A stretch of 64,000 nt of DNA, from NCBI GenBank assembly GCA_002005505.1, contig KV908686.1, positions 28,501 through 92,500 of the forward strand, read 5' to 3'. The notes beneath the pieces were generated by a model. That model did no database searches. It worked only from the letters and a program-made list of their open reading frames with translations, and was not told the DNA's origin. The translations under genes were made by a program, and so were the position numbers. Source of the DNA: Botryococcus braunii. Its lineage: Eukaryota; Chlorophyta; Trebouxiophyceae. Below are positions 1 through 64,000 of the stretch, one piece after another. How positions within the stretch are numbered: the first letter of the stretch is position 1; each line of letters opens with the position of its first letter.

Positions 1-507
1 CAGTGGTTAGAGGTCATTCATAACTACTTTTGTTAATCTGACCCCCTTGATCTCCAGCCTTAAGAGGGTGCAGACTTAAAAAGAAGCCTTTCTATTGGTT
101 CACCTCTCAACCAGTACACTTACTGTAACACAGGAGCATCACTTCCTCTCTCAACTCATTGAGCCACACACTCACAATTTCAGATCCCAAATCATACACA
201 ACCTCCCATATGCACTCAAAATTTCACTCCTCCATCCCAAGGTGGTCTTCCGCCTCGTGCTCTTCCAACCGGGATTTCACCACCGCGCCTTGCGGATGAA
301 ACTGCCAAGATTTCTTGGCATTTCAGAATCAATTCGAATGGATTCTGAAGCATATACTGCGACATGAAGGCGGGGTACAAACTGCGGGGCTGTCGCTCCC
401 TTTGGGACTGGAGTAGACTTGTGTAGTGTCCGCTGGCCACCAGTGCCTTGCCCAAAAACCACATATCGGCTTGTCCTCAGCACCCAGAGTTGGGTGGGCC
501 CATAACC

Positions 508-1207
508 TGTTAGGTTATGGGCATTCGGCATCACCTGTAAGCAAGCAGACAGGTCGTAAGTTCGTGCCACTCCAGCTACCGTCCTTGACGACTGTGTGCT
601 CTTTAGACACATGCAACTGCATGAACAAGACTGGCATCCTTATGTGCCTAGTATCTTTCCAAACCAGTTCCGTTACATGTTGATCTGTCAATGAGCATCT
701 ACACACGGATAAGCTCCTGACGGCTGAAAGCAAGTACCTTCCTATACTCAATCAAGACTCCGTCCCTTAGCTGTTTGGGAGACTTGATTGTCCACTAAGA
801 TGGTTCACTTACAAACAAGCAATCAAACATGAACACATTACCAATACACACCCTGCGTCACCGCACCTGTAAGCAAGCAGACAGGTCGTAAGTTCGTGCC
901 ACTCCAGCTACCGTCCTTGACGACTGTGTGCTCTTTAGACACATGCAACTGCATGAACAAGACTGGCATCCTTATGTGCCCAGTATCTTTCCAAACAAGT
1001 TGCTCGACTATGCGGTGATCGCAGCTTTAATAGTCCTTTCACACTAACGCGTAATCTAAATCAGATTGTACCTTATGTTCGAAATAGACCTCATCCGAAC
1101 GTGTCTTGAGGTACCTTATGTGGATAGTGGACCCGTATCCTAATAATGTAAATTTGAAGATCACCTAAAGCACAAGGCATTCTATAATGTATGTTCACAA
1201 CTCAACA
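508..1207 (-). mobile_element. LTR of element X, duplicated copy
   Basis: Second copy of the 700-bp minus-strand LTR described at 2174-2873. It has the same TGTTGAG start (at 1207), the same paired internal modules (867-1001 and 535-669) and the same primer-binding site at 494-507. It exists because of the 1666-bp tandem duplication, not through a separate insertion, since the flanking gag sequence is duplicated with it. Confidence 0.8.
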
Positions 1208-1446
1208 CATACCTCCAGGTGGTGGAGGTGGGGGAGCCGGGGGTTGAAACCAAGCCGGAAACGCATCCAGTCCAGGGTGAGCCAGCTGGGCTGCAGGAGG
1301 GTGTGGGCCACCCATAGGAGGAGGTCCCTGTGGCCACATTCCTTGCAGTTGTTGGACCGCTGCCACTACGTTCCGTTGGGTCTCCTCGTCCCGCTTCCTC
1401 TTTCGACAGTCCCTCCAGTAATGCCCCCTCTTGTTGCAGTAGTTGC
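1208..1446 (-). pseudogene. gag: Duplicated fragment of C1 gag
   Basis: A 239-bp copy of the 3' part of C1 gag (zinc-knuckle tail and proline-rich stretch), equal to 2874-3112. It is cut by the tandem-duplication junction at 1446 and by the X LTR at 1207, so it is not a gene. Confidence 0.8.
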
Positions 1447-2173
1447 CACCATATTGCACCAACTCCTGGCTGTTTACACATACACAATCAATGTCTTTCA
1501 AGCCCCAGCTCATGGACATCTTTACACACGCTTACACATACAACACATATGTAAGCCCATCCCCATGCTGCAGTACCTGTACTGTTGCTCATGGTGGCTA
1601 CCAATACCTGGATGGGGGCTCCCTAGGGTCCACCCACTTCTTCCCGCTGAGTATCACACTTGCTGTCAGTGGTTAGAGGTCATTCATAACTACTTTTGTT
1701 AATCTGACCCCCTTGATCTCCAGCCTTAAGAGGGTGCAGACTTAAAAAGAAGCCTTTCTATTGGTTCACCTCTCAACCAGTACACTTACTGTAACACAGG
1801 AGCATCACTTCCTCTCTCAACTCATTGAGCCACACACTCACAATTTCAGATCCCAAATCATACACAACCTCCCATATGCACTCAAAATTTCACTCCTCCA
1901 TCCCAAGGTGGTCTTCCGCCTCGTGCTCTTCCAACCGGGATTTCACCACCGCGCCTTGCGGATGAAACTGCCAAGATTTCTTGGCATTTCAGAATCAATT
2001 CGAATGGATTCTGAAGCATATACTGCGACATGAAGGCGGGGTACAAACTGCGGGGCTGTCGCTCCCTTTGGGACTGGAGTAGACTTGTGTAGTGTCCGCT
2101 GGCCACCAGTGCCTTGCCCAAAAACCACATATCGGCTTGTCCTCAGTACCCAGAGTTGGGTGGGCCCATAACC
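1447..2173 (-). mobile_element. Internal region of non-autonomous element X
   Basis: This is the sequence downstream of the primer-binding site of the X LTR, read on the minus strand. The PBS lies at 2160-2173 and is complementary to the anticodon arm of initiator tRNA-Met. No gag, protease, integrase or RT motif is visible. The longest open frames are 82 and 111 codons and have no recognisable domain. The LTR is close to that of Copia C5, so X may be a short non-autonomous derivative of that family. Its other LTR is not in the window. Bases 1-507 are the duplicated copy of 1667-2173. Confidence 0.55.
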
Positions 2174-2873
2174 TGTTAGGTTATGGGCATTCGGCATCAC
2201 CTGTAAGCAAGCAGACAGGTCGTAAGTTCGTGCCACTCCAGCTACCGTCCTTGACGACTGTGTGCTCTTTAGACACATGCAACTGCATGAACAAGACTGG
2301 CATCCTTATGTGCCTAGTATCTTTCCAAACCAGTTCCGTTACATGTTGATCTGTCAATGAGCATCTACACACGGATAAGCTCCTGACGGCTGAAAGCAAG
2401 TACCTTCCTATACTCAATCAAGACTCCGTCCCTTAGCTGTTTGGGAGACTTGATTGTCCACTAAGATGGTTCACTTACAAACAAGCAATCAAACATGAAC
2501 ACATTACCAATACACACCCTGCGTCACCGCACCTGTAAGCAAGCAGACAGGTCGTAAGTTCGTGCCACTCCAGCTACCGTCCTTGACGACTGTGTGCTCT
2601 TTAGACACATGCAACTGCATGAACAAGACTGGCATCCTTATGTGCCCAGTATCTTTCCAAACAAGTTGCTCGACTATGCGGTGATCGCAGCTTTAATAGT
2701 CCTTTCACACTAACGCGTAATCTAAATCAGATTGTACCTTATGTTCGAAATAGACCTCATCCGAACGTGTCTTGAGGTACCTTATGTGGATAGTGGACCC
2801 GTATCCTAATAATGTAAATTTGAAGATCACCTAAAGCACAAGGCATTCTATAATGTATGTTCACAACTCAACA
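2174..2873 (-). mobile_element. LTR of element X (C5-type, 700 bp)
   Basis: On the minus strand the LTR begins TGTTGAGTTGTG at 2873 and ends CCTAACA at 2174, directly followed by GGTTATGGGCCCAC. It is very similar to the C5 LTRs at 55854-56555 and 62224-62926. It interrupts C1 gag in the proline-rich region; CATAC at 2874-2878 is the likely target-site duplication, but the partner site is outside the window. It contains two copies of a 135-nt module (2533-2667 first, 2201-2335 second in minus-strand order). Confidence 0.8.
2201..2667 (-). repeat. Paired R modules in X LTR
   Basis: Minus-strand first copy 2667-2533 ends CAG followed by GTGCGGTG. Second copy 2335-2201 ends CAG followed by GTGATGCCG in the run to the PBS; in the C5 LTRs the same position reads CAGGATACG. 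This is the same two-copy arrangement seen in C1, C2, A, B, C4 and C5. Confidence 0.7.
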
Positions 2874-3923
2874 CATACCTCCAGGTGGTGGAGGTGGGGG
2901 AGCCGGGGGTTGAAACCAAGCCGGAAACGCATCCAGTCCAGGGTGAGCCAGCTGGGCTGCAGGAGGGTGTGGGCCACCCATAGGAGGAGGTCCCTGTGGC
3001 CACATTCCTTGCAGTTGTTGGACCGCTGCCACTACGTTCCGTTGGGTCTCCTCGTCCCGCTTCCTCTTTCGACAGTCCCTCCAGTAATGCCCCCTCTTGT
3101 TGCAGTAGTTGCAGATGCCCTTTGTCTCTGACTTGGCCTCAGAGTCGGTTGGCTGGGCCTGCTGATGGGCTGCACTGGCAGCTGGTGGGGTATTGATTCC
3201 ACTGGGTCCTTGTCCAAGAGCCAAGACCCTGGGTTGGCGAGGAGCATATTCATCAAAACCCACAGCAGCTGCAGTGTTGCACAGAAGACCAGCCAGCTTC
3301 TCCAAGGGATGTGCTGCAGCAGTTGTTATCATTCCTGGCTCTTTAGCTGCATCTGGCAAGCCTTGCACGATCTGGGTTGCAACGTGTGCATCCAGTAAGG
3401 CATGGTTGTTCCTGTCAAGCCATGCCTTCAGGTTGATCATTCTGTTGACATACTGCGAAATTGTTTCATCATGTTTCATTCCCTGACCCATTTCTTGGAG
3501 CCAGTCTGCATTGGCCTGGATATTATGTCCACCAATAAACTTTCTGCAGATGAACTCATATGCATCGTACGCACAAGGCAGATTAGACAGAGGTCCCGGC
3601 CATTCCTCTGGAACTGACTCATCAATCAGCAACATTGCAGCTGCATCATGTGCTGTACCAGGCATGGCCTCCAGGATGGCAGGTAGAGACCCTTTTGACT
3701 CGTTTGCTGCCAAAAATGTATTCTTCCAAACAAGAATATTTGTCCCCCGTTCCTTCAGTTTTATGTGTACCTTGACATTTGTTGGGATAATCTTGGGCAG
3801 CTCATCTCCGCTGCCTCTTGAGGTGCTGGGGGTACAGGGTTCTCTGTTGGGCGTGGATGAGGCTGGTTCACTGCTTGACGTTGATGCTCCACTGGCTGAT
3901 GATCCTTTCTTCTTAGAAGTCAT
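2874..3923 (-). pseudogene. gag: C1 Gag, truncated
   Basis: Copia nucleocapsid/capsid protein that would package element RNA in cytoplasmic particles. The start at 3923 (MTSKKKG) is chosen because the sister elements begin gag with similar Lys/Ser-rich sequence and a shared PCTPSTSRG motif about 30-40 residues in. The open frame extends upstream to 4097 but overlaps ORF1 there. A capsid-like region follows, then a CX2CX4HX4C zinc knuckle (CNYCNKRGHYWRDC) near residue 260 and a proline-rich tail. The frame is broken at 2873 by the X LTR, just before the protease. It lies 55 nt downstream of the ORF1 stop. Confidence 0.8.
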
Positions 3924-3978
3924 AATTTGCCCGGTTGTCTGATGGTTCCAGTACTCGCAAGGTAGCTGCAGGATCTTA

Positions 3979-4476
3979 CTATATGTCCCTCTCCACATCA
4001 GAGTCAGACTCCCACTCAGATTCTGAACGCAACTTCTCCTTTGAATTCTCCAACTCCTTGAGTAATCCTGACGGCAAAGTTGCCAAAGCAGACTCAACAG
4101 CTAGATATGCAGTGCTTTCAGCTAATTCTTGTTCACGATTGCTCCACTCGGTTGTGCGGAAATATGTGCGAAACTTTGCCCGAGTGACAAAACCTGGCTC
4201 TAGATTCACAAATGAGATTTCCCACGGAGTGAACTTGTATGCAGGATACAGTAGGAATCTCTCTCTGAACCAGATGGGTTGAGCTGGCGGACACCCAGCG
4301 TGAAGGTGAAAAATGTGGTCCTTGACGATAAAGGCTCTCTCGTCAGGATTGCGGTCTCCACGTAGTCCTCCCTCTCGGATTCGTTCGTTGTATGACGGAG
4401 GTCCTGATCTCAAGCGCGCTGGCACGTTGAGATTGGTAGTCTTCCGGGCTGTTTGCTTTGTCCGCTTCTTCGCCAT
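3979..4476 (-). CDS. C1 ORF1, histone H3 tail-like small protein
   Basis: A 165-residue protein encoded between the PBS and gag. It starts MAKKRTKQTARKTT; eight residues in a row (RTKQTARK) are identical to histone H3 residues 2-9, two positions further from the N-terminus than in H3. After this comes a body with no histone fold that I recognise, shared with the ORF1 of C2, A, B and C4 (GPPSYN, DERAFIVKD, FRERF, YPAYKFTPWE, NLEPGF). It ends in an acidic tail (SEWESDSDVE). I know no named family for the body. A role in chromatin is an inference from the tail match only. Homologues sit in the same position in four other Copia copies, which supports a real gene. Confidence 0.75.
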   Translation of the reverse strand: MAKKRTKQTARKTTNLNVPARLRSGPPSYNERIREGGLRGDRNPDERAFIVKDHIFHLHAGCPPAQPIWFRERFLLYPAYKFTPWEISFVNLEPGFVTRAKFRTYFRTTEWSNREQELAESTAYLAVESALATLPSGLLKELENSKEKLRSESEWESDSDVERDI

Positions 4477-4530
4477 TCACAGTCTAGTGAGCTCCGATTC
4501 AGGCGCCACCCACATTCAGCGTCCGAGCCC

Positions 4531-4544
4531 GTGGGCCCATAACC
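4531..4544 (-). other. C1 primer-binding site (half tRNA-iMet)
   Basis: Minus strand GGTTATGGGCCCAC directly after the LTR. It is complementary to GTGGGCCCATAACC of the anticodon stem-loop of plant-type initiator tRNA-Met (known from recall), the region used as a half-tRNA primer by Drosophila copia. No PBS complementary to a tRNA 3' CCA end is present here. Confidence 0.75.
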
Positions 4545-5233
4545 TAACATATTCTGAGCTTGGCTTATCCTGCATGGTGGCGGCACGGAGGGAGTTAGAC
4601 GATGTCCACTCTACTTGTGCGTTGTTAAGTAGGCAAGGACATATACAAATAAAGGACTGGTTAGCAACTGATTAATAGACACCCGGAGTGCCACTGTAGT
4701 TCCAACCAAGTGTTACAATATCTCTCATCTCTCCTAACGAGGTGACGCAGTTTAAACAAGCCTAACCTGCTCTCACTCAGGTCGTGCTCAATACTTTGTC
4801 CGATGAGCTAAACTCAACTCCATATGTCTAATATGTTCTAACAATGTTCATCTGGATGATAGACCCAGGAATACAATAAGGATTAAGTCACCTGCATGGT
4901 GGCGGCACGGAGGGAGTTAGACGATGTCCACTCTACTTGTGCGTTGTTAAGTAGGCAAGGACATATACAAATCAAGGACTGGTTAGCAACTGATTAATAG
5001 ACACCCGGAGTGCCACTGTAGTTCCAACCAAGTGCCTTCCCTATCCGTGCTCGCACCATAAACCTCCTTCCACGTGTCTGTAACTTGCGTTATGATTGTC
5101 TCCGTTCGAATGCATGTATTGCTTGGCAGAACTCAGAGTTCTGCCCCTCCTTCCTAACTGGTATTGTCTTCATCTGGAGACTTGCCATTATTTCTCCTCT
5201 GAGGGAAAGGCATAAATATTAATTAACATAACA
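4545..5233 (-). mobile_element. C1 5' LTR (689 bp)
   Basis: Begins TGTTATGTTAATTAA at 5233 on the minus strand and ends at the PBS. The terminal dinucleotide on the PBS side is TA rather than CA. U3 has the conserved box CTTTCCCTCAGAGGAG at 5209-5184 and a palindrome with 10-bp arms (GGCAGAACTC / GAGTTCTGCC) at 5125-5145. A TATA-like TTTATGG at 5063-5057 lies 30 nt before the first module. Confidence 0.8.
4570..5033 (-). repeat. Paired R modules in C1 LTR
   Basis: Two 142-nt copies differing at one base: first 5033-4892, second 4711-4570 (minus order). The first ends GCAG followed by GTGACTTA, the second GCAG followed by GATAAGCC. Both contain CTAAC about 30 nt before the CAG. The interval 4891-4570 (322 nt) starts GT and ends CAG. 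Confidence 0.85.
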
Positions 5234-5739
5234 GTTGCTCAGGGATGTAGACAGATTCCTGGAGTAGATGTCATGGAGGCGTTTGCTCCAACTAGCAGTT
5301 ATGGAGCTAGAAGAGCCCTGCTAGCAGTGGCAGCCAGGGAAGGTTACGAGATTCATCAGATGGATGTTAAGACAGCCTTTCTTAATGGAGAGCTGGAGGA
5401 AGAAGTGTATGTAACACAACCTCCAGGGTTTGAGAATGGTGATCGCAATCCAGTGTGCCGGTTGAACATGGCACTGTATGGCCTGAAGCAGGCCCCACGT
5501 GCTTGGCACAAGATCCTTAATGACAAACTGGAAGTCATGGGGTATGAGGTGTGCAAGAGTGATGCTGGAGTGTATGTGAGATGCTCTGAGGATGGCGGTA
5601 AATCATACGTGCTGATTTATGTAGATGATCTCTTGATTGTATTCAAGGGCATGTCAGAGGTGGAAAGAGTGAAAGAGCTCCTTAAGAAAGAATTCACCAT
5701 CCATGATTTGGGGGAGGTGAAGGATTTCTTAGGTTGTCT
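5234..5739 (+). pseudogene. pol: Copia C1b reverse transcriptase fragment
   Basis: Open Copia RT fragment beginning in VAQGCRQIPGVD and running through KTAFLNGELEEEVYVTQPPG, YGLKQAPRAW and the catalytic YVDD motif (near 5620-5631) to DLGEVKDFLGC. It is cut on the left by the C1 LTR and on the right by the C2 LTR, which begins at 5740. No nonsense codon occurs within the fragment. The rest of this element is not recognisable in the window. Confidence 0.85.
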
Positions 5740-6434
5740 GTTGTGATAGATAATAATATTTAGTGCCTTTCCCTCAGAGGAGTAATAGTGGCAATTCCGC
5801 CAGAGACAATAATACAAGACAAATAGGGCAGAAAACGTGACTCAGCACTAGGTTGTGTACATTTGAATGTGGATAGCAATAACGCGAGTTACACACACGT
5901 TTGCTGCAAGAAGGTAGTGGTGGCTGCGCAGCAAGGCAAGGCACTTGATTGGGACTATCACAGCACTTCGGGTGCTTCTCTCACGTTGCCAATCAGTCCT
6001 TGATTGAAAGTGTCTCCTTCTCTACTTCTCTTCGCACAGTAGAGCCGACACTGGTCTAACACCCTCCGTGCTGCCACCACACAGGTAATGTGTGTGTAGA
6101 TAGGATAGCTTGTTTGAGGCTCTGAACGCTTTTCGTTTATCATGTTAGGTGTATGTGCTTGACTTTCCTTTCATCGGACAATGAGACTGCCCGTAACTGA
6201 GTGAGAACAGACTAGGGTAGTTTGAATTCCGTTGTTACGAGAGTGATAGAGAGCATGTTGTAATACACTTGATTGGGACTATCACAGCACTTCGGGTGCT
6301 TCTCTCACGTTGCCAATCAGTCCTTGATTGACAGTGTCTCCTTCTCTACTTCTCTTCGCACAGTAGAGCCGACACTGGTCTAACACCCTCCGTGCTGCCA
6401 CCACACAGGAATACGCCAAGCCCATAACCTAACA
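5740..6434 (+). mobile_element. C2 5' LTR (695 bp)
   Basis: Starts TGTTGTGATAG and ends CCTAACA. The conserved U3 box CTTTCCCTCAGAGGAG is at 5767-5792. The last bases GCCCATAACC form a perfect 10-bp inverted repeat with the adjacent PBS (GGTTATGGGC), with TAACA as the loop. Confidence 0.85.
5943..6408 (+). repeat. Paired R modules in C2 LTR
   Basis: Two 142-nt copies, 5943-6084 and 6267-6408, with one mismatch. The first ends CACAG followed by GTAATGTG, the second CACAG followed by GAATACGCC. CTAAC lies about 28 nt before each CAG with a pyrimidine-rich stretch between. The interval 6085-6408 (324 nt) begins GT and ends CAG. Confidence 0.85.
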
Positions 6435-6449
6435 GGTTATGGGCCCACC
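6435..6449 (+). other. C2 primer-binding site (half tRNA-iMet)
   Basis: GGTTATGGGCCCACC directly after the LTR, complementary to the initiator tRNA-Met anticodon arm. It can pair with the end of the LTR, which could mask it in genomic RNA. Confidence 0.75.
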
Positions 6450-6500
6450 ACTCTCTCGTTGAGTGTGTGGCTGGCTCAAGAATCGGAGACGAGAAGCTGT

Positions 6501-6998
6501 ATGGCCAAGCGCCGCAGACCGAAGCAGACTGCTCGCAAGACTACCAACGTCAACGTGCCTGTACATTTAAGAACCGGTCCGCCTTCGTACAACGATAGAA
6601 TCAGAAACGGAGGACAGCAAGGAGATCGGACCCCTGACGAACGGGCTGCCATCGTAAAAGACTTCGTGTTTCATCTGTACGTTGGCCGACCTCTCCCTCT
6701 GCCAGCGTGGTTTGGTTCAAGATTTCCTACGTATCCAGCATACAAATTCACTCCTTGGGAGCAATCATTCGTTAATTTGGAACCAGGTTTCATCACCAAA
6801 GAGAAATTTCGGAGGTATTGTAGTGTAACGAAGTGGCTCAACAAAGAGCAAGAACTGGCTGAGCACACGGCATATTTGGCTGTTGAGTCTGCATTGGCAA
6901 CTATTCCAGTGAAGGCCTTTCAGGATTTGCTGATCCCTAACATTCGTGACGAGTCTGAGTGGGAAACTGATTCAGACCTTGAAGGTCTTGTGGAGTAA
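6501..6998 (+). CDS. C2 ORF1, histone H3 tail-like small protein
   Basis: A 165-residue protein. The frame is open from 6459, but the ATG at 6501 gives MAKRRRPKQTARKTT, matching the other ORF1 starts. PKQTARKT matches H3 residues 4-9 (KQTARK) and part of their context, shifted by three residues. The body is collinear with C1 ORF1 (GPPSYNDR, DERAAIVKD, YPAYKFTPWEQ, NLEPGF) and the C-terminus is acidic (SEWETDSDLE). The frame is intact. It sits 51 nt upstream of gag. Function is unknown; a nuclear or chromatin role is inferred only from the tail. Confidence 0.75.
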   Translation: MAKRRRPKQTARKTTNVNVPVHLRTGPPSYNDRIRNGGQQGDRTPDERAAIVKDFVFHLYVGRPLPLPAWFGSRFPTYPAYKFTPWEQSFVNLEPGFITKEKFRRYCSVTKWLNKEQELAEHTAYLAVESALATIPVKAFQDLLIPNIRDESEWETDSDLEGLVE

Positions 6999-7049
6999 GT
7001 GGTTTAATTGTGCCTCTGACTCTAGAGATTGACATTCAGTGTTTACACT

Positions 7050-7956
7050 ATGACTACTAAGAAGAAGAGTCAGTCATCTAGTGGAACCTCTGTGTCTGTG
7101 AGTGAGACCACTACCTCGACACCAGTGAGAGAGCCTTGCACTCCCAGCACGTCTAGGGGAGAAGGTGATGAGTTGCCAAAGGTGATTCCTACACTTGTGA
7201 AGGTACATATCAAGCTAAAAGAAAAGGGACACAACATAATGATTTGGAAGAATGCCTACCTTGCAGCAAATGAAGCCAAGGGATCACTACCTGCAGTACT
7301 TGAGGACATGCCTGGGACTACGCATGATGTTGCAGCACTACTGTTGCTGTATGAATCTGTTCCAGAAGAGTGGCACGGGGAATTGTCTGAGTTATCCTCT
7401 GCATATGTGGCATATGAATATATCTGTAGGAAGTTCATTGGGGGTTATAATCTCCAAGCCAACATGGACTGGCTGTTGGAAATGAGCACGACGAGACCAT
7501 TTCACAGTATGTGAGCCGCATGCTGAATTTGAAGGCATGCCTTCAGAGGAATAATCATCCTCTTCTGGATAGCTTTGTAGCTACCCAAATTGTGCAGGGT
7601 CTACCTGAAGCAGCCAAGGAGACAGGCAGCCTGTCAACAGCAGCAGGGACCCCACTCAACAAGCTGGCAGACCTGCTGAGGACCACAGCCGTCGCCCTGG
7701 GGTTTGATGAGACTGCCCCACGTCAGCCACGAGTCCTGGCTGTTCCCCAGGGCAGCAACAGAGTCAGCACCCCTGCAGCACCCAGTGGAGCCAATCCTTC
7801 ACCCTCAACCGGACAATCTGATACCAGAGGAGTGTGCAAGTACTGCAATAAAAAGGGGCATTACTGGAGGGATTGCCGCAAGCGGCACAGAGATGAGGAG
7901 ACCCAGAGAAACGTTGTGGCAGCAGTGCAGCAGCTGCAGGGTATGTGGACCCAGGG
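7050..7956 (+). pseudogene. gag: C2 Gag, frameshifted and interrupted
   Basis: Copia Gag beginning MTTKKKS at 7050 with the shared REPCTPSTSRGEGDELPKVI segment. Near 7484 a small deletion (about 14 nt relative to C1) shifts the frame, and the first frame stops at 7514. The correct frame then continues through QYVSRMLNLKACL, a zinc knuckle (CKYCNKKGHYWRDC, about 7837-7878) and MWTQG, where G1 is inserted at 7957. It is dead through both the frameshift and the insertion. Confidence 0.85.
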
Positions 7957-8154
7957 TGTAACGGCAGGAAGCTGCCAGGTCCAATGCCCGGATTTCAGGC
8001 AGGAAGCTGCCGGGTCCTGAAATGAAGGCTCTGGAAAGTGGCACGCGTCTTGGCGTCGAAGGAAGTCCCGGTGCTGACCGGCTTGTAACAGATTCCGCTG
8101 AATGCTCTAACCTGACTGGTGTCTCGTCTCTCTCTCTCTTCCTATGCCACCACA
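7957..8154 (+). mobile_element. G1 5' LTR (198 bp)
   Basis: TGTAACGG...CCACCACA. It differs from the 158-bp 3' LTR by an extra segment near 7994-8040, which holds a second copy of GGCAGGAAGCTGCC. Beyond that segment the two LTRs agree closely, so this is a structural rather than point-mutation difference. Confidence 0.85.
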
Positions 8155-8157
8155 AGG

Positions 8158-8169
8158 TGGTATCGGCGA
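8158..8169 (+). other. G1 primer-binding site
   Basis: TGGTATCGGCGA starts three bases after the LTR. The same 12-mer follows the 5' LTR of G2, G3, G5 and G6. It would match a tRNA ending UCGCCGAUACCA, which I cannot assign to an isoacceptor. Confidence 0.7.
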
Positions 8170-8206
8170 GTAAAGCAAGGTTTTGCTAATCTACCTGTTG
8201 GGTATA

Positions 8207-9580
8207 ATGTCGGCAGCTACTTTCACCACGTTGGTTACGTCGTATTGTGAGAAGTTGGGGGCGGCCAGCGATGTTGCCGAGCTTGATGCACTTGATCTCA
8301 CGCTTGATAGTGACTACCCAAGGTTTCGTAGGAAGGATTTTGATGAACTGATGGCGAAGTGTAAGGTCGAGGTGGCGCGCGATAACTACGAAGTCGGCGA
8401 TCATACGGATCTGATCATTAGTTCGATTGCCCAGTTTTATGTCGCTACTGTTAAATTTCTAAAGATAGGTGCTCTTGCTGCTTTTCGTCCTGTCTGGGCG
8501 ACAAGTTATGCGCGAAAGGTTTTTATGACGGAGGTTGCTCGTGATCCTGCGGTGTCGCACAAGCTTCCGTCTAATGCGTTAGGCAAGCTGCCGGTGTTCA
8601 CGGGAAATAACACTAGGCACTGGGTTGCTATTGTTAAGAATTATGTTGAGGCACAGGGAATCAACGATGACCAGCAAAAGCTTCGCGTTGGCGTCTCATT
8701 TCTCTCTACAAGCATTCAGGGTCACTGGTCCTCGTATGTCGTAACCCATCCTTCCCCTACTTTCGAAGATTTTCAGCAATTCCTGTTTGATTTTTATGAC
8801 AAGAATGTAGGGGTGACGGAGGCCCGCCGCCACTGGCAGGGGGTTCGTCAAGGTTCGAAGTCTGTTCAGGAGTATGCCTTGGCGTTTAACTCCGCTCTTG
8901 CCGACCTGAATTCCATGCCTGGTGGGGAGGTCACGGAGAATGAGAAGGTTACGAATTTTCTGAATGGGTTGCGTGCATCGTTGCATTCTCAGTGTCGAAT
9001 TAACCACAAAACTGGTCGTGCTTTCGATTCGTATATGGAGCTCTACCAGATCGCTCATGGGCTCGATGATGCTGTCGCTGAAGGGTTTCGTTCGCGCGGT
9101 TCCGATATGTTTCCTTCGAATCACCATGCTTATCGTGGGTTTGGTCGTTTCGATCGTGGGTTTGGTCGTCCGCGCGGTGTGTTTAAGGCTCGTGGGTTTC
9201 GTGCTCGTGGTCGCGGTTTTGATCGCGGTGATCGCTCGCATCATCGCCATGTCCCCGGTTTTCATCATGGGTCTTTTCCATCCCAGTCCATGCCGCTCAC
9301 TTGTTATGGGTGTGGCCTCCCTGGCCACAAACAGTCCGAGTGCCCTATGACTCCCGGGTTCTCGCAAGGATCTGCGCAGGTACCCCAAGCCCCAGCACAT
9401 CACGCTGGTCCCCCAAATTCTGGTCGCGGCAATGCACCGAGTGGGCGTGGATCATCTCGTGGGCGTGGACGCTTTGGCTGGTATGAAGACTTATCTTTCT
9501 CAAAACTTGTGGCTGCTCATGTTTGTTTGGAATGGGGACCTGGAATTGAAATCCTTGTTTGTGAAGATACCCCCAAGTGA
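8207..9580 (+). CDS. gag: G1 Gag
   Basis: The 457-residue Gag starts at 8207 (MSAATFTTLV); the open frame begins earlier at 8183, but this ATG has a normal Gag-like start. A capsid-type domain (around residues 130-290) contains VFTGNNTRHWVAIVKNYVE and SVQEYALAFN, followed by an Arg/Gly-rich stretch and one zinc knuckle CYGCGLPGHKQSEC near residue 366, then another RG-rich tail. It would bind and package element RNA. The stop at 9578-9580 overlaps the pol frame, which is -1 relative to gag and open from 9487, so about 94 nt are available for a -1 shift. I see no classical heptameric slip site. Confidence 0.85.
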   Translation: MSAATFTTLVTSYCEKLGAASDVAELDALDLTLDSDYPRFRRKDFDELMAKCKVEVARDNYEVGDHTDLIISSIAQFYVATVKFLKIGALAAFRPVWATSYARKVFMTEVARDPAVSHKLPSNALGKLPVFTGNNTRHWVAIVKNYVEAQGINDDQQKLRVGVSFLSTSIQGHWSSYVVTHPSPTFEDFQQFLFDFYDKNVGVTEARRHWQGVRQGSKSVQEYALAFNSALADLNSMPGGEVTENEKVTNFLNGLRASLHSQCRINHKTGRAFDSYMELYQIAHGLDDAVAEGFRSRGSDMFPSNHHAYRGFGRFDRGFGRPRGVFKARGFRARGRGFDRGDRSHHRHVPGFHHGSFPSQSMPLTCYGCGLPGHKQSECPMTPGFSQGSAQVPQAPAHHAGPPNSGRGNAPSGRGSSRGRGRFGWYEDLSFSKLVAAHVCLEWGPGIEILVCEDTPK

Positions 9581-12500
9581 ACCTGCAAGATGGTCATGTG
9601 TATGCGTTCGTGCTTAAGCCCGAAAAAGCCCATGAAGTGCTCTCCGAGTATAATGCCTTGAAGAAGAATGCCCGTCAGATTGGCGCTTATTTTGTTTTGC
9701 CCAAACGAGTTGCTAAGGCAGTAAGTGTTGTTCCCCTTTTAAAAAGTAAAGAGAGAATTATGGAGGGGAGGCGCAATGAAAGTGTAGCTTTGAAAAGTGC
9801 GCATGGGGAAGAGAAAATTGTGGCTCCGTGGTCTTTTGAAGTGTGGTATGACAAGAAGAGGCCCAGAATATCAATGGTGAGAAAAGAACACCCCGAAGCG
9901 CAAATGGTCTTGCGCGGTATGGTTGCAGGGGCAACCGCTGATTGTGCAGTTGATACCGGGGGAGAACTCTCATTCATCTCGGCAGAATTTCTGAAGAAAG
10001 TGAACATAACCCCGCAACAAGTGGATGAATTGGAAGTGGAAGTGGCCACGGGTGACATTGCAAAAGTGGTGCATCAAGTGAAGTTGAGAACAGTTTTCAA
10101 GTCTTTGCCTTGTGTGCATACTTACTATGTGCTACCAAAATTGGCTGGTGACTGTGATGTCTTGTTGGGCATGGATTTCCTTAAGCGCTATAAGGCCAAG
10201 ATTGATGTAGCGGAAGATACGTGTACATTTTGGAACAGAGGGCGAGGCGTGATTGTTAAGTCTATTTCTGCTACTGCTAACAGCGCTAGAAAGAAGTCCC
10301 CTGTCATCTCTGCGAGGCATTTGGCGCGCTGTATGAAGCAAGGCTGTCCAGTGTTTGTGGGCATGGTAAGCAAGAATGAAGGGCATGATAACGAGACACG
10401 CTCGGATGAGCAAGGGCATGAAGATGTTGATAGGCAAGAGGGCAACGAAGAGCGTAACGAAGGGCATAGCGATTATGATCATGATGTTAAAGAGTTCGAA
10501 CCTGCTTTTGGGCCTACAAACAAGGCCGATGTCCCTTCTGATAAAAGTGGATTGAATCACCCCCTTTGTCAACATCTTCGTGCTGAGTTCAGTGATGGCT
10601 TTTCTGAGAAACTAGAAGGCCTACCTCCTGACAGACATCTGTTCCACACTATCCCATTGTATAGTGAACATGTTCCTCCATCCCGACCTGGTTACCGTTT
10701 AGCTTTGCCTGAGTTAAACCGCATTACTGTCCCTGATCGTTATCCTCTCCAGCGGATTGATGAGTTGCTTGATAAACTGCAAGGTGCTGTGTGCTTTACA
10801 AGTCTTGATTTACTCTCTGGCTATCACCAAATTCGCTTGCAAGAGGAAGATGTTCCCAACACTGCTTTCCGTGTCCCTTTTGGCCATTATGAGTTCAAAG
10901 TTCTACCCTTCGGTTTGACAAATGCCCCCGCTACTTTTCAACGTATGATGAATCGCGTATTCCATGACTTTGTGGCTGAAGGCTTTGTGGTAGTGTACCT
11001 TGATGATGTTTTGATCTTCTCTAAAACCGAGGAAGAGCATAAAGAGCATTTGCAAAAAGTTTTCGAGCGCCTACGTGAAGAGAAATTGTTTGTGAAGCTA
11101 AAGAAGTGTTCTTTTTGTCAGCCTGAACTACGCTATCTTGGCTTTATTGTGGGGAAGCATGGAATCAAGATTGATCCGGATAAAGTCGCAGCAGTGATGA
11201 AGTGGGTCGTACCGACGACGGCCACTGAGGTACGACAGTTTTTGGGCCTCTGCAATTTTTCGCGGAAATTTGTGCAAGGGTATAGTCAACTTGCTACCCC
11301 GTTGAATCACTTATTGCGAAAAGGTGTCCCTTGGCTGTGGACTGATGCATGTCAAAAAGCCTTTGATGGGTTGAAGTGGGCCATCACAAATGCCCCAGTG
11401 TTGGCAATCCCTGATCTCTCCCCGGATGCGCCTAAGTTTCAGGTCGTGTGTGATGCCTCAAAGAATGGTGTTGGTGCTGTGCTTGAGCAAAATGGACGCC
11501 CATGTGCCTATATGCGCCGGAAATTTTCTGATGCTGAGAGAAATTATCATGTCACCGAGCAAGAGTTGGCTGCAAAGTGTATGGCATTGATTGATTGGCG
11601 ATGTTATCTCCTTGGGAAACCCTTTGAAGTGGTCACTGATCATGCAGCAAACACGTTTTTGCCGTCCCAATCGGTTTTGAGCCCTCGGCAAGCCAGGTGG
11701 TCGGAGTTGCTCCAGATGTACTCTATAGAGTGGAAGTATGAGCCCGGTCATACTAATGTTGCGGACCCTTTGAGTAGGAATCCAGCGTTCGTCGTTAGTT
11801 CTTTGGTGCACACTCCTAGGGGCTCTGTTCAGCGTAGGGCCGCGATGGGGGGGCGCGGCATAGGTCATCGTATTAGGTGTGCTGTACTTGCGCGCAAGGG
11901 GGCGCGTTCCACTGGAGGCGGTACGGCCCCGCCATTAGGTGGGGTGGTCCCTGGAGCAGCAAGTGACTCGGGCGACGCGTGCCCGGATGGGTTCACCATG
12001 TGGTGCCCCGAGGGGGAAGACTGGTTGCACCGCATACGGACCGCGTATGAGAAGGATCATCTTCTAAGGGATGGGCGTAAAAGACAAAGAGCGAAGTTGG
12101 TCGCTAAAGATGGTTACTGGTTCCGTGGAAAAGCAATGTATGTTCCCGAAATGGCAGATGGTAAAGATAAAGAGCTCAAAGAAGCCATTCTCAAAGAAAA
12201 CCATGAAATGCCACAGGCAGGCCATGTGGGCCGGACTAAAATGTTGGAGAAAATACAACGGTATTTTTGGTGGCCGAAGCTGAGGGAAGGTGTTGAAGAT
12301 TTTCTTCGCGTTTGCGATGCGTGCCAGCGCAACAAGGTGGTTACCTCACTGCCAGCTGGTCTGCTGGAGCCTCTACCAATTCCTTCACGAAGGTGGGAAA
12401 GCATCTCCATGGATTTTATTACTGACTTATCCAAAACGGTGAACGGGAATGATGCTATCCTTGTGGTTGTGGACCGACTGTCTAAATATGCGCATTTCAT

Positions 12501-13581
12501 CCCAACAACTGATCAGCTGTCTGCTGAAGGTCTTGCTGATGTGTTTGTGGATCGTGTGTTTAAGCTGCACGGTATGCCTAAAGAGGTGTTGACTGATCGC
12601 GGAACGGTGTTCACGAGTGCCTTCACTAAAGCGTTGTTTAAAATTTTGGGCACGAGGTCTGTCTTTTCAACGGCTTATCATCCACAGACTGATGGCCAAA
12701 CTGAGCGTGTGAATCGCATTGTGGAAGACATGTTGCGGCATTATGTTAGTCCTACACAACATGATTGGGATGTGCATGTGCCAGCCGCACAATTCGCTTA
12801 TAACAATGCTTATCAAGAATCCGTTCGCACAACTCCATTCCGGTTGGTGTATGGGGAGGATCCTATTGAGCCGTTTGCAGTGATTTCTGGGACCACTTTT
12901 CCGTCGGCTAAAAGATTTGCTATAAAGTTGCATGATGATCTCGCGTTAGCGAAGCGCAACCTGATTGAGGCACAAGATAGGCAGCGCACTTATGCTAACC
13001 AGGGGCGCAGACATGTTGAGTATGAAGTTGGGCAAGAAGTATTCTTGTCCACTAAGAATATTCGTTGGAAGCATCCTGGCACCAAGAAGTTTTTGCCTCG
13101 TTTCATTGGGCCATTCAAGATTTTGGCTAGGATTGGCGCTGTTGCATATAGGCTGGAGTTGCCTAATGAGTACACCATTCACAATGTGTTTCATGTGTCG
13201 CTGTTGAAGCCATATCATAAGGGTGTCAATGTGGCTCCCTCACCTCCGCCAGATTGGATTGATGGTGATTGGGAATACGAGGTGGAGTGTATTTTGATGC
13301 ATCGAGAGATGAAGGCTGCGCACCATGCGCCGAAGAAAGAATACTTGGTAAAATGGAAAGGCTACGGGCCTGAGCGTAACTCATGGGAACCGGAAGCAGG
13401 ATTAATAGAACATGCCCAAGAGGTTGTCCAGGAGTACTGGGCTGGTCGCGCTCTCAATGAGAAGGTGGGAACAAGGAAGCGCACGCAAGGTGTCGCGGCT
13501 GCAGGCAACGGTACTAAGAAGCGAAGTAATGCGCATGCCTCAGCAACTACGAATACTGCGCCTAAGAAGAGGCGGACTTAG
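9577..13581 (+). CDS. pol: G1 Pol with chromodomain (RT deleted in part)
   Basis: About 1330 residues: protease (AVDTGGELSFIS near residue 125), RT (VVYLDDVLIFS near residue 474), RNase H (VTDHAANTFLP), integrase with HHCC zinc site (H...HVGRTK...CDACQ), catalytic Asp in SMDFITDL, Asp in DRGTVFTS and Glu in TERVNR, a GPF module, a chromodomain (WEYEVECI to WEPEAGLI, about residues 1230-1280) and a basic KKR-rich C-terminus. RT lacks about 45-50 residues: YRLALPELNRITVPDRYPL joins directly where other elements have [16 protein letters not shown] and R.C/V.DYR. The deletion is in frame, so the ORF is long but polymerase function is doubtful. The frame begins with GTG at 9577; entry by frameshift from gag is likelier than that start. 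Confidence 0.9.
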   Translation: MNLQDGHVYAFVLKPEKAHEVLSEYNALKKNARQIGAYFVLPKRVAKAVSVVPLLKSKERIMEGRRNESVALKSAHGEEKIVAPWSFEVWYDKKRPRISMVRKEHPEAQMVLRGMVAGATADCAVDTGGELSFISAEFLKKVNITPQQVDELEVEVATGDIAKVVHQVKLRTVFKSLPCVHTYYVLPKLAGDCDVLLGMDFLKRYKAKIDVAEDTCTFWNRGRGVIVKSISATANSARKKSPVISARHLARCMKQGCPVFVGMVSKNEGHDNETRSDEQGHEDVDRQEGNEERNEGHSDYDHDVKEFEPAFGPTNKADVPSDKSGLNHPLCQHLRAEFSDGFSEKLEGLPPDRHLFHTIPLYSEHVPPSRPGYRLALPELNRITVPDRYPLQRIDELLDKLQGAVCFTSLDLLSGYHQIRLQEEDVPNTAFRVPFGHYEFKVLPFGLTNAPATFQRMMNRVFHDFVAEGFVVVYLDDVLIFSKTEEEHKEHLQKVFERLREEKLFVKLKKCSFCQPELRYLGFIVGKHGIKIDPDKVAAVMKWVVPTTATEVRQFLGLCNFSRKFVQGYSQLATPLNHLLRKGVPWLWTDACQKAFDGLKWAITNAPVLAIPDLSPDAPKFQVVCDASKNGVGAVLEQNGRPCAYMRRKFSDAERNYHVTEQELAAKCMALIDWRCYLLGKPFEVVTDHAANTFLPSQSVLSPRQARWSELLQMYSIEWKYEPGHTNVADPLSRNPAFVVSSLVHTPRGSVQRRAAMGGRGIGHRIRCAVLARKGARSTGGGTAPPLGGVVPGAASDSGDACPDGFTMWCPEGEDWLHRIRTAYEKDHLLRDGRKRQRAKLVAKDGYWFRGKAMYVPEMADGKDKELKEAILKENHEMPQAGHVGRTKMLEKIQRYFWWPKLREGVEDFLRVCDACQRNKVVTSLPAGLLEPLPIPSRRWESISMDFITDLSKTVNGNDAILVVVDRLSKYAHFIPTTDQLSAEGLADVFVDRVFKLHGMPKEVLTDRGTVFTSAFTKALFKILGTRSVFSTAYHPQTDGQTERVNRIVEDMLRHYVSPTQHDWDVHVPAAQFAYNNAYQESVRTTPFRLVYGEDPIEPFAVISGTTFPSAKRFAIKLHDDLALAKRNLIEAQDRQRTYANQGRRHVEYEVGQEVFLSTKNIRWKHPGTKKFLPRFIGPFKILARIGAVAYRLELPNEYTIHNVFHVSLLKPYHKGVNVAPSPPPDWIDGDWEYEVECILMHREMKAAHHAPKKEYLVKWKGYGPERNSWEPEAGLIEHAQEVVQEYWAGRALNEKVGTRKRTQGVAAAGNGTKKRSNAHASATTNTAPKKRRT

Positions 13582-13973
13582 ACACGGAGAGGCGATCTTT
13601 TCCTGCACTTGTTTGTTGCGGGTACAGCATGGCTGCCCGCCGGGGGGAGGGAGAAGGGCTTAGTTGCTCCCCGCGTGTCACCCCGTTGTTATACAAGTGG
13701 GAAGTTCAGTACGGTGAGCTGTATAGCGCGCGCATGATGTTAAGTGTAGATCATCGATCAACTTTGAAGCCCGCCATGACAATTTCAAGCAATGAATGAT
13801 GATGAACAAAGCTCACTGACGTACCCTGGCGTACCTCATAATTGGAGGCTCAACAAATTTGTCGCCTAAGCTATGTGTGTAAAAAAAATATTGTTGCTTG
13901 AGTGTAGACGGCATGTGCACTGCTTGAAGAACTCTTACCTTACAGAGTCTTGCTCGTGATGACTGCTCTGATG
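13582..13973 (+). other. G1 3' noncoding region
   Basis: Between the pol stop and the terminal hairpin. No open frame of note and no repeat shared with other parts of the window except the end (see 13974-14009). Confidence 0.6.
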
Positions 13974-14009
13974 TGAGCGAGGACGCTCCCATGTAGGGGA
14001 GGGGGAAGT
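13974..14009 (+). other. G1 hairpin and polypurine tract
   Basis: GTGAGCG-AGGA-CGCTCCC (arms pair at 6 of 7 positions) is followed by the polypurine tract AGGGGAGGGGGAAG, which ends one base before the 3' LTR. The tract would prime plus-strand DNA. Confidence 0.7.
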
Positions 14010-14167
14010 TGTAACGGCAGGAAGCTGCCAGGTCCAATGCCACTATACAGGGCACGCGTCTTGGCGTCGAAGGAAGTCCCGGTGCTGACCGGCTTGTAAC
14101 AGATTCCGCTGAATGCTCTAACCTGACTGGTGTCTCGTCTCTCTATCTCTTCCTTTGCCACTATACA
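14010..14167 (+). mobile_element. G1 3' LTR (158 bp)
   Basis: TGTAACGG...CACTATACA. The string CCACTATACAGGG occurs both inside this LTR (about 14040-14052) and at its end, whereas the 5' LTR has neither, suggesting rearrangement or conversion at the 3' copy. Confidence 0.85.
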
Positions 14168-14170
14168 GGG

Positions 14171-15759
14171 GCAGCCACTAGTGGGAGGTCTTCCCCCACC
14201 TGCTGCTCAGATGGCTCACCCTCAGGCAGATGCCTTCCCTGCCTGGTTCCAACTGCCTGCTCCTCCTCCTCCCCCACCTGAAGGTAGGCCCTATGCAGTG
14301 TCCCATAATATCTTGGACCAAACCTTGGGCAAACCCCCTCTGCACTCCTGGCTGGTGGATAGTGGAGCGTCAGTTCACCTTGTGAATGATCCAGCCCTAC
14401 TGCATAATCCCAATGTTCATTCCAAACCAATTCCCTTGCATCTAGCTACCTCTGATGCTACTGGTAGCATTATTGCCTCTGGATCAGTCTGCGTTTTAAG
14501 CCCCCAAGGCATTCCTTTTTGGATCCACCACGTGCAGTGTGTCCCTTCAGCCAGTACAAATATCCTATCTGTCTCAGCTGCCTTAAGGGATGGTGCAGTA
14601 TTCCACACAGATAGTGTTGGGGCATTCGTGCATGTCAGTGGTCCAAACAGTTGGAGGGTTTCCGTTGTTGCTGAAACGGGCCTGTACTATATCTATCATT
14701 TAGTGGCAGTCAGGGGAAGCGGTCACCCCAAGCTGACTGTCAATGCAGCCAAGACCTCAAAACCCAGCAACACGTCCCACAACTGCTCCAGACGCTACTT
14801 GTGGCACAGCAGGATGGGACACCCAGGAGAAACATGGATGCAGCGCCTTGCAAAGGAAGAACTGGTGACTGGAATTGACACTTCCCTTTTTCCCTGTGAT
14901 AATTGTCCAGTGCACTGTGAGGCATGTATTGAGGGAAAGACAGCCAGACCCTCCTTCGGGATTAGTAGCAGACCTGCCCTTGAACCTCTTGACAGAGTGC
15001 ACATTGACACAGTGGGTCCCATCACTCCTGCAGCCATTACTGGGGAACGTCTGTGGGTTACAGTGGTGGATGAATCCTCACAGTGGAAAGCTGTCATTCC
15101 AGTAAAATCCAAAGACACCATAAGTGCTGCGGTCAGAGACCTTTTAGTATACTGGCAAACCCAAAGGAAAATGACAGTGAAGTGCATCAGATGTGATCAG
15201 GGCACAGAATTTATTAACGCCAAGTTCAAGGAGTTCTGTGCATGTCAGGGAACTAAGCTGGAGACCTCAGGCCCCTACACCCCACAGCAAAATGGAGTAG
15301 CAGAACGAGCAAACCGCACGCTAAAAGAGAGAACCCGGACTATCCTTGCCTTCGCAGCAGCAAGCCCAACTCTCTGGAAGGAGGCGCTCGAGACAGCTTG
15401 TACCCTACTCAATATGGGCCCTTGTTCAGGCAGGAACCTTACTCCTCTTGAATTATTTAGGGGTTACAAGCCAGATGTGTCACTTCTGCGCACTTGGGGC
15501 TGCGTGGCTTATGTCCACGTACCACACGTGCAGAGACCTGTATTTGCTCTGAAAACTACTCCAGGCATGCTCACAGGATACTCTGCATCTTCCAAAGCCT
15601 ACCGCATATACATGGGTGGAGGGGTATGGAGAGAGAGTAGGGATGTTGTCTTTGTGGAACATCTCAGGGGAGCTTCCAGAGTGGGCATGAGTGCCCTTCC
15701 AACCCAATCCCTGGAGTTCCAGTGCCCCAGTCCCTCTGAGAACCACGCTTCCCGTCAGT
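14171..15759 (+). pseudogene. pol: C2 Gag end, protease and integrase
   Basis: C2 polyprotein resuming after G1: proline-rich Gag tail, aspartic protease with WLVDSGASVHLVND (about 14343-14385), the GAG-pre-integrase zinc region (LWHSRMGHPG ... CDNC...CEAC), and the integrase core with Asp in VHIDTVGP, Asp in CDQGTEF and Glu in NGVAERANR. All three catalytic residues are present and the frame is open throughout. It is cut at 15760 by G2, with TCAGT duplicated. Confidence 0.9.
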
Positions 15760-16107
15760 TGTAACACCAGCGGAAGTCAATTAAACAATTAAGTATTCAA
15801 TAGGCAATCGAAGTCACTCTCTTAATGATATTATTATAGGTTCGGCAAGGAATGACCCTTCGCCTAGGGATTTCCCTTTATATAGCTCGGCCTCCAGCCT
15901 CGAGCCCTCCGGAAATCCCCTCGAGAGCTCCGCTATGCCTCGGGATTGTCAACCCCGAGGCACCAGAGCCTCGAGACCATCAGGACCTGCCTGGGGACCC
16001 ACGCCCGGTTCGGACCACCGATGTACAGCCTCGGTTCTATCGGATTGTTCCGGATCGCTGATCGATACGAGGCCTCGATCCTCGAGCCTATCTTCCCGAT
16101 CGCTACA
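15760..16107 (-). mobile_element. G2 3' LTR (348 bp)
   Basis: On the minus strand TGTAGCGATC...GGTGTTACA. It matches the 5' copy at 20270-20617 with about three substitutions. Confidence 0.92.
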
Positions 16108-16144
16108 GCTCCTCCCCACCAAGAGGGTTGCCGCCCTCGGCAAC
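16108..16144 (-). other. G2 hairpin and polypurine tract
   Basis: On the minus strand a perfect GTTGCCG-AGGG-CGGCAAC hairpin (16144-16127) lies just before the purine tract GGTGGGGAGGAGC (16120-16108), which abuts the LTR. Confidence 0.75.
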
Positions 16145-16620
16145 TGGAAACAATCATTGGTCACTGAACGCAGTCCTGATAGAGCTCCACACTCGCTCTA
16201 CAACATTATGCCCGCAGGAAAATCTTCCAAACGCGGGACGGTCAGGGGTTGTACTCCAGGACTTACCATTGCCTGGGGGACCATTAGCACAACCTTAAAT
16301 ATCCATCAATGGCATGTATAGCCATTCTGTACTTACCCTGTAGTGTGCATACAAAAGGTAGCATGCTAGCAACCGTGTCGAATTAGCTCGAGGGCGTCCC
16401 CTTTTGCCAAAACTTCACTTGCATCAGCATCGATGAGAGATTGGTTACTCTCGGCCCAACGGCTATCCCTGCAGTCTATTCAGAGTGCTAGGTAACTGTC
16501 TCTCTGAGCAATTTGGATTTAAAAACAAACGTGGGTAACTGGTCAAGTTACCTCAAGGCCTTCCAGACAGGTGAGTTTCAGGTGCCCCTGTGGCCCCGGG
16601 GATAGCCCCGCGCAGCCTCC
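16145..16620 (-). other. G2 3' noncoding region
   Basis: Sequence between the pol stop and the hairpin. I see no gene or repeat in it. Confidence 0.5.
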
Positions 16621-18880
16621 TCACTGGGTTGGGCGCCCAGTCCTGCCACGTACGCGACCGTGCGCAGACCCTGTCGGCCGAGTCCCTGACTGACTCCAAT
16701 ATTCATTGACCAAATTCTCACAGTTTTCTAAAATAGCCACAGCTGGTTCCCAGCTGTTATGTTCCTGTGCATATCCCTTCCATTTGATCAGGAACTCCAT
16801 GTTCCGTCCCACGAGTCGGTGTGCCAACACCTTCTCAACATGGTACTCAGGTTCGCCCGCCACGATCTCCGGCAGCGGGGGAGGTTGCACACGACCCCCA
16901 TCAATGTATTTCCTGAGTAAAGAGACGTGGAAAACATTATGCCATTTGAGGGTCTCTGGAAGATCAAGGCGATACGCCACTTCATTCACTTTCCCCACAA
17001 TCGTGAAAGGACCCATCCATTTAGGCAAGAGCTTCTTTCCCAACACATTCTTTGGCTGAGCATTCTTAGTAGCCAATAACACTTGTTCACCTTCGACAAA
17101 TGACATGGGAACTCTGTGTTTATCCACGTAGGCCTTTTGCCTATCCACCGCAGCTTGCAAGCACTGTTTGGCTCTTTTCCATAGCTGCTGATAACGTTCT
17201 TCAAATCCTTGCGCTTCAGGCACCTTTGAAGGGAATTCTGGGTGCCCGGGGACTCTTGGATGCCTACCATAATTGAGGTAGAAGGGTGTGTTTTGTGTGG
17301 ATTCCTGATAAGCATTGTTCACGGCAAACTCAATGGATGACAAATGCTCATCCCAATCAGTCCCGTCGGGAGCCACAAAGTGCCGCAATGCATCTTCCAA
17401 CACCCGGTTAGTCCTCTCAGTCTGTCCATCACTCTGAGGATGAAAAGCTGACGAGAAACTTTGCTTTGTCCCCATTAGTTTACAGAGCGCCCTGAAGAAC
17501 TTACCCGTAAAACGCGGGTCACGGTCTGATATGATCTCTTTCGGCATGCCCATCGTGCGAAAGACATTATCAAAGAACAAGCGCGCCGCACCCTCGGCCG
17601 TCACTGTTATCGTAGTGGGAATGAACTTCACCATCTTAGTAAAACGGTCCACCACCACAAGTACTGCATCATGTCCCTTCTTCGAACGAGGCAAAGCAGT
17701 CACAAAATCCATGGAAACGCTCTCCCAAGGGGTGTCCGCGATGGGAAGGGGAGTGTGCACACCTTGTGGCCTTCCTACGAGAGGCTTATTCCTCTGGCAG
17801 GAGTCACACGAGGAAACATACCGTTGAACCTCTTGGTCCATCTTTGGCCAATAAAATCCTCGTTGCACCGCCTTCAAGGTTTTTCTCACTCCGAAGTGCC
17901 CGGCAATCTCTCGGTCATGGAAAGCCGCAATGACTTCTTCCCGAATCCCTTGCCCTTGTGGCACATATGCGCGGTGGACGCCATCATTCCCTTTGAACCA
18001 CCACAGCCCATTTTCTTTAAACAACCCTTCAGTTTTGTCATCATCCGGAAGCTCGACTACTTGTAGCTTCTCAATCAACTCGGGTGTGCCCCAACTCCAA
18101 CTTTGCAAGATGCCAGGACCTTGAGATGGAGCCCCCTCCTGCTGCCTCCCCCCCTTAGACGCAGAGCGCAAAGCTGTGCGGATACTACTGAGGAGCGCAG
18201 GCCGGCGAGAGAGAGGATCAGCACAATTAGTACGCCCCGGTCGATATTGCCACTCAAAGTCAAAACGTTGAAGAAACTCGCTCCAACGAGCTTGACGACG
18301 AGAAAGGGTGTGCATGGTAGGCAAGAAAGTATTGGGGTTGTGGTCTGTGATAACACGGAAATGCACTCCTTCGAGGTAACACCTCCAAAGAGTGAGTGCA
18401 TGCACAACAGCAAGGAGTTCCTGCTCGCCAACCGGGTAATTCTGCTCTGCAGGAGTCATAGCACGTGACTCAAAAGCGACGGGGGCACCTTCTTGAAGAA
18501 GAACTGCGCCCAGGGCGAAACCAGACGCGTCGCAGATTACCTCAAAGGGCCGATTTAAATCAGGGATGCGGAGTACAGACGCGGATGCCAACGCAGATTT
18601 CAACCTCGTGAAATTCGCTGCGCATTCCTCAGACCAACGCCAGGCGACGCCCTTTTTGAATAGATTAGTCAAACAGCGTGACATAGAGGCGTAACCTTGG
18701 ATGAACTTCCTGAAATAGTTAGTTAATCCCAGAAAGCAACGAAGATCGTGAACATTTCGTGGAGAAGGCCAATCCATAACTGCCTTAACCTTTGCGGGGT
18801 CCGCCCGCACGCCTGCCCCACTGACCAGGTGTCCCAGAAAAGCGACCTCGTGCATGAAGAAAGCGCACTTCTTCAACTTG
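16621..18880 (-). pseudogene. pol: G2 Pol, RT end to chromodomain
   Basis: Continues RT from [20 protein letters not shown] through the RNase H-like region (EVICDASGFALGAVL, ITDHNPNTFLP), integrase HHCC (CDSCQRNK), the core with Asp in SMDFVTAL, Asp in SDRDPRFTG and Glu in TERTNRVLED, GPF and a chromodomain (EYHVEKVLAHR to NSWEPAVAIL). The frame is joined to the upstream half only through a frameshift near 18880, and the open frame's apparent start at 18996 reads the wrong frame of RT. The end lies at 16621 near the C-terminal GRTGRPTQ. Confidence 0.85.
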
Positions 18881-20206
18881 CAACAGTTGGTGTTCCCTGA
18901 AAAGGGGCAAAACTGCACGCAAATGCTCGACATGTTCCTCTCGATTCTTACTAAAGACAAGAATGTCGTCCATATAGACAACCACGCACTTGCCAAGAAG
19001 AGGGGCGAGGACTTTATTCATGACAGCCTGGAAGGTAGCTGGGGCATTAGTCAACCCAAAAGGCAGTACCTTAAACTGGAAAAGGCCTTGTGGCGTACGA
19101 AATGCAGTCTTCGGTACATCTTCATCTGTAATCCTGATCTGATGGTACCCCGAAAGCAGATCAAGCATCCTTTCAGCAGAAGAAAACACGTTAGCACCAG
19201 ACAATTGATCAAGCAAATCATCAATTCGTGGAAGTGGAAATTTATTTTTCAGAGTCAATCTGTTTACACCCCTGTAATCAATTACCATCCTCAGAGTCCC
19301 ATCTTTCTTTTTCACAAACAGAATTGGACTCGCAAAATTGGAAGAACTGGGTTCAATAAACCCTTTTTCCAATAGCTCCTGCAATGTTTTGGTCACTTCC
19401 TCCCGCTCCACGGGAGACAACCTGTACATTGGCTTGACAGGGGGAACCTGTCCATCTGGAATGGGAATCGCATGGGTTACTCCCCTATCAGGAGGCAATT
19501 GAGAAGGCAATTCATCAGGAAAAACATCATGAAATTCCTTCAACAAATTGGCAACATTTGGATCATCAAACTTAATTACATCATCTGCCCCAACCGCGGA
19601 CAGGAGGTCAGGCTGCACCAAGACCCCAAGGGCTCCTTTTCGAATTGCCCTTCTTGCCTGCAAAAGGACCTCAGGATCCTCCAATCGTCCGTAATGGGTC
19701 AACAGGAAATTTTCAAGCTTCTCCCATGTAAGCACATCTCCACCCTTGATGGAATTATTCCATTGGACTAAGGCCGGACCAGCCAGGCTAGCTGCAGCCC
19801 GCCTTACCTGATCGTCTTCCTCAACCCCCGAGGTTGGAGACGAAAATCTCGTCTTGGCGTGGCTTAACCACTCCCTTGGAGACATATCACTGGAGAATCC
19901 CAAAAACTCCTTGATTTTCCCGACATTTGGCAAAAATGCCTTACCTCGAGGCCCTTCACGAGCCTCACGCTCGCGGCGGTCGGCTTCCCGAGCCTCCCTT
20001 TCGGCCTCTATGTGAGCCATCATGGTCTCATTTGTCCTGTTGCTTGATTGAACAACCTGGGCCATCAGGCCAACCACCTGCCCAAGCATGGCGTTTACGT
20101 CATGCCCAACGGGGTTCCCTGGCGGAACTTCCGGAGCCCCACCAAGCCCCCCAGCTTCGGCTCCAAGTCCCCCATCGTCCACCATCATATCATCGTAATC
20201 AGCCAT
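18881..20206 (-). pseudogene. gag-pol: G2 Gag joined to RT by internal deletion
   Basis: Starts [13 protein letters not shown] at 20206. The Gag N-terminal half (coiled-coil-like Glu/Arg-rich [17 protein letters not shown], then a capsid segment) passes at about residue 190 (ARRAIRKG) directly into the pre-RT region and RT. The zinc knuckle and protease are absent. RT shows [23 protein letters not shown] and an unusual extra AERM between VFSS and [10 protein letters not shown] one-base shift near 18880 puts the downstream frame out of register. It cannot make a standard polyprotein. Confidence 0.85.
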
Positions 20207-20254
20207 TGTGACTTACAATTAACGGATTAAACAACAATCGCACGAGCACCTTGC

Positions 20255-20266
20255 TCGCCGATACCA
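20255..20266 (-). other. G2 primer-binding site
   Basis: Minus-strand TGGTATCGGCGA three bases inside the 5' LTR edge, identical to the G1, G3, G5 and G6 sites. Confidence 0.7.
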
Positions 20267-20269
20267 AGC

Positions 20270-20617
20270 TGTAACACCAGCGGAAGTCAATTAAACAATT
20301 AAGTAATCAATAGGCAATCGAAGTCACTCTCTTAATGATATTATTATAGGTTCGGCAAGGAATGACCCTTCGCCTAGAGATTTCCCTTTATATAGCTCGG
20401 CCTCCAGCCTCGAGCCCTCCGGAAATCCCCTCGAAAGCTCCGCTATGCCTCGGGATTGTCAACCCCGAGGCACCAGAGCCTCGAGACCATCAGGACCTGC
20501 CTGGGGACCCACGCCCGGTTCGGACCACCGATGTACAGCCTCGGTTCTATCGGATTGTTCCGGATCGCTGATCGATACGAGGCCTCGATCCTCGAGCCTA
20601 TCTTCCCGATCGCTACA
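20270..20617 (-). mobile_element. G2 5' LTR (348 bp)
   Basis: Upstream LTR of the minus-strand element, flanked on the right by TCAGT. Confidence 0.92.
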
Positions 20618-22175
20618 TCAGTTCCCTGTGTCAGTTACCTCTCCCAGTCCAAGTTCTACTGAGGCAGATACTCAGGAAGCAGACTGCGAGGCAGAGCCAG
20701 CTCTTGATCTACAGCAGGCCATTGCTCCAGACGACCAAGAACCCTCTGAGAAGGCTGAGCCCGAGCCTGATCATCAAAGAGAGGGAGACCCGCGGGAAAT
20801 CCGACATACCATTGAAACAGCACTGGAGCTGGCTCGTGGCACTCTTCCTGACAACGAACGACAGCAACAAATGCTGCGAGCACAAGAGTTGCTGAGACCT
20901 GCTGCACTGAAGAACCCTAATTTACCTTCTGGTGGTTTAACCAGAGCTCAAAGGCTTGAGCAACGTACCCAAACCAAAGATCTCCTACTGTCACAGGAGG
21001 TGGGAGAGGGCAAGGGAGAAGAGGGGATTACTGAAAGTGACACACCGTCACTGGGACCAGGGGAAGTGCAGTCAGAGGGACTTCACCATGAGAGACCTGT
21101 TCTGAATGTTAGTGCTGTGAGAGGAGCAGCCACAAACTTGGCTGAAAATGGTCCCGGGGAGCTGAGTTGCATGGAAGGGTCCTGTCCAGTGAATGAAATG
21201 TTTGTAAGGGATGAATCTGATTTGAGAGAGACTGGCTCCCTTCTCCTTCAACGTGAACAGGGGAGGGAAAGTGGTGACAGCCACAGACCTGAGAGGTGCA
21301 TCTCCAACTTCTCAGGGACAGTCAGTAATGCATGTGAGAGCAGTACTGGGACAGCCTCTCAGTACCCATGTAAGAGACATGATGAGGAGGTGAATCAGCT
21401 GCACAGACAATGTGAGAGTGTGCCAAATTACCAGTGCAAGCTGAAAGGTACCTGTGCATGGGAGGATCCTGTGAGGGGTGAGAGGTCACATCCTGAGGTG
21501 ACAACGTGTGGGAGTTCTGGACTCTCCCAATATGAGGATGAGGGGAAGCTAGGCACTGCACAGTGCCCTTTTTCAACTGCTTGTGAGAGACCCTTGGAGC
21601 CAGAGCCCCAAGGGGCATGTAAGAGTGTGAATGTGGAGGTGAAGCAGAAGCTCAGACAGTGTGGAAAGTATCCTGATTATAAAGACTTCTTGGGAGGTAC
21701 CTGTGCTTGGGAAGATGATGGGAGTGTGAGGAGCACTAAGCTGAGCAGTGCACAGTGTGAATCCTCCAGAGAGAGAAGAATGAGAGAGAACCCTGACACT
21801 GATGAGAGAATTGCTAGCTGTAGTGCGGCGAGTGTCAGTGGAAGAGTAGTGGGTTCAGATGTTGCAAGTAACAAGTCTCCAAAGAGTCAGGGAGATGAGG
21901 GGAAGCACACTGGTGTAAGATTTGGCAAGATTCATGTTCCCTCTAGTTGAAGAGAGGCTCAGATGTCCCCACAGTGGGAATATTGGAAGGCTGCCATGCA
22001 GGAAGAGCAGAATTCACTTGACACCCATGAGGTTATGGAGTATGTTCCAAGACCTCATGGTCACAAAGTAATTCTTGTGCATTGGATCTTCTCAGTGAAG
22101 ATGGATGCTCATGGAAATGTGGTGAGATTTAAGGCTAGATTGGTAGCGCAGGGATGCAGGCAAATCCCTGGAGTA
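20618..22175 (+). pseudogene. pol: C2 integrase-RT linker and RT start
   Basis: Resumes the C2 frame after G2. The long linker between integrase and RT is Glu/Ser-rich and carries two copies of a cysteine motif, EV...RQC...P.Y....GTCAWED (near 21390-21470 and 21639-21720), plus ELSCMEGSCPV. RT begins with SPQWEYWKAAMQEEQNSLD and RLVAQGCRQIPGV and is cut at 22176 by G4. A TGA at 21948-21950 replaces the leucine codon found in A (SLKEA), so the frame is also broken by a nonsense codon. Confidence 0.85.
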
Positions 22176-22816
22176 TGTAGCGTTAACTAAGCGGAAGAGG
22201 TTTTTATGAGACAGTGAGACGTTCGTGGTGTGCAACGAAAGAGTGTTACATGATTGATTCGCAAGCCCACTCTTAAACCCAGGGTGGGTTGAATTATACT
22301 GTACTGCCTCAGACGCGTAGTCGGGCAACCGAGCGAACTATCTGAGCGAGGTTGTACTGCGAACCCAGATCACATGGCAAGTCAATGAGCAATGCCAAGG
22401 ACCATACTAGAGCATTATACCCTAGGAAATGCTACATGCCCTCCCCCTTGGCATAAGCTATGAGATGGTGTTTATGGCAATGGAGCCACAAACGTAAGAC
22501 AGGGGTATCACGAACCCTGCTTACTGTAACTATAGATAATCACACCTCCTATAGTTACCAAACCAGCAAGTCAGAGGATGAAGTCCACAAAGCAATTTAG
22601 CACGACACAGACGAGGGACTCATCTGCTCAATGCTCGAATACCTTAACATTCTAAGGACTATCGTCTGCAAGGCGGATCCTCTAACTTAGGGGACGAACT
22701 CTCTAGACAGCACTCACACCAGTGATGAAACAATTAGGTTGAGTCATTAGACTAGCACTTGTCCAAACCTTAGGTCCAGTTACCCTGCACTGCAGTGTAA
22801 CCTTCGCTTGAGGTGG
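22176..22816 (-). mobile_element. G4 3' LTR, distal part
   Basis: Continues the G4 LTR whose proximal part is 29023 to about 29255; together about 870 bp. The boundary next to the polypurine tract is uncertain because no second LTR is available for comparison. The distal end is set by the abrupt loss of C2 RT homology at 22175/22176 and by TGTAG. Confidence 0.6.
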
Positions 22817-23265
22817 TTTAACGAAGTGAGACGTGAACTAAGATTTATAACAAGCTAAGCAAGGGTATCAGGCAAGGGTGACACCGAAGGTAGAAATCGA
22901 AGTTCCAATCCGTTACAAGTTCGCAGCCCTCCTCACGCAGGTCGTCCGAGTCTCCAAAGAACAATATATTATGACCAATAAAGATATTTCTAGATGCCTC
23001 CCTTGTAACAGAAAACCCAAAGACAATGATCGCCACCCGAGTTCCTAGTCCACCTATGCGCGGATCCGGCTACGTCGTCCCTCTACGAGATGCTCTCGCG
23101 AGCATAGCGATATGGATGACGAGAGGAGACCCACTAGGATATTACAGTCATTTTCCTACACACAAGGACAACGAGATCTACTCGTATCCCAAAGGGCACG
23201 AAGAAACATGAACTACGCGCACATCCTATGTGAGACGCGTCGCGCTGACGCGGCACCTCACTACA
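22817..23265 (-). mobile_element. G3 3' LTR (449 bp)
   Basis: Minus strand begins TGTAGTGAGGTGCC at 23265. I found no difference from the 5' copy, implying recent movement. Confidence 0.92.
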
Positions 23266-23300
23266 TACTCCCCCCCTTATTCCTGTGCGTCCCCGCGCAG
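23266..23300 (-). other. G3 hairpin and polypurine tract
   Basis: Minus strand CTGCGCG-GGGA-CGCACAG (6 of 7 pairs, 23300-23283) precedes the purine tract TAAGGGGGGGAGTA (23279-23266), which abuts the LTR. Confidence 0.7.
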
Positions 23301-23980
23301 AAGGCAGAGCGCAACAACAAACAGACAAAGGAACAGAAAGACAAACAAAGGCAAACAAAGGAACAGAAAGACCTTCCAACATGCGGAGACTCAGACTTAG
23401 ACCTACGGGCAACCCGCCTCCCGTGTTGCCAGACCCCAGCCGAATGCTGCGTATCGGGGTCCCCACCATAATGCAATAACAACAAGGATCAGGCATGACT
23501 AACAGAACAAAAGACAAAACACTGAAAGAAAAACGAAAGTCCACATGATGAACAGCCAAAATGAGACACAAGGGCAGAGCTAAAAGTCCAGATGTCCAAA
23601 AGTCCAGAGTCCAAGGGGAGTCCAATTTCCACATATAGTCCAGTATTACGCCAGTATTGCACCATATTGATCAGGTGTGGTAGTGAAGTGAAAAGGCCAT
23701 ACACCTAATGTGCACAAAAATCTATCCAGGTAAGGGACCCATGGTCAACCCTACCGGGTAAGGCAGCCTTACCCTAGCCTATCCAAAGTCCATATGGCCA
23801 TACAGAGAGACCCCTCCAAGGAGGGCCAACCGGTCGACGGGACCCTAAGGGTGGACCCTAGGAGTCGTGCCCTTGGGAGGCAATGGCGGGAGCCCGTGAC
23901 TCTCTCTGTATTCTTCCACTTTCTTGTGGCAACAACGCGTGACCTGTGCAAGTTATTTCCAGCTATCCTCATTTGGCTCG
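23301..23980 (-). other. G3 3' noncoding region
   Basis: No intact coding sequence. A short AC/AG-rich stretch at about 23318-23370 contains near-repeats of AAAGGAACAGAAAGAC. The rest shows nothing I can name. Confidence 0.5.
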
Positions 23981-26900
23981 TTCGGATCGTACAGAGTGCG
24001 GCCGCGTTCGCCAGTGAGTGGCTTGTGATCTACAATGCCACCACACCCGGGATCCACGATACATCCACACCCATGTCCTTAACAATTGTGCTAGAGTATA
24101 AGCATCAGCATTCATTGTTGTAGCAGCAAAATGAGCACACTTGTTAAGCCTATCCACGACAAATCAAATAGCATCGTTTCCACTTGGGGTCTGTGGGAGG
24201 TTGCTAATAAAGTCCATAGACACACTTTGCCACTTCCTTGCTGGTATTTGTAAGGGGTGAAGAAGACCAGCAGGCAAAGTATTCCGAGCCTTGACTCGTT
24301 GACAAGAGTCACAATGAGCAACATAGGCTTTGACATCCTCATACATTCCCGGCCAGTACCATTCCCTTGTTACAAGCTCGTACATGCGAGTTACTCCAGG
24401 GTGACCAACATGAGGTGGATCATGTAAAGCTTCCAAAATTCCACGTCGTAGGTTCTCCACGACAAGTTCCCCATCTTTCCTTTCCTCAAACAATGCAGGA
24501 ACATATTTCCGTCCATTCCTCTCCCAAAAGCCTCCCTTTAGACTAACCTTCCTTCTATTCGCACGCGCTGCCAACCACGGATCGTATGTGTAAGCCTTCT
24601 CAAGTTTGCCAAGTAGGGATTCGTACCCATCGGTCTCGCGGGTAAGCTCACTCGGGCTGGCCAACCCGATTTGCTCCATCGTGCCGAGGGAGCTTGGGGT
24701 CTCGTGAGCGGGCCCCGGGAGCGTGACCTTGGGGACCTTGCGGACCCGAGCTGTGAGGGTACCCTCGACATCCCGGCTGGAGGGGGTGAGGGAGTCCGGA
24801 CTGGTGCGCCGACGCTTGCGCCGGAGGGCAGCCCCGGCCACAGCAGCCCCATTGTCCCTCCCCCCAGGTCCAGGGTGTTGAGTGAAGTGACACCTGGAGA
24901 GCGGATCCGCAATGTTGGTCTTGCCCGGTTCCCATACCCATTCAATCTCAAACTCCTGCAGGCGCTCGGCCCACCGAGCCCTCCGAGGACTAAGCCCCAC
25001 CTGTTGACCCAAGAAGGTGTTGCACTTGTGATCCGTCACCACCGTTACTGGCTTACCTAACAAATAACACCTCCATTCCGTGAGAGCATACACTACAGCC
25101 AATAACTCCCGTTCCGTGGCACTGTAGTTCCTCTCGCTTGCTCCCAACTTTTTACTGAAATACGCACAAACCTTCCCATCTTGAAATAGCACAGCTCCCA
25201 CGCCGTAATCGCATGCATCGCACACTACCTTAAATGGCCGACGTACGTCCGGGAGTGTTAAGATAGGGGCACTTACCAAAGCTTCCTTTATGTTGTCAAA
25301 TGCTTCCTGTTGTTCCTGTCCCCACTTCCAAGGTGCTTTTGCCCCAGAGAGAGCTGTCAATGGGGTTGCCAGGATACTGTAGTTCTGAATAAACTTTCGA
25401 AAGTAATTAGACAACCCAAGAAACCTCCTAACTTCCGTTACGTTTGTGGGCGTAGGCCACTCCTGCACCACCTTGACTTTATCCATATCCACTTCCAACC
25501 CATTTTCCCCAATGATGTGTCCCAAGTATTTCAATTGTTTCTCAAAGAAAGAGCATTTGACAAGTTTTGCCAGGAGTTGGTGTTCGCGTAGACGGGTGAA
25601 AACTCTGTCCAACTGCAGAAGGTGCTCCTCTTCCGTTTTGCTATAAATGAGCACATCATCCAAGTATACAACCACAAAGCCTTCCCTTAATAAGTCGTGA
25701 AAAACCTCATTCATAAGCCGTTGAAATGTCGCGGGCGCGTTGGTCAAACCAAAGGGAAGTACAAGAAATTCGTACAAGCCAAAAGGGGTCCTGAAGGCAG
25801 TTTTAGGCACATCCTCCTTGCGAAGTCGCACTTGATGGTACCCAGACAACAAGTCCAAGCTCGAAAACACCTTGGCTCCCTTAAGCCTATCCAACAGATC
25901 GTCAATTCTGGGGAGAGGGTACCTATCCGAGATGGTAATTTTATTCAGGGGACGGTAGTCTATTACCATACGCAAACTTCCATCCTTCTTTCTAACAAAC
26001 AAAACAGGTGATGCAAATGGTGAGCAACTTGGCCTGATCAATCCCAATTTTAACAACTCATCAACCGTTTTTTCGCATTCCGCAAGCTCACTTGGAGCAA
26101 GACGGTACGCGGGCCTATTGGGGGGCCGATGTCCTTCTTCCAAATTTATTGTGTGAAACACTTCCCGCTCCGGGGGTAACCCCGGGAGTTGTTTTGCAAA
26201 CAAGTCCTCATTTGCAAGTAACAAGTCTTTCAGGGCCTGTGGCTTGCCTTCCAACATGTCATTTATTTGATGAGTGAAAGTCATACCGGTACTACTGGGG
26301 GGTTTTGTGACGACGGGGGTGTCGTCCATAGATTTGTCGGTGTCCGCCAGGTCGGCCTCACTTGAGGCGTCCTCCCCGGTGATGTCCACCAGTTCAGCCT
26401 GCTCATTCAAAAGCACAGTATACAAACAAACCTTCCAAACATCTTGACCCTTCCATCCTTTTCCATTCCTATCCCTCCTTCCTTCCTTCCTCTCTTGTGC
26501 TTGTAAACCCCAGACAACTTTTGGCCCCACTGGCAACGATGAATTTGCGTGTTTTAGGGTGACCCACTTCCCATTATGTCTAAATTGAGCAGCCTTCACA
26601 CAAAAATCAATTGAGACTCCTCTTTCTTCCATCCAGTCCTGCCCCAAAATCATGTCTACCCCATCAATCATGGCAGGGCTTACAATGAAGTTGTGACGGG
26701 AAGTTATACCAGGCTTGAGTGTAAACGACACATCTACCGTTCCTTTCGTATCGGACACACTGCCATCAGCAAGAGTCACGGATATGCATGCGGGTTTGTA
26801 TCGCACCCCTAGCCCTTGCAAAGTATCACTTTTAATAAACGAATGAGATGCCCCACTATCAAACAACACTGAAAGGATTTTCCCCTTAACATTCGCCGGA

Positions 26901-27274
26901 AAGGTCATAGCTAGCGGAGAGTCAGTAGTAACACTTCCCATGGTGAGTGTGGGTCTTGGGGGAACCACACAACATACAAAAGAGAATGGGTATACACTAG
27001 TTTGACCATTCATGTCCACCGCCTGTCCCTTCCTTCCTGAACACACTTCCACAATCCTTCCTTGCATACGGTGAGCATAGAGACTCTTACTTTTCCAAGT
27101 TTTCCTTCCCACAATGAAACAACAAGTGAGGGACGGGTTGCACCTTTGTTCCCATAAAAACTTGGAAATCTCAGATTCAGCCTTCCTAACATTTGGCACC
27201 ACAAGGTTCACCCCTTCCTTTCCCAAATTGGAGGCCACAAGAGAGTGCAAAACATGCAAGCAAGTGGCATCCAT
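23981..27274 (-). pseudogene. pol: G3 Pol, integrase broken
   Basis: Starts with ATG at 27274, 11 nt after the gag stop and in another frame. Aspartic protease (VLFDSGASHSFIKSD near residue 137; DMILGQDWM), RT with [16 protein letters not shown] and VVYLDDVLIYS, RNase H-like region, and integrase HHCC (HVGHPG...CDSCQRVK) as far as SMDFISNLPQTPSGNDAI. A TGA then follows at 24164; the frame continues as VVDRLNKCAHFAATT and loses homology at about 24075. The second Asp, the Glu, GPF and any chromodomain are absent. Protease and RT motifs look complete, so only integration would be lost. Confidence 0.88.
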
Positions 27275-27285
27275 GGCTTCAGAAT

Positions 27286-28431
27286 TTACTTTTGAGGATT
27301 ATGCCCCGGCCCTTTTCCCTTCCAATGTGCTCCCCGGCCACCACGGCCCTTCCACTGCCCACCTCGAGCTTGATTAGAGGGGAAAGGAGGAGGTGGGGGC
27401 AATTGACTGTCGCGCCTGCTCTTCCTTTGCAAGTAGTCCCGCTTGCCCTGACATTGCCATTGCTCGTGACCAAAGTTTTTGCAGAAATAACACTGGCGCT
27501 CGGAGGGGACGCTTGTCCGAGAATCTAACTTCCCACCAACGTTGTGTCCGACGGCTCCAAGCACAGGCACCTGGGTGAATCCCGGAAAGTATGCCGGCGT
27601 GCTTGTTGGAGTCCTCTTCACAACGTTGAGAACCTTCCTTCCTTCCTGTCCCCTCAGCATCCCCCCTGATTTTAAGTTGCTTTCATATTGCACCACATAA
27701 GTGCACAATGAGTCGAGGCTTGTGAACCTGACACCAGTTTGAGGGTTAACTGTGCAAGCAACTCTAATAGGAGCATTCAGGCCTTTGAGGAACATATATA
27801 TTTTATCATTTTCGCAGATGTCATGTTCGGTTTCTACATCACTCAACAAGGAAATAAACCTTTCTATGTATCTTTCAACGCTTTCTTGCCCTTGATAAAC
27901 ATGGTCTAATTTCTGCCGGGCAGCCATAACCAAATCTGTAGAGTCGTATCGATTTCCCATAAAATTTTTAAAGTCTTCCCATGTTGGCTCTGTTTGACCT
28001 CCTTCCCTTTCCTTCCTTTTGAGGTATGTCCCCCACACCTTTGTAGGTCGCTCCTCCATACATTGCAGCGCGACTGCCACCCACTTGTCCCTTGACACAT
28101 TTGAAATGTTCACATATGATTCCACCTTACTAGCAAAGAATTGGAAGCTTCCTCTTTTTCCTGTAAACATGGCTGGTGTAGGCACACGCACGACGTTAGT
28201 GGTGGATGACGTCCGCTTGGATGCTCGTTCTCCCTCCAAGGCCTCAATCCGCTTCAATAACCGTAGAATTAGGGATTTAGTCTTATTTTTCTTCAAGGGT
28301 GTCTTCAAAGGAGTGGGTTTGGGTTTCGTTTTGGGTGTGGTCGGTTTGGGCGATGGGGCCAGATGCAATTCCGTTTCGGACTCTTCCAAAAGATCATCGA
28401 CTTCAATACCTTCCTTTTCCAAACCTTCCAA
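27286..28431 (-). CDS. gag: G3 Gag
   Basis: Gypsy Gag, about 380 residues. A Lys/Pro-rich N-terminus and a short coiled-coil-like stretch (RLLKRIEALEGER) precede a capsid domain (VPTPAMFTGKRGSF, QGQESVERYIERF) and a zinc knuckle CYFCKNFGHEQWQC near residue 308, with an RGG-rich tail. The true start is uncertain: the listed first codon at 28431 is TTG, and an ATG at 28496 (MAVKRKGKK) lies in another frame separated by an eight-A run, so a one-base homopolymer error or frameshift there is likely. Confidence 0.75.
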   Translation of the reverse strand: MEGLEKEGIEVDDLLEESETELHLAPSPKPTTPKTKPKPTPLKTPLKKNKTKSLILRLLKRIEALEGERASKRTSSTTNVVRVPTPAMFTGKRGSFQFFASKVESYVNISNVSRDKWVAVALQCMEERPTKVWGTYLKRKEREGGQTEPTWEDFKNFMGNRYDSTDLVMAARQKLDHVYQGQESVERYIERFISLLSDVETEHDICENDKIYMFLKGLNAPIRVACTVNPQTGVRFTSLDSLCTYVVQYESNLKSGGMLRGQEGRKVLNVVKRTPTSTPAYFPGFTQVPVLGAVGHNVGGKLDSRTSVPSERQCYFCKNFGHEQWQCQGKRDYLQRKSRRDSQLPPPPPFPSNQARGGQWKGRGGRGAHWKGKGPGHNPQK

Positions 28432-28558
28432 AATTTCTTTCTCTTTAAGGGGGAGACCGGAGTACTTTTTTTTCCTTTCCGTTTAACCGCCATCATATCA
28501 ATGGAACAATGCAATTACAACCTTCCCTACGTCTCCCTTCGGTTCGAGGCTCTAACCG

Positions 28559-28572
28559 CCTCGCCGATACCA
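28559..28572 (-). other. G3 primer-binding site
   Basis: Minus-strand TGGTATCGGCGA one base after the 5' LTR, the shared Gypsy primer site. Confidence 0.7.
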
Positions 28573-28573
28573 A

Positions 28574-29022
28574 TTTAACGAAGTGAGACGTGAACTAAGA
28601 TTTATAACAAGCTAAGCAAGGGTATCAGGCAAGGGTGACACCGAAGGTAGAAATCGAAGTTCCAATCCGTTACAAGTTCGCAGCCCTCCTCACGCAGGTC
28701 GTCCGAGTCTCCAAAGAACAATATATTATGACCAATAAAGATATTTCTAGATGCCTCCCTTGTAACAGAAAACCCAAAGACAATGATCGCCACCCGAGTT
28801 CCTAGTCCACCTATGCGCGGATCCGGCTACGTCGTCCCTCTACGAGATGCTCTCGCGAGCATAGCGATATGGATGACGAGAGGAGACCCACTAGGATATT
28901 ACAGTCATTTTCCTACACACAAGGACAACGAGATCTACTCGTATCCCAAAGGGCACGAAGAAACATGAACTACGCGCACATCCTATGTGAGACGCGTCGC
29001 GCTGACGCGGCACCTCACTACA
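28574..29022 (-). mobile_element. G3 5' LTR (449 bp)
   Basis: Upstream LTR, flanked on the right by the GGTGG target duplication inside the G4 LTR. Confidence 0.92.
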
Positions 29023-29397
29023 GGTGGCTTTCCAACTAAAGGCATAAGGCAATCGTCTAGAGCAGCAAGCTATACACAACTAACTGCCACATAGTGTATC
29101 TCATGGGTAAGATACCAAAGCAAGTTACTCATGCACGGAACTACAATTTGCAGCTACACTGCCACAGCAAGTGCATCACAAAATGGAGCCGTGGGTCAAG
29201 GAAACATAACCCATGCAAAGCATATAAATAAGAGACATGCATGCAACCCAATTCATGATCCCTCCTCCCAGACCCTTCCACCCTCCCTCCCTCTCAGATC
29301 CAAGCTGGCTGGCGAAGTCCAAGGGTCATCAGCCGCAAATGGCTGGAAAAGTCTCAAGGCCGCAAGTGGCTCAACAAGGGATGCCCGCAAGTGGGAC
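29023..29397 (-). mobile_element. G4 3' noncoding region and proximal LTR
   Basis: Minus strand, after the pol stop: three imperfect copies of CCGCAAGTGG-type sequence (forward 29333-29394), then a purine tract (GAGGGAGGGAGGGTGG to GGGAGGAGGGA, about 29300-29258) and the start of the LTR near 29255. I do not see the 7-4-7 hairpin that the other Gypsy elements carry. Confidence 0.55.
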
Positions 29398-32364
29398 TTA
29401 AGAAAGGACTGGGGCAGCTGCCACGTCGTCTGCCAAGTGGCGAACATGGGCAAGGGGCTCCCAAGTGTTCTCAGTCTCATCATAGCCCATCCATTTGACC
29501 AAGTACCGCCAAGACTTTCCAACCCTCTTTTTAGCAATGATGGCCTCAACTTCATAAACGCCGCCACGCTTATCTGCATACAAAGGAGGTGGTGAAGTAA
29601 CAGTCACTGGTACAGATGAAGACACATAAGGTTTCAGCTGGGAAACATGAAACACAGGATGAATGTTCACAGTCTCAGGCAGAATAAGTCTAAAAGCACG
29701 AGTACCAACTGCTGCAGCAATAGTAAAGGGCCCAAAATACTTAGCTGATAGTTTTGACGAGAGCCCAGGTGAAAGCTGGTTCTTCCTTGCAGCCAGCAAC
29801 ACCTGGTCCCCCACCTTGAAAGGGTGGTCTCGTCTCTTTCTATCTGCATAAGACTTCTGCCGTTGCTGTGCAGAGGCAAGATTAGACTTGGCACTTTTCA
29901 AGGCAGTCTGCAGCCCCTCAACCCACTCAGACACAGCAGGATTTGCAGAACGTGAAGGAACAGCAGAAGACAAGGGAGTAAGGGGATGGCGCCCGTGATT
30001 CAGGAAGAAGGGTGTCTGCAGTGTGGAAGCCTGGAGAGAGTTATTGTAAGCAAACTCCACCATGCTTAAATACTTGCACCAGTCATCCTGTCTCGGCCCC
30101 ACAAACCCTCTTAACATGTCTTCCATGGTCCGATTCATTCTCTCTGTCTGCCCGTCTGTCTGAGGGTGGTAAGCAGTAGACATAGCAATCTCAGTACCCA
30201 ATAATTTAACAAAGGCCTTCCAAAAATGGCTAGTGAACCTCGGATCTCTATCACTCACAATGGAGGTAGGCATTCCAAATCTCACAAAGACCCTGTCTAC
30301 AAACAGTTGTGCAAGTTGAGGTGCATTGATGGTTTTAGTGCATGCAGCCAAGACACACAACTTAGAAAACCTATCCACAAATACCACAATAGAATCAAAC
30401 CCACAACAGACAGGTAAATCAGTCACTAAATCAAGGGAAACGCTCTGCCAAGGTCCATCTGGAATGGGCAGTGGCTGAAGCAAACCATAAGGTACGGCTC
30501 CAGTTCCTTTAGTGCGCTGGCAGGTGTCACAAGACCTGCAAAAGTCCCTGACTGATGAGCTGAGACGTGGCCACCAAAACTCCCTGCACACTAGCTCATA
30601 CATCTTGTTAATACCAAGATGGCCAGAAAAGGGTGTGGTATGGCACTCTCTCAGCACCTTCTCTCTCAATGCATCAGGTACATAGACCTTCCCTGATTGC
30701 ACAGAATAAGGTACAGAGTCCCTCAATACCAAAACACCTTCATCCACAAGTTTAGCAACTGTGGGATCAGAAACACAAAGCAAGGCAATCTCTTGTAAGA
30801 GAGAAGAGACAGCAACAGAGGAGACATGCATCACTGCAAGGTCAACACGCCTAGACAAGGCATCTGCAACCACATTATCAGTGCCTTTAACATACTTTAT
30901 ATCAGGCATAAACCTCATAATCTCAGTGAGCCAACGTTCCTGCCTACTAGTCCTAACAGGAGCAGTCAGTAAGTACTTTAAAGCCTGCTGATCAGTGTGT
31001 ACAGTAAACTTAGCACCCAGCAATAAATGTTTCCATTTAAGCAAAGCATGAACAAGAGCCAATAATTCTCGGTCAAACGGGGCCAACTTCCTCTCAGGGG
31101 GCTGGAGTTTCCTGGACTCGAAGGCGACGGGCTGCAGTCCCTGGCCTTGATCCTGCTGCAAAACAGCACCCACAGCAAAGCCTGAGGCATCTACATGTAC
31201 AACAAAAGGTTTGTCTAAATCAGGCATCAACAAACAAGGAGGAGAAGAAACAAGATCTTTCAATGCAATGAAGGCTTCCCTCTGGGGTCCCTCCCAGGTC
31301 CAAGGCACATCCTTCTTAAGCAACTCAGTCATAGGATAAGCAACATCTGCAAAATGGTCAATAAAAGTGTCATAGTACTGTGTCAACCCAAGGAACCCTC
31401 TCAACTGTGACACATTACAAGGAGTGGGCCAATCCTGAATGGCAGCAACCTTCCTAGGATCCACCTTAATCCCATCCGGTGTCAACAGGTGCCCAAGGTA
31501 TTCCACCTGCTTGGCAGCAAATTCACACTTAGACCTTTTACAGTAAAATTTATGTTCCCTCAGCATTGACAAGACAGTTCTCAAATGCTCCATATGTTCT
31601 GCAACGGATTTAGAATAGATAAGGATATCATCTAGGTATACCAGTACAAATCTGTCAAGAAAGGGAGCCAAGACAGAGTTCATTACAGCCTGAAAGGTGG
31701 CAGGTGCATTAGTCAATCCAAAAGGCATCACAGTAAATTCATAATGGCCATAACGGGTCTTAAATGCAGTCTTTTCTATACTGTCTTCATGCATACGTAT
31801 CTGATGATAACCAGAAGCCAGATCAAGTTTAGAAAAGATACAACTACCATGAAGTTGTTCAAACATCTCATCAATTCTAGGCAAAGGATGCTGGTTCCTA
31901 ACAGTAATCCTATTCAAAGCTCTATAGTCAATACACAAACGCCAGCCACCATCCTTCTTTGGAACAAATAGAATGGGTGCACCAAAGGGTGAGGTTGATG
32001 GGCGGATGAAGCCTCGCTCCAGGAGCTCCTGTAACTGCGCACGAAGTTCAGCAAGCTGAGCTCCAGACAGTGGATATATACGAGAGGCTGGAGGAGTTGC
32101 GTCCGGCTCCAATCTGATATGGTGGTCTCCAGCACGAGAAGGAGGGAGGCCTTCAGGAAGTCCAGACAGTACATCCTTAAACTCCTGCAAAAGCTCCTCC
32201 AACTCTGGCACATTGTGTGCATCAGTATCTGGACTGTCAGTCACTGCATTTAATTGAACAACATAGATTGATTCACCCAACTTCACCATCTCTTCTACTT
32301 CCATAGATGAGATCACATATTCTGGCATGCCTGACCTCTGACACCCCAACAATACATGTGTTTT
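29398..32364 (-). pseudogene. pol: G4 Pol with chromodomain, 5'-truncated
   Basis: Open from the Copia A junction to the stop at 29398, about 985 residues of G4 origin. RT has RGFIRPSTSPFGAPILFVPKKDG, LDLASGYHQIRM and LVYLDDILIYS; the RNase H-like region has VHVDASGFAVGAVL and VHTDQQALKYLL. Integrase has HHCC (GHLGINK...CDTCQRTK) with Asp in SLDLVTDL, Asp in SDRDPRFTS and Glu in TERMNRTMED, then GPF (YFGPFTIAAAVG) and a chromodomain (YEVEAIIAKKR to NTWEPLAHV). No stop or shift is visible. Protease and Gag are missing upstream. Confidence 0.9.
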
Positions 32365-32567
32365 TGTTATAATAGTGAAGGAACAGATTAGTGACTTTCC
32401 CTCAGAAGAGTAATAGTGGCTAGGCTTCCCTATAGCAATCAATGTGAACAATCTTAGAGGTAGAGTAATGGATGGCAGAACTCTAGAGTTCTGCCATAAT
32501 TGCTCTGGACCGATTCCATTTTGGAGAGAGAGAGTAATGCAATTTGACGCGTCCTTGCGAGAAAGGA

Positions 32568-32571
32568 TATA
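32568..32571 (+). promoter_or_regulatory. TATA box of element A
   Basis: GGATATAGG 28 nt upstream of the first R module (32596). Equivalent TATA-like sites precede the first module by 29-31 nt in C4 (ATATA at 53735-53731, minus), C5 (TATTAAA at 56028) and C1, which suggests that the module starts at the transcription start site. Confidence 0.6.
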
Positions 32572-32595
32572 GGCAGCAGGCATGAAGGGCAAGGC

Positions 32596-33069
32596 ACTTG
32601 TTTGGGACTGAAAGAGCACTCCGGGTGCTTATCTCTGATCAGTTGCCACAAGTGCCAACACATAGTCGGGCTCTGCTTGCTCTCCGACACACAGCAAGAG
32701 ACCCGACCGAGCTTAACACCCTTCGTGCCGGGACATACAGGTGAAGTGCTGCATCTTAGTGTAACTTGCATGGACAAATTGATTAGGAAGAGGTCTAGAT
32801 AAGAGTATTAGAATGTTGCTAATGCTTGGCTCATCGAACAATGGTAATGCGAACTATCTGTCAATGCTTAGAAGAGGTAGTTTGAATTCCTTGGCGTTGA
32901 GAGAGAGCAAGAAGCAATGTAATGACTTGTTTGGGACTGAAAGAGCACTCCGGGTGCTTATCTCTGATCAGTTGCCACAAGTGCCAACACATAGTCGGGC
33001 TCTGCTTGCTCTCCGACACACAGCAAGAGACCCGACCGAGCTTAACACCCTTCGTGCCGGGACATACAG
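32596..33069 (+). repeat. Paired R modules in A 5' LTR, intron-like interval
   Basis: Two apparently identical 145-nt copies, 32596-32740 and 32925-33069. The first ends ACATACAG followed by GTGAAGTG, the second ACATACAG followed by GGAACATT. CTTAAC lies about 28 nt before each CAG. The 329-nt interval 32741-33069 begins GT and ends CAG, and is exactly what is missing from the LTR at 41294. Confidence 0.88.
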
Positions 33070-33094
33070 GGAACATTACGCCCAGAATTGTTCA

Positions 33095-33109
33095 GGTTAT
33101 GGGCCCACC
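33095..33109 (+). other. Element A primer-binding site (half tRNA-iMet)
   Basis: GGTTATGGGCCCACC directly after the LTR, complementary to the anticodon arm of initiator tRNA-Met; repeated for copy B at 41695-41709. Confidence 0.75.
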
Positions 33110-33151
33110 AACTCTTGAGCTGGGCAACTGAAAGTATGTTCCGAGCCTACG

Positions 33152-33676
33152 ATGGGACGAACGAAGCAGAGCGGGAGGATGTTGACCGGCAGTAAAAGAC
33201 CTTTTATTCCCCCAACTCCTTCACCACCTACATATGATAGCCTGAGGAGAGCTGGAGGAGATACGGGACCGAGGACACCAGAAGAACGAGCATTTCTAGT
33301 GAAGGATTTTGTTAGCCGCGCGTACGGACTGGGCAAAGTCGAACAGCCTCTGTGGTTCAGACGACGATTCTCTGTTTACCCAGCCTACAAAGTAACTGCG
33401 TGGGAGTGTTCATTCATCAACGCGGACCCAGGCTTCGTCACGCGAGCATTATTTGAACGACACCTACAACAGCTCGGAGGACCCAGCAAACCCGAGTATT
33501 GGGAAGAAAGGGCAGCCTACACAGCAGTGGAGTGTGCTCTCGCCACTCTTGACGAGGACTTCCTACTTTCCTTTCTGGGCAGCAGAAAAGGATTCAGCCC
33601 AGAGGAGTGGTGCACGGACACAGACAACGGAGACGAGGACGGGGACTCGCAGCGGTCAGAACCTAACGCAGACTGA
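33152..33676 (+). CDS. Element A ORF1, H3 tail-like with Met at position 9
   Basis: A 174-residue protein beginning MGRTKQSGRMLTGSKRPF. After removal of Met it aligns without gaps to H3 1-16: R2, T3, K4, Q5, R8, T11, G12, K14 and P16 are identical, and H3K9 is replaced by Met. Body motifs are shared with the other ORF1 proteins (PPTYDSLRRAGG, PEERAFLVKDFV, FRRRFSVYPAYK, NADPGFVTRALF) and the C-terminus is acidic (WCTDTDNGDEDGD). The stop lies 11 nt before the gag ATG, so downstream gag expression would need reinitiation, splicing or a second mRNA. The family is unnamed to my knowledge. Confidence 0.8.
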   Translation: MGRTKQSGRMLTGSKRPFIPPTPSPPTYDSLRRAGGDTGPRTPEERAFLVKDFVSRAYGLGKVEQPLWFRRRFSVYPAYKVTAWECSFINADPGFVTRALFERHLQQLGGPSKPEYWEERAAYTAVECALATLDEDFLLSFLGSRKGFSPEEWCTDTDNGDEDGDSQRSEPNAD

Positions 33677-33687
33677 GTAACATCAGC

Positions 33688-35015
33688 ATGGCGAGAAAGA
33701 GATCTAAATCAAGAGAGCCATCTGAGGAGGAGCCCACAACAGAGGAAGCATCTACATCGTCTCCCACACGACAGCCGTGTACACCCAGCACATCAAAGGG
33801 CGAGGGAGATGTACTTCCCAAGGTCATAGCCACTCAAGTCAAAGTGCATATTAAACTGGACCGTCATGGCACAAATTTTGTGGTATGGGACAATGCTTTC
33901 ACTGCTGCCAATAGTGCCAAGGGTTCCTTTCCTGCCATTCAGTCAGCCATGCCTGGAACTATCCATAATGCGGCTGCAATGCTTCTGCTGTATGAGTCAG
34001 TTCCAGAGGAATGGTTAGGAGAAGTGTCAATTAAGCCGTCAGCATATGATGCATATCTGTTTATTTGCAAGAAATTTGTTGGTGGTTACAACACTCAAGC
34101 GAATGCAGACTGGCTGAAGGAAATGTCAAAAGGGATGAGACGTGGAGAAACGATCTCTCAGTATGTGTCTAGAATGATAAATCTCAAAAGCTGCCTGAAA
34201 CGCAATGGACATGACCTCTTGGATGGTCATGTGGCCACCCAGATCGTGCAGGGACTGCCAGCAGCAGCTAATCCTCCCGGGCTGTTGCCCACTGCAGTAG
34301 CTTACCCCCTGGATGATCTGGCAGCTCTCATTTCCACCACTGCAGAGGCCTCTGGCTACAATGATGATGGAGAACAGCCTGCCATGGTGATGAAGGCAAT
34401 GCCTGATCTACGAGAGACTGCTCCAGCCCTGTCCACTAGCGGGGCCAATCCCTCCAAACAGCCAGCAGACTCAGAATCAAGGGGAGAAGTGAGAGGCACG
34501 TGCAACTACTGCCACAGGAAAGGCCATTTTTGGAGAGACTGCCGCAAACGTAAAAGGGATGCAGAGACACAACGCAATGTGGTGGCAGCTGTACAGCAAC
34601 TTGCTGCCATGTGGCCCCAAGGACCGTTTCCTGGTGCACCCCAGCCACCTCCAAGCGTACAGCATGCATTCCCAGGCACTGGAGCGTTCCCACTACTGCA
34701 CCCTCCTCCAGGCCCACCTTCTCCTCCCTCAGAAGGTATGCCATATGTGGTATCTTATAATGTGCTGGATGGCAGTAAACACCAACTGTCCAAACAGTCG
34801 TGGCTTGTGGACAGTGGAGCGTCTGTACATCTCGTGAACAACCTTTCCCTGCTGCATGCCCCTACAGTACATGACCATCCTATTCCACTGCTGCTTGCTA
34901 CCTCTGATGCAACTGGGGGTATTGTTGCTACTGGGTCAGTGTGTCTCATGTCCTCTCAGCATATTCCAGTGTGGCTGCATCATGTCCAGTGTGTTCCCTC
35001 AGCCACCACCAATAT
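33688..35015 (+). CDS. gag-pol: Element A Gag and protease (first part of gag-pol)
   Basis: Starts MARKRSKSREPSEEE at 33688. PCTPSTSKGEGD, then a capsid-like domain (VWDNAFTAANSAKGS, SVPEEWLGE, GETISQYVSRM), zinc knuckle CNYCHRKGHFWRDC near residue 271 and a proline-rich spacer, followed by aspartic protease WLVDSGASVHLVNN near residue 371. G6 interrupts at 35016 in VPSATTNI. With G6 and one AATAT excluded, this part and 37351-41275 are in the same frame and total 5253 nt. Confidence 0.9.
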
Positions 35016-35219
35016 TGTAATAGGTGTTTTGGTCCCTAGCGGTTTGGTAGCGCGTGTACGCGTTGTAGGTGTCTCGAATGTGCCCCTAATGTCGCGAGCA
35101 TAAGGAACGAGAAGAAGACACAAGAGAAGATAGAGCATGAGGCGGATGCCGTCTGTTTGTAACAGACTCTTATTGCTATTTCTTGGTCTCCGTGCCATTG
35201 TGTGATTTTCCCTGTTACA
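35016..35219 (+). mobile_element. G6 5' LTR (204 bp)
   Basis: TGTAATAGGTG...CCCTGTTACA; the PBS starts four bases later at 35224. Confidence 0.92.
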
Positions 35220-35223
35220 TTTC

Positions 35224-35235
35224 TGGTATCGGCGA
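35224..35235 (+). other. G6 primer-binding site
   Basis: TGGTATCGGCGA, the same primer site as the coding Gypsy elements, which ties G6 to them as possible helpers. Confidence 0.7.
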
Positions 35236-35300
35236 CTGGTTGCCGATCGTCGGATTGTGGTCGACCTTTGTGCGTTTTGTTTTGTCTTTCCGTTTCAATC

Positions 35301-36044
35301 ATGGGTAAACTTCGTATTTTTGAGCCTTCGTTGATGACTTTTCACCATTGGGTTGGGGTTGCTGAGTCGTATTTCACGCTCAACAAAACCGCGGAGGAAA
35401 ACAAGGTTCATACGGCGGTTCAGCGGCTTAGTGCCGGGCCGACCAAAACATGGTTATCTTTTGCAATGTCTATGGAACCTGCAGACCGAGTTTCGTGGCC
35501 TCATTTTAAGCGAACCATGGCAATGGTGTACGACTCCGCTGATCATGCACGCACTGCACGGCATAAGCTAGATTCTGCGTCAATGGCGGGTACCCTTGAG
35601 GAGTACACGCAGGAATTCATGTCTTTGGTAGGGGATGTTTCGACGGAGTACACTATCTCGGCTCAAGACCAGGTCCACCTCTTCAAAAAGGGGCTGGCCC
35701 CCTACCTGAAGAGTGCAGTCACCCTTAACCCGGCCACAGGAGAAGACTTTCAGAATTTGGCAGCTCTTCTTCAGTATACAGCTCGGTATGACGCAGGGGT
35801 ATCAGCTGAAGTGAAGACACAGCACATTGCAGACAAGAAAAATGTAGAGACGCTTGTCGTGACGCCTCCCGTCGTCGATGTGTCAGATTTAGCAGTGGCA
35901 GCGGTAAACTTCAAGCGCCGAGCAGACACAGAGCTACCTTATGTGCTGCGTTGTCATAAGTGTACTGGCTTTGGGCATAAGCAGAGTGTCTGCCCCTCAA
36001 AAGATTACTTTGATCAGACTGGCCTCAAGAAGAAGCGTTGGTAA
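35301..36044 (+). CDS. gag: G6 Gag
   Basis: A 247-residue Gag from the ATG at 35301 (MGKLRIFEPSL); the open frame reaches into the LTR, but this start lies after the PBS. Capsid-like domain with HHWVGVAESYFTLNK, MAGTLEEYTQEFMSLVGDV and LFKKGLAPYLKSAV; zinc knuckle CHKCTGFGHKQSVC near residue 225; basic end GLKKKRW. Capsid and zinc knuckle are complete, consistent with packaging of its own RNA while borrowing Pol. Confidence 0.88.
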   Translation: MGKLRIFEPSLMTFHHWVGVAESYFTLNKTAEENKVHTAVQRLSAGPTKTWLSFAMSMEPADRVSWPHFKRTMAMVYDSADHARTARHKLDSASMAGTLEEYTQEFMSLVGDVSTEYTISAQDQVHLFKKGLAPYLKSAVTLNPATGEDFQNLAALLQYTARYDAGVSAEVKTQHIADKKNVETLVVTPPVVDVSDLAVAAVNFKRRADTELPYVLRCHKCTGFGHKQSVCPSKDYFDQTGLKKKRW

Positions 36045-37107
36045 TATGGTAAGTATTTGTTTTGATATTGCTCTGTGTTGATTCATGCACTTGTCAGCAT
36101 GGTCTGAGCGAATGGGAGCTCAGGGTTGCCTTGCTTGTGATTGCTGCATGCTGACCTGTGCATAAGGAGGCCGGACCCGTGTCGAACGGTAGGCCTTGGC
36201 ACGTCCCGTAGGATTTAGGGGCCTGAAGCATCGACGAGGACAGAGTTAGTTTTATCCCTAGACTAGAGGAGTCTCTATCTCATACTTTTTCTTAACCCTT
36301 ACTTCACTGAGCAAGTACGCAGGGGCGGAGTCTAGCCATACTGACAAAGGGTGTTTTGCACCCTCACAGGTGCCTGCTAAAATGCCAACTGCACTGCGGT
36401 GGCAGGAGGGGTTCTGCGTGCTCGTCATTCAGTTCTCCTTCAGCAGGTACCCGGGGAGTTTCTCTCCGTGTCAGGGCTTTACGATGCACTGGGAGTAGGG
36501 GCCCCTGCTACTCGGTGACCCTTGTGGTTTTGTTCAGTGGGGTACCAAACAAGCTTAACACTAGTTACGCATGCGTACGTCGATGTTCTAAGGGGGCTAG
36601 TGGGGCTCCTGGGGTTAAACCACAAGTCCTTACGGGAGGGGCTTGGCAGGTCGGGTGGGCCCTCTGGCATCCCTTAGTCACTGGGGGAAGGCTCTATGTG
36701 TGCCAACGGAGTCGCCGAAGAGGGGTTCTCCAGGAGTTAAGACTCCCGAAGACGAATGGAAGGGGGCTGGGCCAACGAGGGAGTCGCCCCTAGTCTGTGC
36801 ATGCCTGGTGGATGAGATGAATGTGCCCCAGCAGTGACAATGGGATCCATCCAGGAGGATAATTAATGCTTGATTGAACCGGTTAAGATATTTTATGCTT
36901 GTCATGTCATGGAGTTGTTTGTGTAAGCTGGACTTGGACTCGGACTTGGACGGGACTTGCTTGCATGTGTGCCTGCCTTGTTTGTCTGTATTGTTGTTAT
37001 ATGGTGGGGACCCCGAATAGACGGCAGAAGGCCGGGGTCTGACGGGAGTGGAGGATGCCCAAGTTTGGGCGTGGCCCGTCTGTTCTATCCGTGTCTCATA
37101 TTGCTCG
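36045..37107 (+). other. G6 3' noncoding region
   Basis: About 1.06 kb after gag. Open frames up to 145 codons exist but show no domain and overlap one another on both strands, so I call none. I see no pol remnant. Confidence 0.6.
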
Positions 37108-37141
37108 GTGAGCGAGGACGCTCACAATAAGGGGGGGAGGA
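37108..37141 (+). other. G6 hairpin and polypurine tract
   Basis: Perfect GTGAGCG-AGGA-CGCTCAC (37108-37125) followed by TAAGGGGGGGAGGA directly before the 3' LTR. GAGCGAGGACGCTC is shared with G1. Confidence 0.75.
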
Positions 37142-37345
37142 TGTAATAGGTGTTTTGGTCCCTAGCGGTTTGGTAGCGCGTGTACGCGTTGTAGGTGTCT
37201 CGAATGTGCCCCTAATGTCGCGAGCATAAGGAACGAGAAGAAGACACAAGAGAAGATAGAGCATGAGGCGGATGCCGTCTGTTTGTAACAGACTCTTATT
37301 GCTATTTCTTGGTCTCCGTGCCATTGTGTGATTTTCCCTGTTACA
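37142..37345 (+). mobile_element. G6 3' LTR (204 bp)
   Basis: Matches the 5' LTR over its whole length by eye; followed by AATAT. Confidence 0.92.
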
Positions 37346-37350
37346 AATAT

Positions 37351-40300
37351 TCTCTCAGTATCTGCTGCTCTGCGTGATGGAATCTGGTTCAGTACAGATA
37401 GACTGGGAGCCTTCACTGCTGTCTCAGGACCGAGTGGTTGGCAGATGCCTGTGAAACCAGAGAATGGTCTCTATTATATCCACAACTGTCTCCCAGTAGC
37501 ACCAGTGAAGGTTCATTATTCAGTGACAGCTGCCTTGAAGAAGAAATGCTCCAAAGGTCTAAGCCACGACTGTGCCAAACGTTTCCTGTGGCACAGCAGA
37601 TTGGGACACCCAGGAGACCCCTGGATGAAACGCCTGAGCAGTGAGCAACTGGTTACTGGCCTAGACACCTTGATGTCCCCCTGTGAAAAGTGTCCTAAGT
37701 ACTGTGAAGCATGCATTGAGGGGAAGCATGCACGTCCCCCATTTGGAGAAAGCTCTAGACCTGCTGAGAAACCCCTTGACAGAATCCACATTGACACTGT
37801 GGGTCCCATATCACCAGCAGCCATTACTGGGGAACGCTTTTGGGTAACTGTAACTGATGAGGCATCTGGGTGGAAGGCAGTGCTGCCAGTGAAGTCAAAA
37901 GATGTAATTGGAGCTGTTGTCAGAGACCTAATTCTGTATTGGCAAACTGAGAAGGAAACTACAGTGAAGTGCATCCGCAGTGACAGAGGGACAGAGTTCT
38001 TAAATGCCAAGTTCAAAGAATTTTGTGCATCCCAGGGCACTAAGCTGGAGACATCTGCCCCATATACCCCTCAGCAGAATGGAGTTGCTGAGAGAGCCAA
38101 CAGAACCCTCAAGGAGCGCACCAGGACCCTCCTCAATTTTGCTGCAGCAAGCCCTGTTATGTGGAAGGAAGCCCTGGAGACAGCCTGCACCCTCCTAAAC
38201 ATGGGACCCAGCACAGGCAGGCCCCTATCTCCCTGCGAAATGTTCATGGGATATAAGCCAGATGTATCCTTGCTGCGCACATGGGGATGCCTTGCATTTG
38301 TGCACGTTCCTGACCAGCAGAGGGGAGCCTTTGCACCAAAGGCTGTGGCTGGGATGTTCACTGGTTACTCTCCAGTATCAAAGGCATATCGTATCTATAT
38401 GGGAGGGGGGATCTGGAGAGAGAGCAGAGATGTTCAATTTGTGGAACACATTCGAGGAGCTACTCGGGTGGGAATGGCTGTTCTCCCTGACCAGCCTCAG
38501 CAGTTCTCGTACCCTGAAGACTTAGCAGAGCCATTGCACAGCAGCAACCCAGTGGTGCCATTGTCACAGCGCAGTATGCAGAATCAGACTGTCAGCAGCC
38601 CATGCTCCAGCAGTAGACCTGACAGCTCCTTCCCGGTACCCCCTGACCAGGCTGCAACTGAGCCTGATAGTCAGGGGAAGCCTTCTCAAGAGGAGGGCAT
38701 TCTCAGTGTGTCTCCCGAAGCAAGCACGGGAGAGCAGCAGCCGGACCTGGATCAGTCCGGGGCTCTGGACGCTATTCAACGACTGGCGCGAGGAAGTGCG
38801 GACAAAGGACAACACCATCAGATATTAGAGCGAGTACAGCAATCACTGCGTAACACGCATCCGGCTACTACCATCCCGCCTCCGGACGGACTGTCGCGGG
38901 CTCAACGCTATGAGCAACGAACTGCGGCTCGAGACATCCTGCTGGCACAGGATAAGGGAGAGAGCTGTGAGCGAGAGGGGATGACTGAAGGTGACACAGA
39001 GTCACAGGGACCAGGGGAAGTGCAGGAATTGGGGCAGGACACCGAGAGACCTGCTTCACTTGTAAGAGATGAGAGGGGGGCAGTCTCTGATCAGACTGCA
39101 GATGGTCCAAGTGAGTTGAGCTGTATGGGTGGGACCTGCTCAGTGCCTGAGAGAAATGTTAGCGGTGAGAACTCTATCAGTGATGCCCAAGGACAATGTG
39201 GTGCCAGCCACGCAAGTGTGGGCCATGCATGGGAGTGTGCTGCTGGGCCTGCGCCCCAGCGCTCATGTCTAGTAGGGAGCAGACAGAGAGAGAGAGAGAC
39301 ATGGGCACAGCAGCAAGATAGACCAAGAGCTCATGCAAGGCAGAATGGTACACATGTCTGTGAGAGTCCTGACGGGACTGCAAACCGTCAGCCATGTGAG
39401 AGTGTGTCTGAGGAGGTGAATCGGAAGCCAAGACAGTGTGAGAACTCCCCCAATTACAAGAGCTTTCCGAGAGGTACCTGTGTTTGGGAGGATGATGTGA
39501 GAGTGGCTGGCAGCAAGCTTGAGAGGGCAAGCTGTGAGCCTAAGAGAGAGAAGGAGCAGAGGGAGAGATCTGGATCTTTACCCACAGTCCCCACATGCAG
39601 TGCGGCGACATTCAGCGAAAGAGTAGTGGATGAGAGTGAGAGTAAGAGTAAGCAAGATCAGGGGAAGCACACTGGGGTGCGTTTTGGGAAGATTAGTGTG
39701 CCTTCAAGTCTGAAGGAGGCCCAACAGTCCCCACAGTGGGAATACTGGAAGGCTGCAATGCAGGAGGAGCAAAACTCCTTAGATGCTCATGAGGTGATGG
39801 AGTTTGTTCCTAGACCTCGTGGGCACAAAGTAATCCCAGTTCACTGGATTTTCTCAGTGAAAATGGATGCTCATGGCAATGTCCTTAGGTTCAAGGCCAG
39901 GCTGGTGGCTCAAGGGTGTAGGCAAATTCCAGGAGTGGATGTGATGGAGGTATTTGCTCCCACCAGCAGTTATGGGTCTAGAAGAGCTTTACTGTCAGTG
40001 GCTGCACAGGAGGGTCTTGAAATTCACCAGGTGGATGTCAAGACTGCGTTTTTAAATGGTGAATTAGAGGAGGAGGTCTATGTCACACAACCTCCTGGGT
40101 TTGAGAATGGGGATGGGAACACTGTGTGTCGCTTGAAGAAGGCACTGTATGGCCTGAAGCAAGCTCCAAGGGCATGGCATAAGACCCTTAATGAGAAGCT
40201 ACATACCATGGGGTATGAGGTGTGCAAGAGTGATGCTGGGGTCTATGTGAAATGTTCTGTGGATGGAGGGAAATCCTTTGTGCTGATTTATGTTGATGAT

Positions 40301-41275
40301 CTGTTGATAGTCTCGAAGGGCATGAGTGAGATTGAGAGAGTGAAAGGGTTGTTGAAGCAGGAGTTCACCATTCATGATCTAGGAGAGGTGAAAGATTTCT
40401 TGGGCTGCCAAGTGATGAGAGATAGAGAGAAAGGGTTGATTTCTTTGAGTTGCATACCAAAGATTGATGCCCTAGTTGAGAAATTTGGGCTGGATCTGGA
40501 GTCTGTGGGGCCTGACACCCCTATGACTAAGGATTTTGTGGCCACACAGCGACCGATGTCCAAGGACAACAGTGCCAGCATTGGAGCTGGGAGTCCCTTA
40601 CCACCAGGGCACAGATATTGTGAGCTGGTTGGGTCACTGTTGTACATTGCAAACACCACAAGGCCTGATATTTCCCAGGCTGTGGGAGTGCTTTCCAGGT
40701 ACAGGATTACTCCCACCACTGCTCACTGGAATGAAGCCATCAGAGTGTTGAAGTATCTGATGGCTACCAGGGATCTTATGTTAGTACTTGGGGGGAAGGA
40801 CACAGAGCTGGAGGGCTTTGTGGATGCAGATTATGGTGGTGATCAGGATCACAGGTTCTCCACTACTGGTTACGTAATTCGTGTGTTTGGAGGAGCTGTA
40901 GTTTGGGGAAGCAAGAAGCAGTCTGCAGTGGCCACATCCACTGTAGAGGCTGAGTTTATGGCGGCAAGTGCAGCTGTCAAAGAGGCAAATTGGATGAAGG
41001 GATTCCTGGAAGAAATTGGTATTTCTCCTTGGATTGTGAAGATCCACTGTGATAATCAGGGATGCATCAATCATCTCAGAAATCCAGTGTTCTCAAAACA
41101 TACCAAGCACATTGCAATCAGCTTTCATTTTGCTCGGGAAGCTATTGCATTGGGACAGGTGGATGTGAAATACGTTCCTTCTGCTAGGAATGTGGCAGAT
41201 ATATTTACCAAGCCGTTGACAAGGCAGGTATTTCAGGGCCATCGTGAGGCTCTAGGACTAGCCAAGTTTTTGTGA
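37351..41275 (+). CDS. gag-pol: Element A Pol: integrase, RT, RNase H
   Basis: Continues the A polyprotein. Pre-integrase zinc region (LWHSRLGHPGD...CEKC..YCEAC); integrase core with Asp in IHIDTVGP, Asp in SDRGTEF and Glu in NGVAERANR; long Ser/Glu-rich linker with one RQC..SPNYKSFPRGTCVWEDD motif; RT with KTAFLNGELEEEVY, YGLKQAPRAW and LIYVDDLLIVS (about 40280); RNase H with DADYGGDQDHRFSTTGYV and EAEFMAAS. The frame is open to the TGA at 41273-41275. It reads as an intact Copia pol whose only lesion is G6. Confidence 0.92.
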
Positions 41276-41293
41276 GGAAAAGTCAAGGGGAAG
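41276..41293 (+). other. Element A polypurine tract
   Basis: GGAAAAGTCAAGGGGAAG directly before the LTR. The same AAGGGGAAG precedes the B LTR (47531-47548) and the C5 3' LTR (62204-62223). Confidence 0.8.
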
Positions 41294-41694
41294 TGTTATA
41301 ATAGTGAAGGAACAGATTAGTGACTTTCCCTCAGAAGAGTAATAGTGGCTAGGCTTCCCTATAGCAATCAATGTGAACAATCTTAGAGGTAGAGTAATGG
41401 ATGGCAGAACTCTAGAGTTCTGCCATAATTGCTCTGGACCGATTCCATTTTGGAGAGAGAGAGTAATGCAATTTGACGCGTCCTTGCGAGAAAGGATATA
41501 GGCAGCAGGCATGAAGGGCAAGGCACTTGTTTGGGACTGAAAGAGCACTCCGGGTGCTTATCTCTGATCAGTTGCCACAAGTGCCAACACATAGTCGGGC
41601 TCTGCTTGCTCTCCGACACACAGCAAGAGACCCGACCGAGCTTAACACCCTTCGTGCCGGGACATACAGGGAACATTACGCCCAGAATTGTTCA
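41294..41694 (+). mobile_element. Shared A/B LTR with a single R module (401 bp)
   Basis: Identical in outline to the A 5' LTR but 329 bp shorter. U3 (with palindrome 41403-41424) runs into one module (41525-41669) and then straight into GGAACATTACGCCC. The missing piece equals the GT...CAG interval of the other LTRs. The product fits either a cDNA made from spliced RNA or recombination between the two modules. Confidence 0.9.
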
Positions 41695-41751
41695 GGTTAT
41701 GGGCCCACCAACTCTTGAGCTGGGCAACTGAAAGTATGTTCCGAGCCTACG

Positions 41752-42276
41752 ATGGGACGAACGAAGCAGAGCGGGAGGATGTTGACCGGCAGTAAAAGAC
41801 CTTTTATTCCCCCAACTCCTTCACCACCTACATATGATAGCCTGAGGAGAGCTGGAGGAGATACGGGACCGAGGACACCAGAAGAACGAGCATTTCTAGT
41901 GAAGGATTTTGTCAGCCGCGCGTACGGACTGGGCAAAGTCGAACAGCCTCTGTGGTTCAGACGACGATTCTCTGTTTACCCAGCCTACAAAGTAACTGCG
42001 TGGGAGTGTTCATTCATCAACGCGGACCCAGGCTTCGTCACGCGAGCATTATTTGAACGACACCTACAACAGCTCGGAGGACCCAGCAAACCCGAGTATT
42101 GGGAAGAAAGGGCAGCCTACACAGCAGTGGAGTGTGCTCTCGCCACTCTTGACGAGGACTTCCTACTTTCCTTTCTGGGCAGCAGAAAAGGATTCAGCCC
42201 AGAGGAGTGGTGCACGGACACAGACAACGGAGACGAGGACGGGGACTCGCAGCGGTCAGAACCTAACGCAGACTGA
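41752..42276 (+). CDS. Copy B ORF1, H3 tail-like with Met at position 9
   Basis: 174 residues; I saw no amino-acid difference from the A ORF1 (one silent change near 41913). It is intact although the downstream gag-pol of B is broken. Same layout: PBS 41695-41709, ORF1, 11-nt gap, gag. Confidence 0.8.
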   Translation: MGRTKQSGRMLTGSKRPFIPPTPSPPTYDSLRRAGGDTGPRTPEERAFLVKDFVSRAYGLGKVEQPLWFRRRFSVYPAYKVTAWECSFINADPGFVTRALFERHLQQLGGPSKPEYWEERAAYTAVECALATLDEDFLLSFLGSRKGFSPEEWCTDTDNGDEDGDSQRSEPNAD

Positions 42277-42287
42277 GTAACATCAGC

Positions 42288-45200
42288 ATGGCGAGAAAGA
42301 GATCTAAATCAAGAGAGCCATCTGAGGAGGAGCCCACAACAGAGGAAGCATCTACATCGTCTCCAACACGACAGCCGTGTACACCCAGCACATCAAAGGG
42401 CGAGGGAGATGCACTTCCCAAGGTCATAGCCACTCAAGTCAAAGTGCATATTAAACTGGACCGTCATGGCACAAATTTTGTGGTATGGGACAATGCTTTC
42501 ACTGCTGCCAATAGTGCCAAGGGTTCCTTTCCTGCCATTCAGTCAGCCATGCCTGGAACTATCCATAATGCGGCTGCAATGCTTCTGCTGTATGAGTCAG
42601 TTCCAGAGGAATGGTTAGGAGAAGTGTCAAGTAAGCCGTCAGCATATGATGCATATCTGTTTATTTGCAAGAAATTTGTTGGTGGTTACAACACTCAAGC
42701 GAATGCAGACTGGCTGAAGGAAATGTCAAAAGGAATGAGACGTGGAGAAACGATCTCTCAGTATGTGTCTAGAATGATAAATCTCAAAAGCTGCCTGAAA
42801 CGCAATGGACATGACTCTTGGATGGTCATGTGGCCACCCAGATCGTGCAGGGACTGCCAGCAGCAGCTAATCCTCCCGGGCTGTTGCCCACTGCAGTAGC
42901 TTACCCCCTGGATGATCTGGCAGCTCTCATTTCCACCACTGCAGAGGCTCTGGCTACAATGATGATGGAGAACAGCCTGCCATGGTGATGAAGGCAATGC
43001 CTAATCTACGAGAGACTGCTCCAGCCCTGTCCACTAGCGGGGCCAATCCCTCCAAACACCAGCAGACTCAGAATCAAGGGGAGAAGTGAGAGGCACGTGC
43101 AACTACTGCCACAGGAAAGGCCATTTTTGGAGAGACTGCCGCAAACGTAAAGGGATGCAGAGACACAACGCAATGTGGTGGCAGCTGTACAGCAACTTGC
43201 TGCCATGTGGCCCCAAGGACCGTTTCCTGGTGCACCCCAGCCACCTCCAAGCGTACAGCATGCATTCCCAGGCACTGGAGCGTTCCCACTACTGCACCCT
43301 CCTCCAGGCCCACCTTCTCCTCCCTCAGAAGGTATGCCATACGTGGTATCTTATAATGTGCTGGATGGCAGTAAACACCAACTGTCCAAACAGTCGTGGC
43401 TTGTGGACAGTGGAGCGTCTGTACATCTCGTGAACAACCTTTCCCTGCTGCATGCCCCTACAGTACATGACCATCCTATTCCACTGCTGCTTGCTACCTC
43501 TGATGCCACTGGGGGTATTGTTGCTACTGGGTCAGTGTGTCTCATGTCCTCTCAGCATATTCCAGTGTGGCTGCATCATGTCCAGTGTGTTCCCTCAGCC
43601 ACCACCAATATTCTCTCAGTATCTGCTGCTCTGCGTGATGGAATCTGGTTCAGTACAGATAGACTGGGAGCCTTCACTGCTGTCTCAGGACCGAGTGGTT
43701 GGCAGATGCCTGTGAAACCAGAGAATGGTCTCTATTATATCCACAACTGCTCCCAGTAGCACCAGTGAAGGTTCATTATTCAGTGACAGCTGCCTTGAAG
43801 AAGAAATGTTCCAAAGGTCTAAGCCACGACTGTGCCAAACGTTTCCTGTGGCACAGCAGATTGGGACACCCAGGAGACCCCTGGATGAAACGCCTGAGCA
43901 GTGAGCAACTGGTTACTGGCCTAGACACCTTGATGTCCCCCTGTGAAAAGTGTCCTAAGTACTGTGAAGCATGCATTGAGGGGAAGCATGCACGTCCCCC
44001 ATTTGGAGAAAGCTCTAGACCTGCTGAGAAACCCCTTGACAGAATCCACATTGACACTGTGGGTCCCATATCACCAGCAGCCATTACTGGGGAACGCTTT
44101 TGGGTAACTGTAACTGATGAGGCATCTGGGTGGAAGGCAGTGCTGCCAGTGAAGTCAAAAGATGTAATTGGAGCTGTTGTCAGAGACCTAATTCTGTATT
44201 GGCAAACTGAGAAGGAAACTACAGTGAAGTGCATCCGCAGTGACAGAGGGACAGAGTTCTTAAATGCCAAGTTCAAAGAATTTTGTGCATCCCAGGGCAC
44301 TAAGCTGGAGACATCTGCCCCATATACCCCTCAGCAGAATGGAGTTGCTGAGAGAGCCAACAGAACCCTCAAGGAGCGCACCAGGACCCTCCTCAATTTT
44401 GCTGCAGCAAGCCCTGTTATGTGGAAGGAAGCCCTGGAGACAGCCTGCACCCTCCTAAACATGGGACCCAGCACAGGCAGGCCCCTATCTCCCTGCGAAA
44501 TGTTCATGGGATATAAGCCAGATGTATCCTTGCTGCGCACATGGGGATGCCTTGCATTTGTGCACGTTCCTGACCAGCAGAGGGGAGCCTTTGCACCAAA
44601 GGCTGTGGCTGGGATGTTCACTGGTTACTCTCCAGTATCAAAGGCATATCGTATCTATATGGGAGGGGGGATCTGGAGAGAGAGCAGAGATGTTCAATTT
44701 GTGGAACACATTCGAGGAGCTACTCGGGTGGGAATGGCTGTTCTCCCTGACCAGCCTCAGCAGTTCTCATACCCTGAAGACTTATCAGAGCCATTGCACA
44801 GCAGCAACCCAGTGGTGCCATTGTCACAGCGCAGTATGCAGAATCAGACTGTCAGCAGCCCATGCTCCAGCAGTAGACCTGACAGCTCCTTCCCGGTACC
44901 CCCTGACCAGGCTGCAACTGAGCCTGATAGTCAGGGGAAGCCTTCCAAGAGGAGGGCATTCTCATGTGTCTCCCGAAGCAAGCACGGGAGAGCAGCAGCC
45001 GGACCTGGATCAGTCCGGGGCTCTGGACGCTATTCAACGACTGGCGCGAGGAAGTGCGGACAAAGGACAACACCATCAGATATTAGAGCGAGTACAGCAA
45101 TCACTGCGTAACACGCATCCGGCTACTACCATCCCGCCTCCGGACGGACTGTCGCGGGCTCAACGCTATGAGCAACGAACTGCGGCTCGAGATATCCTGC

Positions 45201-47530
45201 TGGCACAGGATAAGGGAGAGAGCTGTGAGCGAGAGGGGATGACTGAAGGTGACACAGAGTCACAGGGACCAGGGGAAGTGCAGGAATTGGGGCAGGACAC
45301 CGAGAGACCTGCTTCACTTGTAAGAGATGAGAGGGGGGCAGTCTCTGATCAGACTGCAGATGGTCCAAGTGAGCTGAGCTGTATGGGTGGGACCTGCTCA
45401 GTGCCTGAGAGAAATGTTAGCGGTGAGAACTCTATCAGTGATGCCCAAGGACAATGTGGTGCCAGCCACGCAAGTGTGGGCCATGCATGGGAGTGTGCTG
45501 CTGGGCCTGCGCCCAGCGCTCATGTCTAGTAGGGAGCAGACAGAGAGAGAGAGAGACATGGGCACAGCAGCAAGATAGACCAAGAGCTCATGCAATGCAG
45601 AGTGGTTCACATGTCTGTGAGAGTCCTGACGGGACTGCAAACCGTCAGCCATGTGAGAGTGTGTCTGAGGAGGTGAATCGGAAGCCAAGACAGTGTGAGA
45701 ACTCCCCCAATTACAAGAGCTTTCCGAGAGGTACCTGTGTTTGGGAGGATGATGTGAGAGTGGCTGGCAGCAAGCTTGAGAGGGCAAGCTGTGAGTCTAA
45801 GAGAGAGAAAGAGCAGAGGGAGAGATCTGGATCTTTACCCACAGTCCCCACATGCAGTGCGGCGACATTCAGCGAAAGAGTAGTGGATGAGAGTGAGAGT
45901 AAGAGTAAGCAAGATCAGGGGAAGCACACTGGGGTGCGTTTTGGGAAGATTAGTGTGCCTTCAAGTCTAAAGGAGGCCCAGCAGTCCCCACAGTGGGAAT
46001 ACTGGAAGGCTGCAATGCAGGAGGAGCAAAACTCCTTAGATGCTCATGAGGTGATGGAGTTTGTTCCTAGACCTCGTGGGCACAAAGTAATCCCAGTTCA
46101 CTGGATTTTCTCAGTGAAAATGGATGCTCATGGCAATGTGCTTAGGTTCAAGGCCAGGCTGGTGGCTCAAGGGTGTAGGCAAATTCCAGGAGTGGATGTG
46201 ATGGAGGTATTTGCTCCCACCAGCAGTTATGGGTCTAGAAGAGCTTTACTGTCAGTGGCTGCACAGGAGGGTCTTGAAATTCACCAGGTGGATGTCAAGA
46301 CTGCGTTTTTAAATGGTGAATTAGAGGAGGAGGTCTATGTCACACAACCTCCTGGGTTTGAGAATGGGGATGGGAACACTGTGTGTCGCTTGAAGAAGGC
46401 ACTGTATGGCCTGAAGCAAGCTCCAAGGGCATGGCATAAGACCCTTAATGAGAAGCTACATACCATGGGGTATGAGGTGTGCAAGAGTGATGCTGGGGTC
46501 TATGTGAAATGTTCTGTGGATGGAGGGAAATCCTTTGTGCTGATTTATGTTGATGATCTATTGATAGTTTCGAAGGGCATGAGTGAGATTGAGAGAGTGA
46601 AAGGGTTGTTGAAGCAGGAGTTCACCATTCATGATCTAGGAGAGGTGAAAGATTTCTTGGGCTGCCAAGTGATGAGAGATAGAGAGAAAGGGTTGATTTC
46701 TTTGAGTTGCATCCCAAAGATTGATGCCTAGTTGAGAAATTTGGGCTGGATCTGGAGTCTGTGGGGCCTGACACCCCTATGACTAAGGATTTTGTGGCCA
46801 CACAGCGACCGATGTCCAAGGACAACAGTGCCAGCATTGGAGCTGGGAGTCCCTTACCACCAGGGCACAGATATTGTGAGCTGGTTGGGTCACTGTTGTA
46901 CATTGCAAACACCACAAGGCCTGATATTTCCCAGGCTGTGGGAGTGCTTTCCAGGTACAGGATTACTCCCACCACTGCTCACTGGAATGAAGCCATCAGA
47001 GTGTTGAAGTATCTGATGGCTACCAGGGATCTTGTGTTAGTACTTGGGGGAAGGACACAGAGCTGGAGGGCTTTGTGGATGCAGATTATGGTGGTGATCA
47101 GGATCACAGGTTTTCCACTACTGGTTACGTAATTCGTGTGTTTGGAGGAGCTGTAGTTTGGGGAAGCAAGAAGCAGTCTGCAGTGGCCACATCCACTGTA
47201 GAGGCTGAGTTTATGGCGGCAAGTGCAGCTGTCAAAGAGGCAAATTGGATGAAGGGATTCCTGGAAGAAATTGGTATTTCTCCTTGGATTGTGAAGATCC
47301 ACTGTGATAATCAGGGATGCATCAATCATCTCAGAAATCCAGTGTTCTCAAAGCATACCAAGCACATTGCAATCAGCTTTCATTTTGCTCGGGAAGCTAT
47401 TGCATTGGGACAGGTGGATGTGAAATACGTTCCTTCTGCTAGGAATGTGGCAGATATATTTACCAAGCCGTTGACAAGGCAGGTATTTCAGGGCCATCGT
47501 GAGGCTCTAGGACTGGCCAAGTTTTTGTGA
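42288..47530 (+). pseudogene. gag-pol: Copy B gag-pol, many one-base deletions
   Basis: Collinear with A throughout (Gag, protease, integrase, linker, RT, RNase H), without G6. I count about ten one-base deletions relative to A, near 42812, 42946, 43057, 43150, 43749, 44944, 44965, 45510, 46727 and 47047, several in short homopolymers, and no insertion. Substitutions are few. Each deletion shifts the frame, so open pieces are 42288-42899, 43175-43759, 43780-44990, 45540-46731, 46761-47060 and 47075-47530. The pattern fits raw long-read consensus error at least as well as biological decay. Confidence 0.85.
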
Positions 47531-47548
47531 GGAAAAGTCAAGGGGAAG

Positions 47549-48253
47549 TGTTATAATAGTGAAGAACAATTAGTGACTTTCCCTCAGAAGAGTAATAGTG
47601 GCAGGCTTCCTAAGCAATCAATGTGAACAATCTTAGAGGTAGAGTAATGGATGGCAGAACTCTAGAGTTCTGCCATAATTGATCTGGACCGATTCCATTT
47701 TGGAGAGAGAGAGTAATGCAATTGACGCGTTTGCGAGAAAGGATATAGGCAGCAGGCATGAAGGCACGGCACTTGTTTGGGACTGAAAGAGCACTCCGGG
47801 TGCTTATCTCTGATCAGTTGCCACAAGTGCCAACACATAGTCGGGCTCTGCTTGCTCTCCGACACACAGCAAGAGACCCGACCGAGCTTAACACCCTTCG
47901 TGCCGGGACATACAGGTGAAGTGCTGCATCTTAGTGTAACTTGCATGGACAATTGATTAGGAAGAGGTCTAGATAAGTATTAGAATGTTGCTAATGCTTG
48001 CTCATCGAACAATGGTAATGCGAACTATCTGTCAATGCTTAGAAGAGTAGTCTGAATTCCTGGCGTTGAGAGAGAGCAAGAAGCAATGTAATGACTTGTT
48101 TGGGACTGAAAGAGCACTCCGGGTGCTTATCTCTGATCAGTTGCCACAAGTCCAACACATTCGGCTCTGCTTGCTCTCCGACACACAGCAAGAGACCGAC
48201 GAGCTTAACACCCTTCGTGCCGGGCATACAGGGAACATTACGCCCAGAATTGT
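47549..48253 (+). mobile_element. Copy B 3' LTR (about 705 bp, two modules)
   Basis: Starts TGTTATAATAGTGAAG after AAGGGGAAG. Both modules are present (47771-47915 and 48094-48231), the first followed by GTGAAGTG and the second by GGAACATT. It has many small deletions relative to the A LTR, densest in the second module. Homology stops at GAATTGT (48253), three bases short of the expected end. Confidence 0.85.
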
Positions 48254-48373
48254 ATACCTATAGTACTGCAACAAATTCGTTAGACTCATCGGAGGTATGT
48301 CAAACCTAGAAAAAAACAATGCAAAAACAAACAACTCGATAGAAAAAAAGACCAAGAACAAAAGTGGAGTCCT
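48254..48373. other. Unassigned junction sequence
   Basis: About 120 bp between the end of the B LTR and the G5 gag stop. A-rich on the plus strand (several A runs), with no coding motif and no match to G4. A run of about 22 C begins just beyond it near 48393. Confidence 0.4.
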
Positions 48374-49689
48374 CTAACTCCACTCATGCCTACCGCCCCC
48401 CCCCCCCCCCCCCCTCTGACTCCTTCGCCTCCCCCACCCTGCTGTCCACCCTTGCATAGGGGCTGCTCCCACACCGAGGGACCTAAAGTTGTTGTGGCCC
48501 CCTCCTACCCGTCGCCGCAGCAAATCACCAGCCAGACCTGGAATTGGTGGAGCAGGCTGGTTTACCTCCTGTCTGGCCTTCACAATGTGTTGCAAGATGT
48601 CCCACTGTTGTTGATTAAGATAGGCGTTAGGGTCCTCTCTAAGTTTTTTGAGTGGGCAAAACCAAGATTCATGGCCAGGGGTATTGCACGCGTAACAGCT
48701 TCTGTTGAGGGGAAAGGCAACTCTAGTGTCCCTCCGATACTCGGGAGGTAAACCATCCCTGCGGGGATAAGGAGTCGCGCCTTGGATCGCGGCGACCGTG
48801 GCGAGCGGCGCAGGGTAACCATGGGCCATCTGGATTGGCGCTGCCACCATCGGTGCAGCTGCCATCATCCCAAATTCATGACTGTAGTAGGGGATTGTCC
48901 AGTCCTGTCCGACGCCAGCAACGTGCGGTGCTGGGCCAACGGTGGCGGTTGCAATGCTTGAGTTAGGGCCCCGGGGCCGGTTCTCAGTCTCTTTGCCTGT
49001 AAGGGCCCGCCCACCGCGGCATCGTACCGTGTGAGTAAACTTATCAAGGCATCCAAATCATCAAAACCTTTGCCTGTTGTAGGGTTACTTGCTGAATATT
49101 TCTTTAAATCCTCAGGTAGGCCTTTACGAAACCTATGGATTTTCTCCCCCATGGATAGGTCCCCACTGACTTCTACCTCTGCTAGCAAGGTTGTAAAGCG
49201 CTCAACATACTTCTCAACTGATTCGTTGCCCTGATATACGGAATCAAGTTTATCCCTTGCCTTTGCAACCTTATCAATGTTATCATAGACAGAAGACAAC
49301 AGATCCCCAAAGAGAGCTAAATCCACGACAGCACCTGGATTTTGCCTCATGTAAGCTGCTTTTTTGGTAAACCACACCTTTTTCACGCTCTTTCCTAAAC
49401 AGCGCACTGCGTAATCAACCCTGAGGTTCGCGGGCACACCGGTGAGTTCACAATATGACCTCACATCGTCTAGGAATTGTTCGAGATCGTCCCTGCGTCC
49501 CTCGAATTTTTCCGGTAAATGCGTTCGAACTGTCGGGATTCTTGCCTGTGGGTTCGCGGGGTTTTGAGCCGGGACTTCAGCGTTTTCTGCCTGTTGTCGT
49601 AACTCAGCCAGTTCGGCAGCCATTGCCGCTTCACGCCCCTCGGCCTCGGCCAAAGCAGCCTGCAGCTCTTCAACTTGTCGTCTAGCCAT
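48374..49689 (-). pseudogene. gag: G5 Gag, frameshifted
   Basis: Minus-strand Gypsy Gag starting MARRQVEELQ at 49689, with a heptad-like N-terminus (ALAEAEGREAAMAAELAELRQ). Capsid domain: HLPEKFEGRRDDLEQFLDD and QGNESVEKYVERFTTLL. The frame stops at 48865, and the next frame carries the zinc knuckle CYACNTPGHESWFC and a Gly-rich end encoded by a poly-C/G run. A one-base indel near 48870-48960 probably separates the halves. No protease or RT follows; the element ends at the B LTR side. Confidence 0.8.
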
Positions 49690-49890
49690 TTCTGAGCTGT
49701 CAGTGCTGGCGAGGCTCGGTGACACAGGAAATCGAGAAAGTCCGGGTGGGGGCCCTAAACTCGGTGACCCGAGTCGTAGGCCCCTAAAAGCGCCACACAC
49801 ACCACAACTAACCCAATCCGAATCTATAGAATTCTCTGAAAACTTCTTTGGGAAATTTTTTCAACGAGAGGAGCTCAAAATTTGGCCCCT
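49690..49890 (-). other. G5 leader
   Basis: Between the PBS and the gag ATG. The open frame extends upstream to 49800 but has no recognisable domain. Confidence 0.45.
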
Positions 49891-49902
49891 CTCGCCGATA
49901 CC
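49891..49902 (-). other. G5 primer-binding site
   Basis: Minus-strand TGGTATCGGCGA one base after the LTR end (GTGTATCA). Confidence 0.7.
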
Positions 49903-49903
49903 A

Positions 49904-50201
49904 GTGATACACTAGAAACGGCCAAAGGATGCGGGAACAATGGTTACAACTTGTTTGGGCTCCACCTCAGTACCCGTCCAGTCCGGCCCGGTCCTTCCTC
50001 TGCCAAAGCCTTATTCTATCCTGTTCTAAGTGTCCCTGTCTCCATCGCCAATGCGCCTTGTCAAGTAAGGGGTCACTCCCTTGGCGCGTGAAGTAGCCAC
50101 TTCTTGGCGTGGAGGACCATAACTCACGAAGGGACCTTTATGGAGGTCCAAATCCTCGTGGTCCGGTCATTTTCCTATAATACGCGACTATTCCTGTTAC
50201 A
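49904..50201 (-). mobile_element. G5 5' LTR (298 bp)
   Basis: Minus strand TGTAACAGG...GTATCA, cutting C4 pol at 50201/50202. No second copy is in the window. TCTCT at 50202-50206 is the likely target duplication; its partner is not found. Confidence 0.7.
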
Positions 50202-52600
50202 TCTCTGCTCTCTCTCCAGACCCCCCCTCCCAGATAAATCCGATATGCCTTGGACACTGGGGAGTAAGCAGTGAACATGCCAGGCACAGCCTTTGGCGCA
50301 AATACCCCCCTCTGCTGATCGGGCACATGCACAAATGCCAGGCATCCCCACGTACGAAGATGTGATACATCTGGCTTGTATCCCATGAATAATTCAAAAG
50401 GAGTGAGAGGCCTGCCTGTACTGGGTCCCATATTCAGGAGGATGCAGGCTGTTTCTAGGGCCTCTTTCCACATGACTGGACTGGCACCTCCAAAATTGAG
50501 GAGGGTTCTGGTTCGCTCCTTCAAGGTCCTGTTGGCTCGCTTTGCTATCCCGTTCTGCTGGGGAGTGTAGGGTGCAGACATCTCCAGCTTAGTGCCCTGA
50601 GACGCACAGAACTCCTTGAATCTGGAATTAATAAATTCTGTGCCTCTGTCACACCGAATGCATTTTACAGTGGTCCCTCTTTCTGTCTGCCAAAATAGAA
50701 TCAGGTCCCTGACAACTGAGGCAATTACATCCTTTGACTTTACTGGTAGGACAGCCTTCCATCCAGACGCCTCATCAGCTACAGTCACCCAAAAGCGTTC
50801 CCCAGAAATGGCTGCTGGTGAAATGGGGCCCACAGTGTCAATATGGATTCTGTCAAGGGGATTTATTGCAGGCCTGGAACTTTCACCAAAGGGGGGACGG
50901 GTGTGCTTCCCCTCAATACATGCTTCACAATACTTTGGACAGTTCTCACAAGATGACAGGGAGGTATCAATGCCTGTGACCAGCTGTTCATTGCTCAGGC
51001 GCTGCATCCATGGTTCACCCGGATGTCCCATTCTGCTGTGCCACAGAAGTCGTTTTGCACAATCATGCTGCAGGTTCTTCTTGGATTTGCTCTTCACGGT
51101 AGCTGCCAGTGGTAACAACCGTTGCACTGGGGGAACAGATAAGCAGTCATGTACATAATACAGACCTTTTTCTGCTCTAATGGGCATCTTCCAGCCATTC
51201 GGGCCAGAGACTGTGGTAAAGGCACCCATGTTGTCTGTGGTAAAGCAAGCTCCATCACGAAGGGCAGCAGAAACAGACAAGATGTTCATCGTTGCAGAGG
51301 GAACACACTGGACATGATGCAGCCACAGTGGGATAGATTGCTGGTTCAATAGGCAGATTGATCCAGTGGCAGTAATTCCCCCAGTTGCATCAGACGTGGC
51401 CAGCTGCAGAGGGATGGGAGCAGCATGTACTGTGGGAGCATGCAGCAGTGACAGATCATTGACAAGATGGACTGACGCTCCACTGTCTACCAGCCAGGAC
51501 TGTTTGGATATTCTCCCCTTGCATGGTTTGAGAACATTATAGGATACCACGTGTGGCATACCTTCAGGTGGGGGAGAAGGTGGACCAGGTGGTGGATGCA
51601 GCAATGGGAACGCTCCCGCTGCAGGAAAGATATGCTGGACTGCTGGTGGGGGCTGGGGTCCTCCAGGAAACTGGCCTTGGGGCCACATGCCTGCCAGTTG
51701 CTGCACTGCTGCTACCACATTCCTCTGGGTTTCTGCGTCCCTCTGCCTCTTGCGGCAGTCTCTCCAGAAGTGCCCCTTTTTGTGGCAGTAGTTGCACGTA
51801 CCACGTACCTCCACCTTGGTCTCTGTGTCTGCAGGCTGTCTGGTCTGAGTCAAAGCACATGCAGTAGGGGCAGGGACTGCTGTAGCCAGCATTGGTTGTG
51901 CAGTCATGACCGCTGCAGGCAAATCTGGGTCATCATCGTAGCCCGTTGCTTCTGCTGTGGTGGAGATGAGGTCTGCCAGCTGGTCCAAGGGATAAGCCAC
52001 GGCTGTAGGCAGTAGTCCAGGGGGGTTGGCAGCTGCCGGCAGGCCCTGCACAATCTGTGTGGCCACGTGCCCATCCAGGAGATCATGACCGTTTCTCTTC
52101 AAGCAACCTTTCAGATTGATCATCCTATTGACGTACTGGGAAATGGTTTCACCTTGTTTCATGCCACGGGACATCTCCTTTAGCCAGTCAGCATTGGCCT
52201 GAGTATTGTAGCCTCCCACAAACTTCCTACATATATACACATATGCATCATATGCCGATGGCTTACTTGACAGCTCCCCCAACCAGTCTTCCGGAACTGA
52301 TTCATACAGCAACAACAATGCTGCGGCATTATGGGTAGTCCCAGGCATAGCTTGTTGGATGGCTGGCAAAGAACCTTTGGCATCGTTTGCTGCAGTGAAA
52401 GCATTATCCCACACCACAAAGTTCTGGCCTTTACGTTGCAGTTTTATATGTACCTTGACATGTGTGGCAATGACCTTGGGAAGGGTGTCTCCTTCCCCCC
52501 TTGAGGTACTGGGAGTGCAAGGTTCCCTGGTAGGAGTTGATGTGGACTCCTCTCCTGCTGACTTAGATTCAGAGCTGGTGCTGGTACCCTTCTTCTTCAT
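50202..52600 (-). pseudogene. gag-pol: C4 Gag-protease-integrase, truncated
   Basis: Starts MKKKGTSTSSES at 52600, 15 nt after the ORF1 stop. Gag with PCTPSTSRGEGD, a capsid region, zinc knuckle CNYCHKKGHFWRDC near residue 272 and a proline-rich spacer; protease WLVDSGASVHLVND; integrase with Asp in IHIDTVGP and Asp in CDRGTEF. Where A, B, C2 and C5 have Glu in NG.AER.NR, C4 has NGIAKRANR, so the third catalytic residue is Lys. The frame is otherwise open until G5 cuts it at WRESRDV. Confidence 0.9.
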
Positions 52601-52615
52601 GCTGTTTGGAACTGG

Positions 52616-53140
52616 TCAGTTGTCGCTCCTTTCTGACAGTCTGGAGTCTCCGTCTTCGTCCTCACTGTCGTCCTCTGTGACCCACTCGTCCACGTGGAAT
52701 TCGCCCTCGCCGCAGAGAATTAGACCATCAATGAAGTCGTCTCCCAGGCTGCTCAAAGCTAGCTCAATAGCTGCGTAGGCTGCCTTCTCTGTCCAATAAG
52801 TTTCGTGTGACGGACCGCCCGTTTGCTGTAGGCACCTCTTAAAAATTGCTCGTGTTAGATATCCAGGCTCTCCGTTGATGAATGAGATTTCCCAAACAGT
52901 GAATTTATAAGCTGGATATATCGGAAAGCGTTCTCGGAACCACCGAGGAGGCGTGAGTGCTCCCCGTCCGTGAGCTTCGTGGACGAAGTCCTTCACCAGG
53001 AATGCTCGTTCTTCTATCGTCCGTGGTCCTTTCTCTCCTCCTGCCTTTCTTCGCTTGTTATATGTTGGAGGAGGAGGTGGAGGTGGAGGAGGTCTACGTC
53101 CGCCCGTGCTCATGCGTCCGGTTGGTCTCTTTCGCGCCAT
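52616..53140 (-). CDS. C4 ORF1, H3 tail-like with STGG and Met at position 9
   Basis: 174 residues from the ATG at 53140 (the frame is open from 53164). It begins MARKRPTGRMSTGGRRPP. Against H3 1-16 without gaps, A1, R2, T6, R8, S10, T11, G12, G13 and P16 are identical, K4 and K14 are Arg, and K9 is Met. A nine-proline run follows, then the shared body (PPTYNKRRKAGG, EERAFLVKDFV, FRERFPIYPAYKFTVWE, NGEPGYLTRAIF) and an acidic end (WVTEDDSEDEDGD). Intact frame. Function unknown. Confidence 0.8.
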   Translation of the reverse strand: MARKRPTGRMSTGGRRPPPPPPPPPTYNKRRKAGGEKGPRTIEERAFLVKDFVHEAHGRGALTPPRWFRERFPIYPAYKFTVWEISFINGEPGYLTRAIFKRCLQQTGGPSHETYWTEKAAYAAIELALSSLGDDFIDGLILCGEGEFHVDEWVTEDDSEDEDGDSRLSERSDN

Positions 53141-53192
53141 AGCAGAATACTTTGCCCAAGTCATACATTTTACATGCCCCAGCAGAAGAGTT

Positions 53193-53206
53193 GTGGGCCC
53201 ATAACC
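53193..53206 (-). other. C4 primer-binding site (half tRNA-iMet)
   Basis: Minus-strand GGTTATGGGCCCAC directly after an LTR end of TTTACA. Confidence 0.75.
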
Positions 53207-53935
53207 TGTAAACTTCTGAGTTCAGCGTTCCCTGTATGACCCGGCACGAGGGTGTTTAGCCCGGCGTCACTCTTGTTGTATGTCGAGTAACAAGCAGTGG
53301 CGACTGTGAATGAGATGACTTGACTGGCAACAGTTAAGTAACAAACACCCGAAGTGCTTTTGATGTCCCAATCAAGTGTTACAATGCTTATTGCTCTCTC
53401 TCATCACTCAGCAATTCAAACTACTCTATCTACGAATTTACTGATAGTCTGCATTACCGATGTCCGATGAGCTAAGCAGTAGCACCTTTCTATTACACAC
53501 TATCTAGACCCTTTCCTAATCCATTGTTCTTGTGTATGTGATGTCCTGACAACAGTTTACCTGTATGACCCGGCACGAGGGTGTTTAGCCCGGCGACACT
53601 CTTGTTGTATGTCGAGTAACAAGCAGTGGCGACTGTGAATGAGATGACTTGACTGGCAACAGTTAAGTAACAAACACCCGAAGTGCTTTTGATGTCCCAA
53701 TCAAGTGCCTCATTCCTTCGAGCCAGGCGCATATAGCCTTTCGAGCAAACCGTGTCTGATTACCTCATTCTCCCTTATCAACATCAAATTGGTCTAGATT
53801 GGTTCTGGCAGAACTCCTAGGTTCTGCCACCTATTACTCATTCTAATAAATGTTCTCACTGGTAATTGAAGCTGATCTGGCCACCATTACTCTTCTGAGG
53901 GAAAGGCACCAAAATGTTCCTTCACTATTATAACA
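53207..53935 (-). mobile_element. C4 5' LTR (729 bp)
   Basis: Minus strand TGTTATAATAGTGAAGG...TTTACA. U3 has the conserved box CTTTCCCTCAGAAGAG (53905-53880), an inverted repeat GGCAGAAC / GTTCTGCC (53807-53828) and a TATA-like site at 53735-53731, 29 nt before the first module. Confidence 0.88.
53232..53706 (-). repeat. Paired R modules in C4 LTR
   Basis: Two 146-nt copies with one mismatch: first 53706-53561, second 53377-53232 (minus order). The first ends ATACAG followed by GTAAACTG, the second ATACAG followed by GGAACGCT. CTAAAC lies about 28 nt before each CAG. The interval 53560-53232 is 329 nt. Confidence 0.85.
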
Positions 53936-54976
<1,041 letters not shown>

Positions 54977-54978
54977 TA

Positions 54979-55369
54979 CCGTACCGTCGCAAAATATTGA
55001 CCCACGACGTTTTTGGGGGGTCAAAATTAAATTTATGAATAAACCGCCGTTTGAGGGGGGTCAATATTTTGCGACATTATTTTCTGGAATTTTTTCCAGC
55101 ATAGGGACGTCTACGAGGTGTAGGAGAGTTCTCGAGACACTTTGACATCATACAAAAATTCGGTGATGAAGGTTTGGGCCAATTAAGTGTTATTCAGTGC
55201 TGATAAAGGTTAGGATATGAGGATATTAAGAATATTTTTAACTGTCTTGAGAGTGGGGGTCAATAATTTGCGCCATTATTTTTAGGATTATTTCTTATTT
55301 TTAATTAATAAATCGGGTTTTTTGGGGGGCCAAAATAAAAATATGGGTCAATCTTTTGCGACGGTACGG
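54979..55369. mobile_element. 391-bp terminal-inverted-repeat element (MITE-like)
   Basis: Ends are inverted repeats of about 26 bp: left CCGTACCGTCGCAAAATATT followed by GACCCA, right the reverse complement with one mismatch (TGGGTCAATCTTTTGCG then ACGGTACGG). TA flanks both sides (54977-54978 and 55370-55371), fitting Tc1/mariner-type targets, though AAT is equally possible inside an AAT array. Two internal direct copies of GGGGTCAATATTTTGCGAC-like sequence (about 55057 and 55256) repeat the right end. There is no transposase frame. Confidence 0.7.
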
Positions 55370-55371
55370 TA

Positions 55372-55816
55372 ATAATAATAATAATAATAATAATAACAAC
55401 AACAATAATAACAACACTAATAATAATATAATAGTAATAATAATAGTAATAATAATAAGAATAAGAATAAGAATAATAATAATATTAATAATAATAAGAA
55501 TAATAATAATGATGATGATGATAGTGATAATAGTGAATATAAGGACATTAAATTTTAATGATAATGATAATAATAATAATAATGAATATAATAGTAATAA
55601 TAATAATAATTATTATAATTATAATAACGATAATAATAATAACGATAAATTAATGTTACTATCAATAATAATAAGAATAATAATAATGAGATTAATAATA
55701 ATAATAATAATAACAACAATAAGAATAGTAATAATAATAATAATGATAATAGTAAGAGCAATAACAGGATTAGTAGTAGTAATAGTAATATTAATAGTAG
55801 TAGGATTAGGAGGAGC

Positions 55817-55853
<37 letters not shown>
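55372..55853. repeat. Degenerate AAT then AGT microsatellite
   Basis: AAT-rich with many variant units, becoming (AGT)n at about 55809-55853, where it meets the C5 5' LTR. Confidence 0.9.
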
Positions 55854-55855
<2 letters not shown>

Positions 55856-56555
55856 TGAGTTGTGAACATACATTATAGAATGCCTTGTGTTTTAGGTGAT
55901 CTTCAAATGTACATTATTAGGATACGGGTCCACTATCCACATAAGGTACCTCAAGACACGTTCGGATGAGGTCTATTTCGAACATAAGGTACAATCTGAT
56001 TTAGATTACACGTTAGCGTGAAAGGACTATTAAAGCTGCGATCACCGCATAGTCGAGCAACTGGTTTGGAAAGATACTGGGCACATAAGGATGCCAGTCT
56101 TGTTCATGCAGTTGCATGTGTCTAAAAGAGCAGACAGTCGTCAAGGACTGTAGCTGGAGAGGCACAAACTTACGACCTGTCTGCTTGCTTACAGGTGCGG
56201 TGACGCAGGATGTGTATTGGTAATGTGTTCATGTTTGATTGCTTGTTTGTAAGTGAACCATCTTAGTGGACAATCAAGTCTCCCAAACAGCTAAGGGACG
56301 GAGTCTTGATTGAGTATAGGAAGGTACTTGCTTTCAGCCATCAGGAGCTTATCCGTGTGTAGATGCTCATTGACAGATCAACATGTAACGGAACTGGTTT
56401 GGAAAGATACTGGGCACATAAGGATGCCAGTCTTGTTCATGCAGTTGCATGTGTCTAAAAGAGCAGACAGTCGTCAAGGACTGTAGCTGGAGAGGCACGA
56501 ACTTACGACCTGTCTGCTTGCTTACAGGATACGCCACTGCCCATAACCTTTTACA
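55854..56555 (+). mobile_element. C5 5' LTR (about 702 bp)
   Basis: TGAGTTGTGAACATAC...CCTTTTACA. CATAAGGTAC occurs twice in U3 (about 55940 and 55983) and TATTAAA at 56028-56034. The end GCCCATAACC is a 10-bp inverted repeat of the PBS, with TTTTACA as loop. Confidence 0.88.
56059..56527 (+). repeat. Paired R modules in C5 5' LTR
   Basis: Two 136-nt copies, 56059-56194 and 56392-56527, differing at one base. The first ends CTTACAG followed by GTGCGGTG, the second CTTACAG followed by GATACGCC. CTTAC and a pyrimidine-rich stretch (CCTGTCTGCTTGCTTACAG) precede the CAG. Module 1 starts 31 nt after TATTAAA. Confidence 0.85.
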
Positions 56556-56569
56556 GGTTATGGGCCCAC
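56556..56569 (+). other. C5 primer-binding site (half tRNA-iMet)
   Basis: GGTTATGGGCCCAC directly after the LTR. Confidence 0.75.
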
Positions 56570-56604
56570 GCCCTTCCAGCTGAGCCAAGGGCAGACAGGA
56601 GTGC

Positions 56605-56757
56605 ATGGCATCATCGGATGCATCTGTACTGGGGTTTTTTTTTTTTCGGACTCGCCTGACGGCAAGAAGAAGTAAAAAAGGAACAACTGGATATTCACTC
56701 AGAAGGCCTACCGACAGAGTCTTCAATATCTTGGGAAGTTTTTTTTCCGTGAAGTGA
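56605..56757 (+). CDS. C5 leader small ORF (possible ORF1 relic)
   Basis: A 50-codon frame in the position where the other Copia elements hold ORF1. It contains RTRLTARRS at residues 15-23, similar to H3 RTKQTARKS (six of nine identical). It lacks the conserved ORF1 body and acidic tail and includes a 12-T run, so it may be a decayed ORF1 or chance. The rest of the leader to 56974 shows no feature. Confidence 0.3.
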   Translation: MASSDASVLGFFFFRTRLTARRSKKGTTGYSLRRPTDRVFNILGSFFSVK

Positions 56758-56974
56758 CCTGAGATTATCACCCGTCGTCGTTGTCGTGAGACCGTCAGTA
56801 GGTCCGGGTGGTCAGGCAATTGAATTGCTGAAGAATATTTTGCATATCTTGCATATTAAGGGTACATGCTAGACCTCGAAAGGGTGGAATACTTGAAAGT
56901 GCTGTGGTGTACGCCGGAAGGGTATATTTAAACCAGCTGTGTCAGGCTGAACGCTGTGAGAGCAAGTGAAGTGT

Positions 56975-59900
56975 ATGACCAGACCTCAAACTCGTTCCCA
57001 AAGCAAGGTTTCTGAAAGTAATCCCAGCAGTACAGAGACTATGGCAACACCAGCAGGAGGCAGCACGGCCTCCTCAGGAGCTGGACAGTCAGGACAGACC
57101 ACTGGAGGCACTGCAGCCAGCTCGTATGCATACACGATGAACTCCTCCAATCCCAAGATGTCTACGCAGCTGAAGGCTTATCGCACTAATTTCAGGGCCT
57201 GGCGTGAAGAGCTGGAGTCCTGCGCAATGCAAAAAGGAGCAATGGGAGCGTTGGAGACAGCTATGCCTAAGACCGCAGAGAACGCAGCAGTAAAACATTT
57301 CATTTTGCAGTCTGTCCCGTCCATGTGGCACGACGAAGTCAAACAGCGGGGGAGCGCTTTTGACTTCATTCAGTGGATGGCAGACCGCTGCACTGGAGGG
57401 AAGGACAGGGAAATCAACGAGAAGTGGATCAAGGGGCTCAAACAAGGCATGGTAAAGGGAGAGACAGTGCAAGAATGGTGCCACCGAGTCATCAGTATTG
57501 GCGCCTCCCTGGAGGCCAATAACCATCAGCTGAGCGACCGCCAGATCTGCAGGTATATGTATAAGGGACTACCTGCAGTCTTGCAGAACGACGCTTGGGC
57601 AATTACCTCCGCCAAGTCAGACCCCTACAACATGCTGGAGACGATCCTCACTGCCATTGAGAACTTGGAGTACCAGGATATCCCGCTGGCAGAGTCAGTG
57701 CAAGTCACAGCATCAGCTGCAGCAGTTATGGCAGCAGCAGCAGCAGCCGTGCCAGCTCAGGGTGGAATCCCTGGGCCTCCCCAAGGCGCTGGAGCTGCAC
57801 CGGGCGCTGGAGAAGCACCAGGAGTGGGAGCTGGAGCACCTGTTGATGGTCAGGCCCCCTATGGCCCTTCTGCTCACAACGCTGGAGGCAGGGGGCGAGT
57901 GTCTGGACGTGGCAGGAGGCCAAAGGAGGAACTGGCGTGTCGCTTCTGCAACGGGACGGGACATTTCTGGAGGGAGTGCCTGGAACTGAAGAGGCTGCAA
58001 GCTCTACGTGGCACTATGCAAGCTGCAAGTGCGGGCCCAGCTGCGTGGTGGGGCACTGGAGCTCCTCAGCAACAAGCCAGCTGGTGGGATGCTGGCCAGT
58101 CCAGAGGAGGCCCTCCCGTGTCAACCTCACATGCTCCCGGATCTGTGTCCACTATCTTCCCCTTCTTCCCAGGCTGGCATCTCCCACCACCACCTCCTCC
58201 AGGTGCTGGTGAGCCTATGTTCGTTTCGTTGAATGTGCTTACCCCTACATCTCATGGGGCTTGCAGTACCTCGTGGCTGATAGATAGTGGTGCATCGGTG
58301 CACCTTGTAAATGATCTGTCTTTACTACACAACCCAGTCATGCATGCTCAACCCCTCCCTCTTCATTTGGCCACTTCTGATGCCAAAGGAGGGACAGTTG
58401 CAACTGGGTCTGTGTGTCTGGTCAATGCCAGACAAGAGGTGTTTTGGCTGCATAATGTGCAGTGTGTGCCCACTGCACACACTAATTTGATTTCTGTCAC
58501 AGGAGCCATTCAGGATGGAGCATCATTCCTCACTGACAGTGCAGGTGGGTACACGACCATGAAAGGCCCAGCAGGCTGGTCTGGTAAGATAGCCAGAGAG
58601 CGAGGGCTGTTTTTTTTAGAATGGGTGTGTCCCGTCAAGAGCCAGCATGATGCGCAGCCACAGTCCAGTCCTCATGTGGCCTCGTATCATGCAAGGAAAG
58701 GGCACGTGTGTACAGATCGACTACTGTGGCATTCAAGGTTGGGGCATCCTAGGGTTAAGAGTATGACAAGGTTGGACAACGAAGACCTGGTCACTGGGCT
58801 CAATGTGTCCCTTGCTCCATGCTCAGAGTGTTCTCCCCAGTGTGAGTCATGTATACAAGGGAAACATTCTCGGCCCCCCTTTCCAGCTTCCTCTAGGCCT
58901 GCAGAGAGTGTGTTAGATAGAGTGCATGTGGACACTGTGGGTCCCATTTCACCAGCTGCAATCACGGGAGAGCGTTTTTGGGTTACTGTTGTTGATGAAA
59001 AATCCCATCTGATAGCCTCATTGGCAGTGAAGTCGAAAGAAGCCATTCCCAAGGACCTCATTGAGCTCTTGAAGTACTGGCAGACATTTCATGAGAAAGT
59101 GGTGAAGTGTGTGAGATCTGATAGAGGGACAGAATTTCTGAATCAGCAGTTCAAAGAATTTTGTGCTTAGCAGGGCACTAAAATGGAGACCTCAGCTCCA
59201 TCCACGCCTCAGCAAAATGGACTTGCTGAGCGCATGAATCGGACTCTGAAGGAGCGCACAAGGACCCTGTTGGTGCACGCTGCAGCAGACCCTTCCTTGT
59301 GGAAGGAGGCACTGGAGTCTGCCACCCTGCTGTACAACGTGGGCCCCACCACAGGCAGGCCTCTGACCCCTATTGAGATGTTCTATAGGGTAAAGCCTGA
59401 TGTTGCTTCCTTGCGCACATGGGGCTGTGTGGCACATGTTCACATTCCCCCAGGTCAGCGGTCTGTATTTGGCCCAAAGACCATTCCAGGCATGTTCACT
59501 GGGTATTGCCCACAGTCCAAGGCCTATAGAGTGTACGTAGGCAATGGTGTATGGAAAGAGAGCAGGGATGTTACATTCCTTGAGCATTTGAGAGGAGGGG
59601 AGAGAGTGGGTATGTCTAAGGTGCAACCTGGATCCTCTCAATGGCTCTCAGGAGCGTCCTTGCAGGGAAAGGGAGGCAATTCCAATGTCCCCAGCTCACC
59701 AACAGCCATTCCCGTGAATTTTTGGGAAGCAGAGGATGACCCAGTGGTGGAGTGCAAGCCCACTGGATCTCCTGCTACCACTGCCAGCTCTCCAGAGGAT
59801 CACAGCAGGCTGAGGAGCTCAGTCGGACCTGTGGCTGGAGCCCCCCGCAGCCAGGATGGTTCCCCTGCCACTTCAGAGACCTCACAGCAGTCATGGTCAG

Positions 59901-62203
59901 TGCAGGGCCATCTTCAAAATTTAGCTCGGGGGGGTGCTGAAGCGCACTCGCAGCTGGACAAACTGCAGAAGATGCAGGAGGGGGTCAGGTTCCAGGGGAA
60001 GTCTCAACATAGACTTCCCCTAGGAACCACCCTCACAAGGGATCAGCGTTATGAACAGCGCCAGGCTAGGAGGGACTCAGTAGGGGTCCCCATGCATGAC
60101 CGTGGCTCAGGCCAGGTACTTGTGAGTGAGCCACCCTTGGTAGGTCTCCCTGATTTGCAGAGGCAGGTTGAGACAGGGGAGGCTATGCTTGGAGAAGATG
60201 TTAGCGAGAAGAGTAGTGGGCTAGAAGTGCCAGCAGCAGGGGATGCACGTAGCCAAAGTGAGCTGGGAACCAGTCATGCTTATGGGGTGCAGCCTGACAC
60301 AGTAGGCGCAGCTCAGGAAAGTCAGAGTAGTGTACCTAGGTGTGAGTCCAGGAGAGAGGGAGAGCTGCTGCTTCCACCTGCATTGAGAAAGGTGAGAGAT
60401 TGTAATGGTGGAGCGCATGAGTCTGACAGTTCAAGAGAGAGAGTTGGGGAGGGCTCTGGCAGTTCTGGCTGTACTGCAGGATCTCAACATAAGGTACAAA
60501 ATGTACCTTATTCTGGGAACTAGGATCAGAGGGATATAAAAGACAACAGTCCCAGGAGTGCTGACAGTACTACAGAGTCTCAGCATAAGGTACAAAATGT
60601 ACCTTATGTCAAGCTGGGAAAGGTTCACGTGCCATCTAACCTGAGGGAAGCCCAATGCTCCCCTCAGTGGGATTTTTGGCAACAAGCAATGAGGGAAGAG
60701 ATGGATTCCCTTGATACCCATGAGGTTTTAGAGTATGTGGACAGACCACATGGACAAAAAGTTATTCCTGTCCATTGGATATTCTCCACTAAAATTGATG
60801 CACATGGGAATGTTACTCGCTTTAATGCGAGGTTAGTTGCCCAAGGGTGTAGACAGATCCCTGGGATAGATGTTGGGGAGGTATTTGCACCCACCAGCAG
60901 CTATGGGGCAAGGAGGGCTGTGCTGCCAGTGGCTGCCACACAGAATCTTGAGATCCACCAAGTGGATATCAAGACGGCTTTTCTCAATGGAGAGTTGGAG
61001 GAAGAGGTCTATGTGACCCAACCACCAGGATTTGAGAATGGCAACACGAGGGTTGTGTGCAGGCTCAGGAAGGCACTATACGGTCTAAAACAAGCCCCAT
61101 GGGCTTGGCACAAGACCTTGACCGACAAGTTGAGCGTGATGGGGTATAGTGTGTGCAAGAGTGATGCGGGTGTATACATCAGGAGGGCCCCTGATGGCAA
61201 CCTGTCCTTTATTCTTGTTTATGTTGATGATCTTCTCATAGTTGCCAGATTGGTTGCAGAGATTGAGTGGGGGAAAGAGTTGTTGAAGAAGGACTTCACC
61301 ATCCATGATTTGGGAGAGGTGAATGATTTCCTGGGGTGTCAGGTCCTACGCAATAGAGTTCAGAGCACTATTTCCATGAGTTGCACTCCCAAGATTGATG
61401 CTCTTGTGGAAAAGTTTGGGGTTGCTGATGATGGGCGTGTGGTTGATACCCCCATGTCCAAGGACTTCGTGGCTAGCAGCAGACCCGAGTCCTCAGATGG
61501 TTTGTCACATGGGGCAGGTACCCCACTGCCACCTGGTCATCGGTACTGTGAGTTGATTGGATCGTTGCTATATATTGCCAATACGACCCGGCCTGACATT
61601 TCTCAGGCTGTTGGAGTGTTGTCAAGGTATAGAATGACACCCACTACCTCACACTGGAATGAGGCCATTCGAGTGCTGAAGTACTTGAGAGATACGAGAG
61701 AATTAGCTCTTACTCTGGGTGGACAGGGGCCTGAGCTAGAAGGCTATGTTGATGCCGACTATGCTGGGGACCTGGACCACAGGTATTCCACCACTGGCTA
61801 TGTTCTATCAGTCTATGGTAGTGCCGTGGTTTGGGGAAGCAAGAAGCAGAGCTCAGTTGCTACCTCAACTGTGCAAGCCGAGTTTATGGCAGCCGGCCAT
61901 AATGTGAAGGAAGCCAACTGGCTTAGGGGCTTCTTGGAAGAGATTGGAGCTGCACCTTGGAGAGTCAAAATTTTCTGTGACAACCAAGGATGCATTTCCA
62001 ATTTACGGAACCCCCTTTATTCCAAATTCACAAAGCATGTTGCAGTAAGCTTCCACTATGCTAGGGAAGCTATGGCACTTGGGCAGGTAGATATCCTCTA
62101 TGTAGAATCTGCTCGAAATGTGGCTGACATTATGACCAAGCCACTTGCTAAGCCCGTGTTTGTTGGTCATCGTGATTCACTAGGTTTGAGAAGATACACA
62201 TAA
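56975..62203 (+). pseudogene. gag-pol: C5 gag-pol with two in-frame TAG codons
   Basis: ATG at 56975 (MTRPQTRSQS). Gag with zinc knuckle CRFCNGTGHFWREC near residue 323; protease WLIDSGASVHLVND near residue 434; integrase with Asp in VHVDTVGP, Asp in SDRGTEF and Glu in NGLAERMNR; linker; RT with KTAFLNGELEEEVY and LVYVDDLLIVA; RNase H DADYAGDLDHRYSTTGYV. TAG interrupts at 59168-59170 (FCA*QGTK, serine in A) and at 60521-60523; the frame is otherwise open for about 1743 codons. The second TAG lies in a roughly 100-bp imperfect tandem duplication (about 60465-60610). Confidence 0.9.
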
Positions 62204-62223
62204 AGCATGCAGGCAAGGGGAAG

Positions 62224-63072
<849 letters not shown>

Positions 63073-63219
63073 AGAAATAGTGATAGTAAGAGTAATGGTA
63101 ATATACACACTCTTGCATATATACACACTGAAGTACAGCCTGAGAAAAGTTTTCAATGCTCGGTATGCTCTACGACTGTTGAGTGAATGCAGTCGTTCCG
63201 TTTGTGTCTCGGCCTCGCA

Positions 63220-63365
<146 letters not shown>

Positions 63366-63757
63366 ACTCTTTGCATCTCCCCTCTTTCTTCCCTAAATCA
63401 GGAGTTGACTGCTGCCCCCAGGGATTGTAAGCTGTAAACGTTGTACACCTGTTGAGAGGATTATTTTATGAACCTGAATGCCATTTCAGCACGCCAGCAT
63501 ACAAATTCAGTATGCATTAATACTGCCTCGCGTTCTGTATTCCAAACCAAACAGCAGTTGCCAAAGTTCTCAGGGATTTTACTTCTGCCACTTGACACAC
63601 AAGTTCAGATTACTGTTTTTAGGGTCCAGATTGGTTCCCACCACCATCCATCATTTCTACTGCCTGCTACCCACCAGTCAGGGTTTACATTTGTCGTTAC
63701 GCGTGTCGGTTGTCGGGCCCCAGCCCCCTGTCTCTCTCCCTCCCTCCCGCCCCCCCC

Positions 63758-63877
<120 letters not shown>

Positions 63878-64000
63878 TCACACCTATGGATGACACCCCA
63901 GCCCCCTGTCTCGCTCCCTCCTGCCCTCTCTCATTTTTGCCGTCCTCAAATGCTGACATCACTGCGCTAATCTATTCCCCACCCTGGCGCTAATCTGTTC

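Follow-up and report, generated by a model that had tools for sequence, protein, structure and literature searches.

Copia elements of the window and their first open reading frame

The window, i.e. the whole 64-kb stretch of DNA that was analysed, contains five elements (A, B, C4, C1 and C2) in which a small frame, ORF1, lies ahead of a gag-like frame. Element A is a Ty1/copia LTR retrotransposon according to its Pfam domains, an integrase followed by RVT_2. Its integrase and reverse transcriptase part (37328..41275, + strand) features gag_pre-integrs (3.2e-10), rve (1.6e-07) and RVT_2 (8.9e-66) in a single frame, at 86-134, 147-248 and 822-1066, respectively, within 37328-41272, and its gag-type ORF2 (33688..35103, +) gave weak Retrotran_gag_2 and Pol_BBD matches below the cut-off. 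Beyond ORF1, the domain scan covered the frames of A and C4. The gag-integrase frame of C4 (50138..52600, −), directly 3' of C4 ORF1, yielded copia-type integrase matches (gag_pre-integrs 6.6e-10, rve 1.4e-07, SH3_retrovirus 2e-18) and, as scanned, stops short of the reverse transcriptase. The pol of A is split by an insertion of about 2.1 kb (35016-37345), flanked by 204-bp identical direct repeats and presumably holding a further gag-like frame.

Self-comparison of the window shows A and B in tandem about one common LTR. The approximate 5' LTR of A (32365..33091, +), whose borders are alignment ends, and the approximate 3' LTR of B (47549..48253, +) agree at 96.6%, their ends being approximate, and the LTR between the two elements (41294..41691, +) is shorter, with one internal repeat. 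The copia LTR regions of several subfamilies also display direct duplications of about 140-150 bp (4569-4712/4891-5034, 5942-6089/6266-6412, 32596-32745/32925-33073 and 53228-53378/53557-53707), and a long simple repeat coding for Leu/Ile/Asn at 53843-55865 creates spurious ORFs on both strands.

ORF1 of A (33152..33676, +) starts about 60 nt past the LTR, and 11 nt separate its stop from the gag ATG. From its translation and an AlphaFold2 model, the 174-aa product comprises an H3-like tail, a Pro-rich linker, a helical body and an acidic C-terminus. The protein of B (41752..42276, +; MGRTKQSGRMLTGSKRP...) is identical to that of A, and the three other copies are those of C4 (52616..53140, −; MARKRPTGRMSTGGRRP), C1 (6501..6998, +; MAKRRRPKQTARKTT) and C2 (3979..4476, −; MAKKRTKQTARKTT). 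In C4, an in-frame ATG at 53164, eight codons upstream, renders the start ambiguous. AlphaFold2, using a 21-row alignment, returned an all-helical body with a mean pLDDT of 75, and values under 50 at residues 1-3, 6-15 and 155-169; on this model the tail and acidic end, both of low confidence, are presumably disordered and the body folded. Pfam and fold searches provided no family match above cut-off and no fold match of weight for the body. No Pfam histone match was found in the four window ORF1s, the H3 likeness being confined to the tail.

Likeness of the ORF1 tail to histone H3

Residues 2-17 of ORF1 of A (33155..33202, +) correspond to H3 1-16, with a Met codon at the place of H3K9 (33179-33181); the equivalent tail and Met codon lie at 41755-41802 and 41779-41781 in B, and at 53137-53090 and 53113-53111 in C4. 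The tails read GRTKQSGRMLTGSKRP in A and B and ARKRPTGRMSTGGRRP in C4, to be compared with ARTKQTARKSTGGKAP in H3. The initial annotation had claimed that, once the initiator Met is removed, the A/B and C4 tails each share nine of 16 residues with H3 1-16 in ungapped alignment, Met standing at position 9, and that C1 and C2 keep the lysine. We recovered precisely this: 9/16 identities without gaps and Met at 9 in both Met-bearing tails, and KQTARKTT in both C1 (KQTARK at 6522-6539) and C2, the latter containing H3 2-9 (RTKQTARK, 4464-4441) exactly.

Such matches are seldom equalled by composition-preserving shuffles: one in 200,000 for the A/B tail, one in 200,000 for the C4 tail and none in 200,000 for the C2 tail, scored at 9/13 for the best of five offsets. 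The tail of a further copy, L101 (ARTRQTGRMSTGG...), has ten H3 identities, again equalled by none of 200,000 shuffles. Over the thirteen tails so treated, ten were equalled by 0 to 13 of 200,000 shuffles, the weaker ones being L075 (171), P0012 (187) and P0011 (433). Nine tails had 6-10 identities to H3 1-16 vs 0-4 to six decoy 16-mers (reversed H3, two later H3 pieces, H4, H2A and H2B).

Profile searches recovered the same likeness. When a whole-protein profile of the four ORF1s was run against 177,635 PDB sequences, the best 60 of its 95 matches consisted entirely of N-termini from H3 or CENP-A (best E 0.031); with a 20-row ORF1 profile, such N-termini represented 59 of the best 60 of 68 matches (best E 0.14). 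Three single ORF1 sequences searched against the PDB retrieved no H3 match, and for this reason the argument is built on register, recurrence and selection rather than on any single alignment score. Three host genes encode H3 with the canonical tail (ARTKQTARKSTGGKAPRK), and what the N-terminus of ORF1 copies is the stretch of H3 around residues 2-12, the likeness stopping near residue 13.

Recurrence across the host genome

The genome searched was the 176-Mb assembly of 989 contigs that contains the window. ORF1 homologues, for which a search of the source genome had been proposed, proved abundant: each of our overlapping homology searches scored at least 150 matches from about 800 candidates, and those to ORF1 of A were mostly near full length. 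A KQTARK codon pattern, in which Ser may replace Arg, occurred at 380 genome places and its reversed control at none, and the Met-form start pattern M(A/G)RT(K/R)Q(S/T)GRM, degenerate at several codons, at 163 vs none for the control. For comparison, an H3K27 epitope pattern was found at 36 places vs 17 for its control.

Eight pattern-match regions were read. Three were canonical H3 genes and one a CENH3-like gene; the rest comprised two KQTARK occurrences beside simple repeats outside ORF1, one KQTASK and one decayed ORF1 with an intact tail. The CENH3-like host gene (L113, G000:C224:266100-267200) begins MARTKQTARKSVGGNRP, a canonical H3 tail through K9. An 18-mer, AAGCAAACAGCCAGGAAG, accounted by eye for 78 of the first 100 KQTARK places listed, some of them full-length C2 types. 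In two copies from this commonest KQTARK subfamily, L089 and L128, ORF1 is shortened to an intact 90-aa frame, in which the tail and the first part of the body persist and the distal body is gone; in L128 (L128:1040-1309), about 283 nt of ORF1, equivalent to 3981-4263 of the window, are missing and a gag frame follows downstream.

ORF1-related proteins numbered 14. Nine were gene models of Botryococcus braunii, including one with 99% identity to ORF1 of A; four were jgi-sourced and presumably metagenomic, on contigs no longer than 50 kb, and one was an ENA fragment. These relatives point to B. braunii or a very close relative, a trebouxiophyte green alga, as the probable host.

Lysine and methionine clades

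Position 9 follows the clades, being Lys in one, Met in the other and Arg in the four jgi-sourced (presumably metagenomic) relatives. In a body-only tree of 64 rows, a branch supported at 98/92 sets the Lys rows apart, and another at 100/100 does so for the Met rows, along with L105 and P0006, the latter having a gene model that begins within the tail; midpoint rooting places the four Arg rows between them. Met occupies position 9 in 30 of the 31 distinct Met-clade rows, the lone exception, L105, having Ile. The Met clade thus combines a Met at the target lysine with an Arg before it, and the Lys clade has this Arg without the Met.

Arg at position 8 was found in 31/31 Met-clade and 24/25 Lys-clade rows, written with five Arg codons in each clade. 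Parsimony on the Met clade gave no amino-acid change and five codon changes for R8, one amino-acid change at position 9 and at least seven at position 10. Exceptions at position 8 are two jgi relatives, P0008 and P0009, which read QTAQRR, and L091, a Met-clade copy dropped by the core-motif filter described below, which reads RHTGQM with Gln at this position. Most rows display Q-(T/S)-(A/G)-R or something close to it, the C4-type rows having Pro at position 5. In the Lys clade, not only K and R but also Q, T and A are nearly fixed, while the preceding basic residues drift, a pattern that a simple basic tail does not predict.

The two clades retain different parts of H3: K4, A7 and K9 are kept by the Lys clade and mostly lost in the Met clade, and A1, S10, G12 and G13 the reverse. 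Their shared ancestor hence probably resembled H3 more than either clade does today.

Translation starts also differ. The ATG used here is the only one in 16/31 Met-clade rows, an upstream in-frame ATG occurs in 10/31 and 5/31 are undecided; in the Lys clade, an in-frame stop before the ATG leaves no alternative start in 23/25 rows, and T stands at −3 in 25/25.

Selection on the tail

A codon model was fitted by segment to 25 Lys-clade and 31 Met-clade distinct ORF1s. Of the frames from fetched loci, 85 passed the filters, which required a core motif, a sequence free of masked letters and, at the proper distance, a Met with A, G or E as the next residue; 73 of these frames were distinct and 56 remained after removal of near-identical sequences. 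Excluded in this way were copies whose start or tail was broken or whose core had changed (for instance L019, L073, L077, L078, L079, L085, L091, L095 and L096). A frame change has removed the tail from L077 and L078, and tail residues are still visible in L073, L079, L085, L095 and L096. The divergent body relative L080, with no recognisable tail or start, was also left out.

In the Lys clade, dN/dS, which the filter may push somewhat downward in the tail, was 0.040 (0.010-0.102) for KQTARKT and 0.205 (0.185-0.225) for the body, with 0.276 for the residues before KQTARKT, 0.155 for the linker and 0.333 for the C-terminus; the likelihood ratio of KQTARKT vs the whole was 14.4. In the Met clade, with the same downward tendency for the tail, the values were 0.189 (0.125-0.274) for the tail, 0.462 (0.351-0.603) for the linker, 0.186 for the body and 0.171 for the C-terminus. 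Allowing each segment its own synonymous rate gave 0.052 for KQTARKT vs 0.198 for the body in the Lys clade, and 0.261 for the tail vs 0.167 for the body in the Met clade. Against a dN/dS of 1, the likelihood ratio was 31.0 for KQTARKT (own rate) and 23.4 for the Met-clade tail. The tail core is hence the tightest segment in the Lys clade. In the Met clade, constraint on the tail is close to that on the body and stronger than that on the adjoining linker.

The ORF1 tail is under purifying selection at the protein level. A tail varying freely beside a conserved body was not seen, and the histone-mimic reading of the initial annotation survives this segment-wise check. We consider it almost certain that the H3K9-like tail of ORF1 is real, recurrent and selected.

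Fit of the tail with H3K9 enzymes and host silencing

According to a review of SUV39H1 and SUV39H2 (PMC8303541), SUV39H1 absolutely requires R8, and SUV39H2 and G9a are described alike. The same review gives the SUV39H1 preferences as K, and more weakly R, at position 4; T, S, A or Y at 6; N, Q, A, L, P or W at 7; S, K, R or T at +1; T and small residues at +2; and G, K or Q at +3. Set against these lists, the Met-clade and Lys-clade rows fall within the accepted residues in 31/31 and 25/25 cases at position 4, 30/31 and 24/25 at 6, 31/31 and 24/25 at 8, 25/31 and 25/25 at 10, and 31/31 and 24/25 at 11. Position 7 is inside the set in 0/31 and 25/25 rows and position 12 in 30/31 and 0/25, the misfits being Gly at 7 in all 31 Met-clade rows and Asn or Cys at 12 in all 25 Lys-clade rows. 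The tail substitutions therefore mostly suit SUV39-family specificity, a good but incomplete fit for which the reference is SUV39H1, not an algal enzyme.

The inhibition of H3K9 methyltransferases by K-to-M peptides, on which the initial annotation relied, is indeed established in other systems (PMC5030085, PMC7700585). An H3K9M peptide inhibits Clr4 in vitro, residues 3-12 are ordered in the G9a pocket, and a phosphate or Asp at S10 weakens H3K9M binding, according to PMC5030085. By analogy, the L, G or R found at position 10 in 9/31 Met-clade rows would abolish the S10 phospho switch.

On the host side, a candidate H3K9 methyltransferase is tentatively identified from one SET exon, with SUVH6 as its best match (E 2.5e-10) and MLL-type H3K4 enzymes next at 3.9e-10. 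A second locus, L120 (G000:C126:15500-23500), has SRA exons followed by a RING-like exon; we take it to be a UHRF/VIM-like host gene, and as such it is a possible further target of H3-tail mimics. The earlier framing in terms of plant silencing fits poorly, the named relatives coming from Botryococcus, a chlorophyte and not a land plant. In Chlamydomonas, PMC3225300 describes a SU(VAR)3-9-type SET3p with H3K9me1 acting in transgene silencing, MUT11/SET1 with H3K4me1 silencing transgenes and transposons, and the H3T3 kinase MUT9p tied to silencing. With H3K9me1, H3K4me1 and H3T3 so implicated, the region copied by ORF1 is the region that one green alga, on that description, uses for silencing.

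Proposed function and alternative explanations

H3-tail mimicry itself is well supported. That ORF1 acts as a retrotransposon-encoded H3K9-epitope mimic engaging H3K9 writers or readers is a further step, for which the sequences leave our confidence evenly divided. Once the initiator Met is cleaved off, the tail, being disordered, would enter the substrate groove of a SUV39/SUVH-class enzyme or the pocket of an H3K9 reader. A Met tail could occupy that site as a K-to-M competitor that cannot be methylated; a Lys tail could compete as a substrate or, after methylation, attract chromodomain readers as bait. Through its folded body and acidic end, ORF1 might keep the tail near the particles or DNA of the element, the net effect being a local relief from H3K9-based silencing for new or transcribed copies. 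In its more specific version, the Met-clade ORF1 would be a K-to-M inhibitor of a host H3K9 methyltransferase with an anti-silencing role, acting in trans or close to the nucleic acid of its element, and the sister clades with Lys or Arg would be decoys; we advance this tentatively, as plausible but somewhat short of an even prospect. It counts against the mimic reading that one mechanism must cover K, M and R forms. Also weighing against it are the off-preference residues at positions 7 and 12, the exceptions at R8, the divergent L080, the Met-clade tail dN/dS under its own synonymous rate, the upstream ATGs of the Met clade and the tentative identity of the host methyltransferase.

The tail could instead be a chromatin tether, by which a host H3-tail reader would bring the integration complex to chosen chromatin with silencing enzymes uninhibited. 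This would be the inverse of chromodomain integrases, themselves H3K9me readers, and the window does contain two gypsy-type frames (9577-13581 and 29398-32619) with what we take to be a chromodomain-like end, at 13200-13581 (+) and 29400-29600 (−). The low-confidence tail and acidic end beside a predicted folded body would suit a linker protein, and a K9 epitope should serve readers equally to writers. Many readers of the H3 N-terminus need the A1-R2-T3 start, however, which the Lys clade has shifted by 2-3 residues. The Met form would moreover be useless to a methyl-dependent reader, the fission yeast chromodomains tested not binding H3K9M as reported in PMC5030085, and we deem tethering unlikely. 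Mimicry of the extreme H3 N-terminus (R2, T3, K4), directed at pathways of the MUT11/SET1 or MUT9p type and with K9 secondary, would agree with the A/G-R-T-K/R start left by Met removal in 15/31 Met-clade rows and with the silencing roles of H3K4me1 and MUT9p in Chlamydomonas (PMC3225300). It is quite improbable given that position 3 is Lys in 16/31 Met-clade rows and T, P, A, S or I in the Lys clade, where extra residues precede R2 and KQTARKT is the tightest segment. As an observation in its own right, possible H3K9me readers, in the form of the gypsy chromodomain-like ends, and H3K9-tail mimics coexist in one genome.

Two further explanations dispense with mimicry as a present function. Retroelement proteins often carry K/R-rich tails, and a basic tail for RNA binding or nuclear import, resembling H3 by chance or composition, would account for the K/R-rich tails seen here and for the three individual ORF1 sequences without an H3 match in the PDB. 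Little credence can be given to it when shuffles of the same composition seldom reach the H3 match (between 0 and 13 in 200,000 for all but three of the thirteen tails), when the non-basic Q, T and A of the Lys clade are nearly fixed and their basic neighbours drift, and when K9 alone is enriched among the two H3 epitopes tested. The tail might otherwise be the fossil of a captured H3 exon. Each clade retains H3 residues absent from the other, as expected from an ancestor probably nearer H3, and short runs of host H3 DNA seem, by eye, to match ORF1 DNA. Yet dN/dS is well below 1 in KQTARKT and the Met-clade tail, the likeness ends near residue 13 while the host H3 intron comes after about codon 33, and the body has no histone-fold match. 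A fossil devoid of present function is thus extremely improbable and is ruled out by the selection result; capture may nonetheless be the origin of the tail.

Comparison with known systems

Histone mimicry in viral and host proteins was already known, as was K-to-M inhibition in mutant histones and EZHIP. Among the titles and abstract openings seen in the open-licence literature on histone mimicry and transposable elements, none describes an H3 tail mimic encoded by a transposable element. If the H3K9-mimic reading is correct, a single algal genome has hundreds of sites coding for natural, diversified ligands of the H3K9 pathway, in K and M forms here and R forms in relatives; should the Met form in addition be an inhibitor, a mobile element would have evolved K-to-M inhibition for anti-silencing. 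This would bear on how retrotransposons defend themselves against H3K9-based silencing, could be tested with peptides, and could reveal which flanking residues a natural K-to-M inhibitor requires.

The closest parallel combines an H3-like stretch with Met at the target lysine in a non-histone protein, EZHIP (CXorf67), in which an Arg presumably also directly precedes the Met. According to PMC6513997, EZHIP inhibits PRC2 and touches the active site of EZH2 much as H3K27M does. EZHIP is a host gene product related to K27, whereas ORF1 is a retrotransposon frame with a K9 context and a putative inhibitor. An H3K9M oncohistone-type mutant likewise has Met at K9 after Arg8 (PMC5030085), but is an engineered true histone, unlike the natural, non-histone ORF1 with its Gly at position 7. 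Influenza A NS1 is, as ORF1 would be, a parasite protein with a terminal tail copying the H3 N-terminus; as presented in PMC12937675, it copies the H3K4 part at its C-terminus, whereas ORF1 copies the K9 part at its N-terminus, belongs to a retroelement and exists in Lys, Met and Arg versions. The host proteins LIG1 and WIZ have a short H3K9-like motif methylated by EHMT1/2 (PMC10611923), a short linear motif in their case and the N-terminal tail of a mobile-element protein in ours. VANC, from the VANDAL elements of Arabidopsis, is an element-encoded anti-silencing protein, a role only proposed for ORF1. Compared by description, VANC differs in binding the noncoding DNA of specific VANDAL copies, with no histone-like tail mentioned in the abstract (PMC10398659).
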